Source: Pimelobacter simplex
Lineage (GTDB): Bacteria > Actinomycetota > Actinomycetes > Propionibacteriales > Nocardioidaceae
DNA: 64,000 bases
Assembly: GCF_900114845.1 (NCBI RefSeq)
Contig: NZ_FOUK01000002.1
Span: 1-64,000, forward strand
Direction: 5' to 3'
The notes under the pieces were generated by a model that saw only the letters and a program-made list of their open reading frames with translations, had not been told where the DNA came from and searched no databases. Below, in pieces: positions 1-64,000 of this stretch. Position 1 is the stretch's first letter. Each line of letters starts with the position of its first letter. Position numbers and translations under genes: made by a program.

Positions 1-230
1 CGAGCACATCCTGGACCGAAAAACTTTCCACCACCACTAGATGCCTAGAGTGGTCATATCCGGTATTAATCACCGTTTCCGGTGGCTATCCCAGAGTCCA
101 GGGCAGATTACTCACGTGTTACTCACCCGTTCGCCGCTCGAGTACCCCCGAAAGGGCCTTTCCGCTCGACTTGCATGTGTTAAGCACGCCGCCAGCGTTC
201 GTCCTGAGCCAGGATCAAACTCTCCATAAG
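1..230 (-). rRNA. rrs: 16S ribosomal RNA, 5' end (partial)
   Basis: The minus strand reads the universal 16S start: AGAGTTTGATCCTGGCTCAG has its first base at 223, and the actinobacterial continuation GGACGAACGCTGGCGGCGTG follows. Taking that A as E. coli position 8 puts the mature 5' end near 230. Only about 230 nt are in the window; the rest of the rrn operon lies to the left. Confidence 0.97.
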
Positions 231-258
231 AAAATTCTAACCTGACAATCGACGGACA

Positions 259-278
259 CTGACAACAAACGTTGTCAG
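259..278 (-). promoter_or_regulatory. hairpin in the 16S leader
   Basis: A perfect 8-bp inverted repeat (CTGACAAC, loop AAAC, GTTGTCAG) lies between the leader box and the 16S start. It could be part of an RNase processing stalk. No U-tract follows on the transcribed strand, so it does not look like a terminator. Confidence 0.45.
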
Positions 279-353
279 AATCATCATTGTCACAAACACA
301 TCCATCATAAAGACAGACGCACACAAACGTCACAACAATCTATTTGCATGACA

Positions 354-371
354 CACTGTTGAGTTCTCAAA
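354..371 (-). promoter_or_regulatory. rrn leader conserved element (antitermination-like box)
   Basis: On the minus strand the leader carries TTTGAGAACTCAACAGTG, about 125 nt upstream of the mature 16S end. This resembles the sequence common in actinobacterial rRNA leaders that is usually described as a boxA/processing element. The match is from memory of such leaders, so its role is inferred. Confidence 0.6.
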
Positions 372-430
372 CATCACACGCACTCGCGCTCTCACCCTTG
401 CGGGGCCTGAGTCGCGGGGCAACCTGTGAA

Positions 431-459
431 ACCTTACCCGGTTCGTTTCCCCCCGTCAA
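431..459 (-). promoter_or_regulatory. rrn operon promoter
   Basis: The minus strand has TTGACG (459-454), a 17-bp spacer and TAAGGT (436-431). This is a near-consensus sigma-70 family promoter with the optimal spacing, predicting transcription from about 424 and a leader of about 195 nt. I see no second equally good promoter further upstream (460-620); TTGCAA and TAATGT occur there but 19 bp apart. Confidence 0.75.
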
Positions 460-625
460 CTCGGCCTGTTCGGCCTCGTATCGGGGTGGGGCGAACCCCG
501 GGTGCTGGGCACATGACGAAACTTCTTGTGGCTAGGTCGAGGACCTTGGCCCGAAGGTTTTCCGCCGCGTGCTCCGGCAAGAAGAACATTACCAACACAT
601 GGCGGCGCGGTTGCAAATCGGGGGG

Positions 626-644
626 CCCTCCGGCGTCCGGAGGG
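626..644 (-). terminator. hairpin downstream of the arginine operon
   Basis: A perfect 8-bp stem (CCCTCCGG, loop CGT, CCGGAGGG) lies 40-60 nt past the stop of the last minus-strand gene (683). No clear U-run follows, which is common for GC-rich actinobacterial terminators. It probably separates the arg transcript from the rrn promoter. The remainder of the 452-nt gap 231-682 shows no gene. Confidence 0.45.
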
Positions 645-682
645 GGCTCTCTGAGCGTGCGTGCAGGGGTTCCGGACCCTGC

Positions 683-1282
683 TCAGCCGGCCTCGGGACC
701 CTCCGCGCGGGGGTGGCGCCGATAGGGAGAGACGGTGGGATCGGCGTCGATCCAGAAGCGCCACGGGCGGTCGCTCGCACGGCGCAGTCCGGTGCGCGGT
801 CCGGTGCGGACGGCGGTCACGGGCACCGGGGTGTCGGGCAGCTCGAGCCGGATCGGACCGGTCGCGAGGTCGGTCCCGTCGTCGGCGAGCGAGAGCCCGA
901 GTGCCTGGCCCAGCCGGCCGGGGCCGCGGGCGAGGTCGCGATCGGTGGAGCGGGGACGGCGGGCACGGGCGACGTCGAGCCCGGCGACGACCTCGCCGGC
1001 GCGGAGGAGGACGGCGCCGGGGCCGTGCTCCTCCCCCACGGTGATGTTCGCGCAGATGTGGATGCCGTGGCTCAGGTAGCAGTAGAGCCGGCCGGCAGGG
1101 CCGAACATCGTGCCGTTGCGGCGGGTGGGGCCGCCGAAGGCGTGGGAGCCGGGATCGGTGGCGCCGGCGTAGGCCTCGACCTCCGTCAGCCGGACGGCGA
1201 CGTCGCCGTACCGCAAAACGGCGCCGAGCAGCCGGGGCGCCACCTCGAGGGGCGGCGCCGCCAGCTGCTCGGCGAGCGACAT
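683..1282 (-). CDS. DNA-3-methyladenine glycosylase (AAG/MPG family)
   Basis: 199 aa, base-excision repair enzyme that removes alkylated purines such as 3-methyladenine, acting on chromosomal DNA. The sequence shows the family signature region [15 protein letters not shown] and [12 protein letters not shown] followed by [12 protein letters not shown], the usual substrate-pocket segment in this fold; the Glu of VEAY aligns with the catalytic Glu. Length is normal for bacterial AAG homologues (about 190-210 aa). It begins 10 nt after the argH stop, so it is probably the last gene of the arginine operon; repair genes next to argH occur in other actinobacteria. A hairpin follows it. The identification is firm; its regulation with arginine genes is inferred from spacing only. 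Confidence 0.92.
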
Positions 1283-1292
1283 GGTCGGTCGA

Positions 1293-5154
<3,862 letters not shown>

Positions 5155-5155
5155 G

Positions 5156-6084
5156 TCAGGCCCGGGCCTTCTCGTGCAGCCAGGTCATGATCGCCTTCTG
5201 CGCGTGCCGGCGGTTCTCGGCCTCGTCCCAGACGACGCTCTGCGGGCCGTCGATGACCTCGGCGGCGATCTCGACCCCGCGGTACGCCGGGAGGCAGTGC
5301 ATCACGATGGCGTCCGGGTTGGCCGCCGCGACGAGGTCGGGCGTCACCGACCAGGGCCCGAAGACCGCGCGGCGGGTGGACGCCTCGTCCTCCTTGCCCA
5401 TCGAGATCCAGGTGTCGGTGATGACGACGTCGGCACCGGCGACCGCCGCGAGCGGGTCGCCGACGGCACTGGCCGAGCCGCCGGTGGTGGCGCCGATCTC
5501 GCCGGCCCGGGCGAACATCTCGTCGGAGGGGACGTAGCCGTCGGGACCGCTGATCCGGATGTGCATGCCGGCGGTGGTGCCGGCCAGCAGCCACGAGTTG
5601 CCCATGTTGCAGGCACCGTCGCCGAGGAAGGCGGCGGTCAGGCCGGCGAGCTCGCCCTTGTGCTCGCGGATGGTGAGCAGGTCGGCGAGCAGCTGGCAGG
5701 GGTGGAAGTCGTCGGTGAGCGCGTTGATCACCGGGACGGACGAGTGGGCTGCCATGTCGTCGAGGTTGGCCTGGGCGTAGGTGCGCCAGACGATCTGCGC
5801 GGCCTGCCGGTCGAGCACCCGGGTCACGTCGGCGACGGACTCGCGCTTGCCGATGCCGGCCAGCGTGCCGTCGACGAGCATCGCGTGCCCACCGAGCTCG
5901 GCGATGCCGGCCGCGAACGAGGCCTGGGTGCGCAGGGTCGGCTTGTCGAAGATCATCGCCACCGTGCGGGGGCCGGCGAGCGGCTGGTGGTCGAAGGGCT
6001 CGGCCTTGAGCTTCGCGGCGAGGGCGAGGACCTCGGCCTGCTCGGCCGGGGTGAGGTCGTCGTCGCGGAGGAACGAGCGGGTGC

Positions 6085-6088
<4 letters not shown>
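5156..6088 (-). CDS. argF: ornithine carbamoyltransferase
   Basis: 310 aa. Transfers the carbamoyl group of carbamoyl phosphate to ornithine to form citrulline. Seen: [12 protein letters not shown] (carbamoyl-phosphate contact), the ornithine loop SMG in WISMGKEDE, and the C-terminal HCLPAYRG motif, all diagnostic of OTCases. The first carbamoyl-phosphate loop, normally STRTR, reads TLRTQ in [12 protein letters not shown]; the central Arg-Thr is kept but the Ser and the last Arg are replaced. Length is normal. The ATG at 6088 overlaps the argD stop by 4 nt. Operon context makes OTCase the clear call despite the altered loop. Confidence 0.94.
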
Positions 6089-7286
<1,198 letters not shown>

Positions 7287-7290
<4 letters not shown>

Positions 7291-8210
7291 TTCAGGGCCT
7301 CCCGGGCCTTGCGGGTCTTGGTGGTGACGCCGGGCAGCACCTGGGTGCCGACGCCCTCGTCGGTGAACAGCTCGAGCAGGACGGCGTGGGCCTGGCGGCC
7401 GTCGACGACCGTCGCCCGCTTCACGCCCTCGCGCACCGCCTGCAGGCAGGCGCTCATCTTGGGGATCATGCCGCTGGCCAGCGACGGGAGGATCTCCTCG
7501 AGCGCCTCGGGGCTGATCTCGCCGATGACCTCCTCGGGGTCCGGCCAGTCGAGGTAGAGCCCCTCGACGTCGGTGAGCACGAGGAGCTTCTCGGCACCGA
7601 GCGCGGCGGCCAGCGCGGCGGCGGCCGAGTCGGCGTTGACGTTGTGGACGACGCCGTCGGCGTCGGGCGCGACGCTGGAGACGACGGGGATCCGGCCGGC
7701 CTCGATCAGGTCGAGGACCGCCTCGGGCCGGACCTGGGCGACCTCGCCCACGAGGCCGAGGTCGACCTGCTCGCCGTCGACGACCGTGCCGGTCTGCTCG
7801 GCGGTGAAGAGGCCGGCGTCCTCGCCGGAGAGGCCGACGGCCAGCGGGCCGTGCTCGTTGATCAGGCCGACCAGCTCGCGCTGGACCTGGCCGACGAGCA
7901 CCATCCGGACGACGTCCATCGCCTCGGGGGTGGTGACCCGCAGGCCGCCGCGGAACTCGGACTCGATGCCGAGCCGGTCGAGCATCTGGGAGATCTGCGG
8001 CCCGCCGCCGTGGACGACGACCGGCCGGAAGCCGGCGAAGCGCAGGAAGGCGATGTCCTCGGCGAACGCCCGCTTGAGGGTGTCGTCGGTCATCGCGTTG
8101 CCGCCGTACTTGATGACGACGACCTTGCCGTGGTAGGCCTTGAGCCACGGCAGCGCGCCGGCGAGGGTCTCGGCCTTGAAGGGGTCGGGCTTGCCCGGGA
8201 TCTCGGTCAT
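7287..8210 (-). CDS. argB: acetylglutamate kinase
   Basis: 307 aa. Phosphorylates N-acetylglutamate, the committed and usually arginine-inhibited step in organisms with the acetyl cycle. Seen: [10 protein letters not shown] (ATP-binding Lys and Gly-rich turn, about residue 35), VVHGGGPQI (substrate loop) and [20 protein letters not shown] (nucleotide site). The N-terminal helix ([16 protein letters not shown]) is the extension associated with hexameric, arginine-sensitive enzymes, so feedback inhibition is likely. It starts at ATG 8210, overlapping the argJ stop by 4 nt. Confidence 0.96.
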
Positions 8211-9367
8211 GAGGAGTACGCGCTGTTCTCGTGGACGTAGGCATGGGTGAGGTCGTTGGTCCAGACCGTGGCCCGGGCGTCGCCGGCCTTGAGGTCGATG
8301 GTGACGGTGACCTTGCGGCCGGACAGGTCGACCAGGGAGGGGTCCTCGGCGGGCGTGCTGTTGCGGCAGACCCACACGTCGTTCATGGCGACGTCGAGGT
8401 CGGCCGGGTCGAACGCGGCCTGCGTCGTGCCGACGGAGGCGAGGACCCGGCCCCAGTTGGGGTCCTTGCCGAAGACGGCGGCCTTGAACAGGTTGCTCCG
8501 CGCGACGCTGCGGCCGACCTCGACCGCGTCGTCCTCGCTCGCGGCGTTGAGCGTGGTGATCGCGATCTCGTGGTCGGCGCCCTCGGCGTCGGCCAGGAGC
8601 TGGAGGGCGAGCGAGCGGCAGACCTCGGTGAGCGCGGCGGTGAAGTCGGCCAGGGACGGCGTCACGCCGGAGGCACCGCTGGCCATCAGGGTCACGGTGT
8701 CGTTGGTGGACTGGCAGCCGTCGGAGTCGAGCCGGTCGAACGAGACCCGGGTGGCGGCGCGCAGCGCGGCGTCGAGGTCGGCGGCCGGGACGACGGCGTC
8801 GGTCGTGATGACGACGAGCATGGTGGCGAGCGCGGGCGCGAGCATCCCGGCGCCCTTGGCCATGCCCCCGATCGACCAGCCGGCGCCGTCGGGGCCCTCG
8901 ATGACGACCTGCTTGGCGACCGTGTCGGTGGTCATGATCGCCTCGGCCGCATCGTTGCCGCCCTCGGCGGACAGCTGCGCGTGGAGCGTGCCGACGCCGT
9001 CGAGCAGCGTCTGCCGGTCGTTGACGAGGCCGATCAGCCCGGTGGAGCAGACCACGACGTCGCCGGCGGCGATGCCGACGAGCTCGCCGACCTTCTCGGC
9101 GACCTGGTGGGTGGTCTGGAAGCCCTCGGGGCCGGTGTAGCAGTTGGCGCCGCCGGAGTTGAGGACGACGGCGCGCACGACGCCGTCCTTGACGACCTGC
9201 TCGCTCCACAGCACGGGGTTGGCCTTGCAGCGGTTGCTGGTGAAGACCGAGGCGGAGTCGTAGGTGGGGCCCTGGTTGACGACGAGGGCGAAGTCCTTGT
9301 TGCCGCTGGCCTTGAGGCCGATGGCGGCTCCGGCCGCGACGAAGCCGGCGGGATGGGTGACGCTCAT
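8207..9367 (-). CDS. argJ: bifunctional glutamate N-acetyltransferase / ornithine acetyltransferase
   Basis: 386 aa. Recycles the acetyl group from N-acetylornithine to glutamate, closing the acetyl cycle; some members also use acetyl-CoA. The self-cleaving Ntn-hydrolase signature is present: KGAGMLAP at 171-178 and the nucleophile Thr182 in ALATMLVV, so the precursor should split between Ala181 and Thr182 into alpha and beta chains. TSNRCKANP and [11 protein letters not shown] form the oxyanion and substrate region. The C-terminus ([10 protein letters not shown]) has the family's terminal Ser residues. It starts 31 nt after the ACT-domain gene. Confidence 0.97.
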
Positions 9368-9398
9368 GGTTCGGGGTGGTTCCTTCTCGGGCGAGGGG

Positions 9399-10960
<1,562 letters not shown>

Positions 10961-10969
10961 CTAGGGCCC

Positions 10970-11980
10970 ATGAACGACATCCTCCACTCCCCGGCGCCCC
11001 GCGGCGACCTCGCGGTCGACGCGACGGGCCTGGTCAAGACCTTCGGCGACTTCCGAGCCGTCGACCAGGTCGACCTCCAGGTCGCCCGTGGCGAGGTGTT
11101 CGGCGTGCTCGGGCCCAACGGCGCCGGCAAGACGACGACCCTGTCCATGCTCGCGACCCTGCTGCCCATCGACGGCGGCCGCGCCTCCATCTTCGGCGTC
11201 GACGTCGCCGAGCAGCCGCACCGGATCCGGCAGCTGCTGGGCGTCACCGGGCAGTACGCCTCGGTCGACGAGAACCTGACCGCCACCGAGAACCTCGTCC
11301 TCTTCGCCCGGCTGCTCGGCCACCGCCCGCCGGCCGCACGCACGATCGCGGCCGACCTGCTCGAGCGGTTCGGCCTCACCGAGGCCGCCACCCGGCAGAT
11401 CAAGAACTTCTCCGGAGGCATGCGCCGGCGCCTCGACCTCGCGGCCTCGCTCATCGCCCGGCCGCCGCTGATCTTCCTCGACGAGCCGACCACCGGCCTC
11501 GACCCGCGCACCCGCGGCCAGATGTGGGACACCATCCGCGAGCTGGTCGCCCAGGGCTCGACGATCCTGCTCACCACGCAGTACCTCGACGAGGCCGACC
11601 AGCTGGCCGACCGGATCGCCGTCATCGACGCCGGCCGCAAGGTCGCCGAGGGCACGCCGGAGCAGCTCAAGGCCGGGGTCGGCTCCTCGACCCTCCACCT
11701 GCGGCTCACCGACCGCACCCAGACCGCCGCGGCGGCCGCGGTCGTCGAGCGCGCGCTCGGCGAGGCGCCCGTGCTCACCCCCGAGGCCGGCGGGCTCAAC
11801 GTCGCGCTCACCAACGCCGACCGGGCCGGCGACGTGCTCATCGCTCTGCGCCAGGCCGAGCTGTCCATCACCACCGCGACCGTGCGCCAGCCGACGCTGG
11901 ACGAGGTCTTCCTGGCCCTCACCGGGCACCACAGCGACACCACCGACGAGACCACCGACGAGACCGAGGAGGTCGCCTGA
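10970..11980 (+). CDS. ABC transporter ATP-binding protein (DrrA-like)
   Basis: 336 aa. ATPase of a two-component ABC-2 exporter of the daunorubicin-resistance (DrrA) family. Seen: Walker A GPNGAGKTTT (about 48-57), Q-loop in VTGQYASVDENL, signature FSGGMRRRLDLA, Walker B LIFLDEPTTGLD, and the DrrA-type C-terminal domain ending in a Asp/Thr/Glu-rich tail. The permease gene starts within its stop codon (TGATG), so the two form an operon. The start is ATG 10970; the frame is open far upstream but that part is antisense to argC. The substrate is unknown; such pairs export lipids, antibiotics or drugs. It is divergent from argC across about 100 bp. Confidence 0.93.
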   Translation: MNDILHSPAPRGDLAVDATGLVKTFGDFRAVDQVDLQVARGEVFGVLGPNGAGKTTTLSMLATLLPIDGGRASIFGVDVAEQPHRIRQLLGVTGQYASVDENLTATENLVLFARLLGHRPPAARTIAADLLERFGLTEAATRQIKNFSGGMRRRLDLAASLIARPPLIFLDEPTTGLDPRTRGQMWDTIRELVAQGSTILLTTQYLDEADQLADRIAVIDAGRKVAEGTPEQLKAGVGSSTLHLRLTDRTQTAAAAAVVERALGEAPVLTPEAGGLNVALTNADRAGDVLIALRQAELSITTATVRQPTLDEVFLALTGHHSDTTDETTDETEEVA

Positions 11981-12822
11981 TGACCGCCGCCACCGAGAGC
12001 CGGCAGGCTCCCCTCGCCGCCCGCGCGGCCGTCGTACCGGACGAGCTGCCGAGCCGGCCGTCCCTGCGCGAGACCGTCGACCAGACCCTGGCCATGGCCT
12101 GGCGCGCGACGAAGAAGATGCGCCGCAACCCGGAGCAGTTCTTCGACGTCACCGTCCAGCCGCTGCTGTTCACGGCGATGTTCGCCTACATCTTCGGCGG
12201 CGCGATCTCGGGCAGCGTCAAGGACTACCTGCCGCTGATCATCCCCGGCATCCTTGCCCAGACCGCGCTCACCACCTGCATGGCGATGGGCACCCAGCTG
12301 CGCGAGGACATGGACAAGGGCGTCTTCGACCGCTTCCGGTCGCTGCCCATCGCCCGGATCGCTCCCCTGGCCGGGCCCGCGCTGGCCGACGTCATCCGCT
12401 ACATGATCGCCGCGACGCTGACGATCCTGGTCGGCATCGCGATGGGCTTCCGCCCCGGCGGCGGCTTCCTCGGCACGCTGGGCGGCTGGCTGCTGACCAT
12501 CGTCGCGGCCTGGTCGCTGGCCTGGATCTTCACCTGGCTGGGCACCGTCGCCCGCTCCGCGCAGGCCGTGCAGGGCATCTCGATGATGATCATGTTCCCG
12601 CTGACCTTCCTGTCCAACGCCTTCGTCCCGGCCGAGTCGCTGCCGGGCTGGCTCGAGGCGTTCGTGAAGGTCAACCCGGTCTCGCACGTGGTCACCGCGT
12701 GCCGCGACCTGATCAACGAGGGCCAGGTCACCGCCGAGGTCGGCTGGGCGCTGCTCGGCTGCGCCGCGGTGGTCGCGATCTTCGCGCCGCTGGCCGTGCG
12801 GTCGTACTCGCGGAAGCTCTGA
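11980..12822 (+). CDS. ABC-2 type transporter permease (DrrB-like)
   Basis: 280 aa integral membrane permease paired with the preceding ATPase. An N-terminal cytoplasmic region of about 70 residues is followed by about six hydrophobic segments (for example LLFTAMFAYIFGGAI, MIAATLTILVGIAMGF, GGWLLTIVAAWSLAWIF, LLGCAAVVAIFAPLAV). The ABC-2 signature region around FPLTFLSNAFVPAESLPGWL, with a preceding cytoplasmic loop, is the hallmark of the DrrB family. The ATG shares one base with the DrrA-like stop. It ends 3 nt before the convergent regulator gene with no room for a long terminator. Confidence 0.92.
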   Translation: MTAATESRQAPLAARAAVVPDELPSRPSLRETVDQTLAMAWRATKKMRRNPEQFFDVTVQPLLFTAMFAYIFGGAISGSVKDYLPLIIPGILAQTALTTCMAMGTQLREDMDKGVFDRFRSLPIARIAPLAGPALADVIRYMIAATLTILVGIAMGFRPGGGFLGTLGGWLLTIVAAWSLAWIFTWLGTVARSAQAVQGISMMIMFPLTFLSNAFVPAESLPGWLEAFVKVNPVSHVVTACRDLINEGQVTAEVGWALLGCAAVVAIFAPLAVRSYSRKL

Positions 12823-12825
12823 GCC

Positions 12826-15800
12826 CTACCTGAGCAGCCGGGCGACGACGTCGCGGGTCTCGTCCAGGAGGGCGTGCCCGCGGCGTCCGTCGTACTCGGC
12901 AGTGACGACGGCGAGCCGGCCCGGGTCGGCCTCCTCGCAGCGCGCGACGGCCCGGTCCCAGGAGAGGGACGGCACGAAGCGGGGGTACGACAGCCGGTCG
13001 GCCAGCACCAGCAGCCGGACCGCCTCGGCGACCGGCAGCGTGCGGTAGCGCAGCGCCCAGGTGCCGAGCGCGAAGACCATCAGCCCGACGATGGGGACGT
13101 CGACGAACTTGCGGTCCCGGTCGACCACGCGCGGCAGCGCACCGACGAGCCACCGGTAGAGATCGCGGCCGCGGTCCTCGCGACCGTGGAGGGCGTAGGC
13201 GAGGATCGCGACGGTGTTGCCGTAGATCCGCCAGGGGGCGATGTCGGCATCGGCGCCCATCCCGGGGAAGCGGACCGCGGCCATCGCCTCGGCGGCCTGC
13301 TCGACGATCCGGCAGCCCTCGTCGACCTCGCCTCGGGCGAAGGCGACCTCCGCCTGGGTGACCAGGAGCGTGCCGCGCGCGTTGTAGCCGCCGTTGGTGG
13401 CGACGTCGGTGTGCGCCAGTACGTCGTCGATCACCCGCTGCGCGCCGGCGGGGTCGCCGCGCTCGAGGCAGGCGACGGCCGAGACGGTCATCGCCTGGAG
13501 CGCGTCCTCCTGGGCGCCGAGCCGCAGCAGCACCGGGACGGCGGCCTGCGCGTGCGGCTCGGCCTCCCGCAGCCGCCCCACCTGGCTGTAGAGCCCGGCC
13601 AGCTGGGCGTGGAGGACGGCGCCGGTCCACGGGCCGCCGTCGTCGGCCCGGGCCCCGATCGCCAGCGCCTCCTCGGCGGCGGCGATCGCGGCCTCGGGCT
13701 CGCCGATGTTCTCGCGCTCGTGGCTGCGCCACTGGAGCGCGACGCTGCGCACCAGCGGGTCCGGGTCGTTGACGAGCGCGTCGGACGGCGAGAGCAGCGG
13801 GCTGTCCGCCGGCGCACTGGCACCGAGGACGACGGTGGTCATCGCGGCGACCCGCGGGCTCGTCGCGCCGGGACCGAGGGCGGCCAGCTCGGCGAGCAGG
13901 TCGTCGAGGACGTCGAGCTGGGCGATCCAGGAGTTCACCAGGGTCAGGCACAGCGCGGAGCGGGCCTGGTCGGCGCGCTCCGGCGCGGCCCGTTGCTCGG
14001 TGAGGACGCCGGCGACCGCCTCGCACAGCGTGATCACCCGGGCGTGCTCGCCGCGGATGCTCCAGAAGCCGCCCAGCGTCGCGAGGAGCGCGACGACCGC
14101 GTCGGCGTCCGGAGCGGCCAGGGCGCGGCGGAGCGCGTCGGCGAGGTTGTTCTCCTCGACGGCGATCGTGTCGACGGTGGCGACCTGGTCGCGGCTGAAC
14201 AGGCGCGCGCCGAGCCGGTCGGCGACGGCGACCGCCCAGTCGCGGTGGTCGCGCTGGGCCTCGGCCTCCTCCCCCGCGGCGACGAGCTGCATCCGGCCGA
14301 ACTCGCGGACCGTCTCGAGCATCCGGTAGCGCAGCGGCGCGCCGGCGCCCGCGTCGACGACGGTGAGCAGCGACTGGGCGACGAGCTCCTCGAGGCTGTC
14401 GAGCGCGCCGCTCCCGAGCATCGCCTCGGCGCCGTCGAGGGTGAACCCGTCCTGGAAGACCGAGAGCCGGCGCAGGGCGCGGCGGTCGCGGTCGGCGAGC
14501 AGGTTCCAGGACCAGTCGATGACGGCGAGCAGCGTCTGGTGCCGGTCGGGCGCGCTGCGGTCGCCGCCCCGCAGCAGCGCGAAGCGGTTCTCGAGACGGA
14601 CGGCGATGTCGTCGACCGACATCGCGCGGACCTTCACCGCAGCGAGCTCGATCGCGAGCGGCAGGCCGTCGAGGCGCTCGACGATCTCGGCGACGGACGC
14701 CTCCGGGAGCGCGACGCCGGGCCGGGCGGCCAGTGCGCGCTGCCGGAAGAGGTCGCCGGCGTCGTGCGCGCCGAGGCGGCTGAGCTCGAAGACGTGCTCG
14801 GCGGCGATCGCCAGCGGCGCGCGGGTCGTGGTGAGCACCCGCAGCGACGGCGTGACCGCGACGAGGAAGGCGACGAGGTCGGCGACCGCCTCGACGAGGT
14901 GCTCGCAGTTGTCGAGCACGAGGAGGGCGGGCGCCTGGTCGAGCTGCTGGGCGATCCGGGAGCGGACGTCGCGCACCTGGGCGGGCGTCATCACGGCCCG
15001 GCCGTGCACCGAGTCGCGGACGCCGAGCACCGAGCCGACCTCCGGGACGACGTCGGCCGGGTCGACGACGCCGACGAGCTCGACGACGTGGACCACCGGC
15101 TGCTCGGCCTCGGCCGCGACCAGCTGGGCCAGCCGGGTCTTGCCCAGGCCGCCGGGTCCGACGATCGAGACCACCCGGTGGGTCCGCACGAGCGTGCGCA
15201 GCCGGGCCAGGTCGTCGTCGCGGCCGACCAGGCTGCTGGCGTAGTGGCTCAGTCCGGAGCGCACCGGGCGGTCGCGCAGGAGCAGCTCGTGGTGGAGCGC
15301 CTGGAGCTCGGGGGCCGGGTCGACTCCGAGCCGGTCGGCGAGCGCCTCGCGGTGGGCCTCGTAGCGGGCGAGTGCGGCCGGGACGCCGCGCACCGCCGCC
15401 TCGCTGCGCAGCAGCGCCGCCAGGCAGGCGTCGTCGCGAGCGGTGCCGCCGGCCTGCAGGAGGAGCGGGAGCGCCTCGTCGTGGCGGCCCAGCGCGGAGA
15501 GGATCCGGCCGGCCAGCCCGGGCTCGCTCTCGAGGTGGGACAGGTGGGCGACGGCCTCGCTCCAGGCGCCGGCCGCGACGGCGCGGCGCGCGGCCTCGAC
15601 CGCGTGGTCGTGGGTCCAGACGTCGACGTCGCCGGTGGCGAGCGCCAGCCGGTAGCCGTGCCCGGCGCGCTCGACCGCACCGGGCGCGGTCGCCGAGCGG
15701 GCCCGGGAGACGACGACCTGGAGCGCCTTCGTCGGGTTGGCCGGCGGCTCGTCGCCCCAGATCTCCTCGATCAGGCGCTCCTCGCCCACCGCCTTGCCGC

Positions 15801-15906
15801 GGGCCTCGGCCAGCACGGCGAGGAGGACGCGGGTGCGCTCACCGGGGACGGCGGCGCCGTCCCAGGTGACCTCGTCGGCCAGCCGCAGCCGCGGCCCCGG
15901 CCTCAG
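12826..15906 (-). CDS. AfsR/SARP-like regulator: wHTH-BTAD-NB-ARC ATPase-TPR
   Basis: About 1026 aa. Order: winged helix with WDGAAVPGERTRVLL and LIEEIWGDEPP (about 1-90), bacterial transcriptional activator domain (about 95-215, ending ADRLGVDPAPELQALHHELL), NB-ARC-type ATPase with Walker A SIVGPGGLGKTRLAQ (about 250) and LLVLDNCEHLVEAVADLV (Walker B), then a long alpha-helical TPR-like C-terminus. This is the layout of AfsR-type activators of secondary or specialised metabolism. The start is uncertain: no ATG, GTG or TTG exists that keeps the first beta strand. The best candidate is CTG 15906, which overlaps the pheT stop as CTGA, the same 4-nt coupling used by its neighbours. Target genes are unknown; the convergent DrrAB exporter is one possibility. 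Confidence 0.85.
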   Translation of the reverse strand: MRPGPRLRLADEVTWDGAAVPGERTRVLLAVLAEARGKAVGEERLIEEIWGDEPPANPTKALQVVVSRARSATAPGAVERAGHGYRLALATGDVDVWTHDHAVEAARRAVAAGAWSEAVAHLSHLESEPGLAGRILSALGRHDEALPLLLQAGGTARDDACLAALLRSEAAVRGVPAALARYEAHREALADRLGVDPAPELQALHHELLLRDRPVRSGLSHYASSLVGRDDDLARLRTLVRTHRVVSIVGPGGLGKTRLAQLVAAEAEQPVVHVVELVGVVDPADVVPEVGSVLGVRDSVHGRAVMTPAQVRDVRSRIAQQLDQAPALLVLDNCEHLVEAVADLVAFLVAVTPSLRVLTTTRAPLAIAAEHVFELSRLGAHDAGDLFRQRALAARPGVALPEASVAEIVERLDGLPLAIELAAVKVRAMSVDDIAVRLENRFALLRGGDRSAPDRHQTLLAVIDWSWNLLADRDRRALRRLSVFQDGFTLDGAEAMLGSGALDSLEELVAQSLLTVVDAGAGAPLRYRMLETVREFGRMQLVAAGEEAEAQRDHRDWAVAVADRLGARLFSRDQVATVDTIAVEENNLADALRRALAAPDADAVVALLATLGGFWSIRGEHARVITLCEAVAGVLTEQRAAPERADQARSALCLTLVNSWIAQLDVLDDLLAELAALGPGATSPRVAAMTTVVLGASAPADSPLLSPSDALVNDPDPLVRSVALQWRSHERENIGEPEAAIAAAEEALAIGARADDGGPWTGAVLHAQLAGLYSQVGRLREAEPHAQAAVPVLLRLGAQEDALQAMTVSAVACLERGDPAGAQRVIDDVLAHTDVATNGGYNARGTLLVTQAEVAFARGEVDEGCRIVEQAAEAMAAVRFPGMGADADIAPWRIYGNTVAILAYALHGREDRGRDLYRWLVGALPRVVDRDRKFVDVPIVGLMVFALGTWALRYRTLPVAEAVRLLVLADRLSYPRFVPSLSWDRAVARCEEADPGRLAVVTAEYDGRRGHALLDETRDVVARLLR

Positions 15907-18386
15907 CGTTGCACCGCTCCGGTCAGCTCGGCGGCGCGGGCGACGGCCGCGTCGCGCGCAGCGCCGGTCTCGGCCTCGGTGAGGGTGCGGTCGGGCGCCC
16001 GGAAGCGCAGCGCGAACGCCAGCGACTTCTTGCCGGCACCGATCTGCTCGCCGGTGTAGACGTCGAAGAGGCGCACCGTCTCGAGCAGGTCGCCGGCACC
16101 CTCGCGCAGGGCCGCCTCGACGGCCGCCACGGTCACGGCGGCGTCGACCACGAGGGCGACGTCCTCCTTGGCGAGGGGCATCGTCGAGAACGACGGGCCC
16201 GGCGCGACGTCGGTGGCCGCCGCCATGAGCGCGTCGAGGTCGAGCTCGACCGCCGCGCTGCGGGCCGGCAGGCCGTAGGCGCGGCACACGGTCGGGTGGA
16301 GCTCACCCGCGTGGCCGACCTGGACCCCCGCGATCGAGACGACCGCGCACCGGCCCGGGTGCCACGGCATCCGGTTGGCGGAGGCGACCTCGATGGTGAC
16401 GCCGAGCTCGCCAGCGAGACGTCGTACGACGGCCAGGGCGTCGCTCCACGCGGCGTCGGACCCCGCGCCCCACCAGCCGGTGCGCCGCCGCTCGCCCGCG
16501 AGGACGACGGCGAGGTGCTGCGGCTGGAGCGGCAGTGCCTCGTCGAGCTTCTCGAGCTCGGCGACGGACGGCCGGGTGTGCACGCCGTAGATCGGCGCCG
16601 GCCCGTTGTCGGCAGGGAAGGCGACGGTGCCGGTCTCGAAGAGGGCGACGCCGGGGGCGCCGCGGCCCAGGTTGCGCCCGGCGGCCTCGAGCAGGCCCGG
16701 CAGCAGCGTCGTCGTGTAGGCCGGCTCCTCGCTGGAGAGCGGGTTGGCGAGGCCGACCGTCGTGCGCAGCGGGTCGTCGGCGACCAGACCGAGCTTGTCG
16801 AAGGTGGCCTCGCCGACGAACGGGAAGCTCACCACCTCGACCAGGCCCGCCCCGGCCAGCGTGCGGCCGACCCGGCGGCGCAGCCGCTGGGTGCGGGTCA
16901 GGCCGCGGCCGGTGGCCCGGCGCGGCAGCACGCTCGGGACCTGGTCGTAGCCGACGATCCGGACGACCTCCTCGACCAGGTCGTAGGGGTCGTTGAGGTC
17001 GGGGCGCCAGGTCGGCGGGAGGACCTCGATGGTGCCGGCCTCGCGCTCGGTGACCGTCGCGCCGATGGCGCGGAGGTTCTCGACGGTGGTCATCGCGGAG
17101 ATCTCGATGCCGCTCAGCCGGGCCGGGAGGTCGGTCGCGATGGTGATCGAGGAGCGCTGCGGCGCGCTGCCGACCAGCGTGTAGCCGGGCTCGGCGGTCG
17201 CGCCGCCGTGCTCGACGAGCAGCTCGACCACGCGGTCGGCCGCGATGCCGGGCAGCAGCGGGTCGACGCCGCGCTCGTTGCGCTTGCCCGCCTCGGAGGT
17301 CAGCTTGTGGCGGCGGCCGGTGCGGAACATCGAGACGGCGTCCCAGTGCGCGGCCTCGACCAGGATCCGGGTCGTGGTCGCGGACATCTCGGTGGTCGCG
17401 CCGCCCATGACACCGGCCAGGCCGATCGGGCCGGAGTCGTCGGTGATGACGAGGTCCTCGGAGGCCAGCGTGCGCACGGTGTCGTCGAGGGTGGTGAGCG
17501 TCTCGCCCTCGTGGGCCCGCCGGACGCCGAGCGCGCCGGCGACCTTGTCGGCGTCGTAGCCGTGGATGGGCTGGCCGAGCTCGAGCATCACGTAGTTGGT
17601 GATGTCGACGGCGAGCGAGATCGAGCGCATGCCCGCCTGCTCGATGCGCTGCTTGATGACGTCGGGCGTCGGAGCGGCCGGGTCGAAGCCGCTGACCAGG
17701 CGCGCGGCGAAGACCGGGCAGCCGGCCGGGTCGTCGACCACGACCTCCCAGGCCTTGCCGTCGGGCGCGGGGAGCTCGCGGACGGCCGGGTCGGCGTACG
17801 GGACGCCGAAGCCGAGCGCCGCCTCGCGGGCGACGCCGCGCAGCGAGAGCGCGTAGGCGCGGTCAGGGTTGATCTCGAACTCGATGACCTCCTCGTCGAG
17901 CCCGAGCAGGCCGAAGACGTCGTCGCCGGGCGCGCCGGCGTCGGGCGGCAGCACGAGGATGCCGTCGTGGTCGTCGCCGATGCCGAGCTCGCGCACCGAG
18001 CAGATCATCCCGGCCGAGACGTGGCCGTAGGTCTTGCGCGCGGAGATCTCGAAGCCCCCCGGCAGCGCACCGCCGGGGAGGATGACCACGACCAGGTCGC
18101 CGGGCTCGAAGTTGTGCGCTCCGCAGACGATGCCCTGGGGCTCGCCGGTGCCGTTGGCGTCGCCGACGTCGACGGAGCACCAGTTGATCGTCTTGCCGTT
18201 CTTCTGCGGCTCGGGCTCCTTGGTGAGCACCTTGCCGATGACGAGCGGGCCGCGGATCTCGGCGCCGGCGGCGTGGATGCCCTCGAGCTTGAGGCCGAGC
18301 GCGGTCAGCCGGTCGGTCAGCACCTCGGTGGTGACCTCGGCGGGCAGGTCGACGAGCTCCCGGATCCAGGAGACGGGGGCCTTCAT
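15903..18386 (-). CDS. pheT: phenylalanyl-tRNA synthetase beta subunit
   Basis: 827 aa. Large subunit of the (alpha-beta)2 class-II synthetase that charges tRNA-Phe. Order seen: N-terminal KAPVSWIRELVDLP, an EMAP-II/tRNA-binding-like OB domain (about 40-150), the B3/B4 editing domain (central, with GHAGELHPTV type motif further C-terminal in the catalytic-like core), B5 domain (about 405-475) and the anticodon-binding FDX-ACB domain at the C-terminus (FSTMPLAKEDVALVVD to the FALRFRAPDRTLTEAE segment). Full length for the family. It starts 1 nt after the pheS stop, forming pheST, and its stop overlaps the presumed start of the AfsR-like gene. Confidence 0.97.
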   Translation of the reverse strand: MKAPVSWIRELVDLPAEVTTEVLTDRLTALGLKLEGIHAAGAEIRGPLVIGKVLTKEPEPQKNGKTINWCSVDVGDANGTGEPQGIVCGAHNFEPGDLVVVILPGGALPGGFEISARKTYGHVSAGMICSVRELGIGDDHDGILVLPPDAGAPGDDVFGLLGLDEEVIEFEINPDRAYALSLRGVAREAALGFGVPYADPAVRELPAPDGKAWEVVVDDPAGCPVFAARLVSGFDPAAPTPDVIKQRIEQAGMRSISLAVDITNYVMLELGQPIHGYDADKVAGALGVRRAHEGETLTTLDDTVRTLASEDLVITDDSGPIGLAGVMGGATTEMSATTTRILVEAAHWDAVSMFRTGRRHKLTSEAGKRNERGVDPLLPGIAADRVVELLVEHGGATAEPGYTLVGSAPQRSSITIATDLPARLSGIEISAMTTVENLRAIGATVTEREAGTIEVLPPTWRPDLNDPYDLVEEVVRIVGYDQVPSVLPRRATGRGLTRTQRLRRRVGRTLAGAGLVEVVSFPFVGEATFDKLGLVADDPLRTTVGLANPLSSEEPAYTTTLLPGLLEAAGRNLGRGAPGVALFETGTVAFPADNGPAPIYGVHTRPSVAELEKLDEALPLQPQHLAVVLAGERRRTGWWGAGSDAAWSDALAVVRRLAGELGVTIEVASANRMPWHPGRCAVVSIAGVQVGHAGELHPTVCRAYGLPARSAAVELDLDALMAAATDVAPGPSFSTMPLAKEDVALVVDAAVTVAAVEAALREGAGDLLETVRLFDVYTGEQIGAGKKSLAFALRFRAPDRTLTEAETGAARDAAVARAAELTGAVQR

Positions 18387-18387
18387 G

Positions 18388-19485
18388 TCAGAGCTCGCTT
18401 CCGAATGCGGTGGTGAAGCGCACGTCGCCCTCGAAGAGGGTGCGCAGGTCCTCGAGGCCGTGCCGGAACATGAGCGTCCGGTCGATGCCCATGCCGAAGG
18501 CGAAGCCCGAGTAGCGCTCGGAGTCGACGCCGCAGGCCTGGAGGACGCGCGGGTTGACGATGCCGCAGCCGCCCCACTCGATCCAGCCCTCGCCGCGGCA
18601 CGTGCGGCACTGGTCGGAGTCGACGCCCCGGCACACGAAGCAGACGAGGTCGACCTCGGCCGACGGCTCGGTGAACGGGAAGTACGACGGCCGGAAGCGG
18701 GTGGTGATGCCCTCGCCGAACATCTGCGAGGCGAAGTGGTCGAGGGTGCCCTTGAGGTGCGCCATCGAGATGCCCTCGTCGATGGCGAGGCCCTCGACCT
18801 GGTGGAACATCGGCGAGTGGGTGGCGTCGTACTCGTCGGTGCGGAAGACGCGGCCCGGGCACACGACGTAGATGGGAGGCGTGCGGGTGAGCATGGTGCG
18901 CGCCTGGACCGGGCTGGTGTGGGTGCGCAGGACGACGTGGTGGTCGGCCGGCTCGGTCCAGAACGTGTCCTGCATGGTGCGCGCCGGGTGGTCCGGGCCG
19001 AGGTTGAGCGCGTCGAAGTTGAGCCACTCGGCCTCGATGACCGGGCCCTCGGCGACCTCCCAGCCCATCGCGACGAAGATGTCGGCGATCAGCTCGGCGC
19101 CGGTGGTGAGCGGGTGCCGGGCGCCCACGGGCTCCGCGTCGGTCGGCAGCGTGACGTCGACCGCCTCCTCGACCAGGATGCGCGCCTCGTGCTCGGCCTC
19201 GAGCACCTCCTGGCGCGCGGTCAGCGCCTTGCTCACGGCGCCGCGGGCCTGACCGACGCGCTGGCCGGCCTCCTTGCGGGCCTGGGGCGGCAGCGCGCCG
19301 ATCTCGCGGTTGGCCAGCGCCAGCGCCGAGCGGTCGCCGGCGTGCTCGGTGCGCACCGCCTTGAGCTGCTCCAGGTCGGCGGCGGCGGCGATCGCGGCGA
19401 GCGCGGCGTCGCGCGCGGCCTCGAGCTCGGCAGGGCTCACGGCGGCGACCTCCACGGGGTCGTAGTCAGTGTTCGGGCCAGACAT
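18388..19485 (-). CDS. pheS: phenylalanyl-tRNA synthetase alpha subunit
   Basis: 365 aa. Catalytic subunit: activates Phe with ATP and transfers it to tRNA. An N-terminal coiled-coil domain (about 10-100) binds tRNA. The class-II core carries motif 2 (TDEYDATHSPMFHQVEG), RFRPSYFPFTEPSAEVDL and motif 3 (FAFGMGIDRTLMFRHG). A Cys pair region (CFVCRGVDSDQCRTCRGEGW) forms a zinc-ribbon-like insertion that many actinobacterial PheS proteins carry. ATG 19485 follows a 45-nt spacer from the next upstream gene; a plausible promoter for pheST lies in or beyond that spacer but no clear hexamers are visible. Confidence 0.97.
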   Translation of the reverse strand: MSGPNTDYDPVEVAAVSPAELEAARDAALAAIAAAADLEQLKAVRTEHAGDRSALALANREIGALPPQARKEAGQRVGQARGAVSKALTARQEVLEAEHEARILVEEAVDVTLPTDAEPVGARHPLTTGAELIADIFVAMGWEVAEGPVIEAEWLNFDALNLGPDHPARTMQDTFWTEPADHHVVLRTHTSPVQARTMLTRTPPIYVVCPGRVFRTDEYDATHSPMFHQVEGLAIDEGISMAHLKGTLDHFASQMFGEGITTRFRPSYFPFTEPSAEVDLVCFVCRGVDSDQCRTCRGEGWIEWGGCGIVNPRVLQACGVDSERYSGFAFGMGIDRTLMFRHGLEDLRTLFEGDVRFTTAFGSEL

Positions 19486-19530
19486 CGGCGCAAGTCTAGG
19501 AACCCCGACCCCGGTACCGCGAACCGGTAT

Positions 19531-20133
19531 TCACTCCGGGGGGAAGCGCTCGGCGATCGCGCTCAGCCGGGCGACGTACGACGGCCAGTCGTAGCCGTCG
19601 GGAACGTTGGTCATCCCGGGCCGCAGCCCCACCGCGCCGTCGTGTGCCTCGCGGAGGATGTCGGCGTGCCCGGCGTGGCGGTAGAGGTCGGACATCACGT
19701 GCACCGCGACCTCGTGGAGCGTGGTCTCGGCGCGGCCCTCGGGCCACCACGGGACCCGGCCGGGGGCGTCGAGCGGGAGCTCGTCGAAGGCGGCGTCGGC
19801 GAACTCCCCCACCCGGCCGTAGAAGGCGAGCAGCTCGGCGGCGGGCAGGTCGGCGGGGACGGCCCAGTCGGCCTGCGGCTCGGTGTCGTAGGCGTCGTCG
19901 GGGATCAGCGCGGGGTGCAGCGGCTCGGGCCAGGACCGGCCGAAGGTCGGCCCGAAGTAGCCGATCTCGACGTTGGCGCAGTGCAGCACGATGCCGAGCA
20001 GGCTGGTGCCGGTGGGCGTCCGCGGCGTGCGCAGGGCCCGCTCCCCCAGGCCGTCGACCTTCCAGAGCAGGGCGGTGCGAGCGCTGGCGAGGTACTTGCG
20101 GAGCACCTCGGTGGGTCCCGGGAGCGCGGTCAT
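19531..20133 (-). CDS. DinB/DUF664-family protein (mycothiol-dependent enzyme superfamily)
   Basis: 200 aa four-helix-bundle protein. The DinB-type metal-binding histidines are visible: GIVLHCANVEIGYFG (about residue 50), TTLHEVAVHVMSDLYRHAGH with two further His near residues 145-160. The DUF664 subgroup includes mycothiol-dependent S-transferases and maleylpyruvate isomerases in actinobacteria, so a mycothiol-linked detoxification role is possible but inferred. It lies 4 nt upstream of, and in the same direction as, the histidine kinase gene (20138), so the order of transcription is kinase first, then this gene. No signal peptide. Confidence 0.8.
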   Translation of the reverse strand: MTALPGPTEVLRKYLASARTALLWKVDGLGERALRTPRTPTGTSLLGIVLHCANVEIGYFGPTFGRSWPEPLHPALIPDDAYDTEPQADWAVPADLPAAELLAFYGRVGEFADAAFDELPLDAPGRVPWWPEGRAETTLHEVAVHVMSDLYRHAGHADILREAHDGAVGLRPGMTNVPDGYDWPSYVARLSAIAERFPPE

Positions 20134-20137
20134 GGCC

Positions 20138-21163
20138 CTATTGTGCCCGCGGCCACGTGGTGACGAGGCGCGCTCCGCCGCCGGGCCGGTCGTCGACCAC
20201 GATGGTGCCGCCGTGGGCGCGGACCAGGCCGTGCACGATGTAGAGCCCGAGGCCCGAGCCGCCGCCGGTGCCGGCGGTCCAGAACTTCGTGAAGATGCGC
20301 TGGCGCAGCTCCGGCGGGATCCCGGCGCCCTCGTCGCTCACGCTCACCGCGAGGTACGACGGGTCGTCGGCCCAGGTGCCGACGTGGATGCGCACCGTGC
20401 CGCTGCCGTGGCGCACGGCGTTCTCGGCGACGTTGGTGAGCACCTGCATGACCTTGTCCGGGTGGGCGTCGACCGGCGGCAGGTCGTCGTCGATGCTCAG
20501 CTCGATCGGCGTGGACGTGACCACGCCCAGCGACTGCACGACCCGGTCGGCCTTGGCACCGAGGTCGGTGGGCCGGCGGTGCAGCTGGAGCCGCCCGGTG
20601 TCGATCCGGGCGACGTCGAGGAGCTCGGTGATGAGCCGGCTGAGCCGGTCGGCGTCCGCGCCGGCGGTGGTGAGCATCAGCCGCTTCTGCTCGTCGGAGA
20701 GCTTGTCCCAGCGGTTGAGCAGCGCGTGCACGAAGCCCTTGACGCCGGTCAGCGGCGAGCGCAGCTCGTGGGCCAGCGTGGCGACGAGGTCGGAGCGGTC
20801 CCGGTCGAGCCGGGCCCGGCCGCGCCCCGAGCGCAGGCTGACGGCGACCGCACGGACCGGTCCCCCGCGCTCGTCGCGGTGCAGCCGGGCGGTGACCAGC
20901 ACCTCGGTGCCGTCGGGGAGCAGCCAGGACTGCTCGGGCACACCGGTGCGGGTGGAGAGGCCGGCGTAGGGGGTGTTGACCGCCGTCCAGGCGAGGCCCT
21001 CGTGGTCGGAGAGCGCCAGCACCTCGTCGAGCGGGCGGCCGGCGGCGCCGGAGGAGGGAGCGGTGCCGAGCATCTGCGCGGCGACCACGTTGACGGCGGT
21101 GACGCGGCCGTCGGGGCCGGCGACGACGACGCCGTCGGGGAGCAGGTCGAGGGGGTCGGTCAC
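20138..21163 (-). CDS. PAS-containing sensor histidine kinase (orphan)
   Basis: 341 aa. N-terminal PAS-like sensor (about 5-110), H-box LVATLAHELRSPLTG with the phospho-accepting His132, then HATPase_c: N box VLTNVAENAVRHG, G1 DEGAGIPPE, F box IFTKFW, G2 GGGSGLGLYIVHGLV. No transmembrane segment is present, so it is probably cytoplasmic and senses a soluble cue or redox state through PAS. The GTG at 21163 overlaps the stop of the RNA methyltransferase gene as GTGA; the longer frame upstream is a shadow. No response regulator gene lies in the window, so its partner is elsewhere. Confidence 0.9.
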   Translation of the reverse strand: MTDPLDLLPDGVVVAGPDGRVTAVNVVAAQMLGTAPSSGAAGRPLDEVLALSDHEGLAWTAVNTPYAGLSTRTGVPEQSWLLPDGTEVLVTARLHRDERGGPVRAVAVSLRSGRGRARLDRDRSDLVATLAHELRSPLTGVKGFVHALLNRWDKLSDEQKRLMLTTAGADADRLSRLITELLDVARIDTGRLQLHRRPTDLGAKADRVVQSLGVVTSTPIELSIDDDLPPVDAHPDKVMQVLTNVAENAVRHGSGTVRIHVGTWADDPSYLAVSVSDEGAGIPPELRQRIFTKFWTAGTGGGSGLGLYIVHGLVRAHGGTIVVDDRPGGGARLVTTWPRAQ

Positions 21164-21936
21164 ACGTTCATCATGGCGCGGGCGCTGGCGTAGAGACAGA
21201 CCGCCGCCGCCGTGGCGAGGTTGAGCGACTCGGCCGCGCCGAGGATCGGGATCCGGACCCGGTGGTCGGCCAGCTCGGCCAGCTCGGGCGGCAGGCCCCA
21301 GGCCTCGTTGCCGAACAGCCACGCCGTGGGCCGGGTGAGCAGCTCGTCGGCGGCGAAGAGGTCGACCTCGCCCTCGCCGTCGGCGGCCAGCACGGTCAGA
21401 CCCGCGATCTGCGCCCGTCGTACGGCGGTCGCGGCGTCGCGCTCGACCTCGATCGGGACGTGGAAGAGACTGCCCACGCTCGCCCGCACGGTCTTGGGGT
21501 TGTAGGGGTCGACCGAGTCGCCGGCCAGCACGACGCAGTCGGCACCGGCGGCATCGCTCGTGCGGATGACCGTGCCGGCGTTGCCGGGGTCGCGCACGTC
21601 GGCGCAGATGGTCATCAGCAGCGGCGTCGGGATCCGCTCGTTGTCGAGGAAGCGGCACACGGCGACCAGTCCGGCCGGCGTCACGCTGTCGCTGAGGCTG
21701 CTCATCGCCCGCTCGTCGACCAGGGTCACGGGGGCGGTGCCGAGCAGGACGTCGTGCTGCTGGGCGGCGGCCGGCGTCGCGAAGACCTCGACGACGCAAC
21801 CGGGCACCGCGAGGGCGCCCTCGACGGCCTTGGGGCCGTCGGCAAGGAAGAGCCGCCGCTCGGTTCGCACCGAGCGGCGGCTGAGCTTCCGTGCCTCCTT
21901 CACGCGGGAGTTGCCCGCGGTCAGGGGATCCGTCAT
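21160..21936 (-). CDS. TrmH/SpoU-family rRNA 2'-O-methyltransferase
   Basis: 258 aa SAM-dependent RNA methyltransferase with an alpha/beta knot. An N-terminal substrate-binding domain (residues 1-95, NSRVKEARKLSRR) is followed by the SPOUT domain: motif 1 VRDPGNAGTVIRTSDAAG, motif 2 AWLFGNEAWGLP, motif 3 PILGAAESLNLATAAAVCLY. Position next to rplT-rpmI-infC fits the tsnR/23S rRNA methyltransferase often found there in actinobacteria. The exact target nucleotide cannot be told from sequence. It begins 5 nt after the rplT stop, so it is probably the distal part of the infC transcript. Confidence 0.92.
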   Translation of the reverse strand: MTDPLTAGNSRVKEARKLSRRSVRTERRLFLADGPKAVEGALAVPGCVVEVFATPAAAQQHDVLLGTAPVTLVDERAMSSLSDSVTPAGLVAVCRFLDNERIPTPLLMTICADVRDPGNAGTVIRTSDAAGADCVVLAGDSVDPYNPKTVRASVGSLFHVPIEVERDAATAVRRAQIAGLTVLAADGEGEVDLFAADELLTRPTAWLFGNEAWGLPPELAELADHRVRIPILGAAESLNLATAAAVCLYASARAMMNV

Positions 21937-21941
21937 GCGAC

Positions 21942-22328
21942 TCAGGCGGAGACCTGGGGCGCGTTGACGTCCTCGGGCAGCGCGGCCTTGGCCTGCGCCA
22001 CGATCGCCGAGAAGGCGGCCGGGTCGTTGACGGCGAGGTCGGCGAGGATCTTGCGGTCGACCTCGATGCCGGCCAGGTTCAGACCCTGGATGAAGCGGTT
22101 GTAGGTCATCCCCTCGGCGCGGGCGGCCGCGTTGATCCGCTGGATCCACAGGCGGCGGAAGTTGCCCTTGTTCTTGCGCCGGTCGTTGTAGCTGTAGACC
22201 AGCGAGTGGGTGACCTGCTCCTTGGCCTTGCGGTACAGGCGCGACCGCTGGCCGCGGTAGCCGCTGGCCCGGTCGAGGGTGGTCCGACGCTTCTTCGCCG
22301 CGTTCACTGCGCGCTTGACGCGTGCCAT
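21942..22328 (-). CDS. rplT: 50S ribosomal protein L20
   Basis: 128 aa. Binds 23S rRNA early in 50S assembly and, in other bacteria, represses its own operon. [20 protein letters not shown] and [20 protein letters not shown] give the basic N-terminal arm, and [19 protein letters not shown] the globular core; length is normal. Follows rpmI by about 41 nt in infC-rpmI-rplT. The conserved order and the structured infC leader make translational feedback plausible, but an L20-binding mimic was not identified. Confidence 0.98.
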
Positions 22329-22369
22329 CTCTTAACTCCTTGTGTCGTGCTCAGGTACGGAAGGGCCGG

Positions 22370-22564
22370 TCAGAGACCGAGCATCTTCTTCGCGCGCGGG
22401 ACGTCGTTCTTGGCGACCTCGACCGTGCCGGTCAGGCGGCGGGTGACCTTGGAGGCCTTCTTCTCGAGGTTGTGGCGCTTGCCGGCCTTCTCGCGAAGGA
22501 TCTTGCCGCTGCCCGTGACCTTGAACCGCTTGCTGGCACCGGAGTGCGTCTTGTTCTTCGGCAT
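22370..22564 (-). CDS. rpmI: 50S ribosomal protein L35
   Basis: 64 aa, basic ribosomal protein of the large subunit. [20 protein letters not shown] and the C-terminal RAKKMLGL are textbook L35. It lies 63 nt downstream of infC in the same transcript. No unusual features. Confidence 0.98.
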
Positions 22565-22627
22565 CTCGTCTCTATCTCTCGTTACTTCGTGGGCGTCTCA
22601 GGCGCTCAGGGCCCTCAGAGCCGACGC

Positions 22628-23311
22628 TCAGGCGTCGATCTCGGGATCGAGGTTCTCGGAGCGACCCCGCTCCTTCTTCTGCGCCGCGGGCTTCTGCGCC
22701 ACGCGCTCGGCCTGGGCGGCGGCGTCGAGGGCAGCCTCTGCCTCACGCTCGGCGCGCCGCTCCTCCTTGGCCGCCTTGACCTCGGCCTTGGCCTCGGCCT
22801 TCTTCTTGTGCGGACCGATGACCATGGTCATGTTGCGGCCGTCCTGCTTGGGGTTCGACTCGACGAAGCCCAGCTCCTGGACGTCCTCGGCCAGCTTCTG
22901 CAGCAGCCGGTAGCCCAGCTCGGGGCGGTGCTGCTCGCGGCCGCGGAACATGATGGTGATCTTGACCTTGTCGCCGGCCTTGAGGAAGCGAACGACGTGA
23001 CCCTTCTTGGTCTCGTAGTCGTGCGCGTCGATCTTCGGCCGGAGCTTCATCTCCTTGATGATGACGTTGGTCTGGTTCCGTCGCGCCTCACGGGCCTTCT
23101 GGGCGTTCTCGTACTTGAACTTCCCGTAGTCCATGAGCTTGCAGACGGGGGGCTTGCCCATCGGGGCGATCTCCACCAGGTCCAGGTCGGCCTCCTGCGC
23201 GAGCTTGAGGGCCTGGTCGGTGGGGACGATGCCGACGGTCTCGCCGTTGGGTCCCACGAGACGGACCTCGGGAACCCGGATCCGCTCGTTGATGCGCAGC
23301 TCGGTGCTGAT
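22628..23311 (-). CDS. infC: translation initiation factor IF-3, AUC start codon
   Basis: 227 aa. Binds 30S, prevents 50S joining and checks the start codon. N-domain ([33 protein letters not shown]), linker, C-domain ([32 protein letters not shown]), then a 50-residue Ala/Glu/Lys-rich tail. The conserved N-terminus [12 protein letters not shown] begins at an ATC at 23311, four nt after GGAGG, with no ATG, GTG or TTG that would keep these residues; the next start (GTG 23257) would remove 18 conserved residues. Non-AUG starts (AUU in E. coli) let IF-3 repress its own synthesis, so the same control is likely. Confidence 0.94.
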
Positions 23312-23560
23312 GTGTCCTCCAAACTCGTACGGTCAGGAGCTCATCAGGCGCAAAATGCGAAAGTGGCTCCCGCTTGTCACGAAGCGGAAGCCAGCCACGA
23401 AGCCGTCGTACCCCCTCCGTCGCCGGAGGAGGAGAGTCGGGCTCTCCATGGACCGGACCCGACGACCTGGCGGTCGTTGCGGGTGGGAGACGATGGTGCC
23501 GGTCCCCGCTTGTGGATCTGTCGCGCCCGTGAAGGCATGACGGATCGGTCAACGCCAGAT
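23312..23560 (-). promoter_or_regulatory. infC 5' leader with attenuator-like hairpin and short open frames
   Basis: About 250 nt without an annotated gene. On the minus strand: a 6-bp stem closed by a GCGA tetraloop (CCTCCG/CGGAGG, about 23414-23429); a 6-bp GGAGAG/CTCTCC hairpin just upstream; and an 11-bp stem (23392-23382 with 23375-23365, one U-G pair, 6-nt loop) followed 9 nt later by a short U-run (ATTTT), which looks like an intrinsic terminator before infC. Two short frames cross it: 23538-23377 (53 codons, stop in the hairpin loop) and 23449-23333 (38 codons, MESPTLLLRR start, stop 21 nt before the infC ATC). Attenuation of infC-rpmI-rplT is inferred. Confidence 0.5.
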
Positions 23561-23585
23561 GCTAGCCGAGTTGTTCCCGGGAGCG

Positions 23586-24113
23586 CTAATCCGCGGAGCC
23601 GAGCCAGCCCCAGCCGCCGTCGTCGAGCTGGACGGGCTGCCAGCCGGACGCGATCCGGGTCAGGTCGTCGCCGTCGAGGACGAAGGGGTGCGGCCCGGCG
23701 ACGTCGACCACGAGCGCGGCCGCGCCCTCCTGGACGGCGGTCGCCGCGGCCAGGTGCGCGGCCACCGGGACCGGGCGGGCCTGGGGGTCCCAGCGGGTGA
23801 GCGCGGCGAGGTCGGTGAACGCGAGGAGCGCCATCCGCCCGTCGGCCCCGGTCAGCAGGACGGCGGCCATGTCGCTCGACTTGTCGCGGGCCAGGCCGTC
23901 GTCGCCCACCTCGACCTCGCCCAGCACCGCGACCACGGGGACGAGCAGGCGGGCGGAGGCCAGCGCCGCGAGGACGGCCGGGTACGGCGCCGTCCCGCCC
24001 GCGTGCGCGGCGAGCGCCGTGGCCAGGGCCGGGTCGGCGGTGCCGTCGTCGTCGACGTACTCCGAGCCCTGGAGGCGGCGGGCGTCGGGACGCTCGTTCG
24101 GCGATGCGGTCAC
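23586..24113 (-). CDS. SseB-family protein
   Basis: 175 aa. Contains the SseB N-terminal-domain pattern: LLVPVVAVLGEVEVG, SSDMAAVLLTGADGRMALL, AFTDLAALTRWDPQARP and the C-terminal HPFVLDGDDLTRIASG. The domain is named from enteric SseB but is widespread in actinobacteria, where its role is not established. GTG 24113 is the start; the longer frame upstream overlaps the divergent PLP-enzyme gene. No signal peptide or membrane segment. It probably has its own promoter in the 26-nt divergent gap, which is tight for two promoters. Confidence 0.85.
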   Translation of the reverse strand: MTASPNERPDARRLQGSEYVDDDGTADPALATALAAHAGGTAPYPAVLAALASARLLVPVVAVLGEVEVGDDGLARDKSSDMAAVLLTGADGRMALLAFTDLAALTRWDPQARPVPVAAHLAAATAVQEGAAALVVDVAGPHPFVLDGDDLTRIASGWQPVQLDDGGWGWLGSAD

Positions 24114-24139
24114 CGGTCCAGTGTCCCATCCGTGGAACC

Positions 24140-25387
24140 ATGGCCGGTGTGCAGCACCACTCGTTCGTCGCGCGCAACCGTCTCGCGGCCCGGCTGACCG
24201 ACGCGGTCCGCGCCTGGCCCGAGCCGCTGTCCACCCCGACCTTCGTCGTCGACCTCGACGCCTTCGACGCCAATGCCGCGGATCTGGCGCGCCGGGCCGG
24301 CGGGACGCCGATCCGCGTGGCGTCCAAGTCGCTGCGGGTGCCCGCCCTCGTGACCCGGGCGCTGGCGGCCGACGGCTTCGCGGGGGTCCTCGCCTACACA
24401 CTGGCCGAGGCCCTGTGGCTGGCCGACCACGACGTGTGCGACGACATCGTGGTCGCCTACCCGTCGGTCGACCGGGCGGCGCTGACCGCGCTCATCTCCT
24501 CTCCGCGGGCGGCCTCGCGGATCACGATCATGGTCGACGACGTGGCCCACCTCGACCTCGTCGACTCGCTGCGCGCCTCGACCGCCGTCCCGGTCCGGGT
24601 CGCGCTCGACATCGACGCCGGTCTGCGCTGGGGCGGCCAGCTCGTCGGGCCCAAGCGCTCCCCCCTGTTCGACGTCGGCGCGGTCGCCGGGCTCGCCCGG
24701 ACGGTCATCGACCGGCCCGGCTTCCAGCTCGTGGGGGCGATGACCTACGAGGGCCAGGTGGCCGGCGTCCCCGACGCGGTGCCCCACCAGCGCGCCAAGT
24801 CCGCCGTCGTGCGCAAGCTCAAGCAGCTGTCGGTGACCCAGCTGGTCACCCGCCGCACGGCGATCGCCGAGGCGCTGCGCGGGCTCGAGGGCCGCGGCGA
24901 CTTCACCGGCCTCGAGTTCTGGAACGCCGGCGGCTCCGGCTCGATCGAGTCCTCGGCCGCCGACCCGGTCGTCACCGAGGTCACCGCCGGCTCCGGGCTG
25001 CTCGGGCCGACCCTCTTCGACCACTACCGCTCCTTCTCCCCCGCGCCGGCGGCCTTCTTCGGCCTCCCGGTCACCCGTCGTCCCTCGCCCGAGGTCGCGA
25101 CGGTGCACGGCGGCGGGCTCATCGCGTCGGGACCCACCGGCGCCGACCGGGCGCCGACCCCCTGGGCGCCGGCCGGGCTCTCCCTGACCGGGCTCGAGGG
25201 CGCGGGCGAGGTGCAGACCCCCCTCGTCGGCACCAACGCCGGCACGCTGGCGATCGGCGACCTGGTCTGGTTCCGGCACGCCAAGTCCGGCGAGCCCTTC
25301 GAGCACGGCACGACCGTGCTGCTCGCCCAGGGCGACCGGTTCGTCGACGCGGTGCCGTCGTACCGGGGCCATGGTCTCGCCTTCTGA
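24140..25387 (+). CDS. PLP-dependent amino acid deaminase/aldolase (alanine racemase-like fold)
   Basis: 415 aa fold-type III PLP enzyme of the D-threonine aldolase/D-serine dehydratase-like group. The N-terminal TIM barrel opens with TPTFVVDLDAFDANAADLA and the PLP Lys in PIRVASKSLRVP (about 60-72); GLEFWNAGGSGSIESSA forms the phosphate-binding glycine loop. The C-terminal domain holds the PVTRRPSPEVATVHGGGLIA region. The substrate may be a D-amino acid or a beta-hydroxy amino acid; it is not resolvable by eye. The start is ATG 24140; in-frame codons further up lie across the divergent SseB start. It overlaps the next gene by 17 nt. Confidence 0.85.
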   Translation: MAGVQHHSFVARNRLAARLTDAVRAWPEPLSTPTFVVDLDAFDANAADLARRAGGTPIRVASKSLRVPALVTRALAADGFAGVLAYTLAEALWLADHDVCDDIVVAYPSVDRAALTALISSPRAASRITIMVDDVAHLDLVDSLRASTAVPVRVALDIDAGLRWGGQLVGPKRSPLFDVGAVAGLARTVIDRPGFQLVGAMTYEGQVAGVPDAVPHQRAKSAVVRKLKQLSVTQLVTRRTAIAEALRGLEGRGDFTGLEFWNAGGSGSIESSAADPVVTEVTAGSGLLGPTLFDHYRSFSPAPAAFFGLPVTRRPSPEVATVHGGGLIASGPTGADRAPTPWAPAGLSLTGLEGAGEVQTPLVGTNAGTLAIGDLVWFRHAKSGEPFEHGTTVLLAQGDRFVDAVPSYRGHGLAF

Positions 25388-25907
25388 GGTCCTCGAGCTC
25401 ACGCTGTCGCGACCGCCGTCGCTCGGGACCGGCCGGCTGATCTGCATCGACGGACTGGCCGGCTCGGGCAAGACGACGCTCGCCCGCGCCCTCGCCGCGC
25501 TCGCGCCCGAGGCCGTGGTGATCGGGACCGACGAGATGCTCGAGGGCTGGCGCGGCCTCCCCGGCCTCGCCGCCTCGACCGAGGCGCTGCTGCGCCCGCT
25601 GGCCGCCGGACGGCCCGGCACCTGGCGGCGCTGGGACTGGTACGCCGACGGCTGGGCCGAGACCCGGACCGTCGCGCCCGCTCCCCTCGTGATCCTCGAG
25701 GGCGTCGGGAGCGCCGCGGCGTCGTACCGCGACCTGGTGACGGTGCTCGTGTGGGTCGAGGCGCCGCTCGACGTCCGGCTGGCACGCTGGCTCGAGCGCG
25801 ACGGCGAGGACGCCCGCCCGCACTGGGACGACTGGCTCGCCGACGAGGCGGCGCTGCACGCCCGCGAGGACACGCGGTCGTGGGCGGACGTCGTCGTACG
25901 GACCTGA
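25371..25907 (+). CDS. P-loop kinase-like protein (uridine kinase/cytidylate kinase-like)
   Basis: 178 aa. Walker A IDGLAGSGKTTLARAL (about 25-40), then a DEMLEGW acidic motif and LVILEGVGS with a Walker B-like end, and a LID-like Arg-rich stretch (LDVRLARWLERDGEDARPHW). This fits small nucleoside or (d)NMP kinase-like P-loop proteins common in actinobacteria. It starts inside the preceding gene (17-nt overlap, different frame), so translation is coupled. The phosphate acceptor is not known. Confidence 0.82.
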   Translation: MVSPSEVLELTLSRPPSLGTGRLICIDGLAGSGKTTLARALAALAPEAVVIGTDEMLEGWRGLPGLAASTEALLRPLAAGRPGTWRRWDWYADGWAETRTVAPAPLVILEGVGSAAASYRDLVTVLVWVEAPLDVRLARWLERDGEDARPHWDDWLADEAALHAREDTRSWADVVVRT

Positions 25908-25948
25908 GGGTGGGGGGTTCTGTCGGACCCTCCTGATCTAATACGGGT

Positions 25949-27235
25949 ATGACTTCGACCGCCCTTCTCGCCGGCCTCCGGGCGGGGGTGCGGGTGCGTG
26001 AGGAGTCGGTGGTTGCCGAGTGGGCGGGGATCGTGGAGTGGGCCGCGGGCAACGTGGTGGCCGGCTCGGCTGGGGCGGTGGGCGCGGCGACCATCCGGGA
26101 CGGTTTCGTGGACACGGGTCTGCCGATCGCGGGCGAGGGCGCGCCGCTGGTGTCGGAGTTCGCGCTCATGGAGCTGGTGGCCGTCTTGGGTCGTTCTCCT
26201 GATGGTGGCCGGGTGTATGTGGGCCGGGTGCTGGAGTGTGCGTGGCGTCTGCCGCAGGTCTATGCGTCGGTCGTTGCGGGGCGGTTGGCGCCGTGGCGGG
26301 CCGAGCGGATCGCCGAGGCGACGCGGCCGTTGTGTCGTGAGGCGGCGGCTTTCGTGGACCGGCAGCTGTTCAACGCCACCGGCGTGGGTTGGGCGCAGCT
26401 GGAGCGGTTGATCGCGGAGGCGGTCATCCGGTTCGACCCCGAGCGCTACGAAGCAGAGCGGGCGGCCGCGAGCGACCACCGCTACGTCGAGGTCGGGGCA
26501 CCCGACACGAATGGGCTGGTGCCGATCGACGGTCTCGTCGATGCCGCCGACGGTGCGGACCTCGACCAGGCGATCGCCCGCCGCGCCACACTGCTGGGCC
26601 GGCTCGGCAACGAGGCGAGCCTGGACGTGCGCCGCTCCCAGGCACTGGGGGACCTCGCTCGGAACGACCTCACGCTCGACCTCGGCCCCGACGGCGCCCC
26701 TAGCCGCCGAGCCGTCCTGAACGTGCACATCACGGACGCGACCCTTGCGGGAAGCAACGCGGTAGGCCGGTGGGACCAGCAGCCGGTCAGTGCCGAGCAG
26801 ATCCGCGAGTGGCTGACCCAGCCGGGCATGTCGGTGACGGTCCGCCCGGTGATCGACGTGGCCGGGCATGTGCCGGTGACGGCCTACGAGATCCCCGACC
26901 GCCACCGTCAGCAGGTCGAGCTCCGCGACCACACCTGCAGGTTCCCCTACTGCACCCGAGCAGCAATGCGCTGCGACCTCGACCACGCGACACCCCACGG
27001 CCGAGGCGGGCCGACCTGCCCCTGCAACCTCGTCCCCTTGTGCCGGCGCCACCACCGAGCCAAGACCCACAGCCAATGGCGCTACCAGGTCACCACGATC
27101 GGCACCTACGTCTGGCGAAGCCCGTCGGGCTTCCGCTTCGAGGTGAGCCACCGCGGAACACATGCCGTCGAGCACTCCGATGGAGCCGACGACCCCGCGC
27201 CAGGGGTGTACCGGCAGCAACCCGCAGCCCGCTGA
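25949..27235 (+). CDS. DUF222 / HNH endonuclease-domain protein
   Basis: 428 aa. N-terminal alpha-helical DUF222 (about 20-300), then an HNH nuclease fold: CRFPYCTRAAMRCDLDHATP, GGPTCPCNLVPLCRRHHRAK (about 330-372) with paired Cys for zinc and the catalytic His pair. Such 13E12-type genes are repeated in many actinobacterial genomes and are often scattered like mobile or intron-associated homing nucleases, though their role is unsettled. Codon use in the first half looks less GC-biased than neighbours (many tgt, gcg and ggt codons), consistent with transfer. A TAATAC or TCTAAT -10-like element (25937-25944) sits 4-6 nt before the ATG, so a leaderless start is possible. Confidence 0.9.
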   Translation: MTSTALLAGLRAGVRVREESVVAEWAGIVEWAAGNVVAGSAGAVGAATIRDGFVDTGLPIAGEGAPLVSEFALMELVAVLGRSPDGGRVYVGRVLECAWRLPQVYASVVAGRLAPWRAERIAEATRPLCREAAAFVDRQLFNATGVGWAQLERLIAEAVIRFDPERYEAERAAASDHRYVEVGAPDTNGLVPIDGLVDAADGADLDQAIARRATLLGRLGNEASLDVRRSQALGDLARNDLTLDLGPDGAPSRRAVLNVHITDATLAGSNAVGRWDQQPVSAEQIREWLTQPGMSVTVRPVIDVAGHVPVTAYEIPDRHRQQVELRDHTCRFPYCTRAAMRCDLDHATPHGRGGPTCPCNLVPLCRRHHRAKTHSQWRYQVTTIGTYVWRSPSGFRFEVSHRGTHAVEHSDGADDPAPGVYRQQPAAR

Positions 27236-27331
27236 AGACCGCAACCAGGTACCGCAACCACTGCGGCGCGCCACCACGCCATCAGTGAAGAAGACCCCAG
27301 CCAAAGCAGACCCCAGCCCTAGGCTCGACGC

Positions 27332-28240
27332 GTGAGCGCACCTTCTGGCGACCAGTACCTCCTCGCGGCCCACGGCTACCGCGCCGTCGTCACCCAGGGC
27401 GGCGGTGCCCTCCGCGCCCTCTCGTACGACGGGCGCGACCTGGTCGCGGGCTTCGCCGAGGATGCGCAGCCCTCGGGCGGGAGCGGGCAGCTGCTGGTGC
27501 CGTGGCCGAACCGGATCCGGGACGGGCGCTACCGGTTCGCGGGCACCGAGCAGCAGCTCGCGCTGACCGAGCCGAAGCGGGCCAACGCCTCCCACGGCCT
27601 GGTCCGGTGGGTCGCCTGGACGGCCGCGTCGGTCGCGGCGGACCGGGTGGTGCTGTCGTACTTCCTGCCGGCGCAGACCGGCTACCCGTGGGCGCTCGCG
27701 CTCACCACGACGTACGCGCTGGGCACCGATGGACTGACCGTGACGCAGGCGGCGACCAACCTGGCCGCGACGGCGGCGCCCTACGCGTCGGGGGCGCACC
27801 CGTACCTGGTGGCCGGGCCGGGGCCGTGCGACGGGTGGACGCTGGAGCTGCCGGCGCGCACCCGGCTGGTCACCGACGACGAGCGGCTGCTGCCCGTCGG
27901 GCGCGAGCCGGGCGACGCCTTCCGTGCGGCGGCGCCGATCGGCGACGCCGTCCTCAACCACGCCTACACCGACCTCGACCGGGACGGGTCGGGGCGGGCG
28001 ACCGTCACGCTGCGGTCCACGGCGGGCGAGGGCGTGGCGGGCGAGGGCGTGGCGCTGTGGGTCGACGAGCACCACCGCTGGCTGCAGGTCTACACCGGCG
28101 ACGACACCGGGACGCCGCGGGCGAGCGTCGCGGTGGAGCCGATGACCGCTCCCCCGGACGCGTTCAACTCCGGCGACGACCTCGTCGTGCTGGAGCCGGG
28201 CCAGAGCCTCGCGGCGTCGTGGGGGCTGCGAGCGCTCTAG
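27332..28240 (+). CDS. aldose 1-epimerase family protein
   Basis: 302 aa beta-sandwich (galactose mutarotase-like) enzyme interconverting alpha and beta anomers of hexoses. Seen: LLVPWPNRIRDGRY (substrate Asn-Arg), NASHGLVRW with the first catalytic-area His, SGAHPYLVAG with the second His, and VAVEPMTAPPDAFNSGDDLV with the catalytic Glu, all typical of the family. The start is a GTG at 27332. The 96-nt gap from the DUF222 gene holds no other gene. The specific sugar is unknown. Confidence 0.9.
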   Translation: MSAPSGDQYLLAAHGYRAVVTQGGGALRALSYDGRDLVAGFAEDAQPSGGSGQLLVPWPNRIRDGRYRFAGTEQQLALTEPKRANASHGLVRWVAWTAASVAADRVVLSYFLPAQTGYPWALALTTTYALGTDGLTVTQAATNLAATAAPYASGAHPYLVAGPGPCDGWTLELPARTRLVTDDERLLPVGREPGDAFRAAAPIGDAVLNHAYTDLDRDGSGRATVTLRSTAGEGVAGEGVALWVDEHHRWLQVYTGDDTGTPRASVAVEPMTAPPDAFNSGDDLVVLEPGQSLAASWGLRAL

Positions 28241-28244
28241 CCCA

Positions 28245-28264
28245 GAGCCCAGAACTCAGGGCTC
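28245..28264. terminator. inverted repeat between convergent genes
   Basis: GAGCCC (28245-28250), an 8-nt loop and GGGCTC (28259-28264) form a 6-bp stem between the converging stop codons of the aldose epimerase and the PH-domain gene. It could terminate transcription from both sides. No U-tract is present, so support is modest. Confidence 0.35.
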
Positions 28265-28718
28265 AGCTGTCGACGCGATGGGCGGCGACGACCGCCTTGA
28301 GCTCGCGCACGGCGGTCTCGGCGCGGGCGCCGTCGGAGGTGTGGATGCCGAGCAGCGAGATCCGCACGTCGTCCCCCTGGTCGAGGTGGGGCCACGGGGC
28401 GCCGCGCGGCATCCGGACGGTGCCGACCTCGGCCCAGGTGAGCTCGCGCTTGCGGTAGCCGTTGACGATGGTCAGCCCGTCGGGGCGGGCGACGACGCGG
28501 GAGCGGGCGAGCGCGAACATCAGGGCGAGGCCCAGGCCGACGATGGCGATGACGGTCGCCTTCTCGAGGACGTTGACCGCCTCCTTCGTCTGCTCGTCGA
28601 AGCGCAGCCACAGCCAGGCGAACGCGCCGACGAGAACGACCGCGAAGACGGCCGCGGCCATGCGGGGGCCGAAGGGGCGCCAGGTGCGCGGGAGCGGGGG
28701 AAGGTCGGGCATCGTCAT
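28263..28718 (-). CDS. bacterial PH domain membrane protein (bPH_6)
   Basis: 151 aa. Two transmembrane segments near the N-terminus (MAAAVFAVVLVGAFAWLWLR and ATVIAIVGLGLALMFALA, about 19-38 and 54-71) are followed by a PH-like domain (SRVVARPDGLTIVNGYRKR, ELTWAEVGTVRM, about 72-145). The family is of unknown function and common in actinobacteria. It is translationally coupled to hisG (TGATG overlap), a frequent neighbour arrangement in actinobacteria, so it is transcribed with the histidine genes. No direct link to histidine synthesis is known to me. Confidence 0.85.
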   Translation of the reverse strand: MTMPDLPPLPRTWRPFGPRMAAAVFAVVLVGAFAWLWLRFDEQTKEAVNVLEKATVIAIVGLGLALMFALARSRVVARPDGLTIVNGYRKRELTWAEVGTVRMPRGAPWPHLDQGDDVRISLLGIHTSDGARAETAVRELKAVVAAHRVDS

Positions 28719-29560
28719 CAGAGCCGGCAGGCGTGGATGTCGGTGGTCAGGATGGCGCGTGCGCCGAGCGCGAACAGCTCGTCCATCACCCGCTGGGCGG
28801 TGGCCCGCAGCACCATGGAGCGGACCGCGACCCAGCCTTCGCGATGAAGCGGGCTGACCGTGGGGCTCTCGATGCCGGGGGTCAGCGCGATGGCCTGCTC
28901 GACCTTCTCGGCCCGGATGTCGTAGTCCATCATCACGTAGGCGCGGGCGACCAGGACGCCCTGCAGGCGCCGGGTGAACACCTCGAGCGCGCCGGCGTCG
29001 GCACCCTCGCGGGTGATCATGACGCCTTCGGACTCGAGGATGATGTCGCCGAAGACCTCGAGGCCGGCGTTGCGCAGCGTGCTGCCGGTCTCGACGACGT
29101 CGGCGATCACATCGGCCACGCCGAGCTGGATGCTGGTCTCGACCGCGCCGTCGAGGCGGACGACGGTCGCGTCGATGCCGCGCTCGGCGAGGTAGCGGGC
29201 GACCACGCCGTCGTACGACGTCGCGATCCGCTTGCCGGCGAGGTCGTCGACGCTCTCGGCGGTGCCGGGTCGGGCCGCGAAGCGGAACTTCGAGCGGCCG
29301 AAGCCCAGCTGGAGCGCCTCGTTGGCGGTCGCGTGCGAGTCGAGGAGCAGGTCGCGGCCGGTGATGCCGGCGTCGAGCGTGCCCTCGCCGACGTACAGCG
29401 CGATGTCGCGCGGACGCAGGTAGAAGAACTCGACGCCGTTGTCGGGGTCGATCTTGGTGAGCTGCTTGGAGTCCGAGCGCTGCGCGTAGCCGGCTTCGCG
29501 CAGCATCGTCGACGCGGACTCGGACAGGGCCCCCTTGTTGGGGACGGCGATCTTGAGCAT
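28718..29560 (-). CDS. hisG: ATP phosphoribosyltransferase
   Basis: 280 aa. First and feedback-inhibited step of histidine synthesis: joins ATP and PRPP. The long form is present, with the periplasmic-binding-like catalytic domain (KIAVPNKGALSESASTMLRE, GITGRDLLLDS, VDLAGKRIATSYDGVV, GVADVIADVVETGSTLRNAG as the PRPP loop) and the C-terminal ACT-like regulatory domain (about 205-280, SPTVSPLHREGWVAVRS). So it should be histidine-sensitive and not need HisZ. It lies 28 nt downstream of hisE. Confidence 0.97.
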   Translation of the reverse strand: MLKIAVPNKGALSESASTMLREAGYAQRSDSKQLTKIDPDNGVEFFYLRPRDIALYVGEGTLDAGITGRDLLLDSHATANEALQLGFGRSKFRFAARPGTAESVDDLAGKRIATSYDGVVARYLAERGIDATVVRLDGAVETSIQLGVADVIADVVETGSTLRNAGLEVFGDIILESEGVMITREGADAGALEVFTRRLQGVLVARAYVMMDYDIRAEKVEQAIALTPGIESPTVSPLHREGWVAVRSMVLRATAQRVMDELFALGARAILTTDIHACRL

Positions 29561-29588
29561 TCGTGAGCCTTCTTGCTGAGGCCGGGCC

Positions 29589-29852
29589 TCAGAGGTGGGA
29601 GTAGACGTCCTCGAGCGAGAGTCCGCTCGCGATCATGAGGACCTGGGCGTGGTAGAGCAGCTGGCTGATCTCCAGAGCCGTGGCGTCCTTGCCCTCGTGC
29701 TCGGCGGCCATCCAGGACTCAGCGGCCTCCTCGATCAGCTTCTTGCCGATCGTATGGACGCCGGCGTCGAGCGCCCGGACGGTGCCGGACCCCTCGGGCC
29801 GCGTCTGTGCCTTCTCGCTGAGCTCTGCGAACAGCTCGTCGAACGTCTTCAC
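29589..29852 (-). CDS. hisE: phosphoribosyl-ATP diphosphatase
   Basis: 87 aa. Second step of histidine synthesis, removing pyrophosphate from PR-ATP. All-alpha NTP-PPase (MazG-like) fold: the [16 protein letters not shown] helix carries the metal-binding EExxE-like acidic set, and the C-terminal [20 protein letters not shown] is typical. It is separate from HisI, as usual in actinobacteria. The start is ATG 29852, 59 nt after ribH. hisE-hisG lie downstream of the riboflavin genes and may share their transcript. Confidence 0.96.
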
Positions 29853-29911
29853 GGGGGCTCAGCCTACGGCGTCGCCCCCGGCGTCCCTGCGCCGGTCTCA
29901 GGTCCCGCGGC

Positions 29912-30397
29912 TCAGGCGGTGTAGCCGCGCTTGATCCGCTTGAGCGTCGCGGCGGTCTGCAGCGCCGCCGAGGCCGCCTCGTAACCCTTGTCCTCGCGCG
30001 ATCCCTCGAGCCCGGCCCGGTCGAGCGCCTGCTGCTCGTCGTCGCAGGTGAGGACGCCGAACCCGATGGGCACGTGGTGGTCGAGCGAAACCCGGGTGAG
30101 CCCGTCGGTCGCGGCGTTGCAGACGTACTCGAAGTGCGGCGTGCCGCCCCGGATGACGACGCCGAGCGCGATCACCGCGTCGTACGACGGCGCGAGGGCC
30201 GCCGCGGTGACGGGCAGCTCGAACGTGCCGGGGACCCGCACCACGACGGGGGCCTCGACCTGGTGGTCGGCGAACGCGCGCTGCGCGCCGGCGATGAGGC
30301 CGTCCATCACCTGCGTGTGCCAGCTCGCCGCCACGACCGCGACGCGGAGGTCGTGGCAGTCGACGGGGGCGATGTCGGGGGCGCCGTGTCCGGCCAT
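29912..30397 (-). CDS. ribH: 6,7-dimethyl-8-ribityllumazine synthase
   Basis: 161 aa. Condenses 5-amino-6-ribitylaminouracil with 3,4-dihydroxybutanone 4-phosphate. Seen: [18 protein letters not shown] (substrate aromatic), [13 protein letters not shown], and [20 protein letters not shown] with the catalytic His, in the usual order. Length is normal; it probably assembles as an icosahedral or pentameric capsid as in the family. One nt separates it from ribBA. Part of the FMN-riboswitch-controlled rib operon. Confidence 0.97.
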
Positions 30398-30398
30398 G

Positions 30399-31667
30399 TC
30401 AGTTGGCTCCTTCGAGGTCGGCCGGGACCAGCTCGGGCTGGTCGAGGTCGGGAAGATCGTGGCCCATCCGGTCCCGCTTCGTCAGCAGGTAGGACAGGTT
30501 GTGCCCGTTGGGGTGCGGCGTGAGCGGCACCCGCTCGGTCACGGTGACGCCGTAGTCCTCGAGCGAGCTGACCTTGTCGGGGTTGTTGGTCAGCAGCCGG
30601 ACCTCGGAGACGCCGAGGTCCTTGAGGATCTGGGTGGCCGCGCCGTAGTGGCGCGCGTCGGCGGGCAGGCCGAGGTCGAGGTTGGCGTCGACGGTGTCGC
30701 GGCCGCCGTCCTGGAGCTGGTAGGCCTGCAGCTTGGCGACCAGGCCGATCCCCCGGCCCTCGTGGCCGCGCAGGTAGATGACGACGCCGCGCCCCTCCTC
30801 GACGATGCGGTCCATCGCCTCGTTGAGCTGGGGGCCGCAGTCGCAGCGGCTGGAGCCGAAGACGTCGCCGGTCAGGCACTCGGAGTGCACCCGGGTCAGC
30901 ACCGGGCCGGCGTCGGTCAGGGTCGCCGGGTCGCCGTAGACCAGGGCGACGTGCTCGCTGCCGTCGACGGTGATCGTGTAGCCGATGGCGGTGAAGTCGC
31001 CGTGGCTGGTGGGCAGCCGGGTCTCGGCCTCGCGCACCACGTGGCGCTCGACCCGGCGCCGGTGCCGGACCAGGTCCTCGATGGAGATCATCGCCAGGCC
31101 GTGCTCGTCGGCGAACGCCCGCAGCTCGGGCGCGCGCTTCATCGTCCCGTCGTCGTTGACGACCTCGACGAGCACGCCCGTGGGCGTGAGGCCGGCGAGC
31201 CGGCACAGGTCGACGGCGGCCTCGGTGTGCCCGCGCCGGACCAGGACGCCGCCCTCGCGGTAGCGCAGCGGGAACACGTGCCCGGGCCGGGTCAGCTCCC
31301 ACGGCTCGGTCGCCGAGTCGGCCAGGACCCGCACCGTGTGGGCGCGGTCGGCCGCGGAGATGCCGGTGCTGACGCCGTCGCGGGCGTCGACCGACAGCGT
31401 GTACGCCGTGCGGTAGGCGTCCTTGTTGTGCGGCGTCATGAGCGGGATCTCGAGCCGGTCGAGCATGTCGCCCGGCATCGGGGCGCAGATCACGCCGCTG
31501 GAGTAGCGGATCGTGAACGCCATCAGCTCGGGCGTGGCCTTGCTGGCGGCGAAGATGATGTCGCCCTCGTTCTCGCGGTCCTCGTCGTCGACGACGACGA
31601 CCGCGCGGCCGGCGGCGATGTCGGCGATCGCGCGCTCCACCGAGTCCAGGCGGACCTTCTCACTCAT
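30399..31667 (-). CDS. ribBA: bifunctional DHBP synthase / GTP cyclohydrolase II
   Basis: 422 aa. N-terminal RibB (about 1-200): [20 protein letters not shown] with the acidic metal site, [20 protein letters not shown], and [14 protein letters not shown]-terminal RibA (about 205-420): [20 protein letters not shown], with the three zinc Cys, and [20 protein letters not shown]. It supplies both branches of riboflavin synthesis, from ribulose 5-phosphate and GTP. Both catalytic sites look intact. The ATG overlaps the ribE stop by 4 nt. Confidence 0.97.
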
Positions 31668-32272
31668 GCGGTCTTCTCCTTGGTGTAGGCGCCGAGGAGC
31701 TTCTCGACGTGCTTGGCGAGGACGTCGACCTCGAGGTTGACCTGGTCCCCCGCGGCCCGGAAGCCGAGCGTCGTCCGGGCGAGGGTCTCGGGGATGAGGC
31801 TGATCGTGAAGCTGGTGTCGCCGGCCTCGACGACCGTCAGCGAGATGCCGTCGACCGTGATCGACCCCTTGTCGACCAGGTAGCGCCCCAGCTCGGCGGG
31901 CATGGCGATCTCGACGACCTCCCAGTGCTCGCTCGGCGTCCGCGCGAGGACCTGGCCGATCGCGTCGACGTGGCCCTGGACGATGTGCCCGCCCAGCCGC
32001 TTCTCGGCGGTGACCGCGCGCTCCAGGTTGACCTGGTCACCGGCAGCGAGGCCGCCGAGGCTGGTCTTGGCCAGCGTCTCGGCCATCACGTCGGCGGTCC
32101 AGGTGGTGTCGGTGCGCTCGGCGACGGTCAGGCAGCAGCCGTTGACCGCGATCGAGTCGCCGAGGCCGGCGTCGGACAGGGTGACGTCGGAGGCGATGGT
32201 CAGCCGGATGGCGTCCCCCTGGTCCTCGACGGCGGCAACGGTGCCGAGCTCCTCGACGATGCCGGTGAACAT
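31664..32272 (-). CDS. ribE: riboflavin synthase, alpha chain
   Basis: 202 aa. Dismutates two 6,7-dimethyl-8-ribityllumazine molecules into riboflavin and the pyrimidine. Two homologous lumazine-binding repeats: [12 protein letters not shown] to VNLERAVT (about 1-95), and [16 protein letters not shown] to [16 protein letters not shown] (about 96-195); VNGCCLTV carries the usual Cys. ATG 32272 is fused to the ribD stop (TGATG); the longer frame upstream is a shadow of ribD. Also named ribC in some species. Confidence 0.97.
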
Positions 32273-33333
32273 CAGTTGGTTCCTCTCTCGGTGGGACGCA
32301 GCGCGGGGCGCAGGACGAGCCGGACGTTGGCGTCGGGTCCGTCCCCGACGACGGTGGTGCCGGCCAGCTCGAGGCGCAACGCGTCGGCGATGGTGGCGAT
32401 TCCGAGGTCGCCGACGGCGGAGCGCCCGGCGCCCAGCAGCATCGGCGCCACATAGGTGACGACCTCGTCGACGAGGCCGGCGCGGAGGAAGGACGCGGCC
32501 AGCGTCGGCCCGCCCTCCAGGAAGACGTGGTGCCGGTCGTGCTCGGCGTAGAGCGTGCGCAGGGCGGTGTCGGGGTCGCGGGTGCGCAGGTGCAGCGTGG
32601 GTGCGGCGTCGTCGAAGACCCGGCGCTCGGCCGGCAGGTCCCGCTCCCCCATCACCACGCGCAGCGGCTGGACGCCGACCGGCAGGTCGTCGTCGCCCCG
32701 GACGGTGAGCTGGGGGTCGTCGACCGCGACCGTGTTGGTGCCGACGAGCATCGTGTCGGCCAGGCCCCGCAGCCGGTGGGTGTCGCGGCGCGCGGCCGGC
32801 GACGACACCCAGCGCGACGTGCCGTCGGCGGCGGCGCTGCGCCCGTCGAGCGTCGTCGCGAACTTCCACGTCACGAACGGGCGGCCGTGCCGGTGCGCGA
32901 ACGTCCAGGCCGGGTTGACCCGCTCGGCCTCGTCGGCCAGCAGCCCGGTCTCGACCTCGACGCCCGCGGCACGCAGCGTGTCGGCGCCTCCCTGGGCGAG
33001 CGGGTTCGGGTCGCGCTGGGCGACGACCACTCGCCGTACGCCGGCGGCGATGAGGGCCTGCGCGCACGGACCCGTGCGCCCCGTGTGGTTGCACGGCTCG
33101 AGCGTCACGACGGCGGTCGCCCCCCGTGCCCGCTCACCCGCCACCGCGAGCGCCTCGACCTCGGCGTGCGGCGTCCCCGCGCCGTGGTGGTAGCCCTCGC
33201 CGACGACCGTGCCGTCGGGCGCGAGCAGCACGCAGCCCACGCGGGGGTTGGGGTGGAGCGGCACGCCCGGGCTGGCCGCGAGCGCGACGGCGCGACGCAT
33301 CGCGTCGGTCTCGCTGGTGGTCGTCTCGGCCAC
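32272..33333 (-). CDS. ribD: bifunctional riboflavin deaminase-reductase
   Basis: 353 aa. N-terminal deaminase (about 1-145): zinc motif HAEVEAL and LEPCNHTGRTGPCAQAL with the catalytic His/Glu/Cys set. C-terminal reductase (about 150-350): FVTWKFATTLDGRSAA, SRWVSSPAARRDTHRLRG, DTMLVGTNTVAVDDPQL, VFLEGGPTLAASFL for NADPH. First gene after the FMN riboswitch. The start is GTG 33333, with GAGAGG a few nt upstream; in-frame codons above it lie in the riboswitch expression region. Confidence 0.96.
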   Translation of the reverse strand: MAETTTSETDAMRRAVALAASPGVPLHPNPRVGCVLLAPDGTVVGEGYHHGAGTPHAEVEALAVAGERARGATAVVTLEPCNHTGRTGPCAQALIAAGVRRVVVAQRDPNPLAQGGADTLRAAGVEVETGLLADEAERVNPAWTFAHRHGRPFVTWKFATTLDGRSAAADGTSRWVSSPAARRDTHRLRGLADTMLVGTNTVAVDDPQLTVRGDDDLPVGVQPLRVVMGERDLPAERRVFDDAAPTLHLRTRDPDTALRTLYAEHDRHHVFLEGGPTLAASFLRAGLVDEVVTYVAPMLLGAGRSAVGDLGIATIADALRLELAGTTVVGDGPDANVRLVLRPALRPTERGTN

Positions 33334-33440
33334 GGGTGCCTCTCGTCGTCCTGATCGTCGGTGACGCGGACTCCGGGGCTGGCGGGACACCCGGCGGCTC
33401 ACCCGTCGTTTCGACCGGCTCGTCCGTCGGACGCTCCTGC

Positions 33441-33560
33441 GTGCACTTCCCATCCGGACTTTGACCGTCGGTCCAGGAGTTCCACCTGGTCAACCGATCA
33501 CTGGCTGCGATCGGGTCGCGGACTTTCACCGCCGGCTCGGATTTTCACCGACCCCAGAGC
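33441..33560 (-). promoter_or_regulatory. FMN riboswitch (RFN element)
   Basis: The minus strand contains the conserved RFN blocks in order: GGGGTCGGTGAAAATCC, GCCGGCGGTGAAAGTCCGCG, GATCGGTTGACCAGGTGG (with AACTCCTGG following), then CGACGGTCAAAGTCCGGATG. It lies about 110 nt upstream of ribD. Downstream, CGTCCGACGGACG can form a short hairpin and may be part of the expression platform, acting on transcription or on the GTG start. FMN binding should shut off ribD-ribE-ribBA-ribH. The rest of the 384-nt gap (33561-33717) shows no clear promoter hexamers. Confidence 0.93.
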
Positions 33561-33717
33561 ACGCGAGCTCTTGCCGACCATGGTGACATACGCAGGTGCG
33601 GGGCGGGATGTGGGTCCGGTCACTGGGACGGTGTACCGTCACCTCCCCCACCTCCGGTGATGGCCCGGCGCTGCCGACGAAAGGCGCCCTGACGATGGAG
33701 ATGTCTCTCCCCGCCCG

Positions 33718-34233
33718 ATGACGGCGACCAAGTCCCGTGCCCGCGACCTCCGCCGGCACCGGCGCTCCCGGACCCACTCCTGCTGGGGCCACCTGATCAT
33801 CGCCCCGCTGTGGGTGGCCTACGACGCCAACCTCGGCACCCTGCTGCGCACCTGCGACGCGGTCGGCGCCTGCCTCGCCGTACCGGCGACGGCGCACTAC
33901 CGCGCCGCGCTCGCCCAGGGCGACACGCTGCGACGCCGGCGGCCCTGCATCCACTGGACGCGGAGCAAGGCCGGGTGGATCGACGAGCAACGAGCCGCCG
34001 GCTGGCGGATCGTCGCGGTCGAGCTCGCCGAGGGGGCGACCCCCCTGCCTCGCCTGGCGCCGGCGCGCGAGCCGACCGTCGTCCTGCTCGGTCACGAGCA
34101 CCACGGCGTGCCGGACGAGATCGTCGAGGAGGTCGACGAGTGCGTCGAGATCCCGATGGTCGGCGTCGGCTCCAGCCTCAACGTCGCCGTCGCGGGAAGT
34201 CTCGTCCTCTACCGACTGGCCGGGCTCGCCTGA
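33718..34233 (+). CDS. SpoU/TrmH-family RNA methyltransferase
   Basis: 171 aa, compact SPOUT domain without the N-terminal extension: motif 1 YDANLGTLLRTCDAVGA, motif 2 VVLLGHEHHGVP, motif 3 IPMVGVGSSLNVAVAGSLVL, in the usual order for 2'-O-ribose methylation of tRNA or rRNA. It opens with a very basic stretch (residues 5-20, RARDLRRHRRSR) that may contact RNA. Divergent from the rib operon; no partner gene is evident. The target is unknown. Confidence 0.86.
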   Translation: MTATKSRARDLRRHRRSRTHSCWGHLIIAPLWVAYDANLGTLLRTCDAVGACLAVPATAHYRAALAQGDTLRRRRPCIHWTRSKAGWIDEQRAAGWRIVAVELAEGATPLPRLAPAREPTVVLLGHEHHGVPDEIVEEVDECVEIPMVGVGSSLNVAVAGSLVLYRLAGLA

Positions 34234-34268
34234 TGCCGGCGAGCGGCGTCGGGTCGTAGCGTGAGGCC

Positions 34269-34763
34269 ATGTCGTATCCCCCTCCCCTCTACGACGGCGA
34301 CGGCGAGATCTCGGCCTGGGTGCGCCCCGGCGACGCCGAGGCCGACCTCGTCTACCCCAACGGCAACCGGGTCCACTACCTCGCCCGCGGCGAGGCCACC
34401 GGCGGCCTGTTCGGGCTCTACCGCTGGGAGTTCTCCGAGGCGGTGAGCGGCCCGGGACCGCACTTCCACCGCAGCATCGCCGAGTCGTTCTACGTCCTCG
34501 ACGGCGAGGTCCGCATCCACACCGGCGAGGAGTGGGTGACCGCCCGGCCGGGCGACTTCCTGCACGTCCCGCCGGGTGGGGTGCACGGCTTCCGCAACGA
34601 GTCGGGGGCGCCGGCGTCGATGCTGCTGCACTTCGCTCCGGGCGCGCCGCGCGAGCCCTACTTCGAGGGGCTCGACCGGCTCGCGCGGGGCGAGCAGTGG
34701 ACGCCGGAGGAGTACGACGCCTTCATGCGCGAGCACGACAACGTCTGGGTCGAGGAGTCCTAG
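34269..34763 (+). CDS. cupin-domain protein
   Basis: 164 aa small beta-barrel protein. Cupin motif 1 is PGPHFHRSIAESFYVLDGEV (about 62-81, metal-ligand His/His/Glu) and motif 2 PGDFLHVPPGGVHGFRNESG (about 97-116, third His). Both are complete, so metal binding is likely. The enzyme activity, if any, is not predictable; related proteins act as dioxygenases, isomerases or small-molecule binders. It ends 3 nt before the convergent ltp2 gene and 36 nt after the methyltransferase, perhaps co-transcribed with it. Confidence 0.88.
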   Translation: MSYPPPLYDGDGEISAWVRPGDAEADLVYPNGNRVHYLARGEATGGLFGLYRWEFSEAVSGPGPHFHRSIAESFYVLDGEVRIHTGEEWVTARPGDFLHVPPGGVHGFRNESGAPASMLLHFAPGAPREPYFEGLDRLARGEQWTPEEYDAFMREHDNVWVEES

Positions 34764-34766
34764 CCC

Positions 34767-35939
34767 TCAGGCCGACAGGATCAGCCCGCTGGTCGGCACC
34801 CCCGTGCCAGCCGTGACCAGCACGTGCGCGGCATCGGCGACGGGGTTGACGGAGGTTCCGCGCACCTGGCGGACGCCCTCGGCGATGCCGTTCATGCCGT
34901 GGATGTAGGCCTCGCCGAGCTGCCCGCCGTGGGTGTTGATGGGGAGCCGGCCGCCGATCTCGATGGCGCCGTCCTTGACGAAGTCCTTCGCCTCGCCGCG
35001 GCCGCAGAAGCCGAGCTCCTCGAGCTGCATCAGCACGTAGGGGGTGAAGTGGTCGTAGAGGATCGCCATCGGCATGTCCGAGGGGGTGAGCCCGGACTGC
35101 TTCCACAGCTCGCGGCCGACCACGCCGATCTCGGGGATGCCGATGTCGTCGCGGTAGTACGACGTCATCACGAACTGGTCCTTGCCCGAGCCCTGGGCCG
35201 CCGCGGCGACGTACGCCGGCTTCTGGGCCAGGTCGCGCGCCCGCTCCGCCGAGACGATGACGAGCGCCACCGCCCCGTCGGACTCCTGGCAGCAGTCGAG
35301 CAGGTGCAGCGGGTCGGCGATCATCCGGGAGGCCTGGTGGTCCTCGAGCGTGATCGGCTTGCCGTAGAAGAAGGCGGCGGGGTTGGTCGCGGCGTGCCGG
35401 CGATCGGCGACCGCGACCCGGCCGAAGTCCTCGGACGTCGCGCCGTACTCGTGCATGTAGCGGCGGGCCTGCATGGCGACCGTGGCGGCCGGGGTGGACA
35501 GGCCGAGGGGGTAGGTCCACGCGTTGTCGAGGCCGTTGGTGTTGACCTGCGCGGCGGCCCACTTCGAGACCTGGCCGAAGCGGTCGCCGGAGCGCTCGTT
35601 GAAGCCGCGGTAGGCGACGACGACGTCGGCGACCCCCGTGGCGACAGCCATCGCGGCCTGCTGCACGGTCGCGCAGGCGGCGCCGCCGCCGTAGTTGATC
35701 CGGCTGAAGAAGCGCAGCTCGGGGATGCCGAGCTCGCGGGCGACCGCGATCTCGGACGACGTGTCCATCGTGAAGGTGACCAGGCCGTCGACGTCCTGGG
35801 GCGTCAGGCCGCAGTCGGCCAGTGCGTGCCGGACCGCCTCGACGGAGAGCTGGAGCTCGGAGCGACCGGACTCCTTGGAGAACTCGGTGGCGCCGATGCC
35901 CGCGATCGCGGCCTTGCCGGAGAGGGTGCGCTCGCTCAT
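34767..35939 (-). CDS. ltp2: steroid side-chain aldolase Ltp2 (thiolase-like)
   Basis: 390 aa. Thiolase-fold retro-aldolase that, in Mycobacterium and related genera, works with the DUF35 domain of ChsH2 to remove the last propionyl unit of the cholesterol side chain. N-terminus KAAIAGIGATEFSKESGRS and the core SRINYGGGAACATVQQAAMA, YRGFNERSGDRFG, PYVLMQLEELGFCGRGEAKD match Ltp2-like thiolases rather than degradative thiolases. It is last in the operon FadE28/29-ChsH2-ChsH1-Ltp2, the same order as Rv3544c-Rv3540c of M. tuberculosis. It overlaps the chsH1 stop by 4 nt. Function is inferred from family and context. Confidence 0.88.
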   Translation of the reverse strand: MSERTLSGKAAIAGIGATEFSKESGRSELQLSVEAVRHALADCGLTPQDVDGLVTFTMDTSSEIAVARELGIPELRFFSRINYGGGAACATVQQAAMAVATGVADVVVAYRGFNERSGDRFGQVSKWAAAQVNTNGLDNAWTYPLGLSTPAATVAMQARRYMHEYGATSEDFGRVAVADRRHAATNPAAFFYGKPITLEDHQASRMIADPLHLLDCCQESDGAVALVIVSAERARDLAQKPAYVAAAAQGSGKDQFVMTSYYRDDIGIPEIGVVGRELWKQSGLTPSDMPMAILYDHFTPYVLMQLEELGFCGRGEAKDFVKDGAIEIGGRLPINTHGGQLGEAYIHGMNGIAEGVRQVRGTSVNPVADAAHVLVTAGTGVPTSGLILSA

Positions 35940-36334
35940 GCCGCCACCGTCACGGTGCCGATGACGTGGTCGCCGAGCGAGACCGCGCCGACCACCTTGA
36001 TCGTGGCGACGCCGTCGTCGACCGCGGTCACCTCGCCGGTGAACGTGAACGTGTCGTAGGGGTACGCCGGGGCGCCCAGCCGGATCGCGATCCCGCGGAT
36101 CTGCACGTCCGGTCCGGCCCAGTCGGTGACGTAGCGCTCGCAGAGCGCCGTCGAGGTGAGGATGTTGACGAAGATGTCCTTCGAACCTGCGGCCTGCGCG
36201 ATGTCCCGGTCGTGGTGGACGTCCTGGAAGTCACGGGTCGCGATCGCCGTCGACACCACGAGGGTCGGGGTGATGGGCAGGCTCCACTCGGGAAGCCGGT
36301 CCCCCACGGTCAGCGTGGTCAGCGCGGTGCTCAT
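35936..36334 (-). CDS. chsH1: MaoC-type enoyl-CoA hydratase subunit ChsH1
   Basis: 132 aa single hot-dog domain. The hydratase signature FQDVHHDRDIAQAAGSKDIF carries the catalytic Asp/His pair of (R)-hydratases. In M. tuberculosis ChsH1 pairs with the MaoC domain of ChsH2 to hydrate the unsaturated C22 steroid-CoA; the matching partner is encoded just upstream (36717-37247). ATG 36334 overlaps the DUF35 gene stop by 4 nt; the longer frame upstream is its shadow. Length equals Rv3541c-type proteins (about 130 aa). Confidence 0.88.
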   Translation of the reverse strand: MSTALTTLTVGDRLPEWSLPITPTLVVSTAIATRDFQDVHHDRDIAQAAGSKDIFVNILTSTALCERYVTDWAGPDVQIRGIAIRLGAPAYPYDTFTFTGEVTAVDDGVATIKVVGAVSLGDHVIGTVTVAA

Positions 36335-36720
36335 CGGTCCACCTTCGTCCAGATCGGGAGGGTCAGGTCGTCGTCGATCTCGTTCCAGCCGACCTGCAGC
36401 CGGTCGCCGATCTCGACGGGCTCGGTCACCTCGGCCACCATCCGCACGCCCTCGTCGAGGTCGAGCAGCGCGATGACGAGGGGCAGCTCCTTGCCGGGCA
36501 CCTGCGGCGCGTGGTGCACGAGGTAGGAGAAGACCGTGCCGGTGCCCGCGGCGACCACGTAGCCGCGGTCGAACGCGCCGCAGTCCGGGCAGGCCGGACC
36601 GGGCGGGTGGCGCAGGACGCCGCACGCGTTGCACTTCTGGATGCGGAGCTCGCCCTCCTTCGTCCCCTCGAAGAAGTAGGCGTTGTCGCGGCTGACGACC
36701 GGGCGCACCGGGCCGCTCAC
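36331..36720 (-). CDS. DUF35 zinc-ribbon/OB-fold protein (C-terminal half of a split ChsH2)
   Basis: 129 aa. An N-terminal rubredoxin-like zinc ribbon (IQKCNACGVLRHPPGPACPD with CG following, four Cys) joins an OB fold (GTVFSYLVHHAPQVPGKEL). In M. tuberculosis ChsH2 this domain is fused to a MaoC domain and binds Ltp2 to activate the aldolase. Here it is a separate gene: its ATG (36720) overlaps the stop of the MaoC-domain gene by 4 nt. So the complex is likely ChsH1-ChsH2N plus DUF35-Ltp2, made from coupled genes. Confidence 0.86.
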   Translation of the reverse strand: MSGPVRPVVSRDNAYFFEGTKEGELRIQKCNACGVLRHPPGPACPDCGAFDRGYVVAAGTGTVFSYLVHHAPQVPGKELPLVIALLDLDEGVRMVAEVTEPVEIGDRLQVGWNEIDDDLTLPIWTKVDR

Positions 36721-37247
36721 GACTGCGCCTCCTTGCCCCGCGGGATGAACTTGAGGACCCGGAAGAGCATGGTCGCGACGCGCTCCTCGCCGACGTACCA
36801 GGTGTTGCGCGAGGTCACGAAGTAGCCGACGCCCATGCCGGTCGCCTTCGGGCCGACGACGGAGTCGAGCGCGGTGGTCACCCGCACCCGCTCCCCCACG
36901 GTCAGGTAGCGGTCGTAGGACTGCTCGCAGTTGGTGCCGAGGACGGCGGTGAAGCCGGCGTCGGTGAGCACCCGCATCATCGCGTGCAGGGGGTCCTTCT
37001 CGGACGGCTTGCCGCCGAGCCCGTACATCGTCCAGACCTGGGCCATCGACGGCGGCGCCTCGCCCGCCGTGAAGCGCGGGTTGTCGACGCCCATCGCCTC
37101 GAGCCAGTTGTTGATCGTGGGCTGGTTGACCTCGTCGCGCGCAGTGCGCTCGGCAGCCTCGCCCCAGCCCTGGATCCGCTCCGCCTCGGACATGAGGTGG
37201 GCGTGCAGGTCGGCCGGGACGAGCTCGGGAGCAGGTGCGGCGCTCAT
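36717..37247 (-). CDS. MaoC-like hydratase subunit (N-terminal half of a split ChsH2)
   Basis: 176 aa. A hot-dog domain preceded by an N-terminal helical stretch (ERIQGWGEAAERTARDEVNQ), then WLEAMGVDNPRFTAGEAPPS and the TNCEQSYDRYLTVGERVRVT core. The catalytic HxxD pattern of ChsH1 is not obvious, fitting the non-catalytic half of a heteromeric hydratase. Together with the 129-aa DUF35 protein next to it, the summed length (305 aa) equals a normal single ChsH2 (about 311 aa in M. tuberculosis). The ATG overlaps the dehydrogenase stop by 4 nt. Confidence 0.84.
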   Translation of the reverse strand: MSAAPAPELVPADLHAHLMSEAERIQGWGEAAERTARDEVNQPTINNWLEAMGVDNPRFTAGEAPPSMAQVWTMYGLGGKPSEKDPLHAMMRVLTDAGFTAVLGTNCEQSYDRYLTVGERVRVTTALDSVVGPKATGMGVGYFVTSRNTWYVGEERVATMLFRVLKFIPRGKEAQS

Positions 37248-39400
37248 CGCGGCACCCGCGGCAGGCCGAGGCCGAACATCGAGATCAGCTCGCGCTGCAC
37301 CTCCTGGACCCCGCCACCGAAGGTGAGGACGAGGTTCCGCTTGGCCTGCGCGTCGAGGTAGTCGAGCAACCTCCTGGTCTCCTCTTCTCCCGGGTCGCCG
37401 TGCCGGTGCACGAGCGCGATCAGGTCGGCGAGCAGGTGCTGGACCTGGTCGGCCGCGAACACCTTGGACGACGAGGCGTCGGCCACCTTGATCTCGCCCG
37501 AGGCAGCCGCGCGGGCGACCTCCCAGTTGAGCAGCTCGTTGATACGGAACACCGCGGTGGTCCTGCCGAGCACGTCCCGCACGTCGGGAGCGTCGCGGAG
37601 CCCGGCCGCGTCGGCCCAGCGCACGACCCGGTCGCGCAGGCCCTCGATCCGGCCGGCCGGTCCGAGCATGACCCGCTCGTGGTTGAGCTGGGTGGTGATC
37701 AGCCTCCACCCCTGGTTCTCCTCGCCGACGAGCATGTCGACCGGCACCCGCACGTCGTTGAAGTAGGTCGCGTTGACGTGGTGGGAGCCGTCGGCGGTGA
37801 TGATCGGCGTCCAGGAGTAGCCGGGGTCGGTCGTGTCGACGATGAGGATCGAGATCCCCTTGTGCTTGGGGGCGTCCGGGTCGGTGCGCACCGCGAGCCA
37901 GACGTAGTCGGCCTGGTGGCCGCCGGTGGTCCACAGCTTCTGGCCGTTGACGACGTAGTGGTCGCCGTCGCGCCTGGCGGTCGTGCGCAGGGACGCGAGG
38001 TCGGTGCCGGCGTCGGGCTCGGAGTAGCCGATCGCGAAGTGGACGTCGCCCTTGAGGATGCGCTCGAGGAACAGGTCCTTCTGCTTCTGCGTGCCGTACT
38101 TGATGAGCGTGGGACCGACGGTCTGCAGCGTCACCGCGGGCAGGTGGACGTCGGCGTACTGGGCCTCGTTGGCGAAGATCGTCTGCTCGATCTCGCCGAG
38201 CCCGTGGCCGCCGTACTCCTTCGGCCAGCCGACGCCCATCCAGCCGTCGGTGCCGAGCTGCCGGATCTGGGCCTGGTACGACGGGCCGTGCCGGTCGAAC
38301 GTCCCGTCGTCGGCGACGTCGGCCGGCGCGTCGTGCGCGAGGCGTGCGAAGTAGGCGCGCACTTCGGCCTTGAGCGCGCGCTGCGCCTCGGTCAGCTCGG
38401 GGTTCTTGGCGCCGGAGTCCTCGACCGGGACGTCGGCGGCGAGCGTGTCGAGCGCGTGGGCGAGGTCGGTCCCCCAGGTCGTGAACGCGACGAGCGGGTA
38501 GGTGATGTCGACGCCCATGCCGCCGTGCAGGTGGTGGCACGTGCGGAACGCGTAAGGGGCGACCTGGCTGACCCAGTAGCCCGCGACGGCGAGGTCGTCG
38601 GCGGCGGGGATGCCCTCGCTGACCCTCCAGACCGCGTTGTCGGCGGCGAGGTCGAGCGTGCGCGAGGTGACGTAGACGTCGGCCATCTGCAGGGACACGG
38701 CCTGGAACTCCGCCAGCGCGCGGCCGAACTGCCGGCGGCCCTTGACGTAGTCGGCGGTCAGGTCGCGGGCGCCGGCGAGCACACCGGCCGCGGTGACGGT
38801 GAGACCGGTGCGGGCCAGCGCGTCGAGGCGCTCGGCGGCCCCCTCGTCGAGGAGGTCGGCCGGCGCGCCGTCGAGGACGACGGTGTGCTGGGGGTTCGCG
38901 CTCGACGCGCTCGACGGCGCCAGGGTGACCCCGGGGCCGTGCGGGTCGACCAGCGCGACCACGGCGCGGCCCGTCGCCCCGTCGGTGGCGACGACGAGCA
39001 GGCGATGAGCCCGCTCGGCGTAGGTCACGGCGAGCTTGCGGCCGCTGAGCGTGCCGTCGGCGTACGTCGCCGAGCCATGCAGCGCGGGCGTGACGACGAC
39101 CTCGCCGGAGGCGATGCCGGGCAGCAGCTCCTTGCGCTGGGCGTCGGTGCCGTGGCCGGCCAGGGTGAGCGCGCCGCAGCACAGCGTCTCCCAGGCGGGC
39201 ACCTGCACCGCTCGTCGTCCGGCCTCGCGCAGGAGCACGGCGACGGCGTCGAGGCCGAGCCCCTCACCGCCGTGCTCCTCGGGAACGGGGAGCGACGTCA
39301 GGCCGGCCGCGGCCCAGGCGGACCACTCCCGGGCATCGGACTCGCGCTCGAGGACCTCGCCGACGACGGCGCGGACTGCGTTGATCGCCTCTGCATCCAC
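37244..39400 (-). CDS. fused acyl-CoA dehydrogenase: FadE28-like (ChsE1) plus FadE29-like (ChsE2)
   Basis: 718 aa, two acyl-CoA dehydrogenase units in one chain. Residues about 1-325 resemble FadE28/ChsE1; after a short linker (about 326-336) residues 337-718 match FadE29/ChsE2 closely (GWPKEYGGHGLGEIEQTIFA, HFAIGYSEPDAGTDLASLRT, ADGSHHVNATYFNDVRVPVD, C-terminal FGLGLPRVPR). In mycobacteria these are separate chains of an alpha2beta2 enzyme that desaturates the 3-carbon steroid side chain. The gene takes the exact operon position of fadE28-fadE29. GTG 39400 is preceded by a KstR operator; the TACAGT -10 overlapping it ends 7 nt before the GTG, so the mRNA may be leaderless. Confidence 0.88.
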   Translation of the reverse strand: MDAEAINAVRAVVGEVLERESDAREWSAWAAAGLTSLPVPEEHGGEGLGLDAVAVLLREAGRRAVQVPAWETLCCGALTLAGHGTDAQRKELLPGIASGEVVVTPALHGSATYADGTLSGRKLAVTYAERAHRLLVVATDGATGRAVVALVDPHGPGVTLAPSSASSANPQHTVVLDGAPADLLDEGAAERLDALARTGLTVTAAGVLAGARDLTADYVKGRRQFGRALAEFQAVSLQMADVYVTSRTLDLAADNAVWRVSEGIPAADDLAVAGYWVSQVAPYAFRTCHHLHGGMGVDITYPLVAFTTWGTDLAHALDTLAADVPVEDSGAKNPELTEAQRALKAEVRAYFARLAHDAPADVADDGTFDRHGPSYQAQIRQLGTDGWMGVGWPKEYGGHGLGEIEQTIFANEAQYADVHLPAVTLQTVGPTLIKYGTQKQKDLFLERILKGDVHFAIGYSEPDAGTDLASLRTTARRDGDHYVVNGQKLWTTGGHQADYVWLAVRTDPDAPKHKGISILIVDTTDPGYSWTPIITADGSHHVNATYFNDVRVPVDMLVGEENQGWRLITTQLNHERVMLGPAGRIEGLRDRVVRWADAAGLRDAPDVRDVLGRTTAVFRINELLNWEVARAAASGEIKVADASSSKVFAADQVQHLLADLIALVHRHGDPGEEETRRLLDYLDAQAKRNLVLTFGGGVQEVQRELISMFGLGLPRVPR

Positions 39401-39409
39401 GAGACAAAC

Positions 39410-39423
39410 TGTAACGTGTTCTA
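39410..39423. promoter_or_regulatory. KstR operator, between dehydrogenase fusion and hydrolase
   Basis: TGTAACGTGTTCTA matches the KstR consensus TNNAACNNGTTNNA at every fixed base. It lies 9 bp from the GTG of the ChsE fusion and 11 bp from the ATG of the divergent hydrolase gene, so both should be repressed by KstR. The same 14-mer recurs at 53802. Confidence 0.85.
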
Positions 39424-39434
39424 GTCTTGCGCGC

Positions 39435-40349
39435 ATGGCCGTGCTCCCACTGGACGTCGCCCGCCGGAGGGTGCACCTCCCCTCGACCCTCGTGCCCGAG
39501 GGCCGGCTGGTCGAGCTGCCGGGGCGCGGCACGACGTACGTGACCGACACGCCGGGGCCGGATCCCCACTCTCCCACGATCGTGCTGCTCCACGCGCTGG
39601 GCACGACCGGCCTGCTCACCTGGTTCCCCGCGATCGAGCCGCTGTCCCGGCGCTTCCGGGTGGTCACGCTCGACCAGCGCTGGCACGGCCGGGGCATCCA
39701 GAGCCCGGAGTTCTCCCTGGTCGACTGCGCGGACGACGTCGCGGCGCTCGCGGCGGTGCTGGGCCTCGACGAGGTCGTCGTCGGCGGCTACTCGATGGGC
39801 TCGATCGTGGCGCAGCGGGTGTGGCGCCAGCATCCGTCCCTGGTCTCCGGACTGGTCCTCGGCGCGACCACCGACCGCTTCCAGCTCACCCCGGCCGAGC
39901 GCGGGTTCTTCTTCGGGATGGGCACCTCGATGCTCGCGCTGCGCGGCGTGTCGCGCTCGCGGACGGCGCTGCGCGCGGCGCGCGCGGCCGCGCGAGGCGG
40001 CGGGCTCGAGCCGTCCGACATGCACGAGTGGGCGCTGCGGGAGTTCCGGTCCACCAGCCCCTGGGCGGTCGGTCAGGCGCTCGCCGCGCTCGGGCGGCAC
40101 CACTCGCGGCCCTGGCTCGGGCGGATCGACGTACCGACCGCGGTGGTGGTGATGATGCGCGACCGGGTGATCCCGACGTCGCGGCAGATCACCCTCGCCC
40201 GCTCGATCCCGGGCGCGACGATCCACGAGGTGGACGACGGGCACGCCGGCTGCGTGCTGGCGGCGGAGAAGTTCGTGCCGAAGATGGTCGAGGCGGCGGC
40301 GACCGTCAACGCGCGTCGGCGGGACTTCCCGCGGCGACCGCCTCGCTGA
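39435..40349 (+). CDS. alpha/beta-hydrolase
   Basis: 304 aa. Full catalytic triad visible: nucleophile Ser120 in VVVGGYSMGSIVAQ, Asp in VVVMMRDRVIPTSRQ, His in EVDDGHAGCVLAAE; oxyanion residues in VLLHALGTTG. It belongs to the broad esterase/lactonase/C-C hydrolase group. Being divergent from the ChsE fusion over a shared KstR operator, it probably acts in steroid or ester breakdown, for example freeing sterol from esters; that is inference. Its 3' end overlaps the convergent WS/DGAT gene by 44 nt. The C-terminus is Arg-rich (NARRRDFPRRPPR). ATG 39435 is the first start after the operator. Confidence 0.87.
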   Translation: MAVLPLDVARRRVHLPSTLVPEGRLVELPGRGTTYVTDTPGPDPHSPTIVLLHALGTTGLLTWFPAIEPLSRRFRVVTLDQRWHGRGIQSPEFSLVDCADDVAALAAVLGLDEVVVGGYSMGSIVAQRVWRQHPSLVSGLVLGATTDRFQLTPAERGFFFGMGTSMLALRGVSRSRTALRAARAAARGGGLEPSDMHEWALREFRSTSPWAVGQALAALGRHHSRPWLGRIDVPTAVVVMMRDRVIPTSRQITLARSIPGATIHEVDDGHAGCVLAAEKFVPKMVEAAATVNARRRDFPRRPPR

Positions 40350-41715
40350 GTCGCGCGAGCTCGTCGGGGAAGTGCCGCACGAGCGCGTCGGTGTCGGGCA
40401 TCGACTCGCGGCACGCGATCGCGCCCACGTGCATCTGCCCGGCGTTCGACATCACCGTGATGTTGAGCCCGGCGCCGTGGAAGACCGGCCCCAGCGGGCA
40501 GAGTGCGTCGATGCGCGCGCCCATGAAGTAGAGCGGGATCGGCGGCCCGGGCACGTTGGAGATGACCAGGTTGTGCACGACCGGGTGCCGCTCGGCCAGG
40601 CGCAGGTTGGCGTAGGCGCGCACCGCGAGGCCGAACGTGCGCGGCGCCGCGAACTCGGCCCAGTCCTGCAGCGCGTCGGCGCTGATCGCGTTGTGGTGCT
40701 CCTTGGCGTGCTGGTTGCGCTCGGCGAGCATGTGCAGCCGCTCCAGCGGGTCGGCCACGTCGGTGCCGAGCTTGGTGAACAGCGCGGAGACCTTGTTGGC
40801 GCCCGTCGAGCGGCGCGAGCTGTCGCGCACGCTGACCGGCACCGTGGCCAGCAGCGAGCTCTCGGGGAGCTCGTCGCGCTCGTCGAGGTAGGCGCGCAGT
40901 GCCCCGCCGGCGACGGCGAGGACGACGTCGTTGACCGTCGTCCCGGTCACCTTCTTGATCCGGCGGATCTCGTCGAGGTCGAGGTCGGCCATCGCGATCG
41001 AGCGGTGCGAGGTGATGGTGCCGTTGAACGACGTGCGCGGAGCGGAGAACGGCGCCGCCATCGCCGTCCCCCTGCGGGCGCGGCCGATGCTCTTGGTGAC
41101 CAGCTGCGCCGAGGGCTTGAGCACCTTGACGAGGGTGACCGGGCGCGCCGCCGTACCGATCACCGCGCGGCCGAGCAGCTCGCCGCGGCCGGGATCGCGC
41201 GGTGGCGCCGGGTGCTCGCTGACCATGGGCGCGGCGTCGGGCTCGACGGAGCACAGGTGCGAGACCAGGTTCGCGCCGGAGACGCCGTCGACCGTGGCGT
41301 GGTGCATCTTGGCGAAGACGACGACGCGGCCGTCGTCGTACCCCTCGATGACCCACATCTCCCACAGGGGGCGGGACCGGTCGAGCGGGAGGGAGGCCAG
41401 GTGGGCGCAGAGGTCCATCAGCTCGGGGTACCCGCCGGGCGTGGGCAGCGCGAGGCGGTGGACGTGGCGCTCGATGTCGAACGCCTTGTCCTGGACCCAC
41501 ACCGGGTGGTCGAGGCCGAGCGGCACCCCGCGCACCTTGCGGGTGAAGGCGGGCACGTCGCGGACCCGCAGGTCGATCTCGCGCTGGAGCCCCTCGAAGG
41601 AGTACGGCGCGGTCATCGTCGCCGGGTCGAGCACCATCACCGCGCACACGTGCATGAGCTGGGCCGGCGTCTCCAGGTAGAGGAAGCTCGCATCCAACCC
41701 GGACAGTCGGTCCAT
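40306..41715 (-). CDS. wax ester synthase / diacylglycerol O-acyltransferase (WS/DGAT, Tgs-like)
   Basis: 469 aa. Condensation-type acyltransferase using acyl-CoA to esterify diacylglycerol or long-chain alcohols, usually at the membrane/lipid-droplet surface. The catalytic HHxxxDG motif is HHATVDG at 138-144; N-terminal MDRLSGLDASFLYLETP and TTVNDVVLAVAGGALRAYLD are family hallmarks. It is next to and divergent from a LipC-like lipase, resembling the lipC-Rv0221 pairing in M. tuberculosis. A KstR-like site (41736-41749) lies 20 bp upstream. It may store sterol- or fatty acid-derived acyl units when steroid is used. Confidence 0.93.
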   Translation of the reverse strand: MDRLSGLDASFLYLETPAQLMHVCAVMVLDPATMTAPYSFEGLQREIDLRVRDVPAFTRKVRGVPLGLDHPVWVQDKAFDIERHVHRLALPTPGGYPELMDLCAHLASLPLDRSRPLWEMWVIEGYDDGRVVVFAKMHHATVDGVSGANLVSHLCSVEPDAAPMVSEHPAPPRDPGRGELLGRAVIGTAARPVTLVKVLKPSAQLVTKSIGRARRGTAMAAPFSAPRTSFNGTITSHRSIAMADLDLDEIRRIKKVTGTTVNDVVLAVAGGALRAYLDERDELPESSLLATVPVSVRDSSRRSTGANKVSALFTKLGTDVADPLERLHMLAERNQHAKEHHNAISADALQDWAEFAAPRTFGLAVRAYANLRLAERHPVVHNLVISNVPGPPIPLYFMGARIDALCPLGPVFHGAGLNITVMSNAGQMHVGAIACRESMPDTDALVRHFPDELARLSEAVAAGSPADAR

Positions 41716-41735
41716 CCCGTTACCCCCATGAGTCC

Positions 41736-41749
41736 TAGAACGTGTACCA
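41736..41749. promoter_or_regulatory. imperfect KstR-type operator
   Basis: TAGAACGTGTACCA matches TNNAACNNGTTNNA except GTA for GTT. It lies in the 66-bp divergent gap between the WS/DGAT and LipC-like genes, 20 bp and 32 bp from their starts. The mismatch may weaken binding; its location beside three exact sites in the island supports a real element. Confidence 0.55.
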
Positions 41750-41781
41750 GTTTGTCACAACGAGCCGGATATCCTCGGGTC

Positions 41782-43086
41782 ATGGGATTCGTACGGCGCC
41801 AGGCGATCACCGCCGCGCTGACCGCCAACGCCATCCGCCCGCTCCCGGGCTTCCGCACCGGGATCCCCGCGTTCTTCGCGGGCTGGCTGACCGGTGAGCT
41901 CGCCCCCCACGTGCTGGGCCTGACCGTGGCCGACGCCGCCGGCCACGTGAGCGCGCGGCGCCGGTCGGTGCCCGGCCTGGCCCTGGCCGGGCTGTCGTCC
42001 GCCGGGTTGGCGTACCTGATCCGGCAGAGCCGGCAGGCGGTCGACGTCGCCGAGGAGGCGCTCGTCGAGGGCCTCGGCGTCGACTACGTCGAGGAGCTCG
42101 ACGCCAAGCCCACCCCCGCCGACCTCGCCACCCCCTGGCGCCGGCTGGCCAACCCGTTCGCGTTCGGACGGGCGGCCCGGCGCGCGGGGGTCGAGGTGCA
42201 CCGCGACATCCCGTTCACGTCGTACGGGCGGCGCGGGGTGCTCGACGTCTACACCTCCGAGGTCACCCCGGCGGCCGGCGCCCCGGTGCTGCTGCAGGTG
42301 CACGGCGGCGGCTGGACGATCGGCAACAAGGACCAGCAGGGCCTGCCGCTGATGCAGCACATGGCCGCACGGGGATGGGTGTGCGTGGCGATCAACTACC
42401 GGCTGGCGCCCCGGGACCCGTGGCCGGCGCAGATCGTCGACGTGAAGGCTGCTCTGGCGTGGATCCGGTCGCACATCGCCGAGTACGGCGGCTCGCCCGA
42501 CTACATCGCGATCACCGGCGGATCGGCCGGCGGGCACCTCACCGCCCTGGCCGCGGTGACGCCCAACGCGCCGGAGTTCCAGCCCGGCTTCGAGTCGGCC
42601 GACACCTCGGTCCAGGCGGCGGTCCCCTACTACGGCGTCTACGACCTGGCCGGCGCCAGTGGCCTGCGGACCGCCGAGCAGATGCGCGACCACTTCCTCG
42701 CGCCCATCGTCTTCAAGAAGTCCCCCCGCCGCGAGCGCGAGGTCTTCGAGCAGGCCAGCCCCCTCCTCCGCGTCACCGCGGACGCCCCCGACTTCTTCGT
42801 CATCCACGGCTCCCGCGACACGCTCGTCGACCCGGGCCAGGCGCGCGCCTTCGTCGCCGTCCTGCGGGCGACGTCGAAGCGCAGCGTCACCTACGCCGAG
42901 CTCCCGGGCGCCCAGCACGCCTTCGACATCTTCCCGTCGATCCGGTCGCAGCACCTCGTCCGGGCCACGGACCGGTTCCTGCACTGGCACTGGAACCGGT
43001 GGCTGCGGGAGCGTGCCGGCAGCGCGGATTCGACGATTTCCACAGGGCCGGCGCAGGCGCTGGTGGGCGAGGTGGAGGGGACGTAG
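41782..43086 (+). CDS. hormone-sensitive-lipase-family esterase (LipC-like)
   Basis: 434 aa. HGGG oxyanion motif (174-177), nucleophile in GGSAGG (Ser248), Asp in HGSRDTLVD and His in PGAQHAFDIFP complete the HSL triad. About 150 N-terminal residues precede the hydrolase domain, with two hydrophobic stretches (PAFFAGWLTGELAPHVLGL, PGLALAGLSSAGLAYLI) that suggest membrane association. Divergent from WS/DGAT, so ester synthesis and hydrolysis are neighbours. A TATCCT -10-like element (41770-41775) ends 6 nt before ATG 41782, consistent with a leaderless message. The tail of this gene has a degenerate second copy downstream. Confidence 0.9.
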   Translation: MGFVRRQAITAALTANAIRPLPGFRTGIPAFFAGWLTGELAPHVLGLTVADAAGHVSARRRSVPGLALAGLSSAGLAYLIRQSRQAVDVAEEALVEGLGVDYVEELDAKPTPADLATPWRRLANPFAFGRAARRAGVEVHRDIPFTSYGRRGVLDVYTSEVTPAAGAPVLLQVHGGGWTIGNKDQQGLPLMQHMAARGWVCVAINYRLAPRDPWPAQIVDVKAALAWIRSHIAEYGGSPDYIAITGGSAGGHLTALAAVTPNAPEFQPGFESADTSVQAAVPYYGVYDLAGASGLRTAEQMRDHFLAPIVFKKSPRREREVFEQASPLLRVTADAPDFFVIHGSRDTLVDPGQARAFVAVLRATSKRSVTYAELPGAQHAFDIFPSIRSQHLVRATDRFLHWHWNRWLRERAGSADSTISTGPAQALVGEVEGT

Positions 43087-43456
43087 ATTTCGCGGTGCAC
43101 CCAGCCATCTCGGAGGAAACCATGGCCGCATCCCACGCAGAGCTCGACCTCCGTGTCGAGCGCAACACCAATGACATCGCAGCGATCTACGAGATGATCG
43201 ACGAGAACAAGCGGCTGCTCGTGGAGGGGCTCGCCCGGATCGACGGCCGCCTCGACAAGGTCGACAGCCGCCTCGACGGCCTCGACCAGCGTCTCGACCG
43301 GATGCAGACGACCCTCGAGCGCATCGACGCGCGCGGCTAGGGCGGGAGCTCTCCCTCGTGGAGGATCGACGATCTCCGATCAGCACCTGCACCATGCTGG
43401 CAGGCACGGTCGAGGCGACGTAGGTTCGCCGTACCCTGCCCATCTCGGAGGACCAG
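43026..43456 (+). repeat. diverged direct repeat: lipase tail plus 5' region of two small genes
   Basis: The block 43026-43121 (start of ATG 43122) and 43363-43456 (start of ATG 43457) align: GGATTCGACGATTTCC versus GGATCGACGATCTCC at the left, ACGTAGATTTCGC versus ACGTAGGTTCGCC in the middle, CCATCTCGGAGGA in both just before the start codon. The first copy encodes the last residues of the LipC-like protein (ISTGPAQALVGEVEGT). The second reads ISTCTMLAGTVEAT and TAG in one frame, a likely remnant tail. Each copy has a TAGATT/TAGGTT -10-like hexamer and the same Shine-Dalgarno box. Confidence 0.65.
43122..43340 (+). CDS. small coiled-coil protein
   Basis: 72 aa, highly charged. Residues about 30-70 form an amphipathic helix with repeated RLDxxDxRLD units (GRLDKVDSRLDGLDQRLDRM), predicting a coiled coil. 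GGAGGA sits 4 nt before the ATG. No enzymatic motif, signal peptide or membrane segment. It resembles in pattern the small coiled-coil proteins often annotated as hypothetical; I cannot assign a function. It follows the LipC-like gene by 35 nt. Confidence 0.72.
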   Translation: MAASHAELDLRVERNTNDIAAIYEMIDENKRLLVEGLARIDGRLDKVDSRLDGLDQRLDRMQTTLERIDARG

Positions 43457-43816
43457 ATGACCAGTTCCCTCGACCGCTTCGACCCTCACCTCCGGCGCGA
43501 CATCGAGGACGTTCTCGACGCGCTGCACAGCGAGCGAGCCAGCGCACACCTCGACTACGCAAGACTCGCGAACGCCGACTGGGGCGCTACCGGGCGGCTG
43601 TCCGGGCCCGACGCGGCCGAGCGACACCCGAACGACGTCATCCATCGTCGCGATGCCGCTCAGCGACGCATCGACGGTGCCCACGTCGCGCTGCGCAGCT
43701 TCGAGCACTTCCTGGCCAGCGTGACTCCTAGCGCGGCAGCCCCAGGATCCGCTCCCCCGCCACATTGCGCAGGATCTGCGTCGTCCCGCCCGCGATCGAC
43801 AGGCAGCGGGTGTTGA
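43457..43816 (+). CDS. small protein of unknown function, 3' end overlaps fadE34
   Basis: 119 aa in the open frame. Residues 1-90 (MTSSLDRFDPHLRRDIEDVL then a His/Asp/Arg-rich helix) look like real protein; the last 30 (Ala/Ser/Pro-rich) lie antisense to the end of the FadE34-like gene and are less convincing. It has the duplicated GGAGGA ribosome site of the preceding small gene. Likely real but possibly shortened in nature; function unknown. Confidence 0.5.
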   Translation: MTSSLDRFDPHLRRDIEDVLDALHSERASAHLDYARLANADWGATGRLSGPDAAERHPNDVIHRRDAAQRRIDGAHVALRSFEHFLASVTPSAAAPGSAPPPHCAGSASSRPRSTGSGC

Positions 43817-45785
43817 GCTGCTCCCAGACGTCGGCCGCGAGCGGGTCGTCGGACTCCTTGCCGAGGGGGCCGAGGAGGGCGAGGTCGTCGCCCTGGAGGG
43901 TGACGACGAGCTCGGAGGACTCCTGGCGGCTGCGGACGCCGAGGAGCTTGGCGACGCTCGACTCGGCGCCGGGGCCGTGGCCGCCGAGGGCGCGGAGGGT
44001 GGTGCGGACGCCGAGGAGGCCGCCGACGGTGGCGAGGGCGACCTGGTGGCCGACCTCGGTCCGGGCGACGGGGCCGAGGTCGCGGGTGGCGGCGAGCTCG
44101 ACGGCGCGCTCGACGCTCTTGGTCAGGCGGGCGCTGGCCATGGCGACGCGCTCGTTGGCGAGGGTGGTGCGGGCGAGCTTCCAGCCGTCGCCGGGCTCGG
44201 CGACGACGCAGTCGTCGGGCACGAGGACGTCGTCGAGGAAGACCTCGTTGAACAGGGCCTCGCCGGTGATCTCGCGGAGGGGGCGGACCTCGATACCGGG
44301 CGAGCGCATGTCGACGAGGAAGTACGTGATGCCCTTGTGCTGCGGGGCGTCGGGGTCGGTGCGGGCCAGGCAGATGCCCCAATCGGCGCGCTCGGCGACC
44401 GACGTCCACACCTTCTGCCCGGTCAGCGACCAGCCGCCGTCGACGCGCACCGCGCGGGTGCGCAGGGAGGCGAGGTCGGAGCCGGAGCCTGGCTCGGAGA
44501 ACAGCTGGCACCAGGTCAGCTCGCCGAGCAGCGAGGGGCGCACGAAGCGCTCGCGCTGGGCGTCGGTGCCGTGGGCGAGGATGGTGGGGACGGCCCAGCC
44601 GGCGATCACCAGGTCCGGACGTACGACGCCGGCCCTCCCCAGCTCCTGATCGATGACCAGCTGCGTGGCGGGATCGGCCCCGAGACCGTAGGGCGCGGGC
44701 CAGTGCGGCGTGAGGTACCCCGCGTCCACGAGCGCCGCGCGCTGCTCGGCGGCCGGCAGGCCGGCGATCTGCTCGGACGTGGTCCGCACTCCGGGGCGGA
44801 TCGCCTCGTCGCGGCCCTCGAGGTCGACGTCGACGCGGCGGCGGGTGCCGGTCACCGCGGCGGCGGTGAGCCGCTCGGCGGCGGCATCGGCGGAGCCGAC
44901 GAGGGCGCGCAGGGACAGCGCCCGGCGCAGGTAGAGGTGGGCGTCGTGCTCGTAGGTGAAGCCGATCCCGCCGAGCACCTGGATGCAGGCCTTGGCCACC
45001 TCGACGGCGCCGTCGAAGCAGATCGCCTGGGCGACGTCCACGGCGAAGGCCCACTGAGCGTCGGCGTCGGCGGAGTCGTCGGTGTCGTGGAGGGTCGCGG
45101 CACCGGCCGCGTCCCAGGCCGCGGCGGTGACCGACTCGGCGGTCTCGAGCATCTGGGCGCACAGGTGCTTGATCGCCTGGAAGGCGCCGATCTTCTGGCC
45201 GAACTGCTCGCGCACCTTGGCGTAGTCGACCGCGGTCTCCAGGCACCACCGGGTCACGCCGGACGCCTCGGCGGCGGCGAGGGTGACGGCCAGCAGCCGG
45301 CGCCGCTCGTCAGTCGACGCGGCCGCGCCCCCGGCGAGCCGGGCGTGGCGGGAGCCGAGGTCGAGGCCCGGCTCGGAAGTGACGGTGCCGCCGTCGTCGA
45401 GCAGCAGCAGCCGGTCCGGGTCCGCGGCGAGCGCGCCGCCGTCCCACACGACGCCGCCGGGGTGCACCTGCACGCCGTAGCGGCCCGGCCGCCCGGTCAG
45501 CAGCGACCCGATCGTGGCGCCGAGCAGCCCACCGGGGACCAGCTCGTGGGCGCAGGCCTCGAGAGCGACGGCCTGGTCGAGCAGGCTGCCGCCGCCACCT
45601 CCGGCGGACTCGGGGACCGCGATGGCGGCGATGCCCATCTCGTCGGCGGCCGCCCAGACGTCGGCGAAGCACGCGGAGACCTCGCCCTCGGCGGCGCGCA
45701 CGGCTGCCAGCGGGGACAGGCTCGCCGCCCACTTGCGCAGGCTGTCGGCGAGCTCGGCCTGCTCGTCGCTGATCCCGATCGACAT
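43728..45785 (-). CDS. FadE34-type (tandem) acyl-CoA dehydrogenase
   Basis: 685 aa, two acyl-CoA dehydrogenase units in one chain, as in FadE34/ChsE3 of M. tuberculosis (about 711 aa), which acts on steroid CoA-esters with longer side chains. N-half (about 1-310): GGGGGSLLDQAVALEACAHE, FGQKIGAFQAIKHLCAQMLE. C-half (about 330-685): HWPAPYGLGADPATQLVIDQ, LFSEPGSGSDLASLRTRAVR (flavin/acyl contacts), TGQKVWTSVAERADWGICLA, LNTRCLSIAGGTTQILRNVA. Unlike the 718-aa gene its halves are less FadE29-like. An exact KstR palindrome lies 18 bp before ATG 45785. Confidence 0.88.
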   Translation of the reverse strand: MSIGISDEQAELADSLRKWAASLSPLAAVRAAEGEVSACFADVWAAADEMGIAAIAVPESAGGGGGSLLDQAVALEACAHELVPGGLLGATIGSLLTGRPGRYGVQVHPGGVVWDGGALAADPDRLLLLDDGGTVTSEPGLDLGSRHARLAGGAAASTDERRRLLAVTLAAAEASGVTRWCLETAVDYAKVREQFGQKIGAFQAIKHLCAQMLETAESVTAAAWDAAGAATLHDTDDSADADAQWAFAVDVAQAICFDGAVEVAKACIQVLGGIGFTYEHDAHLYLRRALSLRALVGSADAAAERLTAAAVTGTRRRVDVDLEGRDEAIRPGVRTTSEQIAGLPAAEQRAALVDAGYLTPHWPAPYGLGADPATQLVIDQELGRAGVVRPDLVIAGWAVPTILAHGTDAQRERFVRPSLLGELTWCQLFSEPGSGSDLASLRTRAVRVDGGWSLTGQKVWTSVAERADWGICLARTDPDAPQHKGITYFLVDMRSPGIEVRPLREITGEALFNEVFLDDVLVPDDCVVAEPGDGWKLARTTLANERVAMASARLTKSVERAVELAATRDLGPVARTEVGHQVALATVGGLLGVRTTLRALGGHGPGAESSVAKLLGVRSRQESSELVVTLQGDDLALLGPLGKESDDPLAADVWEQLNTRCLSIAGGTTQILRNVAGERILGLPR

Positions 45786-45802
45786 CGATGCTCCTCAAGA
45801 AC

Positions 45803-45816
45803 TAGAACGCGTTCTA
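45803..45816. promoter_or_regulatory. KstR operator, perfect palindrome
   Basis: TAGAACGCGTTCTA is a 14-bp perfect palindrome and matches every fixed base of the KstR consensus. It lies between fadE34-like (start 45785) and the methyltransferase (start 45836), and so may control both. A TAGAGT -10 (45824-45829) ends 6 nt before GTG 45836, another leaderless layout. Confidence 0.88.
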
Positions 45817-45835
45817 ACTCTACTAGAGTGGCCCG

Positions 45836-46495
45836 GTGACCGACACCATGCCGTCCGACCTGCTGGACCACGCCCGCGCGGCCAAGGGCTTCATGCCCGA
45901 GGACGAGGGTGCCCTGCTGCACCGGATCGCGCTCGAGCGGCTCCCCCACGGGCCGGTGCTCGAGGTCGGCACCTACTGCGGCAAGTCGGCGATCTACCTC
46001 GGCGCCGCCGCCCAGCAGGTGGGCGGGACGGTGTTCACCGTCGACCACCACCGCGGCTCCGAGGAGAACCAGGCCGGCTGGGAGCACCACGACGCCAGCG
46101 TCGTCGACCCCGAGCTCGGGCTGATGGACACGCTGGGCCAGTTCCGCAAGAACATCGCCCGGGCCGGGCTCGAGGAGCAGGTGGTCGCTGTCGTCGGCCA
46201 GTCCACGACGGTGGCGGCGCACTGGCGCACCCCGCTCTCGCTGCTGTTCATCGACGGCGGGCACGGCGAGGAGCCCGCCCGCGCCGACTTCGCGGGGTGG
46301 GCGCACTGGGTCGCGGCCAGCGGCTACCTCGCCATCCACGACGTGTTCCCCGACCCCGCGGACGGCGGGCGGCCGCCGTACGAGCAGATCTACCTGCCCG
46401 CGCTGGCGAGCGGCGCGTTCACCGAGGTGACCCACACCGGCTCGCTGCGCGTCCTCGAGCGCACCTCAGGCGCGGCCGGAGAGCCGCTCGCCTGA
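45836..46495 (+). CDS. class I SAM-dependent methyltransferase (Methyltransf_24-like)
   Basis: 219 aa. Rossmann methyltransferase: LHRIALERLPHGPVLEVGTY (motif I, EVGTYCGKSA), VFTVDHHRGSEENQ (motif II acidic end), LLFIDGGHGEEPARADFAGW (post-II), LAIHDVFPDPADGG. Resembles macrocin/rhamnosyl-type O-methyltransferases that act on sugars. It shares a KstR operator with the divergent FadE34-like gene and converges (30-nt overlap) on the toroid/methyltransferase/glycosyltransferase operon, so it may belong to that pathway. The substrate is not known. GTG start 45836. Confidence 0.85.
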   Translation: MTDTMPSDLLDHARAAKGFMPEDEGALLHRIALERLPHGPVLEVGTYCGKSAIYLGAAAQQVGGTVFTVDHHRGSEENQAGWEHHDASVVDPELGLMDTLGQFRKNIARAGLEEQVVAVVGQSTTVAAHWRTPLSLLFIDGGHGEEPARADFAGWAHWVAASGYLAIHDVFPDPADGGRPPYEQIYLPALASGAFTEVTHTGSLRVLERTSGAAGEPLA

Positions 46496-47623
46496 GGCCT
46501 CCGAGGCGCAGTCGCACTCGAGCGCGATCTCGTCGAAGTGCGGCGCGAGCGAGGTGCCGCGCATGATCCCCGAGCCCGGGGTCGCGTGGCCGTAGGTCTC
46601 CCCCAGCGCGTCGACGGCGAGGATCACCGCGGCGGCCGTGTAGGTCGTGTGCTCGTGCGGCCAGTGGACGTCGCGCGGCTCGTCATCGGGCGCCGGTCGG
46701 GAGGCGTCGGCGTAGACCCAGCCCGTCCAGTAGCGGCCGTCGGACTCGCGCAGGTGCTGCATGTCGGTCAGCAGCTGGCGGGCCCGGCGGCTCGACGCGG
46801 GGTCGCCGATGACGTCGAGGGCCATCGCGAGCTCGCAGGTCTCGGCGCCGGTGACCCAGGGGTTGGTGTCGACGCAGTGGATGCCGAGGCCGGGCACGAC
46901 GAAGTCGTCCCAGCGCCGCTCGATGAGGGCCCGGGCCGCGTCGCCGCGGACCGCGCCACCGAGGACCGGGTAGTACCAGTCCATCGAGTACGTCGACTTG
47001 TCGGCGAACCGGTCCGGGTGGGTGCGCACCGCGTGGCCGAGGCGGCCGCCGGCGAGCTCCCACTCGGGCTGGGGGTCGTCCATCAGGTCGGCGAGCGCGA
47101 CGCCCGCGCGCAGCGAGTGGTAGATCGAGGAGTTGCCGGTGAGCAGGCAGAAGTCGTCGACGGGCGTCCAGCGGATGCCGCCGAAGGGCTCCTGCAGCGA
47201 GACCACGAAGTCGAGACCGGCCCGCACGGAGGGCCAGTAGCGCTCGATGAACCGGATGTCGCGGCGCAGCAGCCAGTGGTGCCACAGGCCCACCGCGAAG
47301 TACGCCGACATGTTGACCTCGCCGCGCTCGTCGTCGGCGACGCCGCCGACGATCTTCATCGGCCACGAGCCGTCGGCGCGCTGCATCGTGGGCACCCAGG
47401 CGTAGGCCCGCTCGGCGGCCTCGACCTGGCCGCCGACGAGCATCGCCATGGCGGCCTCGACGTGGTTCCAGATGTCGACGTGCTCACCGGTCGTCCACGG
47501 CACGGCGCCCCACGGCTCCTGCATCGCCGCGATGGCGGCCGCGGTGTCGGCGACCTGCTGGGCGGTGAGGACGCCGTCGACGTAGGGCAGCCGGGACAGC
47601 GCGACCTCGGGGGTCGCGGTCAT
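46466..47623 (-). CDS. alpha/alpha-toroid (prenyltransferase/glycosidase-like) protein
   Basis: 385 aa. A soluble, Trp-rich, all-helical protein with internal alpha/alpha-barrel character (for example WNHVEAAMAMLVGGQVEAAE, LWHHWLLRRDIRFIERYWPS, GSWPMKIVGGVADDERGEVN), of the six-hairpin or terpenoid-cyclase-like toroid group. No DxDD (squalene cyclase) or other catalytic motif was found, so activity is open. ATG 47623 overlaps the methyltransferase stop by 4 nt; the longer open frame above is a shadow. The operon (this gene, methyltransferase, glycosyltransferase) runs on the minus strand from a KstR operator. Confidence 0.72.
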   Translation of the reverse strand: MTATPEVALSRLPYVDGVLTAQQVADTAAAIAAMQEPWGAVPWTTGEHVDIWNHVEAAMAMLVGGQVEAAERAYAWVPTMQRADGSWPMKIVGGVADDERGEVNMSAYFAVGLWHHWLLRRDIRFIERYWPSVRAGLDFVVSLQEPFGGIRWTPVDDFCLLTGNSSIYHSLRAGVALADLMDDPQPEWELAGGRLGHAVRTHPDRFADKSTYSMDWYYPVLGGAVRGDAARALIERRWDDFVVPGLGIHCVDTNPWVTGAETCELAMALDVIGDPASSRRARQLLTDMQHLRESDGRYWTGWVYADASRPAPDDEPRDVHWPHEHTTYTAAAVILAVDALGETYGHATPGSGIMRGTSLAPHFDEIALECDCASEASGERLSGRA

Positions 47624-48369
47624 GCGGCGTCCGGCTTGCGGAAGTAGAGGACCATCGACTTGCCGATCATCGGGTCGAGGACCTTGCCGGCGAGCTGGAG
47701 CGCCTTGGGCTGCTTCATGATCTCCCAGACCAGCAGCTTGTGGTACGCCTTGGCGAGCGGGTGGCCGTCGTTCTCGACGCCGACCGCGCACTTGATCCAC
47801 CAGTACGGCGCGTGCAGGCCGTGGGTGTAGCTCTTGCCCTCGAAGAGCATCGCGTCGCCGGGCGTGCCGTCGTTGAACCGGCCGCCCTTGGTGACCTTGT
47901 CGACCAGCTCGTGGTCGGTGTAGATCCGGATGTGGCCGCCCTCGGCGTTGTGGTAGTCGGCCGAGAGGCGCCAGTTGATGACCTCGGGCAGCCAGCGGGG
48001 CACCGTGACGGCGAGCGTGCCGCCGGGACGCAGCACCCGGATCAGCTCGCGGATCGCGGCGACGTCGTCGTGGATGTGCTCGAGCACCTCGGAGCACACG
48101 ATGCGGTCGAACTCGCCGTCGGCGAAGGGCAGCGCGAGCGCGTCGCCCTGCTTGACGTCGGCCTCGGCGCCGGCGGGCACCTCGCCGGCCTCCTTCATCG
48201 CGACGAAGAGGTCGCGGACGCCCTCGAGCTCCTCGGCGTCGAGGTCGAAGGCGATGACGTCCGCGCCGCGGCGGTACATCTCGAAGCTGTGCCGGCCGGC
48301 GCCGGCGCCCATGTCGAGGACGCGGTCGCCGGGCTGCAGGCCCAGCCGGTCGAAGTCAACGGTCAGCAT
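47620..48369 (-). CDS. class I SAM-dependent methyltransferase
   Basis: 249 aa. Motif I VLDMGAGAGRHSFEMYRRGA, acidic end IAFDLDAEELEGV, DALALPFADGEFDRIVCSEV (motif II and post-II), and VLRPGGTLAVTVPRWLPEVI (motif III). A Methyltransf_11-type enzyme. The C-terminal third (about 155-249) has an unusual aromatic extension (HGLHAPYWWIKCAVGVENDG). The substrate is unknown; the neighbours suggest a glycolipid or polysaccharide precursor. Starts 10 nt after the GT4 stop. Confidence 0.86.
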   Translation of the reverse strand: MLTVDFDRLGLQPGDRVLDMGAGAGRHSFEMYRRGADVIAFDLDAEELEGVRDLFVAMKEAGEVPAGAEADVKQGDALALPFADGEFDRIVCSEVLEHIHDDVAAIRELIRVLRPGGTLAVTVPRWLPEVINWRLSADYHNAEGGHIRIYTDHELVDKVTKGGRFNDGTPGDAMLFEGKSYTHGLHAPYWWIKCAVGVENDGHPLAKAYHKLLVWEIMKQPKALQLAGKVLDPMIGKSMVLYFRKPDAA

Positions 48370-48379
48370 CTCTGTCTCC

Positions 48380-49654
48380 TCAGGCCTTCTCGGCCTTGTA
48401 CTCGGCGATCACGTCTTCCAGCACGGCCGCGGTGCTCTCCGCGACGGCGCTCCAGCTGAACAGCTCCTTGACCCGGCGGCGGCCCGCGGCGCCCATCGCG
48501 GCCCGGCGCTCCGGGTCGTCGAGCAGGGCGGCGAGCGCGGTGGTCAGCGCACCCACGTCACCGGGCTCGACGACGTCGGCGCACTCGCCGTCAGGACCGA
48601 CGACCTCGGGGATCGCACCGGCGCGGGAGACGACGAGCGGCGTCTCGCACGCCATCAGCTCCGCGGTCGGCAGCGAGAAGCCCTCGTAGAGCGAGGGCAC
48701 GCAGGCGAGCTCGGCCGAGCCCATGAGGGCGACCAGCTCGTCGTCGGTCAGTCCGTTGGCGAAGGAGACGCGGCCGGCGATGCCGAGCTTGTCGATGAGC
48801 TTCTCGGTCACCCCGCCCTCCTTGGGCTTGGTGACGAGCACCAGCTCGAGGTCGCGCTCGACGACCAGCTTGGCGAACGCCTCGAGCAGGACCGAGATGC
48901 CCTTGAGCGGCGCGTCGGCACTGGCCATCGCGAGGATGCGCCCGGGCACCCGCGGTGCCGCGGACGGCGCGAACCGCTCGTCGACGCCGAGCAGGATGGT
49001 CTCGATCCGGGCCGGGTCGACCTTGAACTCGCGGACGACGTCGCGCTTGGACGACTCCGACGGCACGATCACCCGACGCAGCCGCGGCGCGGCACGCTTC
49101 TGCTGGTTGAGGAACGAGTACCAGCGCCACACGCCGATCTTCGGCAGCTCGAAGCGCCACTTCGAGCCCTGCTTGCGCTTGGCCCAGACGGCGGCGGCGA
49201 GCTCGATGCGCCGGTCCATGGTGATGGGGTGGTGGATCGTCGTCGCGAGCGGCAGCCCGAGCTTCTCGATGCCGAGCAGCGGGGTCGCCAGCGTCTGGTT
49301 GTCGAAGACGACGTCGAACTCGTCGCGCCGCTCGGCGAGCAGCTTGACCACGCGCTTGCTGAAGGTGACCGGCTCGGGGAAGGCGCCGCTGCGCATGGTC
49401 AGCCACTCCTCGACGTCGACCAGGTCGCGGAACTCGCTGGGCCGCGGGTTGCGGAACTCGTCACCGGGCCGGTAGAGGTCGAGGCTCGGCACCTTCGTGA
49501 GGCGCACGCCCTCGTCGAGCTCGGGGTACGGCTGGCCGGAGAACACCTCGACCGTGTGACCGAGCGCGGCGAGCTCCCGGGTGAGCCGGCGGATGTAGAT
49601 CCCCTGGCCGCCGACGTGGGGCTTGCTGCGGTAGGACAGCATGGCGATTCGCAT
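48380..49654 (-). CDS. GT4-family glycosyltransferase
   Basis: 424 aa GT-B fold enzyme. N-domain: MRIAMLSYRSKPHVGGQGIY, RRLTRELAALGHTVEVFSGQ; C-domain: IVPSESSKRDVVREFKVDP, then VPGRILAMASADAPLKGISV, with the SLYEGFSLPTAELMACETPL E(x7)E signature that positions nucleotide-sugar. Retaining transferase, likely cytoplasmic-membrane-associated. It begins 59 bp from a KstR operator and leads the methyltransferase/toroid genes, so this cluster may make a sterol- or glucose-containing envelope compound. Donor and acceptor are unknown. Confidence 0.88.
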   Translation of the reverse strand: MRIAMLSYRSKPHVGGQGIYIRRLTRELAALGHTVEVFSGQPYPELDEGVRLTKVPSLDLYRPGDEFRNPRPSEFRDLVDVEEWLTMRSGAFPEPVTFSKRVVKLLAERRDEFDVVFDNQTLATPLLGIEKLGLPLATTIHHPITMDRRIELAAAVWAKRKQGSKWRFELPKIGVWRWYSFLNQQKRAAPRLRRVIVPSESSKRDVVREFKVDPARIETILLGVDERFAPSAAPRVPGRILAMASADAPLKGISVLLEAFAKLVVERDLELVLVTKPKEGGVTEKLIDKLGIAGRVSFANGLTDDELVALMGSAELACVPSLYEGFSLPTAELMACETPLVVSRAGAIPEVVGPDGECADVVEPGDVGALTTALAALLDDPERRAAMGAAGRRRVKELFSWSAVAESTAAVLEDVIAEYKAEKA

Positions 49655-49712
49655 CAGGTACTTCTCCCCTTTTTTCGGGCTCCCGGGGAGCAGGGCCGAA
49701 ACAGAAACGTAG

Positions 49713-49726
49713 TGGAACGTGTTTCA
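49713..49726. promoter_or_regulatory. KstR operator before kstR and the GT4 cluster
   Basis: TGGAACGTGTTTCA matches the KstR consensus at all fixed positions. It lies between the GT4 gene (start 49654, minus) and kstR (start 49808, plus), so it should autoregulate kstR and may also control the glycosyltransferase operon. Confidence 0.82.
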
Positions 49727-49807
49727 AATTATGCGCTACTTGCCGGTAGCCTATCCACTGGGTCCACAATGACCCGCCTCGTCGCAGCACCTCACAAGGG
49801 AGACCCG

Positions 49808-50419
49808 GTGACCATCGCGAACCCGTCCACGACCGACGACCTCGGCTCGGCCGCGCAGCGGGAGCGACGCAAGCGCATTCTCGACGCGACCTACGAGCTG
49901 GCGAAGTCGGGCGGTTTCGACGCGGTCCAGATGCGTGCGGTCGCCGAGCACGCGGACGTCGCCCTCGGCACCCTCTACCGCTACTTCCCGTCGAAGATCC
50001 ACCTGCTGGTCTCCGCACTGGGCCGCCAGTTCGACGAGGCCGCCACCCGCCTCAACGAGCGCGAGATCCCCGGCGACAACCAGGCCGACCGCGTCCTCTA
50101 CGTGCTCAAGCGGATGGCGCGCGGCATGCAGGGCGACCCCAAGCTCACCGAGGCGCTCACCCGCGCCTTCATGTTCGCTGACAGCAGCGTCGCCGCCGAG
50201 ATCCACGTGGTCGGCATGGCGATGACCTCGATCGTCACCCACGCCATGCACGGCGGGGCGCCCAGCGAGGGCGCCGTCTCCGACGAGGACGTCGCCGTGG
50301 CGCGCGTCATCGGCGACGTGTGGCTCTCGGCGCTGGTCTCGTGGGTGACCGGCCGCTCCACGGCCGCGGAGACCGCGGCGCACATGGAGACGGCGATTCA
50401 CTTGATCCTCCGCGACTGA
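49808..50419 (+). CDS. kstR: TetR-family steroid regulator KstR
   Basis: 203 aa. N-terminal helix-turn-helix (SAAQRERRKRILDATYELAK, GGFDAVQMRAVAEHADVALG, TLYRYFPSKIHLLVSALGRQ, about 12-70) is nearly identical to M. tuberculosis KstR in the recognition helix region; the C-terminal ligand domain follows (LTEALTRAFMFADSSVAAEI, VARVIGDVWLSALVSWVTGR). KstR represses cholesterol catabolic genes and is released by a steroid-CoA intermediate. AAGGGAG precedes GTG 49808; an ATG at 49769 in frame is possible. The matching operators in this island, including one before kstR, strongly support the call. Confidence 0.93.
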   Translation: MTIANPSTTDDLGSAAQRERRKRILDATYELAKSGGFDAVQMRAVAEHADVALGTLYRYFPSKIHLLVSALGRQFDEAATRLNEREIPGDNQADRVLYVLKRMARGMQGDPKLTEALTRAFMFADSSVAAEIHVVGMAMTSIVTHAMHGGAPSEGAVSDEDVAVARVIGDVWLSALVSWVTGRSTAAETAAHMETAIHLILRD

Positions 50420-50441
50420 CTGACGGACGGGTCGGCCGGAC

Positions 50442-51197
50442 TCAGGCGCCGAAGGCGTGGGTCGAGGTGACCCCGCCGTCGACCGCGATCTCGGCACCGT
50501 TGATGTACGACGACTCGTCGCTGGCCAGGAAGACGTAGACCGGCGCGATGTCGTCGGGGACGCCGACCCGGCGCAGCGGCACCTTGCTGGCGCCGTACTC
50601 CATCGCGGCGTCGCCGCCGTGCACGCGCGTCATCGGGGTGTCGATCATGCCGGGGTGCACGGAGTTGACCCGGACGCCCTTGGGGCCGAGCTCCATCGCC
50701 GCGCACTTGGTCATGCCGCGGATGGCCCACTTGGTGGCGGCGTACGCCGTGCACGACGGCATGCCGGCGAGGCCCTCGACGGACGAGGCGTTGATGATCG
50801 AGCCGCCGCCGTTCTTGCGCATGGTGCGGCTGACCGCCTGCATGCCGAGGAAGACGCCGAGCTGGTTGACCCGCCAGACGAGCTCGACCTCGTCGGCCGG
50901 CATCCGCTCGATGTCGCCGAAGCGCAGGATGCCCGCGTTGTTGGCGAGTACGTTGACCGGGCCGAAGCGGGTGTTCGCGTCCTCGACCAGGGTGGCCCAG
51001 GAGGCCTCGTCGCTCACGTCATGGTGCGCGAAGTGGGCCGCGGCGCCGAGCTCGTCGGCCAGCGCCTGGCCCTGCTCCTTGGCGACGTCGGCGATGACGA
51101 CCTTCGCGCCCTCGGCGACGTAGGCGCGGACGATCGCCTCGCCCTGGCCCATCGCGCCGCCGGTGACGATCGCGATCTTGCTGTCCAGACGTCCCAT
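50442..51197 (-). CDS. short-chain dehydrogenase (hydroxysteroid dehydrogenase-like)
   Basis: 251 aa classical SDR. NAD-binding VTGGAMGQGEAIVRAYVAEG, structural NNAG (LANNAGIL), catalytic Ser in SIINASSVEGLAG, YxxxK in YAATKWAIRG. Close in pattern to FabG3/3-alpha,20-beta-hydroxysteroid dehydrogenases of mycobacteria. Position in the steroid operon, after hsd4A-like, favours a steroid alcohol/ketone substrate, but the exact position oxidised is not clear. Starts 3 nt after the upstream gene's stop, and converges on kstR with 22 bp between. Confidence 0.87.
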   Translation of the reverse strand: MGRLDSKIAIVTGGAMGQGEAIVRAYVAEGAKVVIADVAKEQGQALADELGAAAHFAHHDVSDEASWATLVEDANTRFGPVNVLANNAGILRFGDIERMPADEVELVWRVNQLGVFLGMQAVSRTMRKNGGGSIINASSVEGLAGMPSCTAYAATKWAIRGMTKCAAMELGPKGVRVNSVHPGMIDTPMTRVHGGDAAMEYGASKVPLRRVGVPDDIAPVYVFLASDESSYINGAEIAVDGGVTSTHAFGA

Positions 51198-51199
51198 GC

Positions 51200-52102
51200 T
51201 CACACCGTCAGCTTCATGATCGAGTCGGCCGCGAAGCCGACGTTGGGGTCGCGGTCGGCGAAGAAGCCGCCGAGCTGCTTGTCGAGGTCGTCGCCGGTCC
51301 ACAGGTCGCCGGCGGCGTCGAAGCGCTGCTCGACGACGGGCGCGGCGACGAGCGCGACCATGCCGCCGTACACGACGAAGACCTGGCCGGTGATCCGCTC
51401 GGCGGCGGGCGAGGCGAGGTAGGCGACGAGCGGCGCGACGTGGTCGGCCGAGTAGGGGTCGACGGCCTTGCCGGACGCGTCCTCGCCGAAGACCTCGGCG
51501 GTCATCGCGGTCCGGGCCCGGGGGCAGATCGCGTTGGCGCGCACGCCGATCCGGGACAGCCCGCGCGCGGTCGACAGGGTCAGCGCGGCGATGCCGGCCT
51601 TGGCGGCGGCGTAGTTGGCCTGGCCGGGCGAGCCGCCGAGGAAGGCCTCGGAGGCGGTGTTGACGATGCTGCCGTAGACCGTGCCGGACTCGCTCTCCTT
51701 GGCCTTGCCCCGCCAGTACGCCGCGGCGTTGCGCGAGAGCAGGAAGTGGCCGCGCAGGTGGACGGCGATGACCGCGTCCCACTCGTCGTCCCCGAGGTTG
51801 AAGAGCATCCGGTCGCGCGTCATGCCCGCGTTGTTGACGACGATGTCGAGGCCCCCGAGCTCGACCGCGGCTGCGACCATGGCGTCGGCGGTGGCGCGCT
51901 CGCTCACGTCGCCCGCGACGACGACCGCCTGGCCGCCGAGCGCGCGGATCTCGTCGACCGCGTCATCCCCCGCCCCGGGCAGGTCGTTGACCACGACCCG
52001 GGCCCCGGCCCTCGCCAGCGCCACCGCCTCCGCGCGCCCCAGACCGGCGCCGGCGCCGGTGACGATCGCGACCTTGCCGTCCAGCGACGTCGTCGCCTCC
52101 AT
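51200..52102 (-). CDS. hsd4A: 17-beta/3-hydroxyacyl-CoA-type dehydrogenase, Hsd4A-like
   Basis: 300 aa SDR. VTGAGAGLGRAEAVALARAG (NAD), VNNAGMTRDRM, IVNTASEAFLGG (Ser), YAAAKAGIAALT (Tyr/Lys). The C-terminal extension of about 40 residues (FDAAGDLWTGDDLDKQLGGF) matches the Hsd4A/Rv3502c group, which oxidises a hydroxyacyl-CoA or 17-beta-hydroxyl in sterol degradation. In M. tuberculosis fdxD (Rv3503c) and hsd4A sit next to yrbE4A of the mce4 operon. Here ferredoxin and hsd4A are again side by side, near the Mce genes. The start is ATG 52102. Confidence 0.85.
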   Translation of the reverse strand: MEATTSLDGKVAIVTGAGAGLGRAEAVALARAGARVVVNDLPGAGDDAVDEIRALGGQAVVVAGDVSERATADAMVAAAVELGGLDIVVNNAGMTRDRMLFNLGDDEWDAVIAVHLRGHFLLSRNAAAYWRGKAKESESGTVYGSIVNTASEAFLGGSPGQANYAAAKAGIAALTLSTARGLSRIGVRANAICPRARTAMTAEVFGEDASGKAVDPYSADHVAPLVAYLASPAAERITGQVFVVYGGMVALVAAPVVEQRFDAAGDLWTGDDLDKQLGGFFADRDPNVGFAADSIMKLTV

Positions 52103-52104
52103 GC

Positions 52105-52305
52105 TCACTCCTCCACCAGCGTGATCGCGGCGCGCGGACAGGCCGCGACGGCACGCTTCACGTTGTCCATGTTCTCGTCCGTGGTCTCCTCCGCGTTGAG
52201 CTGGAGGAAGTCGTCGTCGTCCAGCTCGAACACCTCGGGTGCCATCGCCTCGCACAGGCCGTTGGACTCGCACAGGTCGAAGTCGACCTTGATCTTCATC
52301 GTCAT
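52105..52305 (-). CDS. fdxD: ferredoxin (single-cluster, FdxD-like)
   Basis: 66 aa. KVDFDLCESNGLCEAMAPEV gives CxxxxxC-type spacing, and AVAACPRAAITLVEE the last Cys-Pro, so a single [3Fe-4S] or [4Fe-4S] cluster is expected. Small soluble electron carrier; in actinobacteria this type feeds cytochrome P450s such as CYP125/CYP142 or Rieske oxygenases used in sterol degradation. The neighbouring reductase gene can supply its electrons. No P450 gene is in the window. Starts with ATG ACG ATG; either first or third codon may be used. Confidence 0.88.
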   Translation of the reverse strand: MTMKIKVDFDLCESNGLCEAMAPEVFELDDDDFLQLNAEETTDENMDNVKRAVAACPRAAITLVEE

Positions 52306-52313
52306 GCCTCTTC

Positions 52314-52781
52314 TCAGGTCATCTTCCGGTGGTCCCAGGACGCGACGCGGTCGGGGTGGATGATCACGCCCACCCGCTTGGTCGCCTGCTTCTCGACGGT
52401 CTGGGCGCCGATCTCGCCGAGCGCCTCGAAGGAGTCGACGCCGAACATCCGCACCGAGACGGCCTTGCCGATCTCGAGGATCCGGTCGCGGTCGCGAACG
52501 ATCTCGGCCCGTCCCTCGATGGAGACGCCGCGCAGCTCGAAGTAGTCGGTGCCGTCCTCGACCAGCGCGGTCACCCGGGGGTCGCGCTCGAGGTTGAGGA
52601 TCTTCTGGCTGCGGCCGTAGGTCCAGAAGACGATCTTGCCGTCCTGGACGTCGTAGAACAGCGTGGTCAGGTGCGGGAAGCCGTCCTTGCCGTTGGCGGC
52701 GACCTGGACCTTGATGTTCTCGTGGAGCAGGCCCTGGACCTCCTCCTCGCTCAGCTTGACCTTGTCGCGTCCTGCGCTCAT
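52314..52781 (-). CDS. pyridoxamine-phosphate-oxidase-like (PPOX) flavin or F420 protein
   Basis: 155 aa split beta-barrel protein. FPHLTTLFYDVQDGKIVFWT, LNLERDPRVTALVEDGTD and RGVSIEGRAEIVRDRDRIL are typical of the PPOX class, which includes F420-dependent reductases and FMN proteins of actinobacteria. The cofactor is not decidable by eye. It sits between the ferredoxin and ferredoxin reductase genes, suggesting a redox role in steroid breakdown; inference only. Starts 7 nt after the reductase stop. Confidence 0.83.
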   Translation of the reverse strand: MSAGRDKVKLSEEEVQGLLHENIKVQVAANGKDGFPHLTTLFYDVQDGKIVFWTYGRSQKILNLERDPRVTALVEDGTDYFELRGVSIEGRAEIVRDRDRILEIGKAVSVRMFGVDSFEALGEIGAQTVEKQATKRVGVIIHPDRVASWDHRKMT

Positions 52782-52788
52782 TCCTGAG

Positions 52789-53793
52789 TCATCCTTCCGA
52801 GGAGTGGCCGGGGAACACGTGGGCCGACGGGTCGACGACGACCGCGGCGTTGTTGACGGCGGTCGCGGCCTCGCCGAAGCCGACCGCGATCAGCCGGACC
52901 TTGCCCGGGTACTCGGTGATGTCGCCGGCGGCGAAGACCCGGGGCAGGTTGGTGCGCATCGACGGGTCGACGACGAGGTGGCGGCGGTGGGTCTCGAGGC
53001 CCCACTGCTGGAGCGGGCCGAGGTCGGCGACGAAGCCGAGCGCGGCCACCACGGCCTGGGCCGGGCGGGTCTCGACGACACCGTCGACGGTGAGCTCGAC
53101 CTCGGCGAGCGGGCCCGCCGTCCCGCCGTCGGCGTCGCGCAGGGCGCTCACCTCGGCCTTGGTCACGATCGCGGCGGACGACGCGCGGACCTGCTCGACC
53201 GTCCGGGCGTGGGCCCGGAAGGCGTCGCGGCGGTGGACCAGGGTCACCGAGCGCGCGATCGGCTCGAGGTGGTGGGCCCAGTCGAAGGCGCTGTCGCCGC
53301 CGCCGACGATGACCACGTCGAGGTCGCGGTAGGGCTCGAAGCCGGGCACGAAGAACTCCACGCCGCGGCCGACCCAGCCCTCCGCCGCCGGCAGCGGGCG
53401 CGGGCTGAACTTGCCGATGCCCGCGGTCACGATGAGCGCCTTGGCGCGCACGGCGGTGCCGTCGTCGAGGGTGAGGGTGAGGCCGTCGTCGTCGGTGGCC
53501 AGCTCGGACGCCGTCCGGCCCAGGAGCTGCTCGGGCTTGGCGGTGAGCGCCTGCTCGACCAGGCCGTCGACCAGGTCGCGGCCCTTGACCGACGGGAAGC
53601 CGGCGACGTCGAGGATCGCCTTCTCCGGGTACATCGCCGTGATCTGGCCGCCCAGCTCGGGCAGCGAGTCGATCAAGGCCACCCGCAGGCCGCGGAATCC
53701 GGCATAGTAGGTGGCGAACAGTCCGGTCGGACCGGCACCGACGATCGCCACGTCGCAGTCGACCTGGCTCGCTCCGCTCACGGGTGTAGGCAC
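52789..53793 (-). CDS. ferredoxin-NADP reductase-like flavoprotein (thioredoxin-reductase fold)
   Basis: 334 aa. FAD motif VAIVGAGPTGLFATYYAGFR, NADP motif VVIVGGGDSAFDWAHH, and C-terminal VFAAGDITEYPGKVRLIAVG (FAD). The CxxC redox pair of thioredoxin reductases is absent, so it fits type-2 ferredoxin-NADP+ reductases. It is two genes upstream of the ferredoxin and should reduce it. The start is GTG 53793 or GTG 53781; a TACAGT -10 ends 6 nt before 53793, inside the KstR site. So the gene leads a KstR-controlled operon (reductase, PPOX, ferredoxin, two SDRs). Confidence 0.87.
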   Translation of the reverse strand: MPTPVSGASQVDCDVAIVGAGPTGLFATYYAGFRGLRVALIDSLPELGGQITAMYPEKAILDVAGFPSVKGRDLVDGLVEQALTAKPEQLLGRTASELATDDDGLTLTLDDGTAVRAKALIVTAGIGKFSPRPLPAAEGWVGRGVEFFVPGFEPYRDLDVVIVGGGDSAFDWAHHLEPIARSVTLVHRRDAFRAHARTVEQVRASSAAIVTKAEVSALRDADGGTAGPLAEVELTVDGVVETRPAQAVVAALGFVADLGPLQQWGLETHRRHLVVDPSMRTNLPRVFAAGDITEYPGKVRLIAVGFGEAATAVNNAAVVVDPSAHVFPGHSSEG

Positions 53794-53801
53794 CCCCGAA
53801 C

Positions 53802-53815
53802 TGTAACGTGTTCTA
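53802..53815. promoter_or_regulatory. KstR operator before the reductase operon
   Basis: TGTAACGTGTTCTA matches the KstR consensus exactly and is the same 14-mer as at 39410. It overlaps the stop codon of the Mce-associated gene (TAG at 53815-53813) and lies 8 bp before the reductase GTG, overlapping its -10 element. Confidence 0.85.
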
Positions 53816-54658
53816 GTTCGTCTTGTCTTCGTTCACCGACGGCGATTCGGCCGGCGCCGTCGCGCCCGGCTGGGCCGCGCCGTCGGAGGCGTCGGTGTCG
53901 AGCTTGTCGACGAGCCAGCCGTGGTCGGTGTGCACCATCGTGACGAGCACCTTGAAGGGCGTCACGACCGTCTCCTTCTTGCCCTCGCGGGTGCGCTCGA
54001 CGACCTGGTTGAGGAAGATCAGCGCCTCGAGCCGGGTCCGGCTCGCCCGGACCACGCCCTGGGCCACGACGCTGGCCTGGACGACCGTCTGCTGGCCGAC
54101 CACCTGCTCCTTGATCTCGACCGCGGTCTCGCGGTACTGCTTCTCGAAGCGCGCCGTCATCAGCTTCGCGGCGTTGGCGACCTCGTCGTCGTACTTCTTG
54201 AAGTCGACCGCCACGATCTCCTGCGCAGCCTTGGCCGCGGCCTCGACGCCGTCGCGGGTCTGGAGCGTCGCGGCGACGACCGGGCGCCCCTTCGGCACGC
54301 TCAGCGAGGTGGTGCCGTCGGCGGCGGTGGCGTCCTTGTCGTCGTCGCCCAGCTTGTCGAGGGCCAGGACGGCGAACTCGGCGACCAGGGCCAGGGTGAC
54401 CAGGACCAGCGTCGCGATGAGCACGCGCGTCGTCTTGGGGCGCGCCAGGACGCCGGGGCGGTCACCGGTCGGCGGGGTGGGCGCCGGCTTCTCGGCCGGG
54501 GCGGGCTCGGCGCTCTCGGCGCTCTCGGCCGGCTCGGCGCTCTCGGCGGCGGCGTCGTCGGCCGGGCGCGGGACGCCGGGGGCCTGCCCCGCGATCTTGC
54601 GGGGCCGGGGCGTCTGCCCGCGCGAGCTGGCGGGACGGCGGGGCGTGGGGCGGCTCAT
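53813..54658 (-). CDS. Mce-associated membrane protein (MAS-like)
   Basis: 281 aa. About 72 N-terminal residues rich in Ala/Pro/Glu, with AES/EPA repeats, then one transmembrane segment (TRVLIATLVLVTLALVAEFA, about 76-97) and an exported domain (KFEKQYRETAVEIKEQVVGQ-like region, about 150-260) similar to the Rv0177/Rv3492c Mce-associated family. It is thought to stabilise Mce importers in the periplasm. Last gene of the Mce operon; the KstR operator of the next operon overlaps its stop. Confidence 0.85.
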   Translation of the reverse strand: MSRPTPRRPASSRGQTPRPRKIAGQAPGVPRPADDAAAESAEPAESAESAEPAPAEKPAPTPPTGDRPGVLARPKTTRVLIATLVLVTLALVAEFAVLALDKLGDDDKDATAADGTTSLSVPKGRPVVAATLQTRDGVEAAAKAAQEIVAVDFKKYDDEVANAAKLMTARFEKQYRETAVEIKEQVVGQQTVVQASVVAQGVVRASRTRLEALIFLNQVVERTREGKKETVVTPFKVLVTMVHTDHGWLVDKLDTDASDGAAQPGATAPAESPSVNEDKTN

Positions 54659-54669
54659 CGTCTGTCTCC

Positions 54670-55257
54670 TCAGCCCAGCGCGACGTACTGGAGGTCCTTG
54701 GTCAGCCAGCGGCCGTCCTCGAGCACGAGCTCGAGCTGCAGACGGTAGTTGCGGGCCTCCTCCTGGAACTGGGTGGTCTTGTTCTTCACGACGCCGCTGG
54801 TCGCCACGATGACGGTGGCGGTGTCGTCGTCACCGGCGACGAGGCCGGTCCAGACGACCTTGGCGACCATGTCGGACTGGGCCTCGCCGGCGAGCTTCTT
54901 GAGGGAGGCGGCGCCCTTGGTGTACTGCTCCTTGAAGTCGCCGGTCGCCATCGAGGTCACCGCCTCGATCGTCCGGTCGGGCTCGCGGTAGTCGAAGTTG
55001 ACGAACGCGGTGACCATCTTCGAGGCGGCCGCGAGCTGGTCGGCGGTGCGCTGCTGCTCGCTGTCGTCGGCGAGCGGCACCGGCTCGACGACGCCGCGGC
55101 CGACGTCCTGGCCGGCGCCGGAGACGACGTCGGTGCCGTCGACCGTGTCGCCCGAGGTGACGTGGAGGTAGAGCAGCAGGATCGCCACGCAGCCGCAGAT
55201 CACCGTCGCGGCGTAGAGAGCGATGTTGAGCCGGACCCGACTGCGCTCGTCGGTCAC
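54670..55257 (-). CDS. Mce-associated membrane protein (MAS-like)
   Basis: 195 aa. An N-terminal anchor (LNIALYAATVICGCVAILLLYLH, about 10-32; one membrane pass) and a periplasmic domain (AAASKMVTAFVNFDYREPDR, ASLKKLAGEAQSDMVAKVVW) typical of MAS proteins paired with MceF. GTG 55257 overlaps the mceF stop by 4 nt (GTGA); an upstream ATG in frame lies in mceF coding sequence. Same family as the next gene. Confidence 0.84.
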   Translation of the reverse strand: MTDERSRVRLNIALYAATVICGCVAILLLYLHVTSGDTVDGTDVVSGAGQDVGRGVVEPVPLADDSEQQRTADQLAAASKMVTAFVNFDYREPDRTIEAVTSMATGDFKEQYTKGAASLKKLAGEAQSDMVAKVVWTGLVAGDDDTATVIVATSGVVKNKTTQFQEEARNYRLQLELVLEDGRWLTKDLQYVALG

Positions 55258-56525
55258 TTGCTCGCCACCGGACCGATCAGCAGCCACTTCCACGCATCCC
55301 CTCCCAGTACGGACAGGTTCTCCGGCTGGTTCAGCCTGACCGGATTGCCCGCGGTGTCGACCAGACCCGGCACTGCCCCCGTGGCCGGATCGTAGGTGTC
55401 ACTGTAGACGCGGCCGGGCGACGCGCGGTCGTTGCGGTTGCCCGGCGCGTACTTGCTGCCGCGCATGACGTACGGCGGCCCGGCCGTGCAGTTGACCTGG
55501 GCCGGCTCGGTGTCGGTGAGGTCCTGCGTCGAGCGCCACTCGCTGGGCGGCACGTAGCCCTTCGTGCAGGGGGGCACGCTGTAGTCGAACTGCAGGTTGA
55601 CGTGCCCCCAGCCGTCGGACGTGCTGCCCGTCGGGCCGCCGGCGATGAGCGCCGGGTAGGTGACGAGGAGCTGCTCGATGCCGTCGAGCTCGCTGAGCAG
55701 GATCTGGTCGACCGAGACCAGGTCGCCCAGCAGGATCGGCAGGGTCGGCTCGAGCTGGCGCAGCAGCTGGTCGAGCTCCCGGGCGGCGCCGGGCGTCGCG
55801 CTCAGCACCTTGCGCAGGTCGCCGTCGCTGCCGCGCAGCGTCGAGGTGATCGTGTTGAGGTCCTGGGAGAACTTGCGGATGTTCTCCTTCTGGCCGCGCT
55901 GCGTGCGCAGCACGGCGAGACCGTTGTCGAGCAGCGCGATCGTCTCGTCGGTGTGCTCGCTGGCCTCGGCGATGAATGCCTGTCCCCCGTCGAGCAGCTG
56001 CTGCAGGTCGGTGCCGGTGTCGTCGAACATCAGCCCGAGCTCGCGCACGACCGTCTGCAGGCTGCCCTTGTCGACCGAGTCGACGAACCGGCTCAGGTCG
56101 ACCAGGAGGTCGCCCTCGTCGACCGGCAGGGACTTGTCGCTGCCCGTGAAGCGGGTGCCGTTCTCGGCGTACGGGCCCTCGTCGTCGGGCGGCTGGAAGT
56201 CGAGGTACTGCTCGCCCACGGCCGACAGGTTGTGCACGAACATCGGCGCGTCGCGCGGCAGCTTCGTGCCGTCCTTGAGGTCGAGGGTGAGGTCGACGCC
56301 GTCGTCGGTGGTGTCCATCCGCGAGACCCGGCCGATCTTCACGCCGCGGTAGGTCACCTCGCTGCCCTCGAAGAGGCCGCCGGAGCCGGGCAGGCTGGCG
56401 GTCACGGTGAGCCCGCGGCCGGTGATCTTGTCGACCAGGCCGAGGTAGCTCGCGCCGATGTAGGTGATGCCGACCGCGCTGAGGACGACGAACGCCATCA
56501 GCCGGATCCGTACGCCGCGGCTCAT
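55254..56525 (-). CDS. Mce family protein MceF
   Basis: 423 aa. N-terminal membrane anchor (IRLMAFVVLSAVGITYIGAS), then the MlaD/MCE beta-barrel domain (about 38-120: GLFEGSEVTYRGVKIGRVSR, DAPMFVHNLSAVGEQYLDFQ), then a helical needle-like region (ELGLMFDDTGTDLQQLLDGG) and a Cys-containing C-terminus (PPCTKGYV). Sixth subunit of the hetero-hexameric Mce tunnel that carries hydrophobic substrates across the cell wall. ATG 56525 overlaps the mceE stop by 4 nt; the longer frame is a shadow. Confidence 0.9.
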   Translation of the reverse strand: MSRGVRIRLMAFVVLSAVGITYIGASYLGLVDKITGRGLTVTASLPGSGGLFEGSEVTYRGVKIGRVSRMDTTDDGVDLTLDLKDGTKLPRDAPMFVHNLSAVGEQYLDFQPPDDEGPYAENGTRFTGSDKSLPVDEGDLLVDLSRFVDSVDKGSLQTVVRELGLMFDDTGTDLQQLLDGGQAFIAEASEHTDETIALLDNGLAVLRTQRGQKENIRKFSQDLNTITSTLRGSDGDLRKVLSATPGAARELDQLLRQLEPTLPILLGDLVSVDQILLSELDGIEQLLVTYPALIAGGPTGSTSDGWGHVNLQFDYSVPPCTKGYVPPSEWRSTQDLTDTEPAQVNCTAGPPYVMRGSKYAPGNRNDRASPGRVYSDTYDPATGAVPGLVDTAGNPVRLNQPENLSVLGGDAWKWLLIGPVASK

Positions 56526-57880
56526 GCCACACCTCCGAGCAGGCTGCGGGTCGACCCGTTGTCGTACGACGACGGTTGGGTGCCGAGCAGCCCGCGGGTC
56601 AGCCCGCTGAGCGGTCCGTCGCTGCCGAGCAGGCCGCCCTTGCCGCCGAGCAGGCCACCCAGGTCGAGGTTGGGCAGCGCCCGGAGCAGCTTGCAGACCG
56701 GGCTGTCGCGGATCGTGCGGTCCTGGCACTTGGTCTGCAGGTCCTTGAGCAGGTTGACGTCGCTGAGCACCTGCAGGCAGGCCGAGCTGGTCAGCTTGCC
56801 GCTCTTGAGGCACTGGCCGACCTGGTTGAGCACGGCCTCGAGGTCGGGCAGCTGGATCTCGGGCAGGCCGAGCGTCTTGTAGAGGTTCTCGAAGTTGAGG
56901 TCGGCCCGGATGATCGTGTCGGCGTAGTCGCCCTTGACGATGTTGTTGGCCGCCTGCGGGAACGGGAAGCTGATCAGCAGGTTGAGGCCGGGCGCGAGCT
57001 GCTCGTTGGCCTCGGTGAGCTTGCGCAGCACCGGGCTCAGGTCGCGCAGGATGGAGAGCACGTCCTCCTTGCTGGCGTTGATCACCCGGGTGCCGACCTT
57101 GCCGAGCCGGTCGAGCGCGCCGAGCATCTCGATCAGCTCGTCGTGCTGGGCGGAGAGGACGTCGATCGCCGGCCCGGTCGCGTCGAGCGCGTCGCCAATC
57201 GTCTTCTTCTCCTTGTTGAGCGTGGAGGTCAGGTTGTTCAGCGACTCGAGCGCGCTGATGATGTCGACCTTCTGCTCGTCGAGCGTGCCGACCACCGAGT
57301 CGAGCGACGAGAGCAGGCTGCGCAGCCGGTCCTCGCGCCCGTTCATCACGAGGTTCGCCTCCCGGGTGATGGTGCCGAGCTGGGCGACGCCGCCGCCGCT
57401 GAGCAGGAAGGACAGCGCGCCGAGCACCTCCTCGACCTCGGGGTTGCGCCCGGTCTTGGCGAGCGCGATCTCGTCGCCGTTGGAGAGCCGGCCGACCGGG
57501 GCCTCCTGCTCGGGTGCCTCGAGGGCGACGTACTTCTCGCCGAGCAGCGAGACCTGGCGGATGTCGGCGATCGCGTTGTCGGGCAGCTTGACGTCGTCGC
57601 GCACGCGCAGCTTGACCTTGGCGTTCCAGCCGGAGCGCTCGACCTCGGTCACCTCGCCGACGACGACGTCGTCGACCATCACCGGCGAGCGCGGGACGAC
57701 GTTGAGGACGTCCTTGAAGTAGGCGGTCACCTCGAACGCCTCGTCGGCGTCGACGGGGTGGCCGGGCAGCGGCAGGTCGTAGGCGCCGCGGAAGCCGCTG
57801 CAGCCGGTCAGGACGGCCAGGCCGACCAGGAGTGCCACCGCGCGGCACCACCGGCCGGGACGTACGTTGCGCGTGCTCAC
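56522..57880 (-). CDS. Mce family lipoprotein MceE (LprN-like)
   Basis: 452 aa. Lipoprotein signal peptide with lipobox LTGC (AVALLVGLAVLTGCSG, Cys27), MCE domain (about 45-125: VNVVPRSPVMVDDVVVGEVT-like, SLLGEKYVALEAPEQEAPVG), long helical region (SLDSVVGTLDEQKVDIISAL) and a Leu/Gly-rich tail. The E position is the lipid-anchored Mce subunit in other actinobacteria, which matches. Overlaps mceD by 4 nt. Confidence 0.91.
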   Translation of the reverse strand: MSTRNVRPGRWCRAVALLVGLAVLTGCSGFRGAYDLPLPGHPVDADEAFEVTAYFKDVLNVVPRSPVMVDDVVVGEVTEVERSGWNAKVKLRVRDDVKLPDNAIADIRQVSLLGEKYVALEAPEQEAPVGRLSNGDEIALAKTGRNPEVEEVLGALSFLLSGGGVAQLGTITREANLVMNGREDRLRSLLSSLDSVVGTLDEQKVDIISALESLNNLTSTLNKEKKTIGDALDATGPAIDVLSAQHDELIEMLGALDRLGKVGTRVINASKEDVLSILRDLSPVLRKLTEANEQLAPGLNLLISFPFPQAANNIVKGDYADTIIRADLNFENLYKTLGLPEIQLPDLEAVLNQVGQCLKSGKLTSSACLQVLSDVNLLKDLQTKCQDRTIRDSPVCKLLRALPNLDLGGLLGGKGGLLGSDGPLSGLTRGLLGTQPSSYDNGSTRSLLGGVA

Positions 57881-59136
57881 GACCCACCTCCGAGCAGGGA
57901 CTCCATGGTGGCGCCGTCACCGGTCGAGTACGACACCTCGGCCGGGCGGGGCACGCTCAGCCCCTGGTCGGTGTCGGTCAGGCCGGACGGTCGGGCCTTC
58001 CCGCCGGGCAGGGCGGTCTTGAACTCCGGCGGCAGCCACGGGAGCTTGGACACGATCGGCTCGATGAGCTTCTCGATCAGCGTGCAGGCGGTGTTCTTGA
58101 GCGCCTTGGGCATCGCCGGGTTCTGCTGGATGAAGGCGCAGATCAGGCCGTCGACGTCCCAGACCAGGCCGCCGATGGCGAGCCGGGAGTTCTGGGTGCC
58201 GGTGACGTGGTCGAAGCCCATGTGCAGGTTGCCCATCGCGACGGGGGCGATCTTGACCGCGGTCTCGATGTTGTCCTTCTCGGACACGATCGTGTTCATC
58301 ACGTCGGTGAGCTTGCGGATGTCGGTGACGAAGGCGTCCCGGTTGTTCTTGACGAAGCCGCGGACGCTGCCGACGGCCTTGGCCACCGCGGCGACGGCCT
58401 GCTCCAGCTCGTCGCTCTCGTCGGCGAGCATCGCCGAGACGCCGGTGAGGTCCTGCATGAACGCCCGCACCAGGCCGTCGTTCTCGGCCAGGGTCTTGGT
58501 GAACTTGGCGAGCTGGCTCACGGTGTCGAACAGCGGGCCGGCGCCGTTGCCGAAGGTCTGCGCGGCCTGGGCGAGGTCGCGGATCATCTGGTTGCCCTTG
58601 GTCCCCTGCCCGCCGAAGGCCTTCTCCCCCGCCGCCAGCAGGTGGTCGAGCGTGCCGTCCTTGTTGACGCCGTTGGGGCCCAGCGCCCGGGTCAGCGTCT
58701 GCAGGCTGCTGTAGATCCGGTCGAGCTCGACCGGCACGGCCGTCTCGGGGAGCGCGATGTCGGCGCCGTCGGCCAGGACGTCGCCGCCCTGGAAGACCGG
58801 GGTGAGCTGGACGAAGCGGTCGGCGACCAGCGTCGGGGTGACGATCACGGCCTGCGCGTCCTTCGGGACCTGGTACGACGCGTCGTACTCCATCTCGACG
58901 CGGACCGAGTTGCCCTCGGGGATCACCGAGGTCACCTTGCCGACGTTGACGCCGAGGATGCGCACGTCGGTTCCCTCGTAGACGCTGACCGCGCGCGGGA
59001 AGTGCGCCGTCACCGTCTTCATGTCGGCCGGCGAGCGGAAGACGTTGACGAGGACGCCGAGCACGAGCACGACGCCGATGGCGACGAGCACGCGCTTGTC
59101 GACGCGCTTGAGGATCGTGGACACCATCGCGATCAC
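57877..59136 (-). CDS. Mce family protein MceD
   Basis: 419 aa. Membrane anchor (VLVAIGVVLVLGVLVNVF, about 16-33), MCE domain (about 40-120: SVYEGTDVRILGVNVGKVTS, TPTLVADRFVQLTPVFQGGD), helical needle region and a C-terminus without obvious motif. The start is ATG 59136, which overlaps the mceC stop by 4 nt; a second possible start (GTG 59124) follows. Confidence 0.9.
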   Translation of the reverse strand: MIAMVSTILKRVDKRVLVAIGVVLVLGVLVNVFRSPADMKTVTAHFPRAVSVYEGTDVRILGVNVGKVTSVIPEGNSVRVEMEYDASYQVPKDAQAVIVTPTLVADRFVQLTPVFQGGDVLADGADIALPETAVPVELDRIYSSLQTLTRALGPNGVNKDGTLDHLLAAGEKAFGGQGTKGNQMIRDLAQAAQTFGNGAGPLFDTVSQLAKFTKTLAENDGLVRAFMQDLTGVSAMLADESDELEQAVAAVAKAVGSVRGFVKNNRDAFVTDIRKLTDVMNTIVSEKDNIETAVKIAPVAMGNLHMGFDHVTGTQNSRLAIGGLVWDVDGLICAFIQQNPAMPKALKNTACTLIEKLIEPIVSKLPWLPPEFKTALPGGKARPSGLTDTDQGLSVPRPAEVSYSTGDGATMESLLGGGS

Positions 59137-60122
59137 CCCTGGAACCCGGGCACGAACTCACCGGTGGGCAGCGCCAGGAGGTTCGAGGCGTACGCGTCGA
59201 ACCAGGGGCCGGTGCCGATGATGTTGCTGAGGATGGACACGTAGGGGCCGAGCGCGGCGAGCGTCTCCTTGATCTTCTGCTTCTTGGAGACCAGGAAGGA
59301 GACGAGGCCGTCGACCTCCTTGAGCGCGGGCGCGATCTGCGCCTCGTTGTCCTTGACCACGCCGCGCAGCTCGACCGCGAGCGAGCGGGCGTTGACCAGC
59401 AGGTCGTGGACGGCGGCCTTGCGCTTGGTCAGCTCCTTGAAGACCAGGTCGCTGCTCTTCATCAGGCTGACGATGTCGTCGCTGCGGTCGGCGAGCACCT
59501 TGCTGACCTGCTGCGAGCTCTCGAACAGGGTCTGGATCTCGGCGTCGCGGGCGGCGACGCTGCGCGAGAGCCGGGAGATGCCGTCGAAGGACGCCTTGAT
59601 CTCGGGCGCCGAGACGTCGAGCGTGTCGGCCACCGTGTCGAGCGCCCGGGAGAGCTGGTCGGTGTCGATCTCCTCGGTCGTGGTGGTCAGGTCACCGAAG
59701 ACGCCGACGATGTCGTAGGCCGCCTTGGTGCGGTCCATCGGGATCGTCGCCCCGTCGGCGAGCTGGCCCTTGCCGACCGGCTGCAGGTCGAGGTACTTCT
59801 CGCCGAGCAGGTTGAGCACCTCGATCGAGGCGTGGCTGTCGGAGCCGAACTCGACGTCGCCGTCGATCTCGAACTTCACCTTGACCCGGTCGCCGGCGAG
59901 CTCGACGCCGCTGACCCGGCCGGCCCGGATGCCGCCGACCTGGACGATATTGCCCTTGTGGATGCCGCTGGCGTCGCTGAACTCGGCGTAGTACGTCGTC
60001 CCGCGGAAGCCGGGGAACTTGCCGAGGTTGAAGGTCGCGGCCGAGACCAGCGCCATCACCACGAGGGTGATCACGCCGAGCCGGACGACCCGGGCCTCGC
60101 GGGCGGCGCGGTCGCGGCTCAT
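59133..60122 (-). CDS. Mce family protein MceC
   Basis: 329 aa. Anchor (LGVITLVVMALVSAATFNLG), MCE domain (about 37-120: SDASGIHKGNIVQVGGIRAG, VLNLLGEKYLDLQPVGKGQL) and the helical region with many ELxxVVKD-like heptads. I use ATG 60122 (MSRDRAAREA), which overlaps the mceB stop by 4 nt, rather than the codon three residues upstream. Confidence 0.9.
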   Translation of the reverse strand: MSRDRAAREARVVRLGVITLVVMALVSAATFNLGKFPGFRGTTYYAEFSDASGIHKGNIVQVGGIRAGRVSGVELAGDRVKVKFEIDGDVEFGSDSHASIEVLNLLGEKYLDLQPVGKGQLADGATIPMDRTKAAYDIVGVFGDLTTTTEEIDTDQLSRALDTVADTLDVSAPEIKASFDGISRLSRSVAARDAEIQTLFESSQQVSKVLADRSDDIVSLMKSSDLVFKELTKRKAAVHDLLVNARSLAVELRGVVKDNEAQIAPALKEVDGLVSFLVSKKQKIKETLAALGPYVSILSNIIGTGPWFDAYASNLLALPTGEFVPGFQG

Positions 60123-61198
60123 CGGCGGCACCTCGGGGCGGTCGAGCGGAACTGGAACTTGGTGATGTAGTCCTGGATCTCCTTGATGATCGGCAGGTTC
60201 GCGATCAGCGGGAGCCGGATCCGGGCCGAGACGCCGCAGACGTAGTACTGGTACCAGGAGCCGTAGGTGCCGGTCCGGGTCTGGTCGGTCATCGTCTCGG
60301 GCATCCGGTCGAGGAGCTCGGCGAGGTCCTCCCGGTTCTCCTTCTTGTTGAGCAGCTTGCTCAGCGCCCGCAGCGCGGCGATGTCCTCCTTGACCAGCGG
60401 CCGGCCACGGCGCAGCAGGTCGGCGACCGTCACGGTCAGCTCGGAGATGTTGTCGAGCGAGGAGCCGATGGTGTCGCGGTCCTTGGCGAGGTCGGTCATC
60501 CAGTCCTTGAGCTCGACGATGAGCGTGCTCAGCTGCTGGTGCCGGTCGTTGACCGTGCTCAGCGTCTGGCTGAGGTTGGTGATCACGTCGCCGATGAGCT
60601 GGTCGCGGTCGGCGAGCGCCGAGGTCAGCGAGGCGGTGTGGTCGAGCAGGCTCTTGACCGTGCCGCCCTCGCCCTGGAGGACCTGCACCAGGTTCATGCT
60701 CAGCTCGTTGACCTGGTCGGGCGTCAGCGCGGCGAACAGCGGCTTGAACCCGTCGAAGAGGACGGTGAGGTCGAGCGCGGGCTCGGTGTTGTCGGCGGGG
60801 ATGGTCGCGCCGTCGGCGAGCGGCTTCGCGTCGTCGGCACCGGTCCCCTGCTCCAGCGCCATGTAGCGGTCGCCGACCAGGTTGAGGAAGCGGATCTTGG
60901 CGAGCGAGGCGCTCGTCAGCTTGACCCCCGCGTCGACCTTGAAGGTCACCTTGGCCATCGTCCGGCGGTAGTGCTCGACCTTCTTGACCTCGCCCACGTT
61001 GACGCCGGCCACCCGGACGTCGTCGCCCTTCTCGAGCATGGTCGCGTTGGCGAAGATCGCCTGGTACTGGTTGCGGTCGCCGAAACCGACATTGCCCATG
61101 ATGACGGCGAGCAGGCCGGTGACGAGCACCGAGACGACGGTGAAGACGGCCAGCTTGATCGCGGCCGAGATCGTGGTGGCGTTGCGGCTGGTGCTCAT
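60119..61198 (-). CDS. Mce family protein MceB
   Basis: 359 aa. Anchor (IKLAVFTVVSVLVTGLLAVI, about 14-33), MCE domain (about 38-125: MLEKGDDVRVAGVNVGEVKK, RFLNLVGDRYMALEQGTGAD) and a helical region. The C-terminal part (GSWYQYYVCGVSARIRLPLI) has the Cys typical of B subunits. ATG 61198 overlaps the mceA stop by 4 nt; longer open frame upstream is a shadow of mceA. Confidence 0.9.
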   Translation of the reverse strand: MSTSRNATTISAAIKLAVFTVVSVLVTGLLAVIMGNVGFGDRNQYQAIFANATMLEKGDDVRVAGVNVGEVKKVEHYRRTMAKVTFKVDAGVKLTSASLAKIRFLNLVGDRYMALEQGTGADDAKPLADGATIPADNTEPALDLTVLFDGFKPLFAALTPDQVNELSMNLVQVLQGEGGTVKSLLDHTASLTSALADRDQLIGDVITNLSQTLSTVNDRHQQLSTLIVELKDWMTDLAKDRDTIGSSLDNISELTVTVADLLRRGRPLVKEDIAALRALSKLLNKKENREDLAELLDRMPETMTDQTRTGTYGSWYQYYVCGVSARIRLPLIANLPIIKEIQDYITKFQFRSTAPRCRR

Positions 61199-62520
61199 CC
61201 GGCTGCCTTCCCCTCGCGCACGACCGGTCCGTAGAGCAGCGGCCCGAGCGCGCCGTACGTCTCGGGCGCGCGACCGCTCGCGCCGGCCAGCATCGCGTTG
61301 ACCACCCGCTGCTCGGCCTCGCTGCCGGCGTACCCGCTGTCGATGGCGCCGCCCGCGGTGGGCCGGCCGAGCAGGCCCTGGAGGGGCAGCGGCGAGAAGC
61401 CGCCCTTCTCGTCGATGTCCGAGCCCTGGTCGAGCGGGTTCGGCGTGCCGGGGACCTTGAAGCCCGGCAGCCCCGCGCACCACGGACCGTGCCCGACCTC
61501 GCCGTACTCGGGGAGGTCGCGCTCGTCGTAGGGGCGGAACTGCGGGTTGAAGAACTCGATGTACTGCTTGACCCAGCCGCCCTCGAACGTCTTGGACAGG
61601 ATCGGCTCGTAGTTGGCCGCGCCGCGGATCAGGCACGGGAACTCCGGGGAGTACTCCGCGAGCAGGCCGATCACCGGAGCGGTCACCTGGCCCATCCGGA
61701 TGAGGTTCTGCTCGTTGTCGCCGAGCAGCCGGGTCGAGGTGTTCGCCAGCCCGGTCAGGTCGGAGAAGAAGACGTCGAGGTCGGCGGCCTTCTCGGTGAT
61801 GGTCTTGCTGGTCACCGTGACGTTGTCGAGGACGTCGAGCAGGTCGGGCGCCGCCATGTCGTAGGCGTCGGCGACGTCGGCGAGGGCCTGGAGGTCCTTG
61901 CGCAGGGTCGGCAGGTGGTCCTCGATCCGGCCGATGTAGTCGCCGAGCTGGTCCATCGTCCGGCCCAGGTCCTCGCCGCGCCCCTCGAGCGCGGTGGCCA
62001 GCGCGTGGAGCGTGGCGTTGAGGTCGGCCGGGCGGACCGCCTCGAGCAGCGGGAAGAGGTCGGCGAGCACCCGGCTCAGCTCGACGTTGGTCTCGACCCG
62101 GTCGGACGGGATGACGTCGCCGTCGGCGATCGGCCGGGCCTTCGCGCCGTCGGGACGGACGAGCGCCACGAACTTCTGGCCGAAGAGCGTGGTCGGCACG
62201 ATCCGCACGCTGATGTTGGACGGGATCTTCTTGGCCGCGTCGGGGTCGAGCGCGAGCGTGATCTCGGCCTCCTCGCCGTCCTGGTCGATCTTGTCGACCC
62301 GGCCGACCAGCACGCCGTTGATCCGCACGTCGCCGAACTTGGCGAGCTGCAAGCCGGCCCGGTCGGCCTTGACCTTGACCGTGGTCACGCTGTCGAACTT
62401 CTTGTTGTAGATCGCGATCGAGAGCCACATGAGCAGCGCGAGCACGCTGAGGAAGACGACGCCGGCGACGAGGAGGCGGTTGTGCTCCTTGGCGCTGTCG
62501 TGATGGATGTTCACCAGCAT
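61195..62520 (-). CDS. Mce family protein MceA
   Basis: 441 aa. Anchor (LLVAGVVFLSVLALLMWLSI, about 16-35), MCE domain (about 40-125: LQLAKFGDVRINGVLVGRVD, VPTTLFGQKFVALVRPDGAK), helical region and a long C-terminal tail with FNPQFRPYDERDLPEYGEVG. First MCE gene after the yrbE pair, as in the standard order. Overlaps mceB by 4 nt; 7 nt from yrbEB. Confidence 0.92.
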   Translation of the reverse strand: MLVNIHHDSAKEHNRLLVAGVVFLSVLALLMWLSIAIYNKKFDSVTTVKVKADRAGLQLAKFGDVRINGVLVGRVDKIDQDGEEAEITLALDPDAAKKIPSNISVRIVPTTLFGQKFVALVRPDGAKARPIADGDVIPSDRVETNVELSRVLADLFPLLEAVRPADLNATLHALATALEGRGEDLGRTMDQLGDYIGRIEDHLPTLRKDLQALADVADAYDMAAPDLLDVLDNVTVTSKTITEKAADLDVFFSDLTGLANTSTRLLGDNEQNLIRMGQVTAPVIGLLAEYSPEFPCLIRGAANYEPILSKTFEGGWVKQYIEFFNPQFRPYDERDLPEYGEVGHGPWCAGLPGFKVPGTPNPLDQGSDIDEKGGFSPLPLQGLLGRPTAGGAIDSGYAGSEAEQRVVNAMLAGASGRAPETYGALGPLLYGPVVREGKAAG

Positions 62521-62527
62521 CGGCGCG

Positions 62528-63367
62528 TCACCCCGTGATCCGGACGGTGGTGGTCGAGCCCCAGATCGCGAAGCTCAGGAAGAAGTCGGCGACGACGATC
62601 GTGACGATGCTGGTCCGGATCGCCTTGCCGACCGCCCGGCCCACGCCGGCCGGCCCGCCCGAGGCGGTGTAGCCGTAGTAGCAGTGGATGAGGATCACCG
62701 CGACCGCGAGGAAGAGCAGCTTGAAGAACGACCACAACATGTCGATGGGCGGCAGGAACTGCAGGAAGTAGTGGTCGTAGGTGCCTGCGGACTGGCCGTA
62801 GATGTAGGTGACGATCAGCCGCGGCGACAGGTACGACGCCAGCAGGGCCACGATGTAGAGCGGGATGACCGCGATGAAGGCCGCCACCATGCGCGTCGTC
62901 ACCAGGAACGGCAGCGACGGGATGCCCATCACCTCGAGCGCGTCGATCTCCTCGGAGATGCGCATCGCGCCCAGGCGGGCCGTGTAGCCGCAGCCCACGG
63001 TCGCGGCGAGCGCGATCGACGAGACGAGCGGGGCCACCTCACGGGTGTTGAAGTACGCCGAGATGAACGCGCTGAACTTCGCGACGCCGATCTGGCTGAG
63101 CGAGGCGTAGCCCTGGATGCCGACCTCGGTGCCCGCGAAGAACGCCATGAACGCGATCACGCCGACCGAGCCGAGGATCAGGCTGAGCCCGCCCGCGCCG
63201 AAGGCCACCTCGGCGAGCGTGTTGGTGATCTCGCGGGGGTAGCGGCGGACGGCACGCGGCACCCACGAGAGCGCCTTGAGGTAGAAGAGCAGCTGGTCGC
63301 CGTACCCCTCGAGGGTGCTGCGGCCGGCCTTGTAGCCGTCGCCGAGGAACTCCCCTGCCGCGGCCAT
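62528..63367 (-). CDS. MlaE/YrbE-type ABC permease, B subunit
   Basis: 279 aa permease of the Mce transporter. Several membrane segments (AFGAGGLSLILGSVGVIAFM, VTTRMVAAFIAVIPLYIVAL, LLFLAVAVILIHCYYGYTAS, IRTSIVTIVVADFFLSFAIW) and the conserved EEIDALEVMGIPSLPFLVTT loop that contacts the MlaF/Mkl-type ATPase. ATG 63367 shares a base with the stop of yrbEA (TGATG). Acts with YrbEA to form the inner-membrane channel for steroid import. Confidence 0.93.
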   Translation of the reverse strand: MAAAGEFLGDGYKAGRSTLEGYGDQLLFYLKALSWVPRAVRRYPREITNTLAEVAFGAGGLSLILGSVGVIAFMAFFAGTEVGIQGYASLSQIGVAKFSAFISAYFNTREVAPLVSSIALAATVGCGYTARLGAMRISEEIDALEVMGIPSLPFLVTTRMVAAFIAVIPLYIVALLASYLSPRLIVTYIYGQSAGTYDHYFLQFLPPIDMLWSFFKLLFLAVAVILIHCYYGYTASGGPAGVGRAVGKAIRTSIVTIVVADFFLSFAIWGSTTTVRITG

Positions 63368-64000
63368 CAGAGGCCCGCCGGCGGGGAGATCTGGAAGTAG
63401 ATCGCGGTGATCACGGCGTTGAGGAAGAACAGCGCCATGAACGCGATGATCACCGACTCGTTGACCGCACGGCCCACGCCGCTCGGTCCGCCGCCGGCGT
63501 TGAGGCCCTTGTAGGCCCCGATGATCGCGGCCAGCCAGCCGAAGATGATCGCCTTGACCATCGCGATGTAGAGGTCGGGCAGCGAGGCGAGCGCGGTGAA
63601 CGACGACAGGAAGGCGCCGGCCGAGCCGCCCTGGACGATGACGGTGAAGAAGTAGCCACCGCCGATGCCCGTGCCGATCACGATGCCGTTGATCATCAGC
63701 GCCACGAACATGGTGGCCACCACGCGCGGGGCGACCAAGCGCTCGAGCGGGTCGATGCCCAGCACCTCCATGGCGTCGATCTCCTCGCGGATCTTGCGCG
63801 CGCCCAGGTCGGAGCAGATCGCCGACCCGGCGGCACCGGCGATGATCATCGCCGCCGCCATCGGCGCCGCCTCCCGCACGGTGGCGAGCACCGCTGTCGC
63901 GCCGGCGAAGGACTGCGCGCCGAGCTGTCCGGTCAGGTTGCCGACCTGGAGCGAGATGACCGCGCCGAACGGGATCGAGACCATGATCGTCGGCACCAGC
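63367..64000 (-). CDS. MlaE/YrbE-type ABC permease, A subunit (5' end beyond the window)
   Basis: At least 211 codons to the edge, no start in the window. EEIDAMEVLGIDPLERLVAP loop and membrane segments (AMAAAMIIAGAAGSAICSDL-like, AMVKAIIFGWLAAIIGAYKG, FMALFFLNAVITAIYFQI) mark the A permease. The operon promoter and any upstream fadE, hsd or KstR operator lie to the right of the window. In M. tuberculosis the mce4 operon is KstR-regulated; I infer the same here. Confidence 0.92.
   Translation of the reverse strand, partial: LVPTIMVSIPFGAVISLQVGNLTGQLGAQSFAGATAVLATVREAAPMAAAMIIAGAAGSAICSDLGARKIREEIDAMEVLGIDPLERLVAPRVVATMFVALMINGIVIGTGIGGGYFFTVIVQGGSAGAFLSSFTALASLPDLYIAMVKAIIFGWLAAIIGAYKGLNAGGGPSGVGRAVNESVIIAFMALFFLNAVITAIYFQISPPAGL

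Follow-up and report, generated by a model that had tools for sequence, protein, structure and literature searches.

In Mycobacterium tuberculosis the steroid acyl-CoA dehydrogenase (ACAD) ChsE1-ChsE2 is encoded by two genes and is described as an alpha2beta2 heterotetramer (PMC6678751). According to PMC8399759, the known enzymes carry the catalytic Glu in one subunit only and bind FAD at the dimer interface; the same source reports a C3 preference for the Thermomonospora curvata enzyme (Tcur3481-Tcur3483), assigns the same C3 step in bile-acid degradation by Rhodococcus jostii to CasL/CasN, encoded by separate genes, and describes CasC of R. jostii RHA1 as a single-chain steroid ACAD whose base lies only in the C-terminal unit. 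For Nocardioides simplex, PMC7807495 places one dehydrogenase, KR76_12325, before four igr-slot genes under KstR control and tabulates it as chsE2/fadE29/casL alone; the terms chsE1, fadE28, fused and fusion have 0 occurrences in that text.

Here we describe a gene of the soil actinobacterium Pimelobacter simplex, located in a window of 64,000 nucleotides (the whole stretch of DNA that was analysed), which, judging from its sequence, very probably encodes a single-chain ChsE1-ChsE2 (FadE28-FadE29) ACAD acting on the C3 side chain, an enzyme with a part in the breakdown of the cholesterol side chain. An earlier note on this DNA had presented the product as a single-chain steroid ACAD distinct from FadE34; this stands for the present enzyme, but the layout itself is already known from CasC (PMC8399759), so that single-chain steroid ACADs as such are not new.

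Results

One reading frame joins two ACAD units

The gene had been described in the earlier note as encoding 718 aa, with a short in-frame linker devoid of stop codons. Its coordinates and length proved correct, the strand, which had been left unstated, is minus, and the ORF is unbroken from its GTG start, with no internal stop between 39400 and 37244. Two ACAD units were found by Pfam in the protein, in the order beta then alpha in one frame:

37244..39400, minus strand, fused ACAD gene (GTG start at 39400, stop at 37246-37244, 718 aa)
38447..39400, minus strand, N half, residues 1-318, FadE28/ChsE1-like, putative non-catalytic beta unit
38393..38446, minus strand, linker TLAADVPVEDSGAKNPEL, residues 319-336, its end aligned with the fadE29 start of split relatives
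37247..38392, minus strand, C half, residues 337-718, FadE29/ChsE2-like, putative catalytic alpha unit
37676..37678, minus strand, Glu575 (NHER) codon, matching E247 of 4x28_A in the alignment
37316..37318, minus strand, Gly695 codon, at the alignment position where the 6wy9 G363A variant departs from 6wy8_B
43728..45785, minus strand, a separate fused ACAD, FadE34/ChsE3-like, with a KstR-type box at 45803-45816

A single chain with beta before alpha is the arrangement of FadE34/CasC-type enzymes, and the two separate subunits of the alpha2beta2 ChsE1-ChsE2 are not found here; because the product is one 718-aa chain, we classed it as a single-chain variant and not as a ChsE1-ChsE2 heterotetramer.

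The halves correspond to FadE28 and FadE29

Trees were built for our own selection of 60 N-type and 72 C-type units, and several of their outgroup branches are long. In them, 22 fused rows from Nocardioidaceae formed a 100/100 subclade within the 100/100 igr-type FadE28 (N half) and FadE29 (C half) clades, while the halves of FadE34 lay apart, alongside further ACAD pairs from the same genome. In BLAST comparisons the C half was 61-68% identical to five split FadE29s versus 32% to the C half of the window's FadE34. The N half was 39-45% identical to five split FadE28s; against the N half of the window's FadE34 it gave 33% over 60 residues, and against other FadE34 N halves at best 31% over 254 residues (locus L147). 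Both halves are therefore orthologous by tree to the ChsE1 and ChsE2 subunits, with reference pairs that take their FadE28/FadE29 names from the operon order in locus L137, and not from the M. tuberculosis sequences themselves. In L137, a locus of family f7, the fadE28-fadE29 pair lies between CYP125 (E 1.8e-265 to the solved CYP125) and chsH2, with ltp2 further on. Based on this near-identical CYP125 and on a Tsukamurella match described below, we take f7 to be the family of Mycobacterium. The check proposed in the earlier note, that the halves be nearest to FadE28 and then FadE29 and not to FadE34, thus came out as it had anticipated in both trees and BLAST, and the distinct FadE34 that it had placed in this island is indeed a separate gene with halves in other clades.

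These data bear on the possibility that the gene encodes a FadE34/CasC-type enzyme for the C5 side chain, the known kind of single-chain ACAD. The beta-alpha order and a similar length are shared, and CasC has, by description, two fused ACAD domains of which the C-terminal one carries the base (PMC8399759). However, neither half groups within the FadE34 clades, on which ground we rejected membership in FadE34/CasC, a distinct FadE34 gene is present at 43728-45785, and the operon is of the C3 (igr) type. We consider this alternative highly improbable. The single-chain ChsE1-ChsE2 resembles CasC and FadE34/ChsE3 in being one chain, with the beta-alpha order in the case of FadE34, and differs from them in the C5 side chain that they act on and in the clades of the FadE34 halves; the likeness to CasC is by description only.

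Among solved structures, the chain closest to the N half (residues 15-324) was 6wy8_A (Tcur3481, E 2.7e-42), and those closest to the C half (339-716) were 6wy8_B (Tcur3483, E 3.8e-102) and then 4x28_A, a ChsE4-ChsE5 chain (E 1.6e-99). The T. curvata enzyme, which shares the glycine aligned with Gly695, differs in having two chains, and its identity to the halves is 33% and 45-46%. CasL/CasN differ in being split genes with alpha first, and occupy clades neighbouring the fused one. Two loci from genomes of the same genus, L147 and L150, have the operon order alpha, MaoC, DUF35, beta, Ltp2, which we take to be Cas-like and bile-acid-like; genome G005 carries an alpha-MaoC-DUF35-beta-Ltp2 operon in addition to the fused type.

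Residues and modelled structure

A Glu at the catalytic column was present in 37/37 igr-type C units and in 0/59 N units, the N half of the fused chain included. Conversely, the Q-F of the FAD motif RRQFG was kept in all 37 igr N units, while its F occurred in 0/37 C units; the N half studied here retains both RRQFG (222-226) and HGGMG (292-296). Catalytic Glu is therefore confined to the alpha unit, where Glu575 is the predicted base. Gly695 was invariant across 18 aligned fused proteins. The VIA-align rows cover the C half for the most part.

An AlphaFold model, of the monomer only and from 18 fused sequences, reached a mean pLDDT of 82.8 and a pTM of 0.83. Superposition of its C half on 6wy8_B aligned 370 residues (Z 40.9, rmsd 2.7), and that of its N half on 6wy9_B aligned 326 (Z 40.2, rmsd 2.6). 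Blocks 311-340, the linker region, had pLDDT values of 86-94, and the three stretches below 50 all lie within the C half.

By analogy with the two-subunit enzymes, we infer that the Glu in one unit and the FAD at the interface are now contained within one chain, which would form a homodimer of (beta-alpha)2 architecture; activity, FAD content and oligomeric state are likewise predicted. The C half would contain the acyl-CoA pocket and, with Glu575, the base, and the N half, lacking a base, would complete the FAD site through RRQFG and HGGMG. A single chain would also secure a 1:1 supply of both units. The word trimeric, used in the earlier note, does not suit the known two-gene enzymes, which are heterotetrameric.

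The operon and its putative KstR operator

The fused gene is followed by the remaining genes of an igr-type operon and preceded by a KstR-type box:

39410..39423, KstR-type box TAGAACACGTTACA (as read on the minus strand), 9 nt upstream of the fused gene's start codon
36717..37247, minus strand, MaoC-like gene, N-terminal part of ChsH2, overlapping the fused gene by 4 nt
36331..36720, minus strand, DUF35 gene with zf-ChsH2 and OB_ChsH2_C domains, corresponding to the C-terminal part of ChsH2 but a separate gene here
35936..36334, minus strand, MaoC gene in the ChsH1 position
34767..35939, minus strand, Ltp2-like aldolase (thiolase fold)
49769..50419, plus strand, KstR regulator gene (KstR chains, E 1e-54), with its own box at 49713-49726

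Neighbouring genes in the order fused ACAD, MaoC, DUF35, MaoC, Ltp2 overlap by 4 nt at their predicted starts, and the window's Ltp2 is 73-78% identical to that of the f7 igr loci L131-L134, L137, L138 and L140. The fused gene thus lies with chsH2, chsH1 and ltp2 in the order seen in L137, in agreement with the operon slot that had been assigned to it. The substrate class, a C3-side-chain steroid CoA, is predicted from this operon together with orthology.

The motif TNNAACNNGTTNNA, which we take to be the KstR consensus operator, occurs four times in the 64-kb window against 0.03 expected. The four boxes precede the fused gene, fadE34, the KstR gene and an oxidoreductase gene; by motif match, the one near the fused start is a putative operator that would place the gene in the KstR regulon. 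Among the best 80 of 342 confirmed loci, 78 had such a box within 400 nt upstream, the two others being L071, in which the match begins late, and L080, which is truncated by its contig. Orthologous halves by tree, the slot before ChsH2-ChsH1-Ltp2 and the KstR-type box are thus shared with ChsE1-ChsE2 of M. tuberculosis, from which this locus differs in having one chain and not two genes.

Several further genes lie nearby. An alpha/beta hydrolase gene (39435-40349) is divergent from the fused ACAD and shares with it the intergenic stretch that holds the KstR box; a wax ester synthase/DGAT gene (40306-41715) sits between the fused ACAD and fadE34; riboflavin-type genes (ribBA, RibD-like; 30399-33453) are found near this flavoenzyme operon; and Mce-type genes occupy 55254-59136, one of them matching the Mce4 cholesterol porter model.

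The junction is read through across relatives

The named loci kept were the best 80 of 342 confirmed, a selection that biases the set towards close relatives. Within these 80, a script test scored 78 as fused and the junction was read through in 79; the additional one, L098, from the complete genome of Nocardioides sp. TF02-7, shifts frame later, inside the C half, which may be a sequencing error or mark a broken gene. The exception among these best 80 of 342 is L099 (Saccharopolyspora ipomoeae), split by an in-frame TGA. The stop or frameshift at the junction that the earlier note had named as evidence against a fusion was therefore absent from these named relatives, L099 apart. Named carriers in this set belong mainly to Nocardioides, and also to Pimelobacter simplex, Marmoricola and Aeromicrobium. 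In L090 (5614-8808) the N half of the fused gene is 63% and the C half just 57% identical, and a second N-type match lies downstream; this oddity could stem from recombination or from a MAG contig of mixed origin.

In a census of 120 Nocardioidaceae genomes, drawn evenly and searched at E 1e-120 or better, 36 genomes, spread over 4 of 26 genera, carried the fusion. In each of the 36 the frame ran across the junction without a stop; 35 matches were nearly full length, and that in G396 began only at model position 202. At E 1e-120 the 120 genomes yielded no split igr-type copy. An artefact of sequencing or assembly, by which a stop or frameshift was lost, might find an echo in L098, although its frameshift lies inside the C half. 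It is opposed by the read-through in 79 of the best 80 of 342 loci and in 36/36 family carriers, counts that refute it, and by a Tsukamurella record annotated as a single 759-aa CDS, so that we regard its probability as negligible.

Comparison of the window gene with six relatives gave dN/dS values of 0.20-0.36 for the N half and 0.17-0.27 for the C half. This constraint and the conservation of the N half speak against its being vestigial. The linker (18 codons, six pairs) gave 0.24-0.65 and is the least constrained part of the chain, as would be expected of a linker and equally of a cleavable site. This variability, together with an in-frame GTG at residue 347 and an ATG at 388, would suit a frame that is translated as one but works as two subunits, released by linker proteolysis or made from an internal start. 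Yet residues 347 and 388 sit inside the alpha unit and codons 301-400 contain no further in-frame ATG, GTG or TTG, so the linker itself holds no start codon; besides, the linker is confidently modelled by AlphaFold, and none of the 120 family genomes showed a split igr-type copy at E 1e-120. We judge a two-subunit product to be quite unlikely, and a working single chain remains the preferred reading.

chsH2 is split beside the fusion

Next to the fused ACAD, chsH2 is itself divided (36331-37247), so that a fission adjoins a fusion in one operon. ChsH2 was encoded by two genes in 62 of the best 80 of 342 loci (L098 being unsure) and by one ORF in 15, while three had no match to either part. Loci with split ChsH2 belonged to Nocardioidaceae, as judged from their names or genome codes, or to MAGs whose names go no further than order or phylum; non-family loci with both parts had them in one ORF, among all loci examined. 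Elsewhere, ChsH2 tethers the hydratase to the aldolase. It is conceivable, though doubtful, that the last steroid side-chain metabolon has been rewired in Nocardioides, with the ACAD pair welded and ChsH2 cut, in which case complex assembly and channelling would differ from those of mycobacteria and the ACAD fusion would have been both repeated and selected.

Discussion

How the fusion may have arisen, and how often

In most split relatives fadE29 starts with M-F-I-E/D-L-T, which aligns with the end of the linker (K332-T337), where fused proteins have K-N-x-E-L-T. In eight genomes from the class scan (G060, G399, G216, G376, G337, G431, G288 and G384) the two genes share a frame and are separated by one stop only; about a third of pairs would be same-frame neighbours by chance. 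The fusion probably arose by loss of the fadE28 stop at this stop/start junction.

A second family scan, of 151 f7 genomes, detected unbroken fusions in 10/10 of g126 and 10/10 of g144, in G510 (1/9 of g148) and in G548 (1/9 of g83); that of G458 (g153) was seen from model position 263 only. We read g126 as Tsukamurella because its locus L176 shares 97% identity with a protein from T. tyrosinosolvens whose annotation is a single 759-aa acyl-CoA dehydrogenase CDS. The fusion is thus present in Tsukamurella and one more genus of the same family, as well as in scattered single genomes. G510 also carries a split FadE28-FadE29 pair, and its two forms (L174 and L212) fall in different clades.

A quick tree of 79 selected concatenated pairs (35 fused, 44 split), from which most of the 80 named loci were absent, as were 3/10 g126 loci, 4/10 g144 loci and the cut G458, needed at least five state changes by parsimony, a count that does not distinguish gain from loss. 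In AU tests, whose groups, except that of all fused forms, were picked after inspection of the tree, a single clade of all 35 fused rows was rejected (p-AU 2e-6), as were Nocardioidaceae+g126+G510 with g144 (0.002), the same three with G548 (1e-84), and g144 with G548 (0.001). Not rejected were Nocardioidaceae+g126 (0.30) and g126+G510 (0.60). Fused forms therefore occupy at least three clades, and the floor is set at three because one clade of Nocardioidaceae and Tsukamurella is compatible with the data (p-AU 0.30). The same join seems to have been made repeatedly and independently, by three or more fusions if neither fission nor transfer accounts for some of the pattern.

A single old fusion, inherited or transferred and split again elsewhere, would draw on the blindness of the tree count to gain and loss, on the two groupings compatible with single clades, and on the coexistence of fused and split copies in G510. 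Against it stand all four AU rejections, the linkers, which vary between fused groups, and the six outgroup rows, which are split. It is in our view an unlikely account, to be kept in mind beside the several fusions that we favour.

Significance

Pimelobacter simplex 3E carries the fusion (L022), and KR76_12325 is probably the same gene. A text search of the N. simplex lithocholate paper (PMC7593942) for the gene gave no match, and we found no description of the fusion in the literature listings and passages covered, an earlier mention in full texts being possible; the fusion is thus recurrent and, as far as our literature search reaches, unremarked. For annotation this implies a correction, as the Nocardioides table naming chsE2 alone hides chsE1 in the same chain.

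The gene provides, in natural single-chain form, a steroid enzyme otherwise known with two subunits, in which subunit roles and FAD stoichiometry would therefore be easy to test. Furthermore, the repeated join at the same junction and the possible intermediates in relatives, with one in-frame stop, make the route from an obligate heteromer to a fused enzyme testable, and comparable alongside the separate fusion that gave FadE34/CasC.
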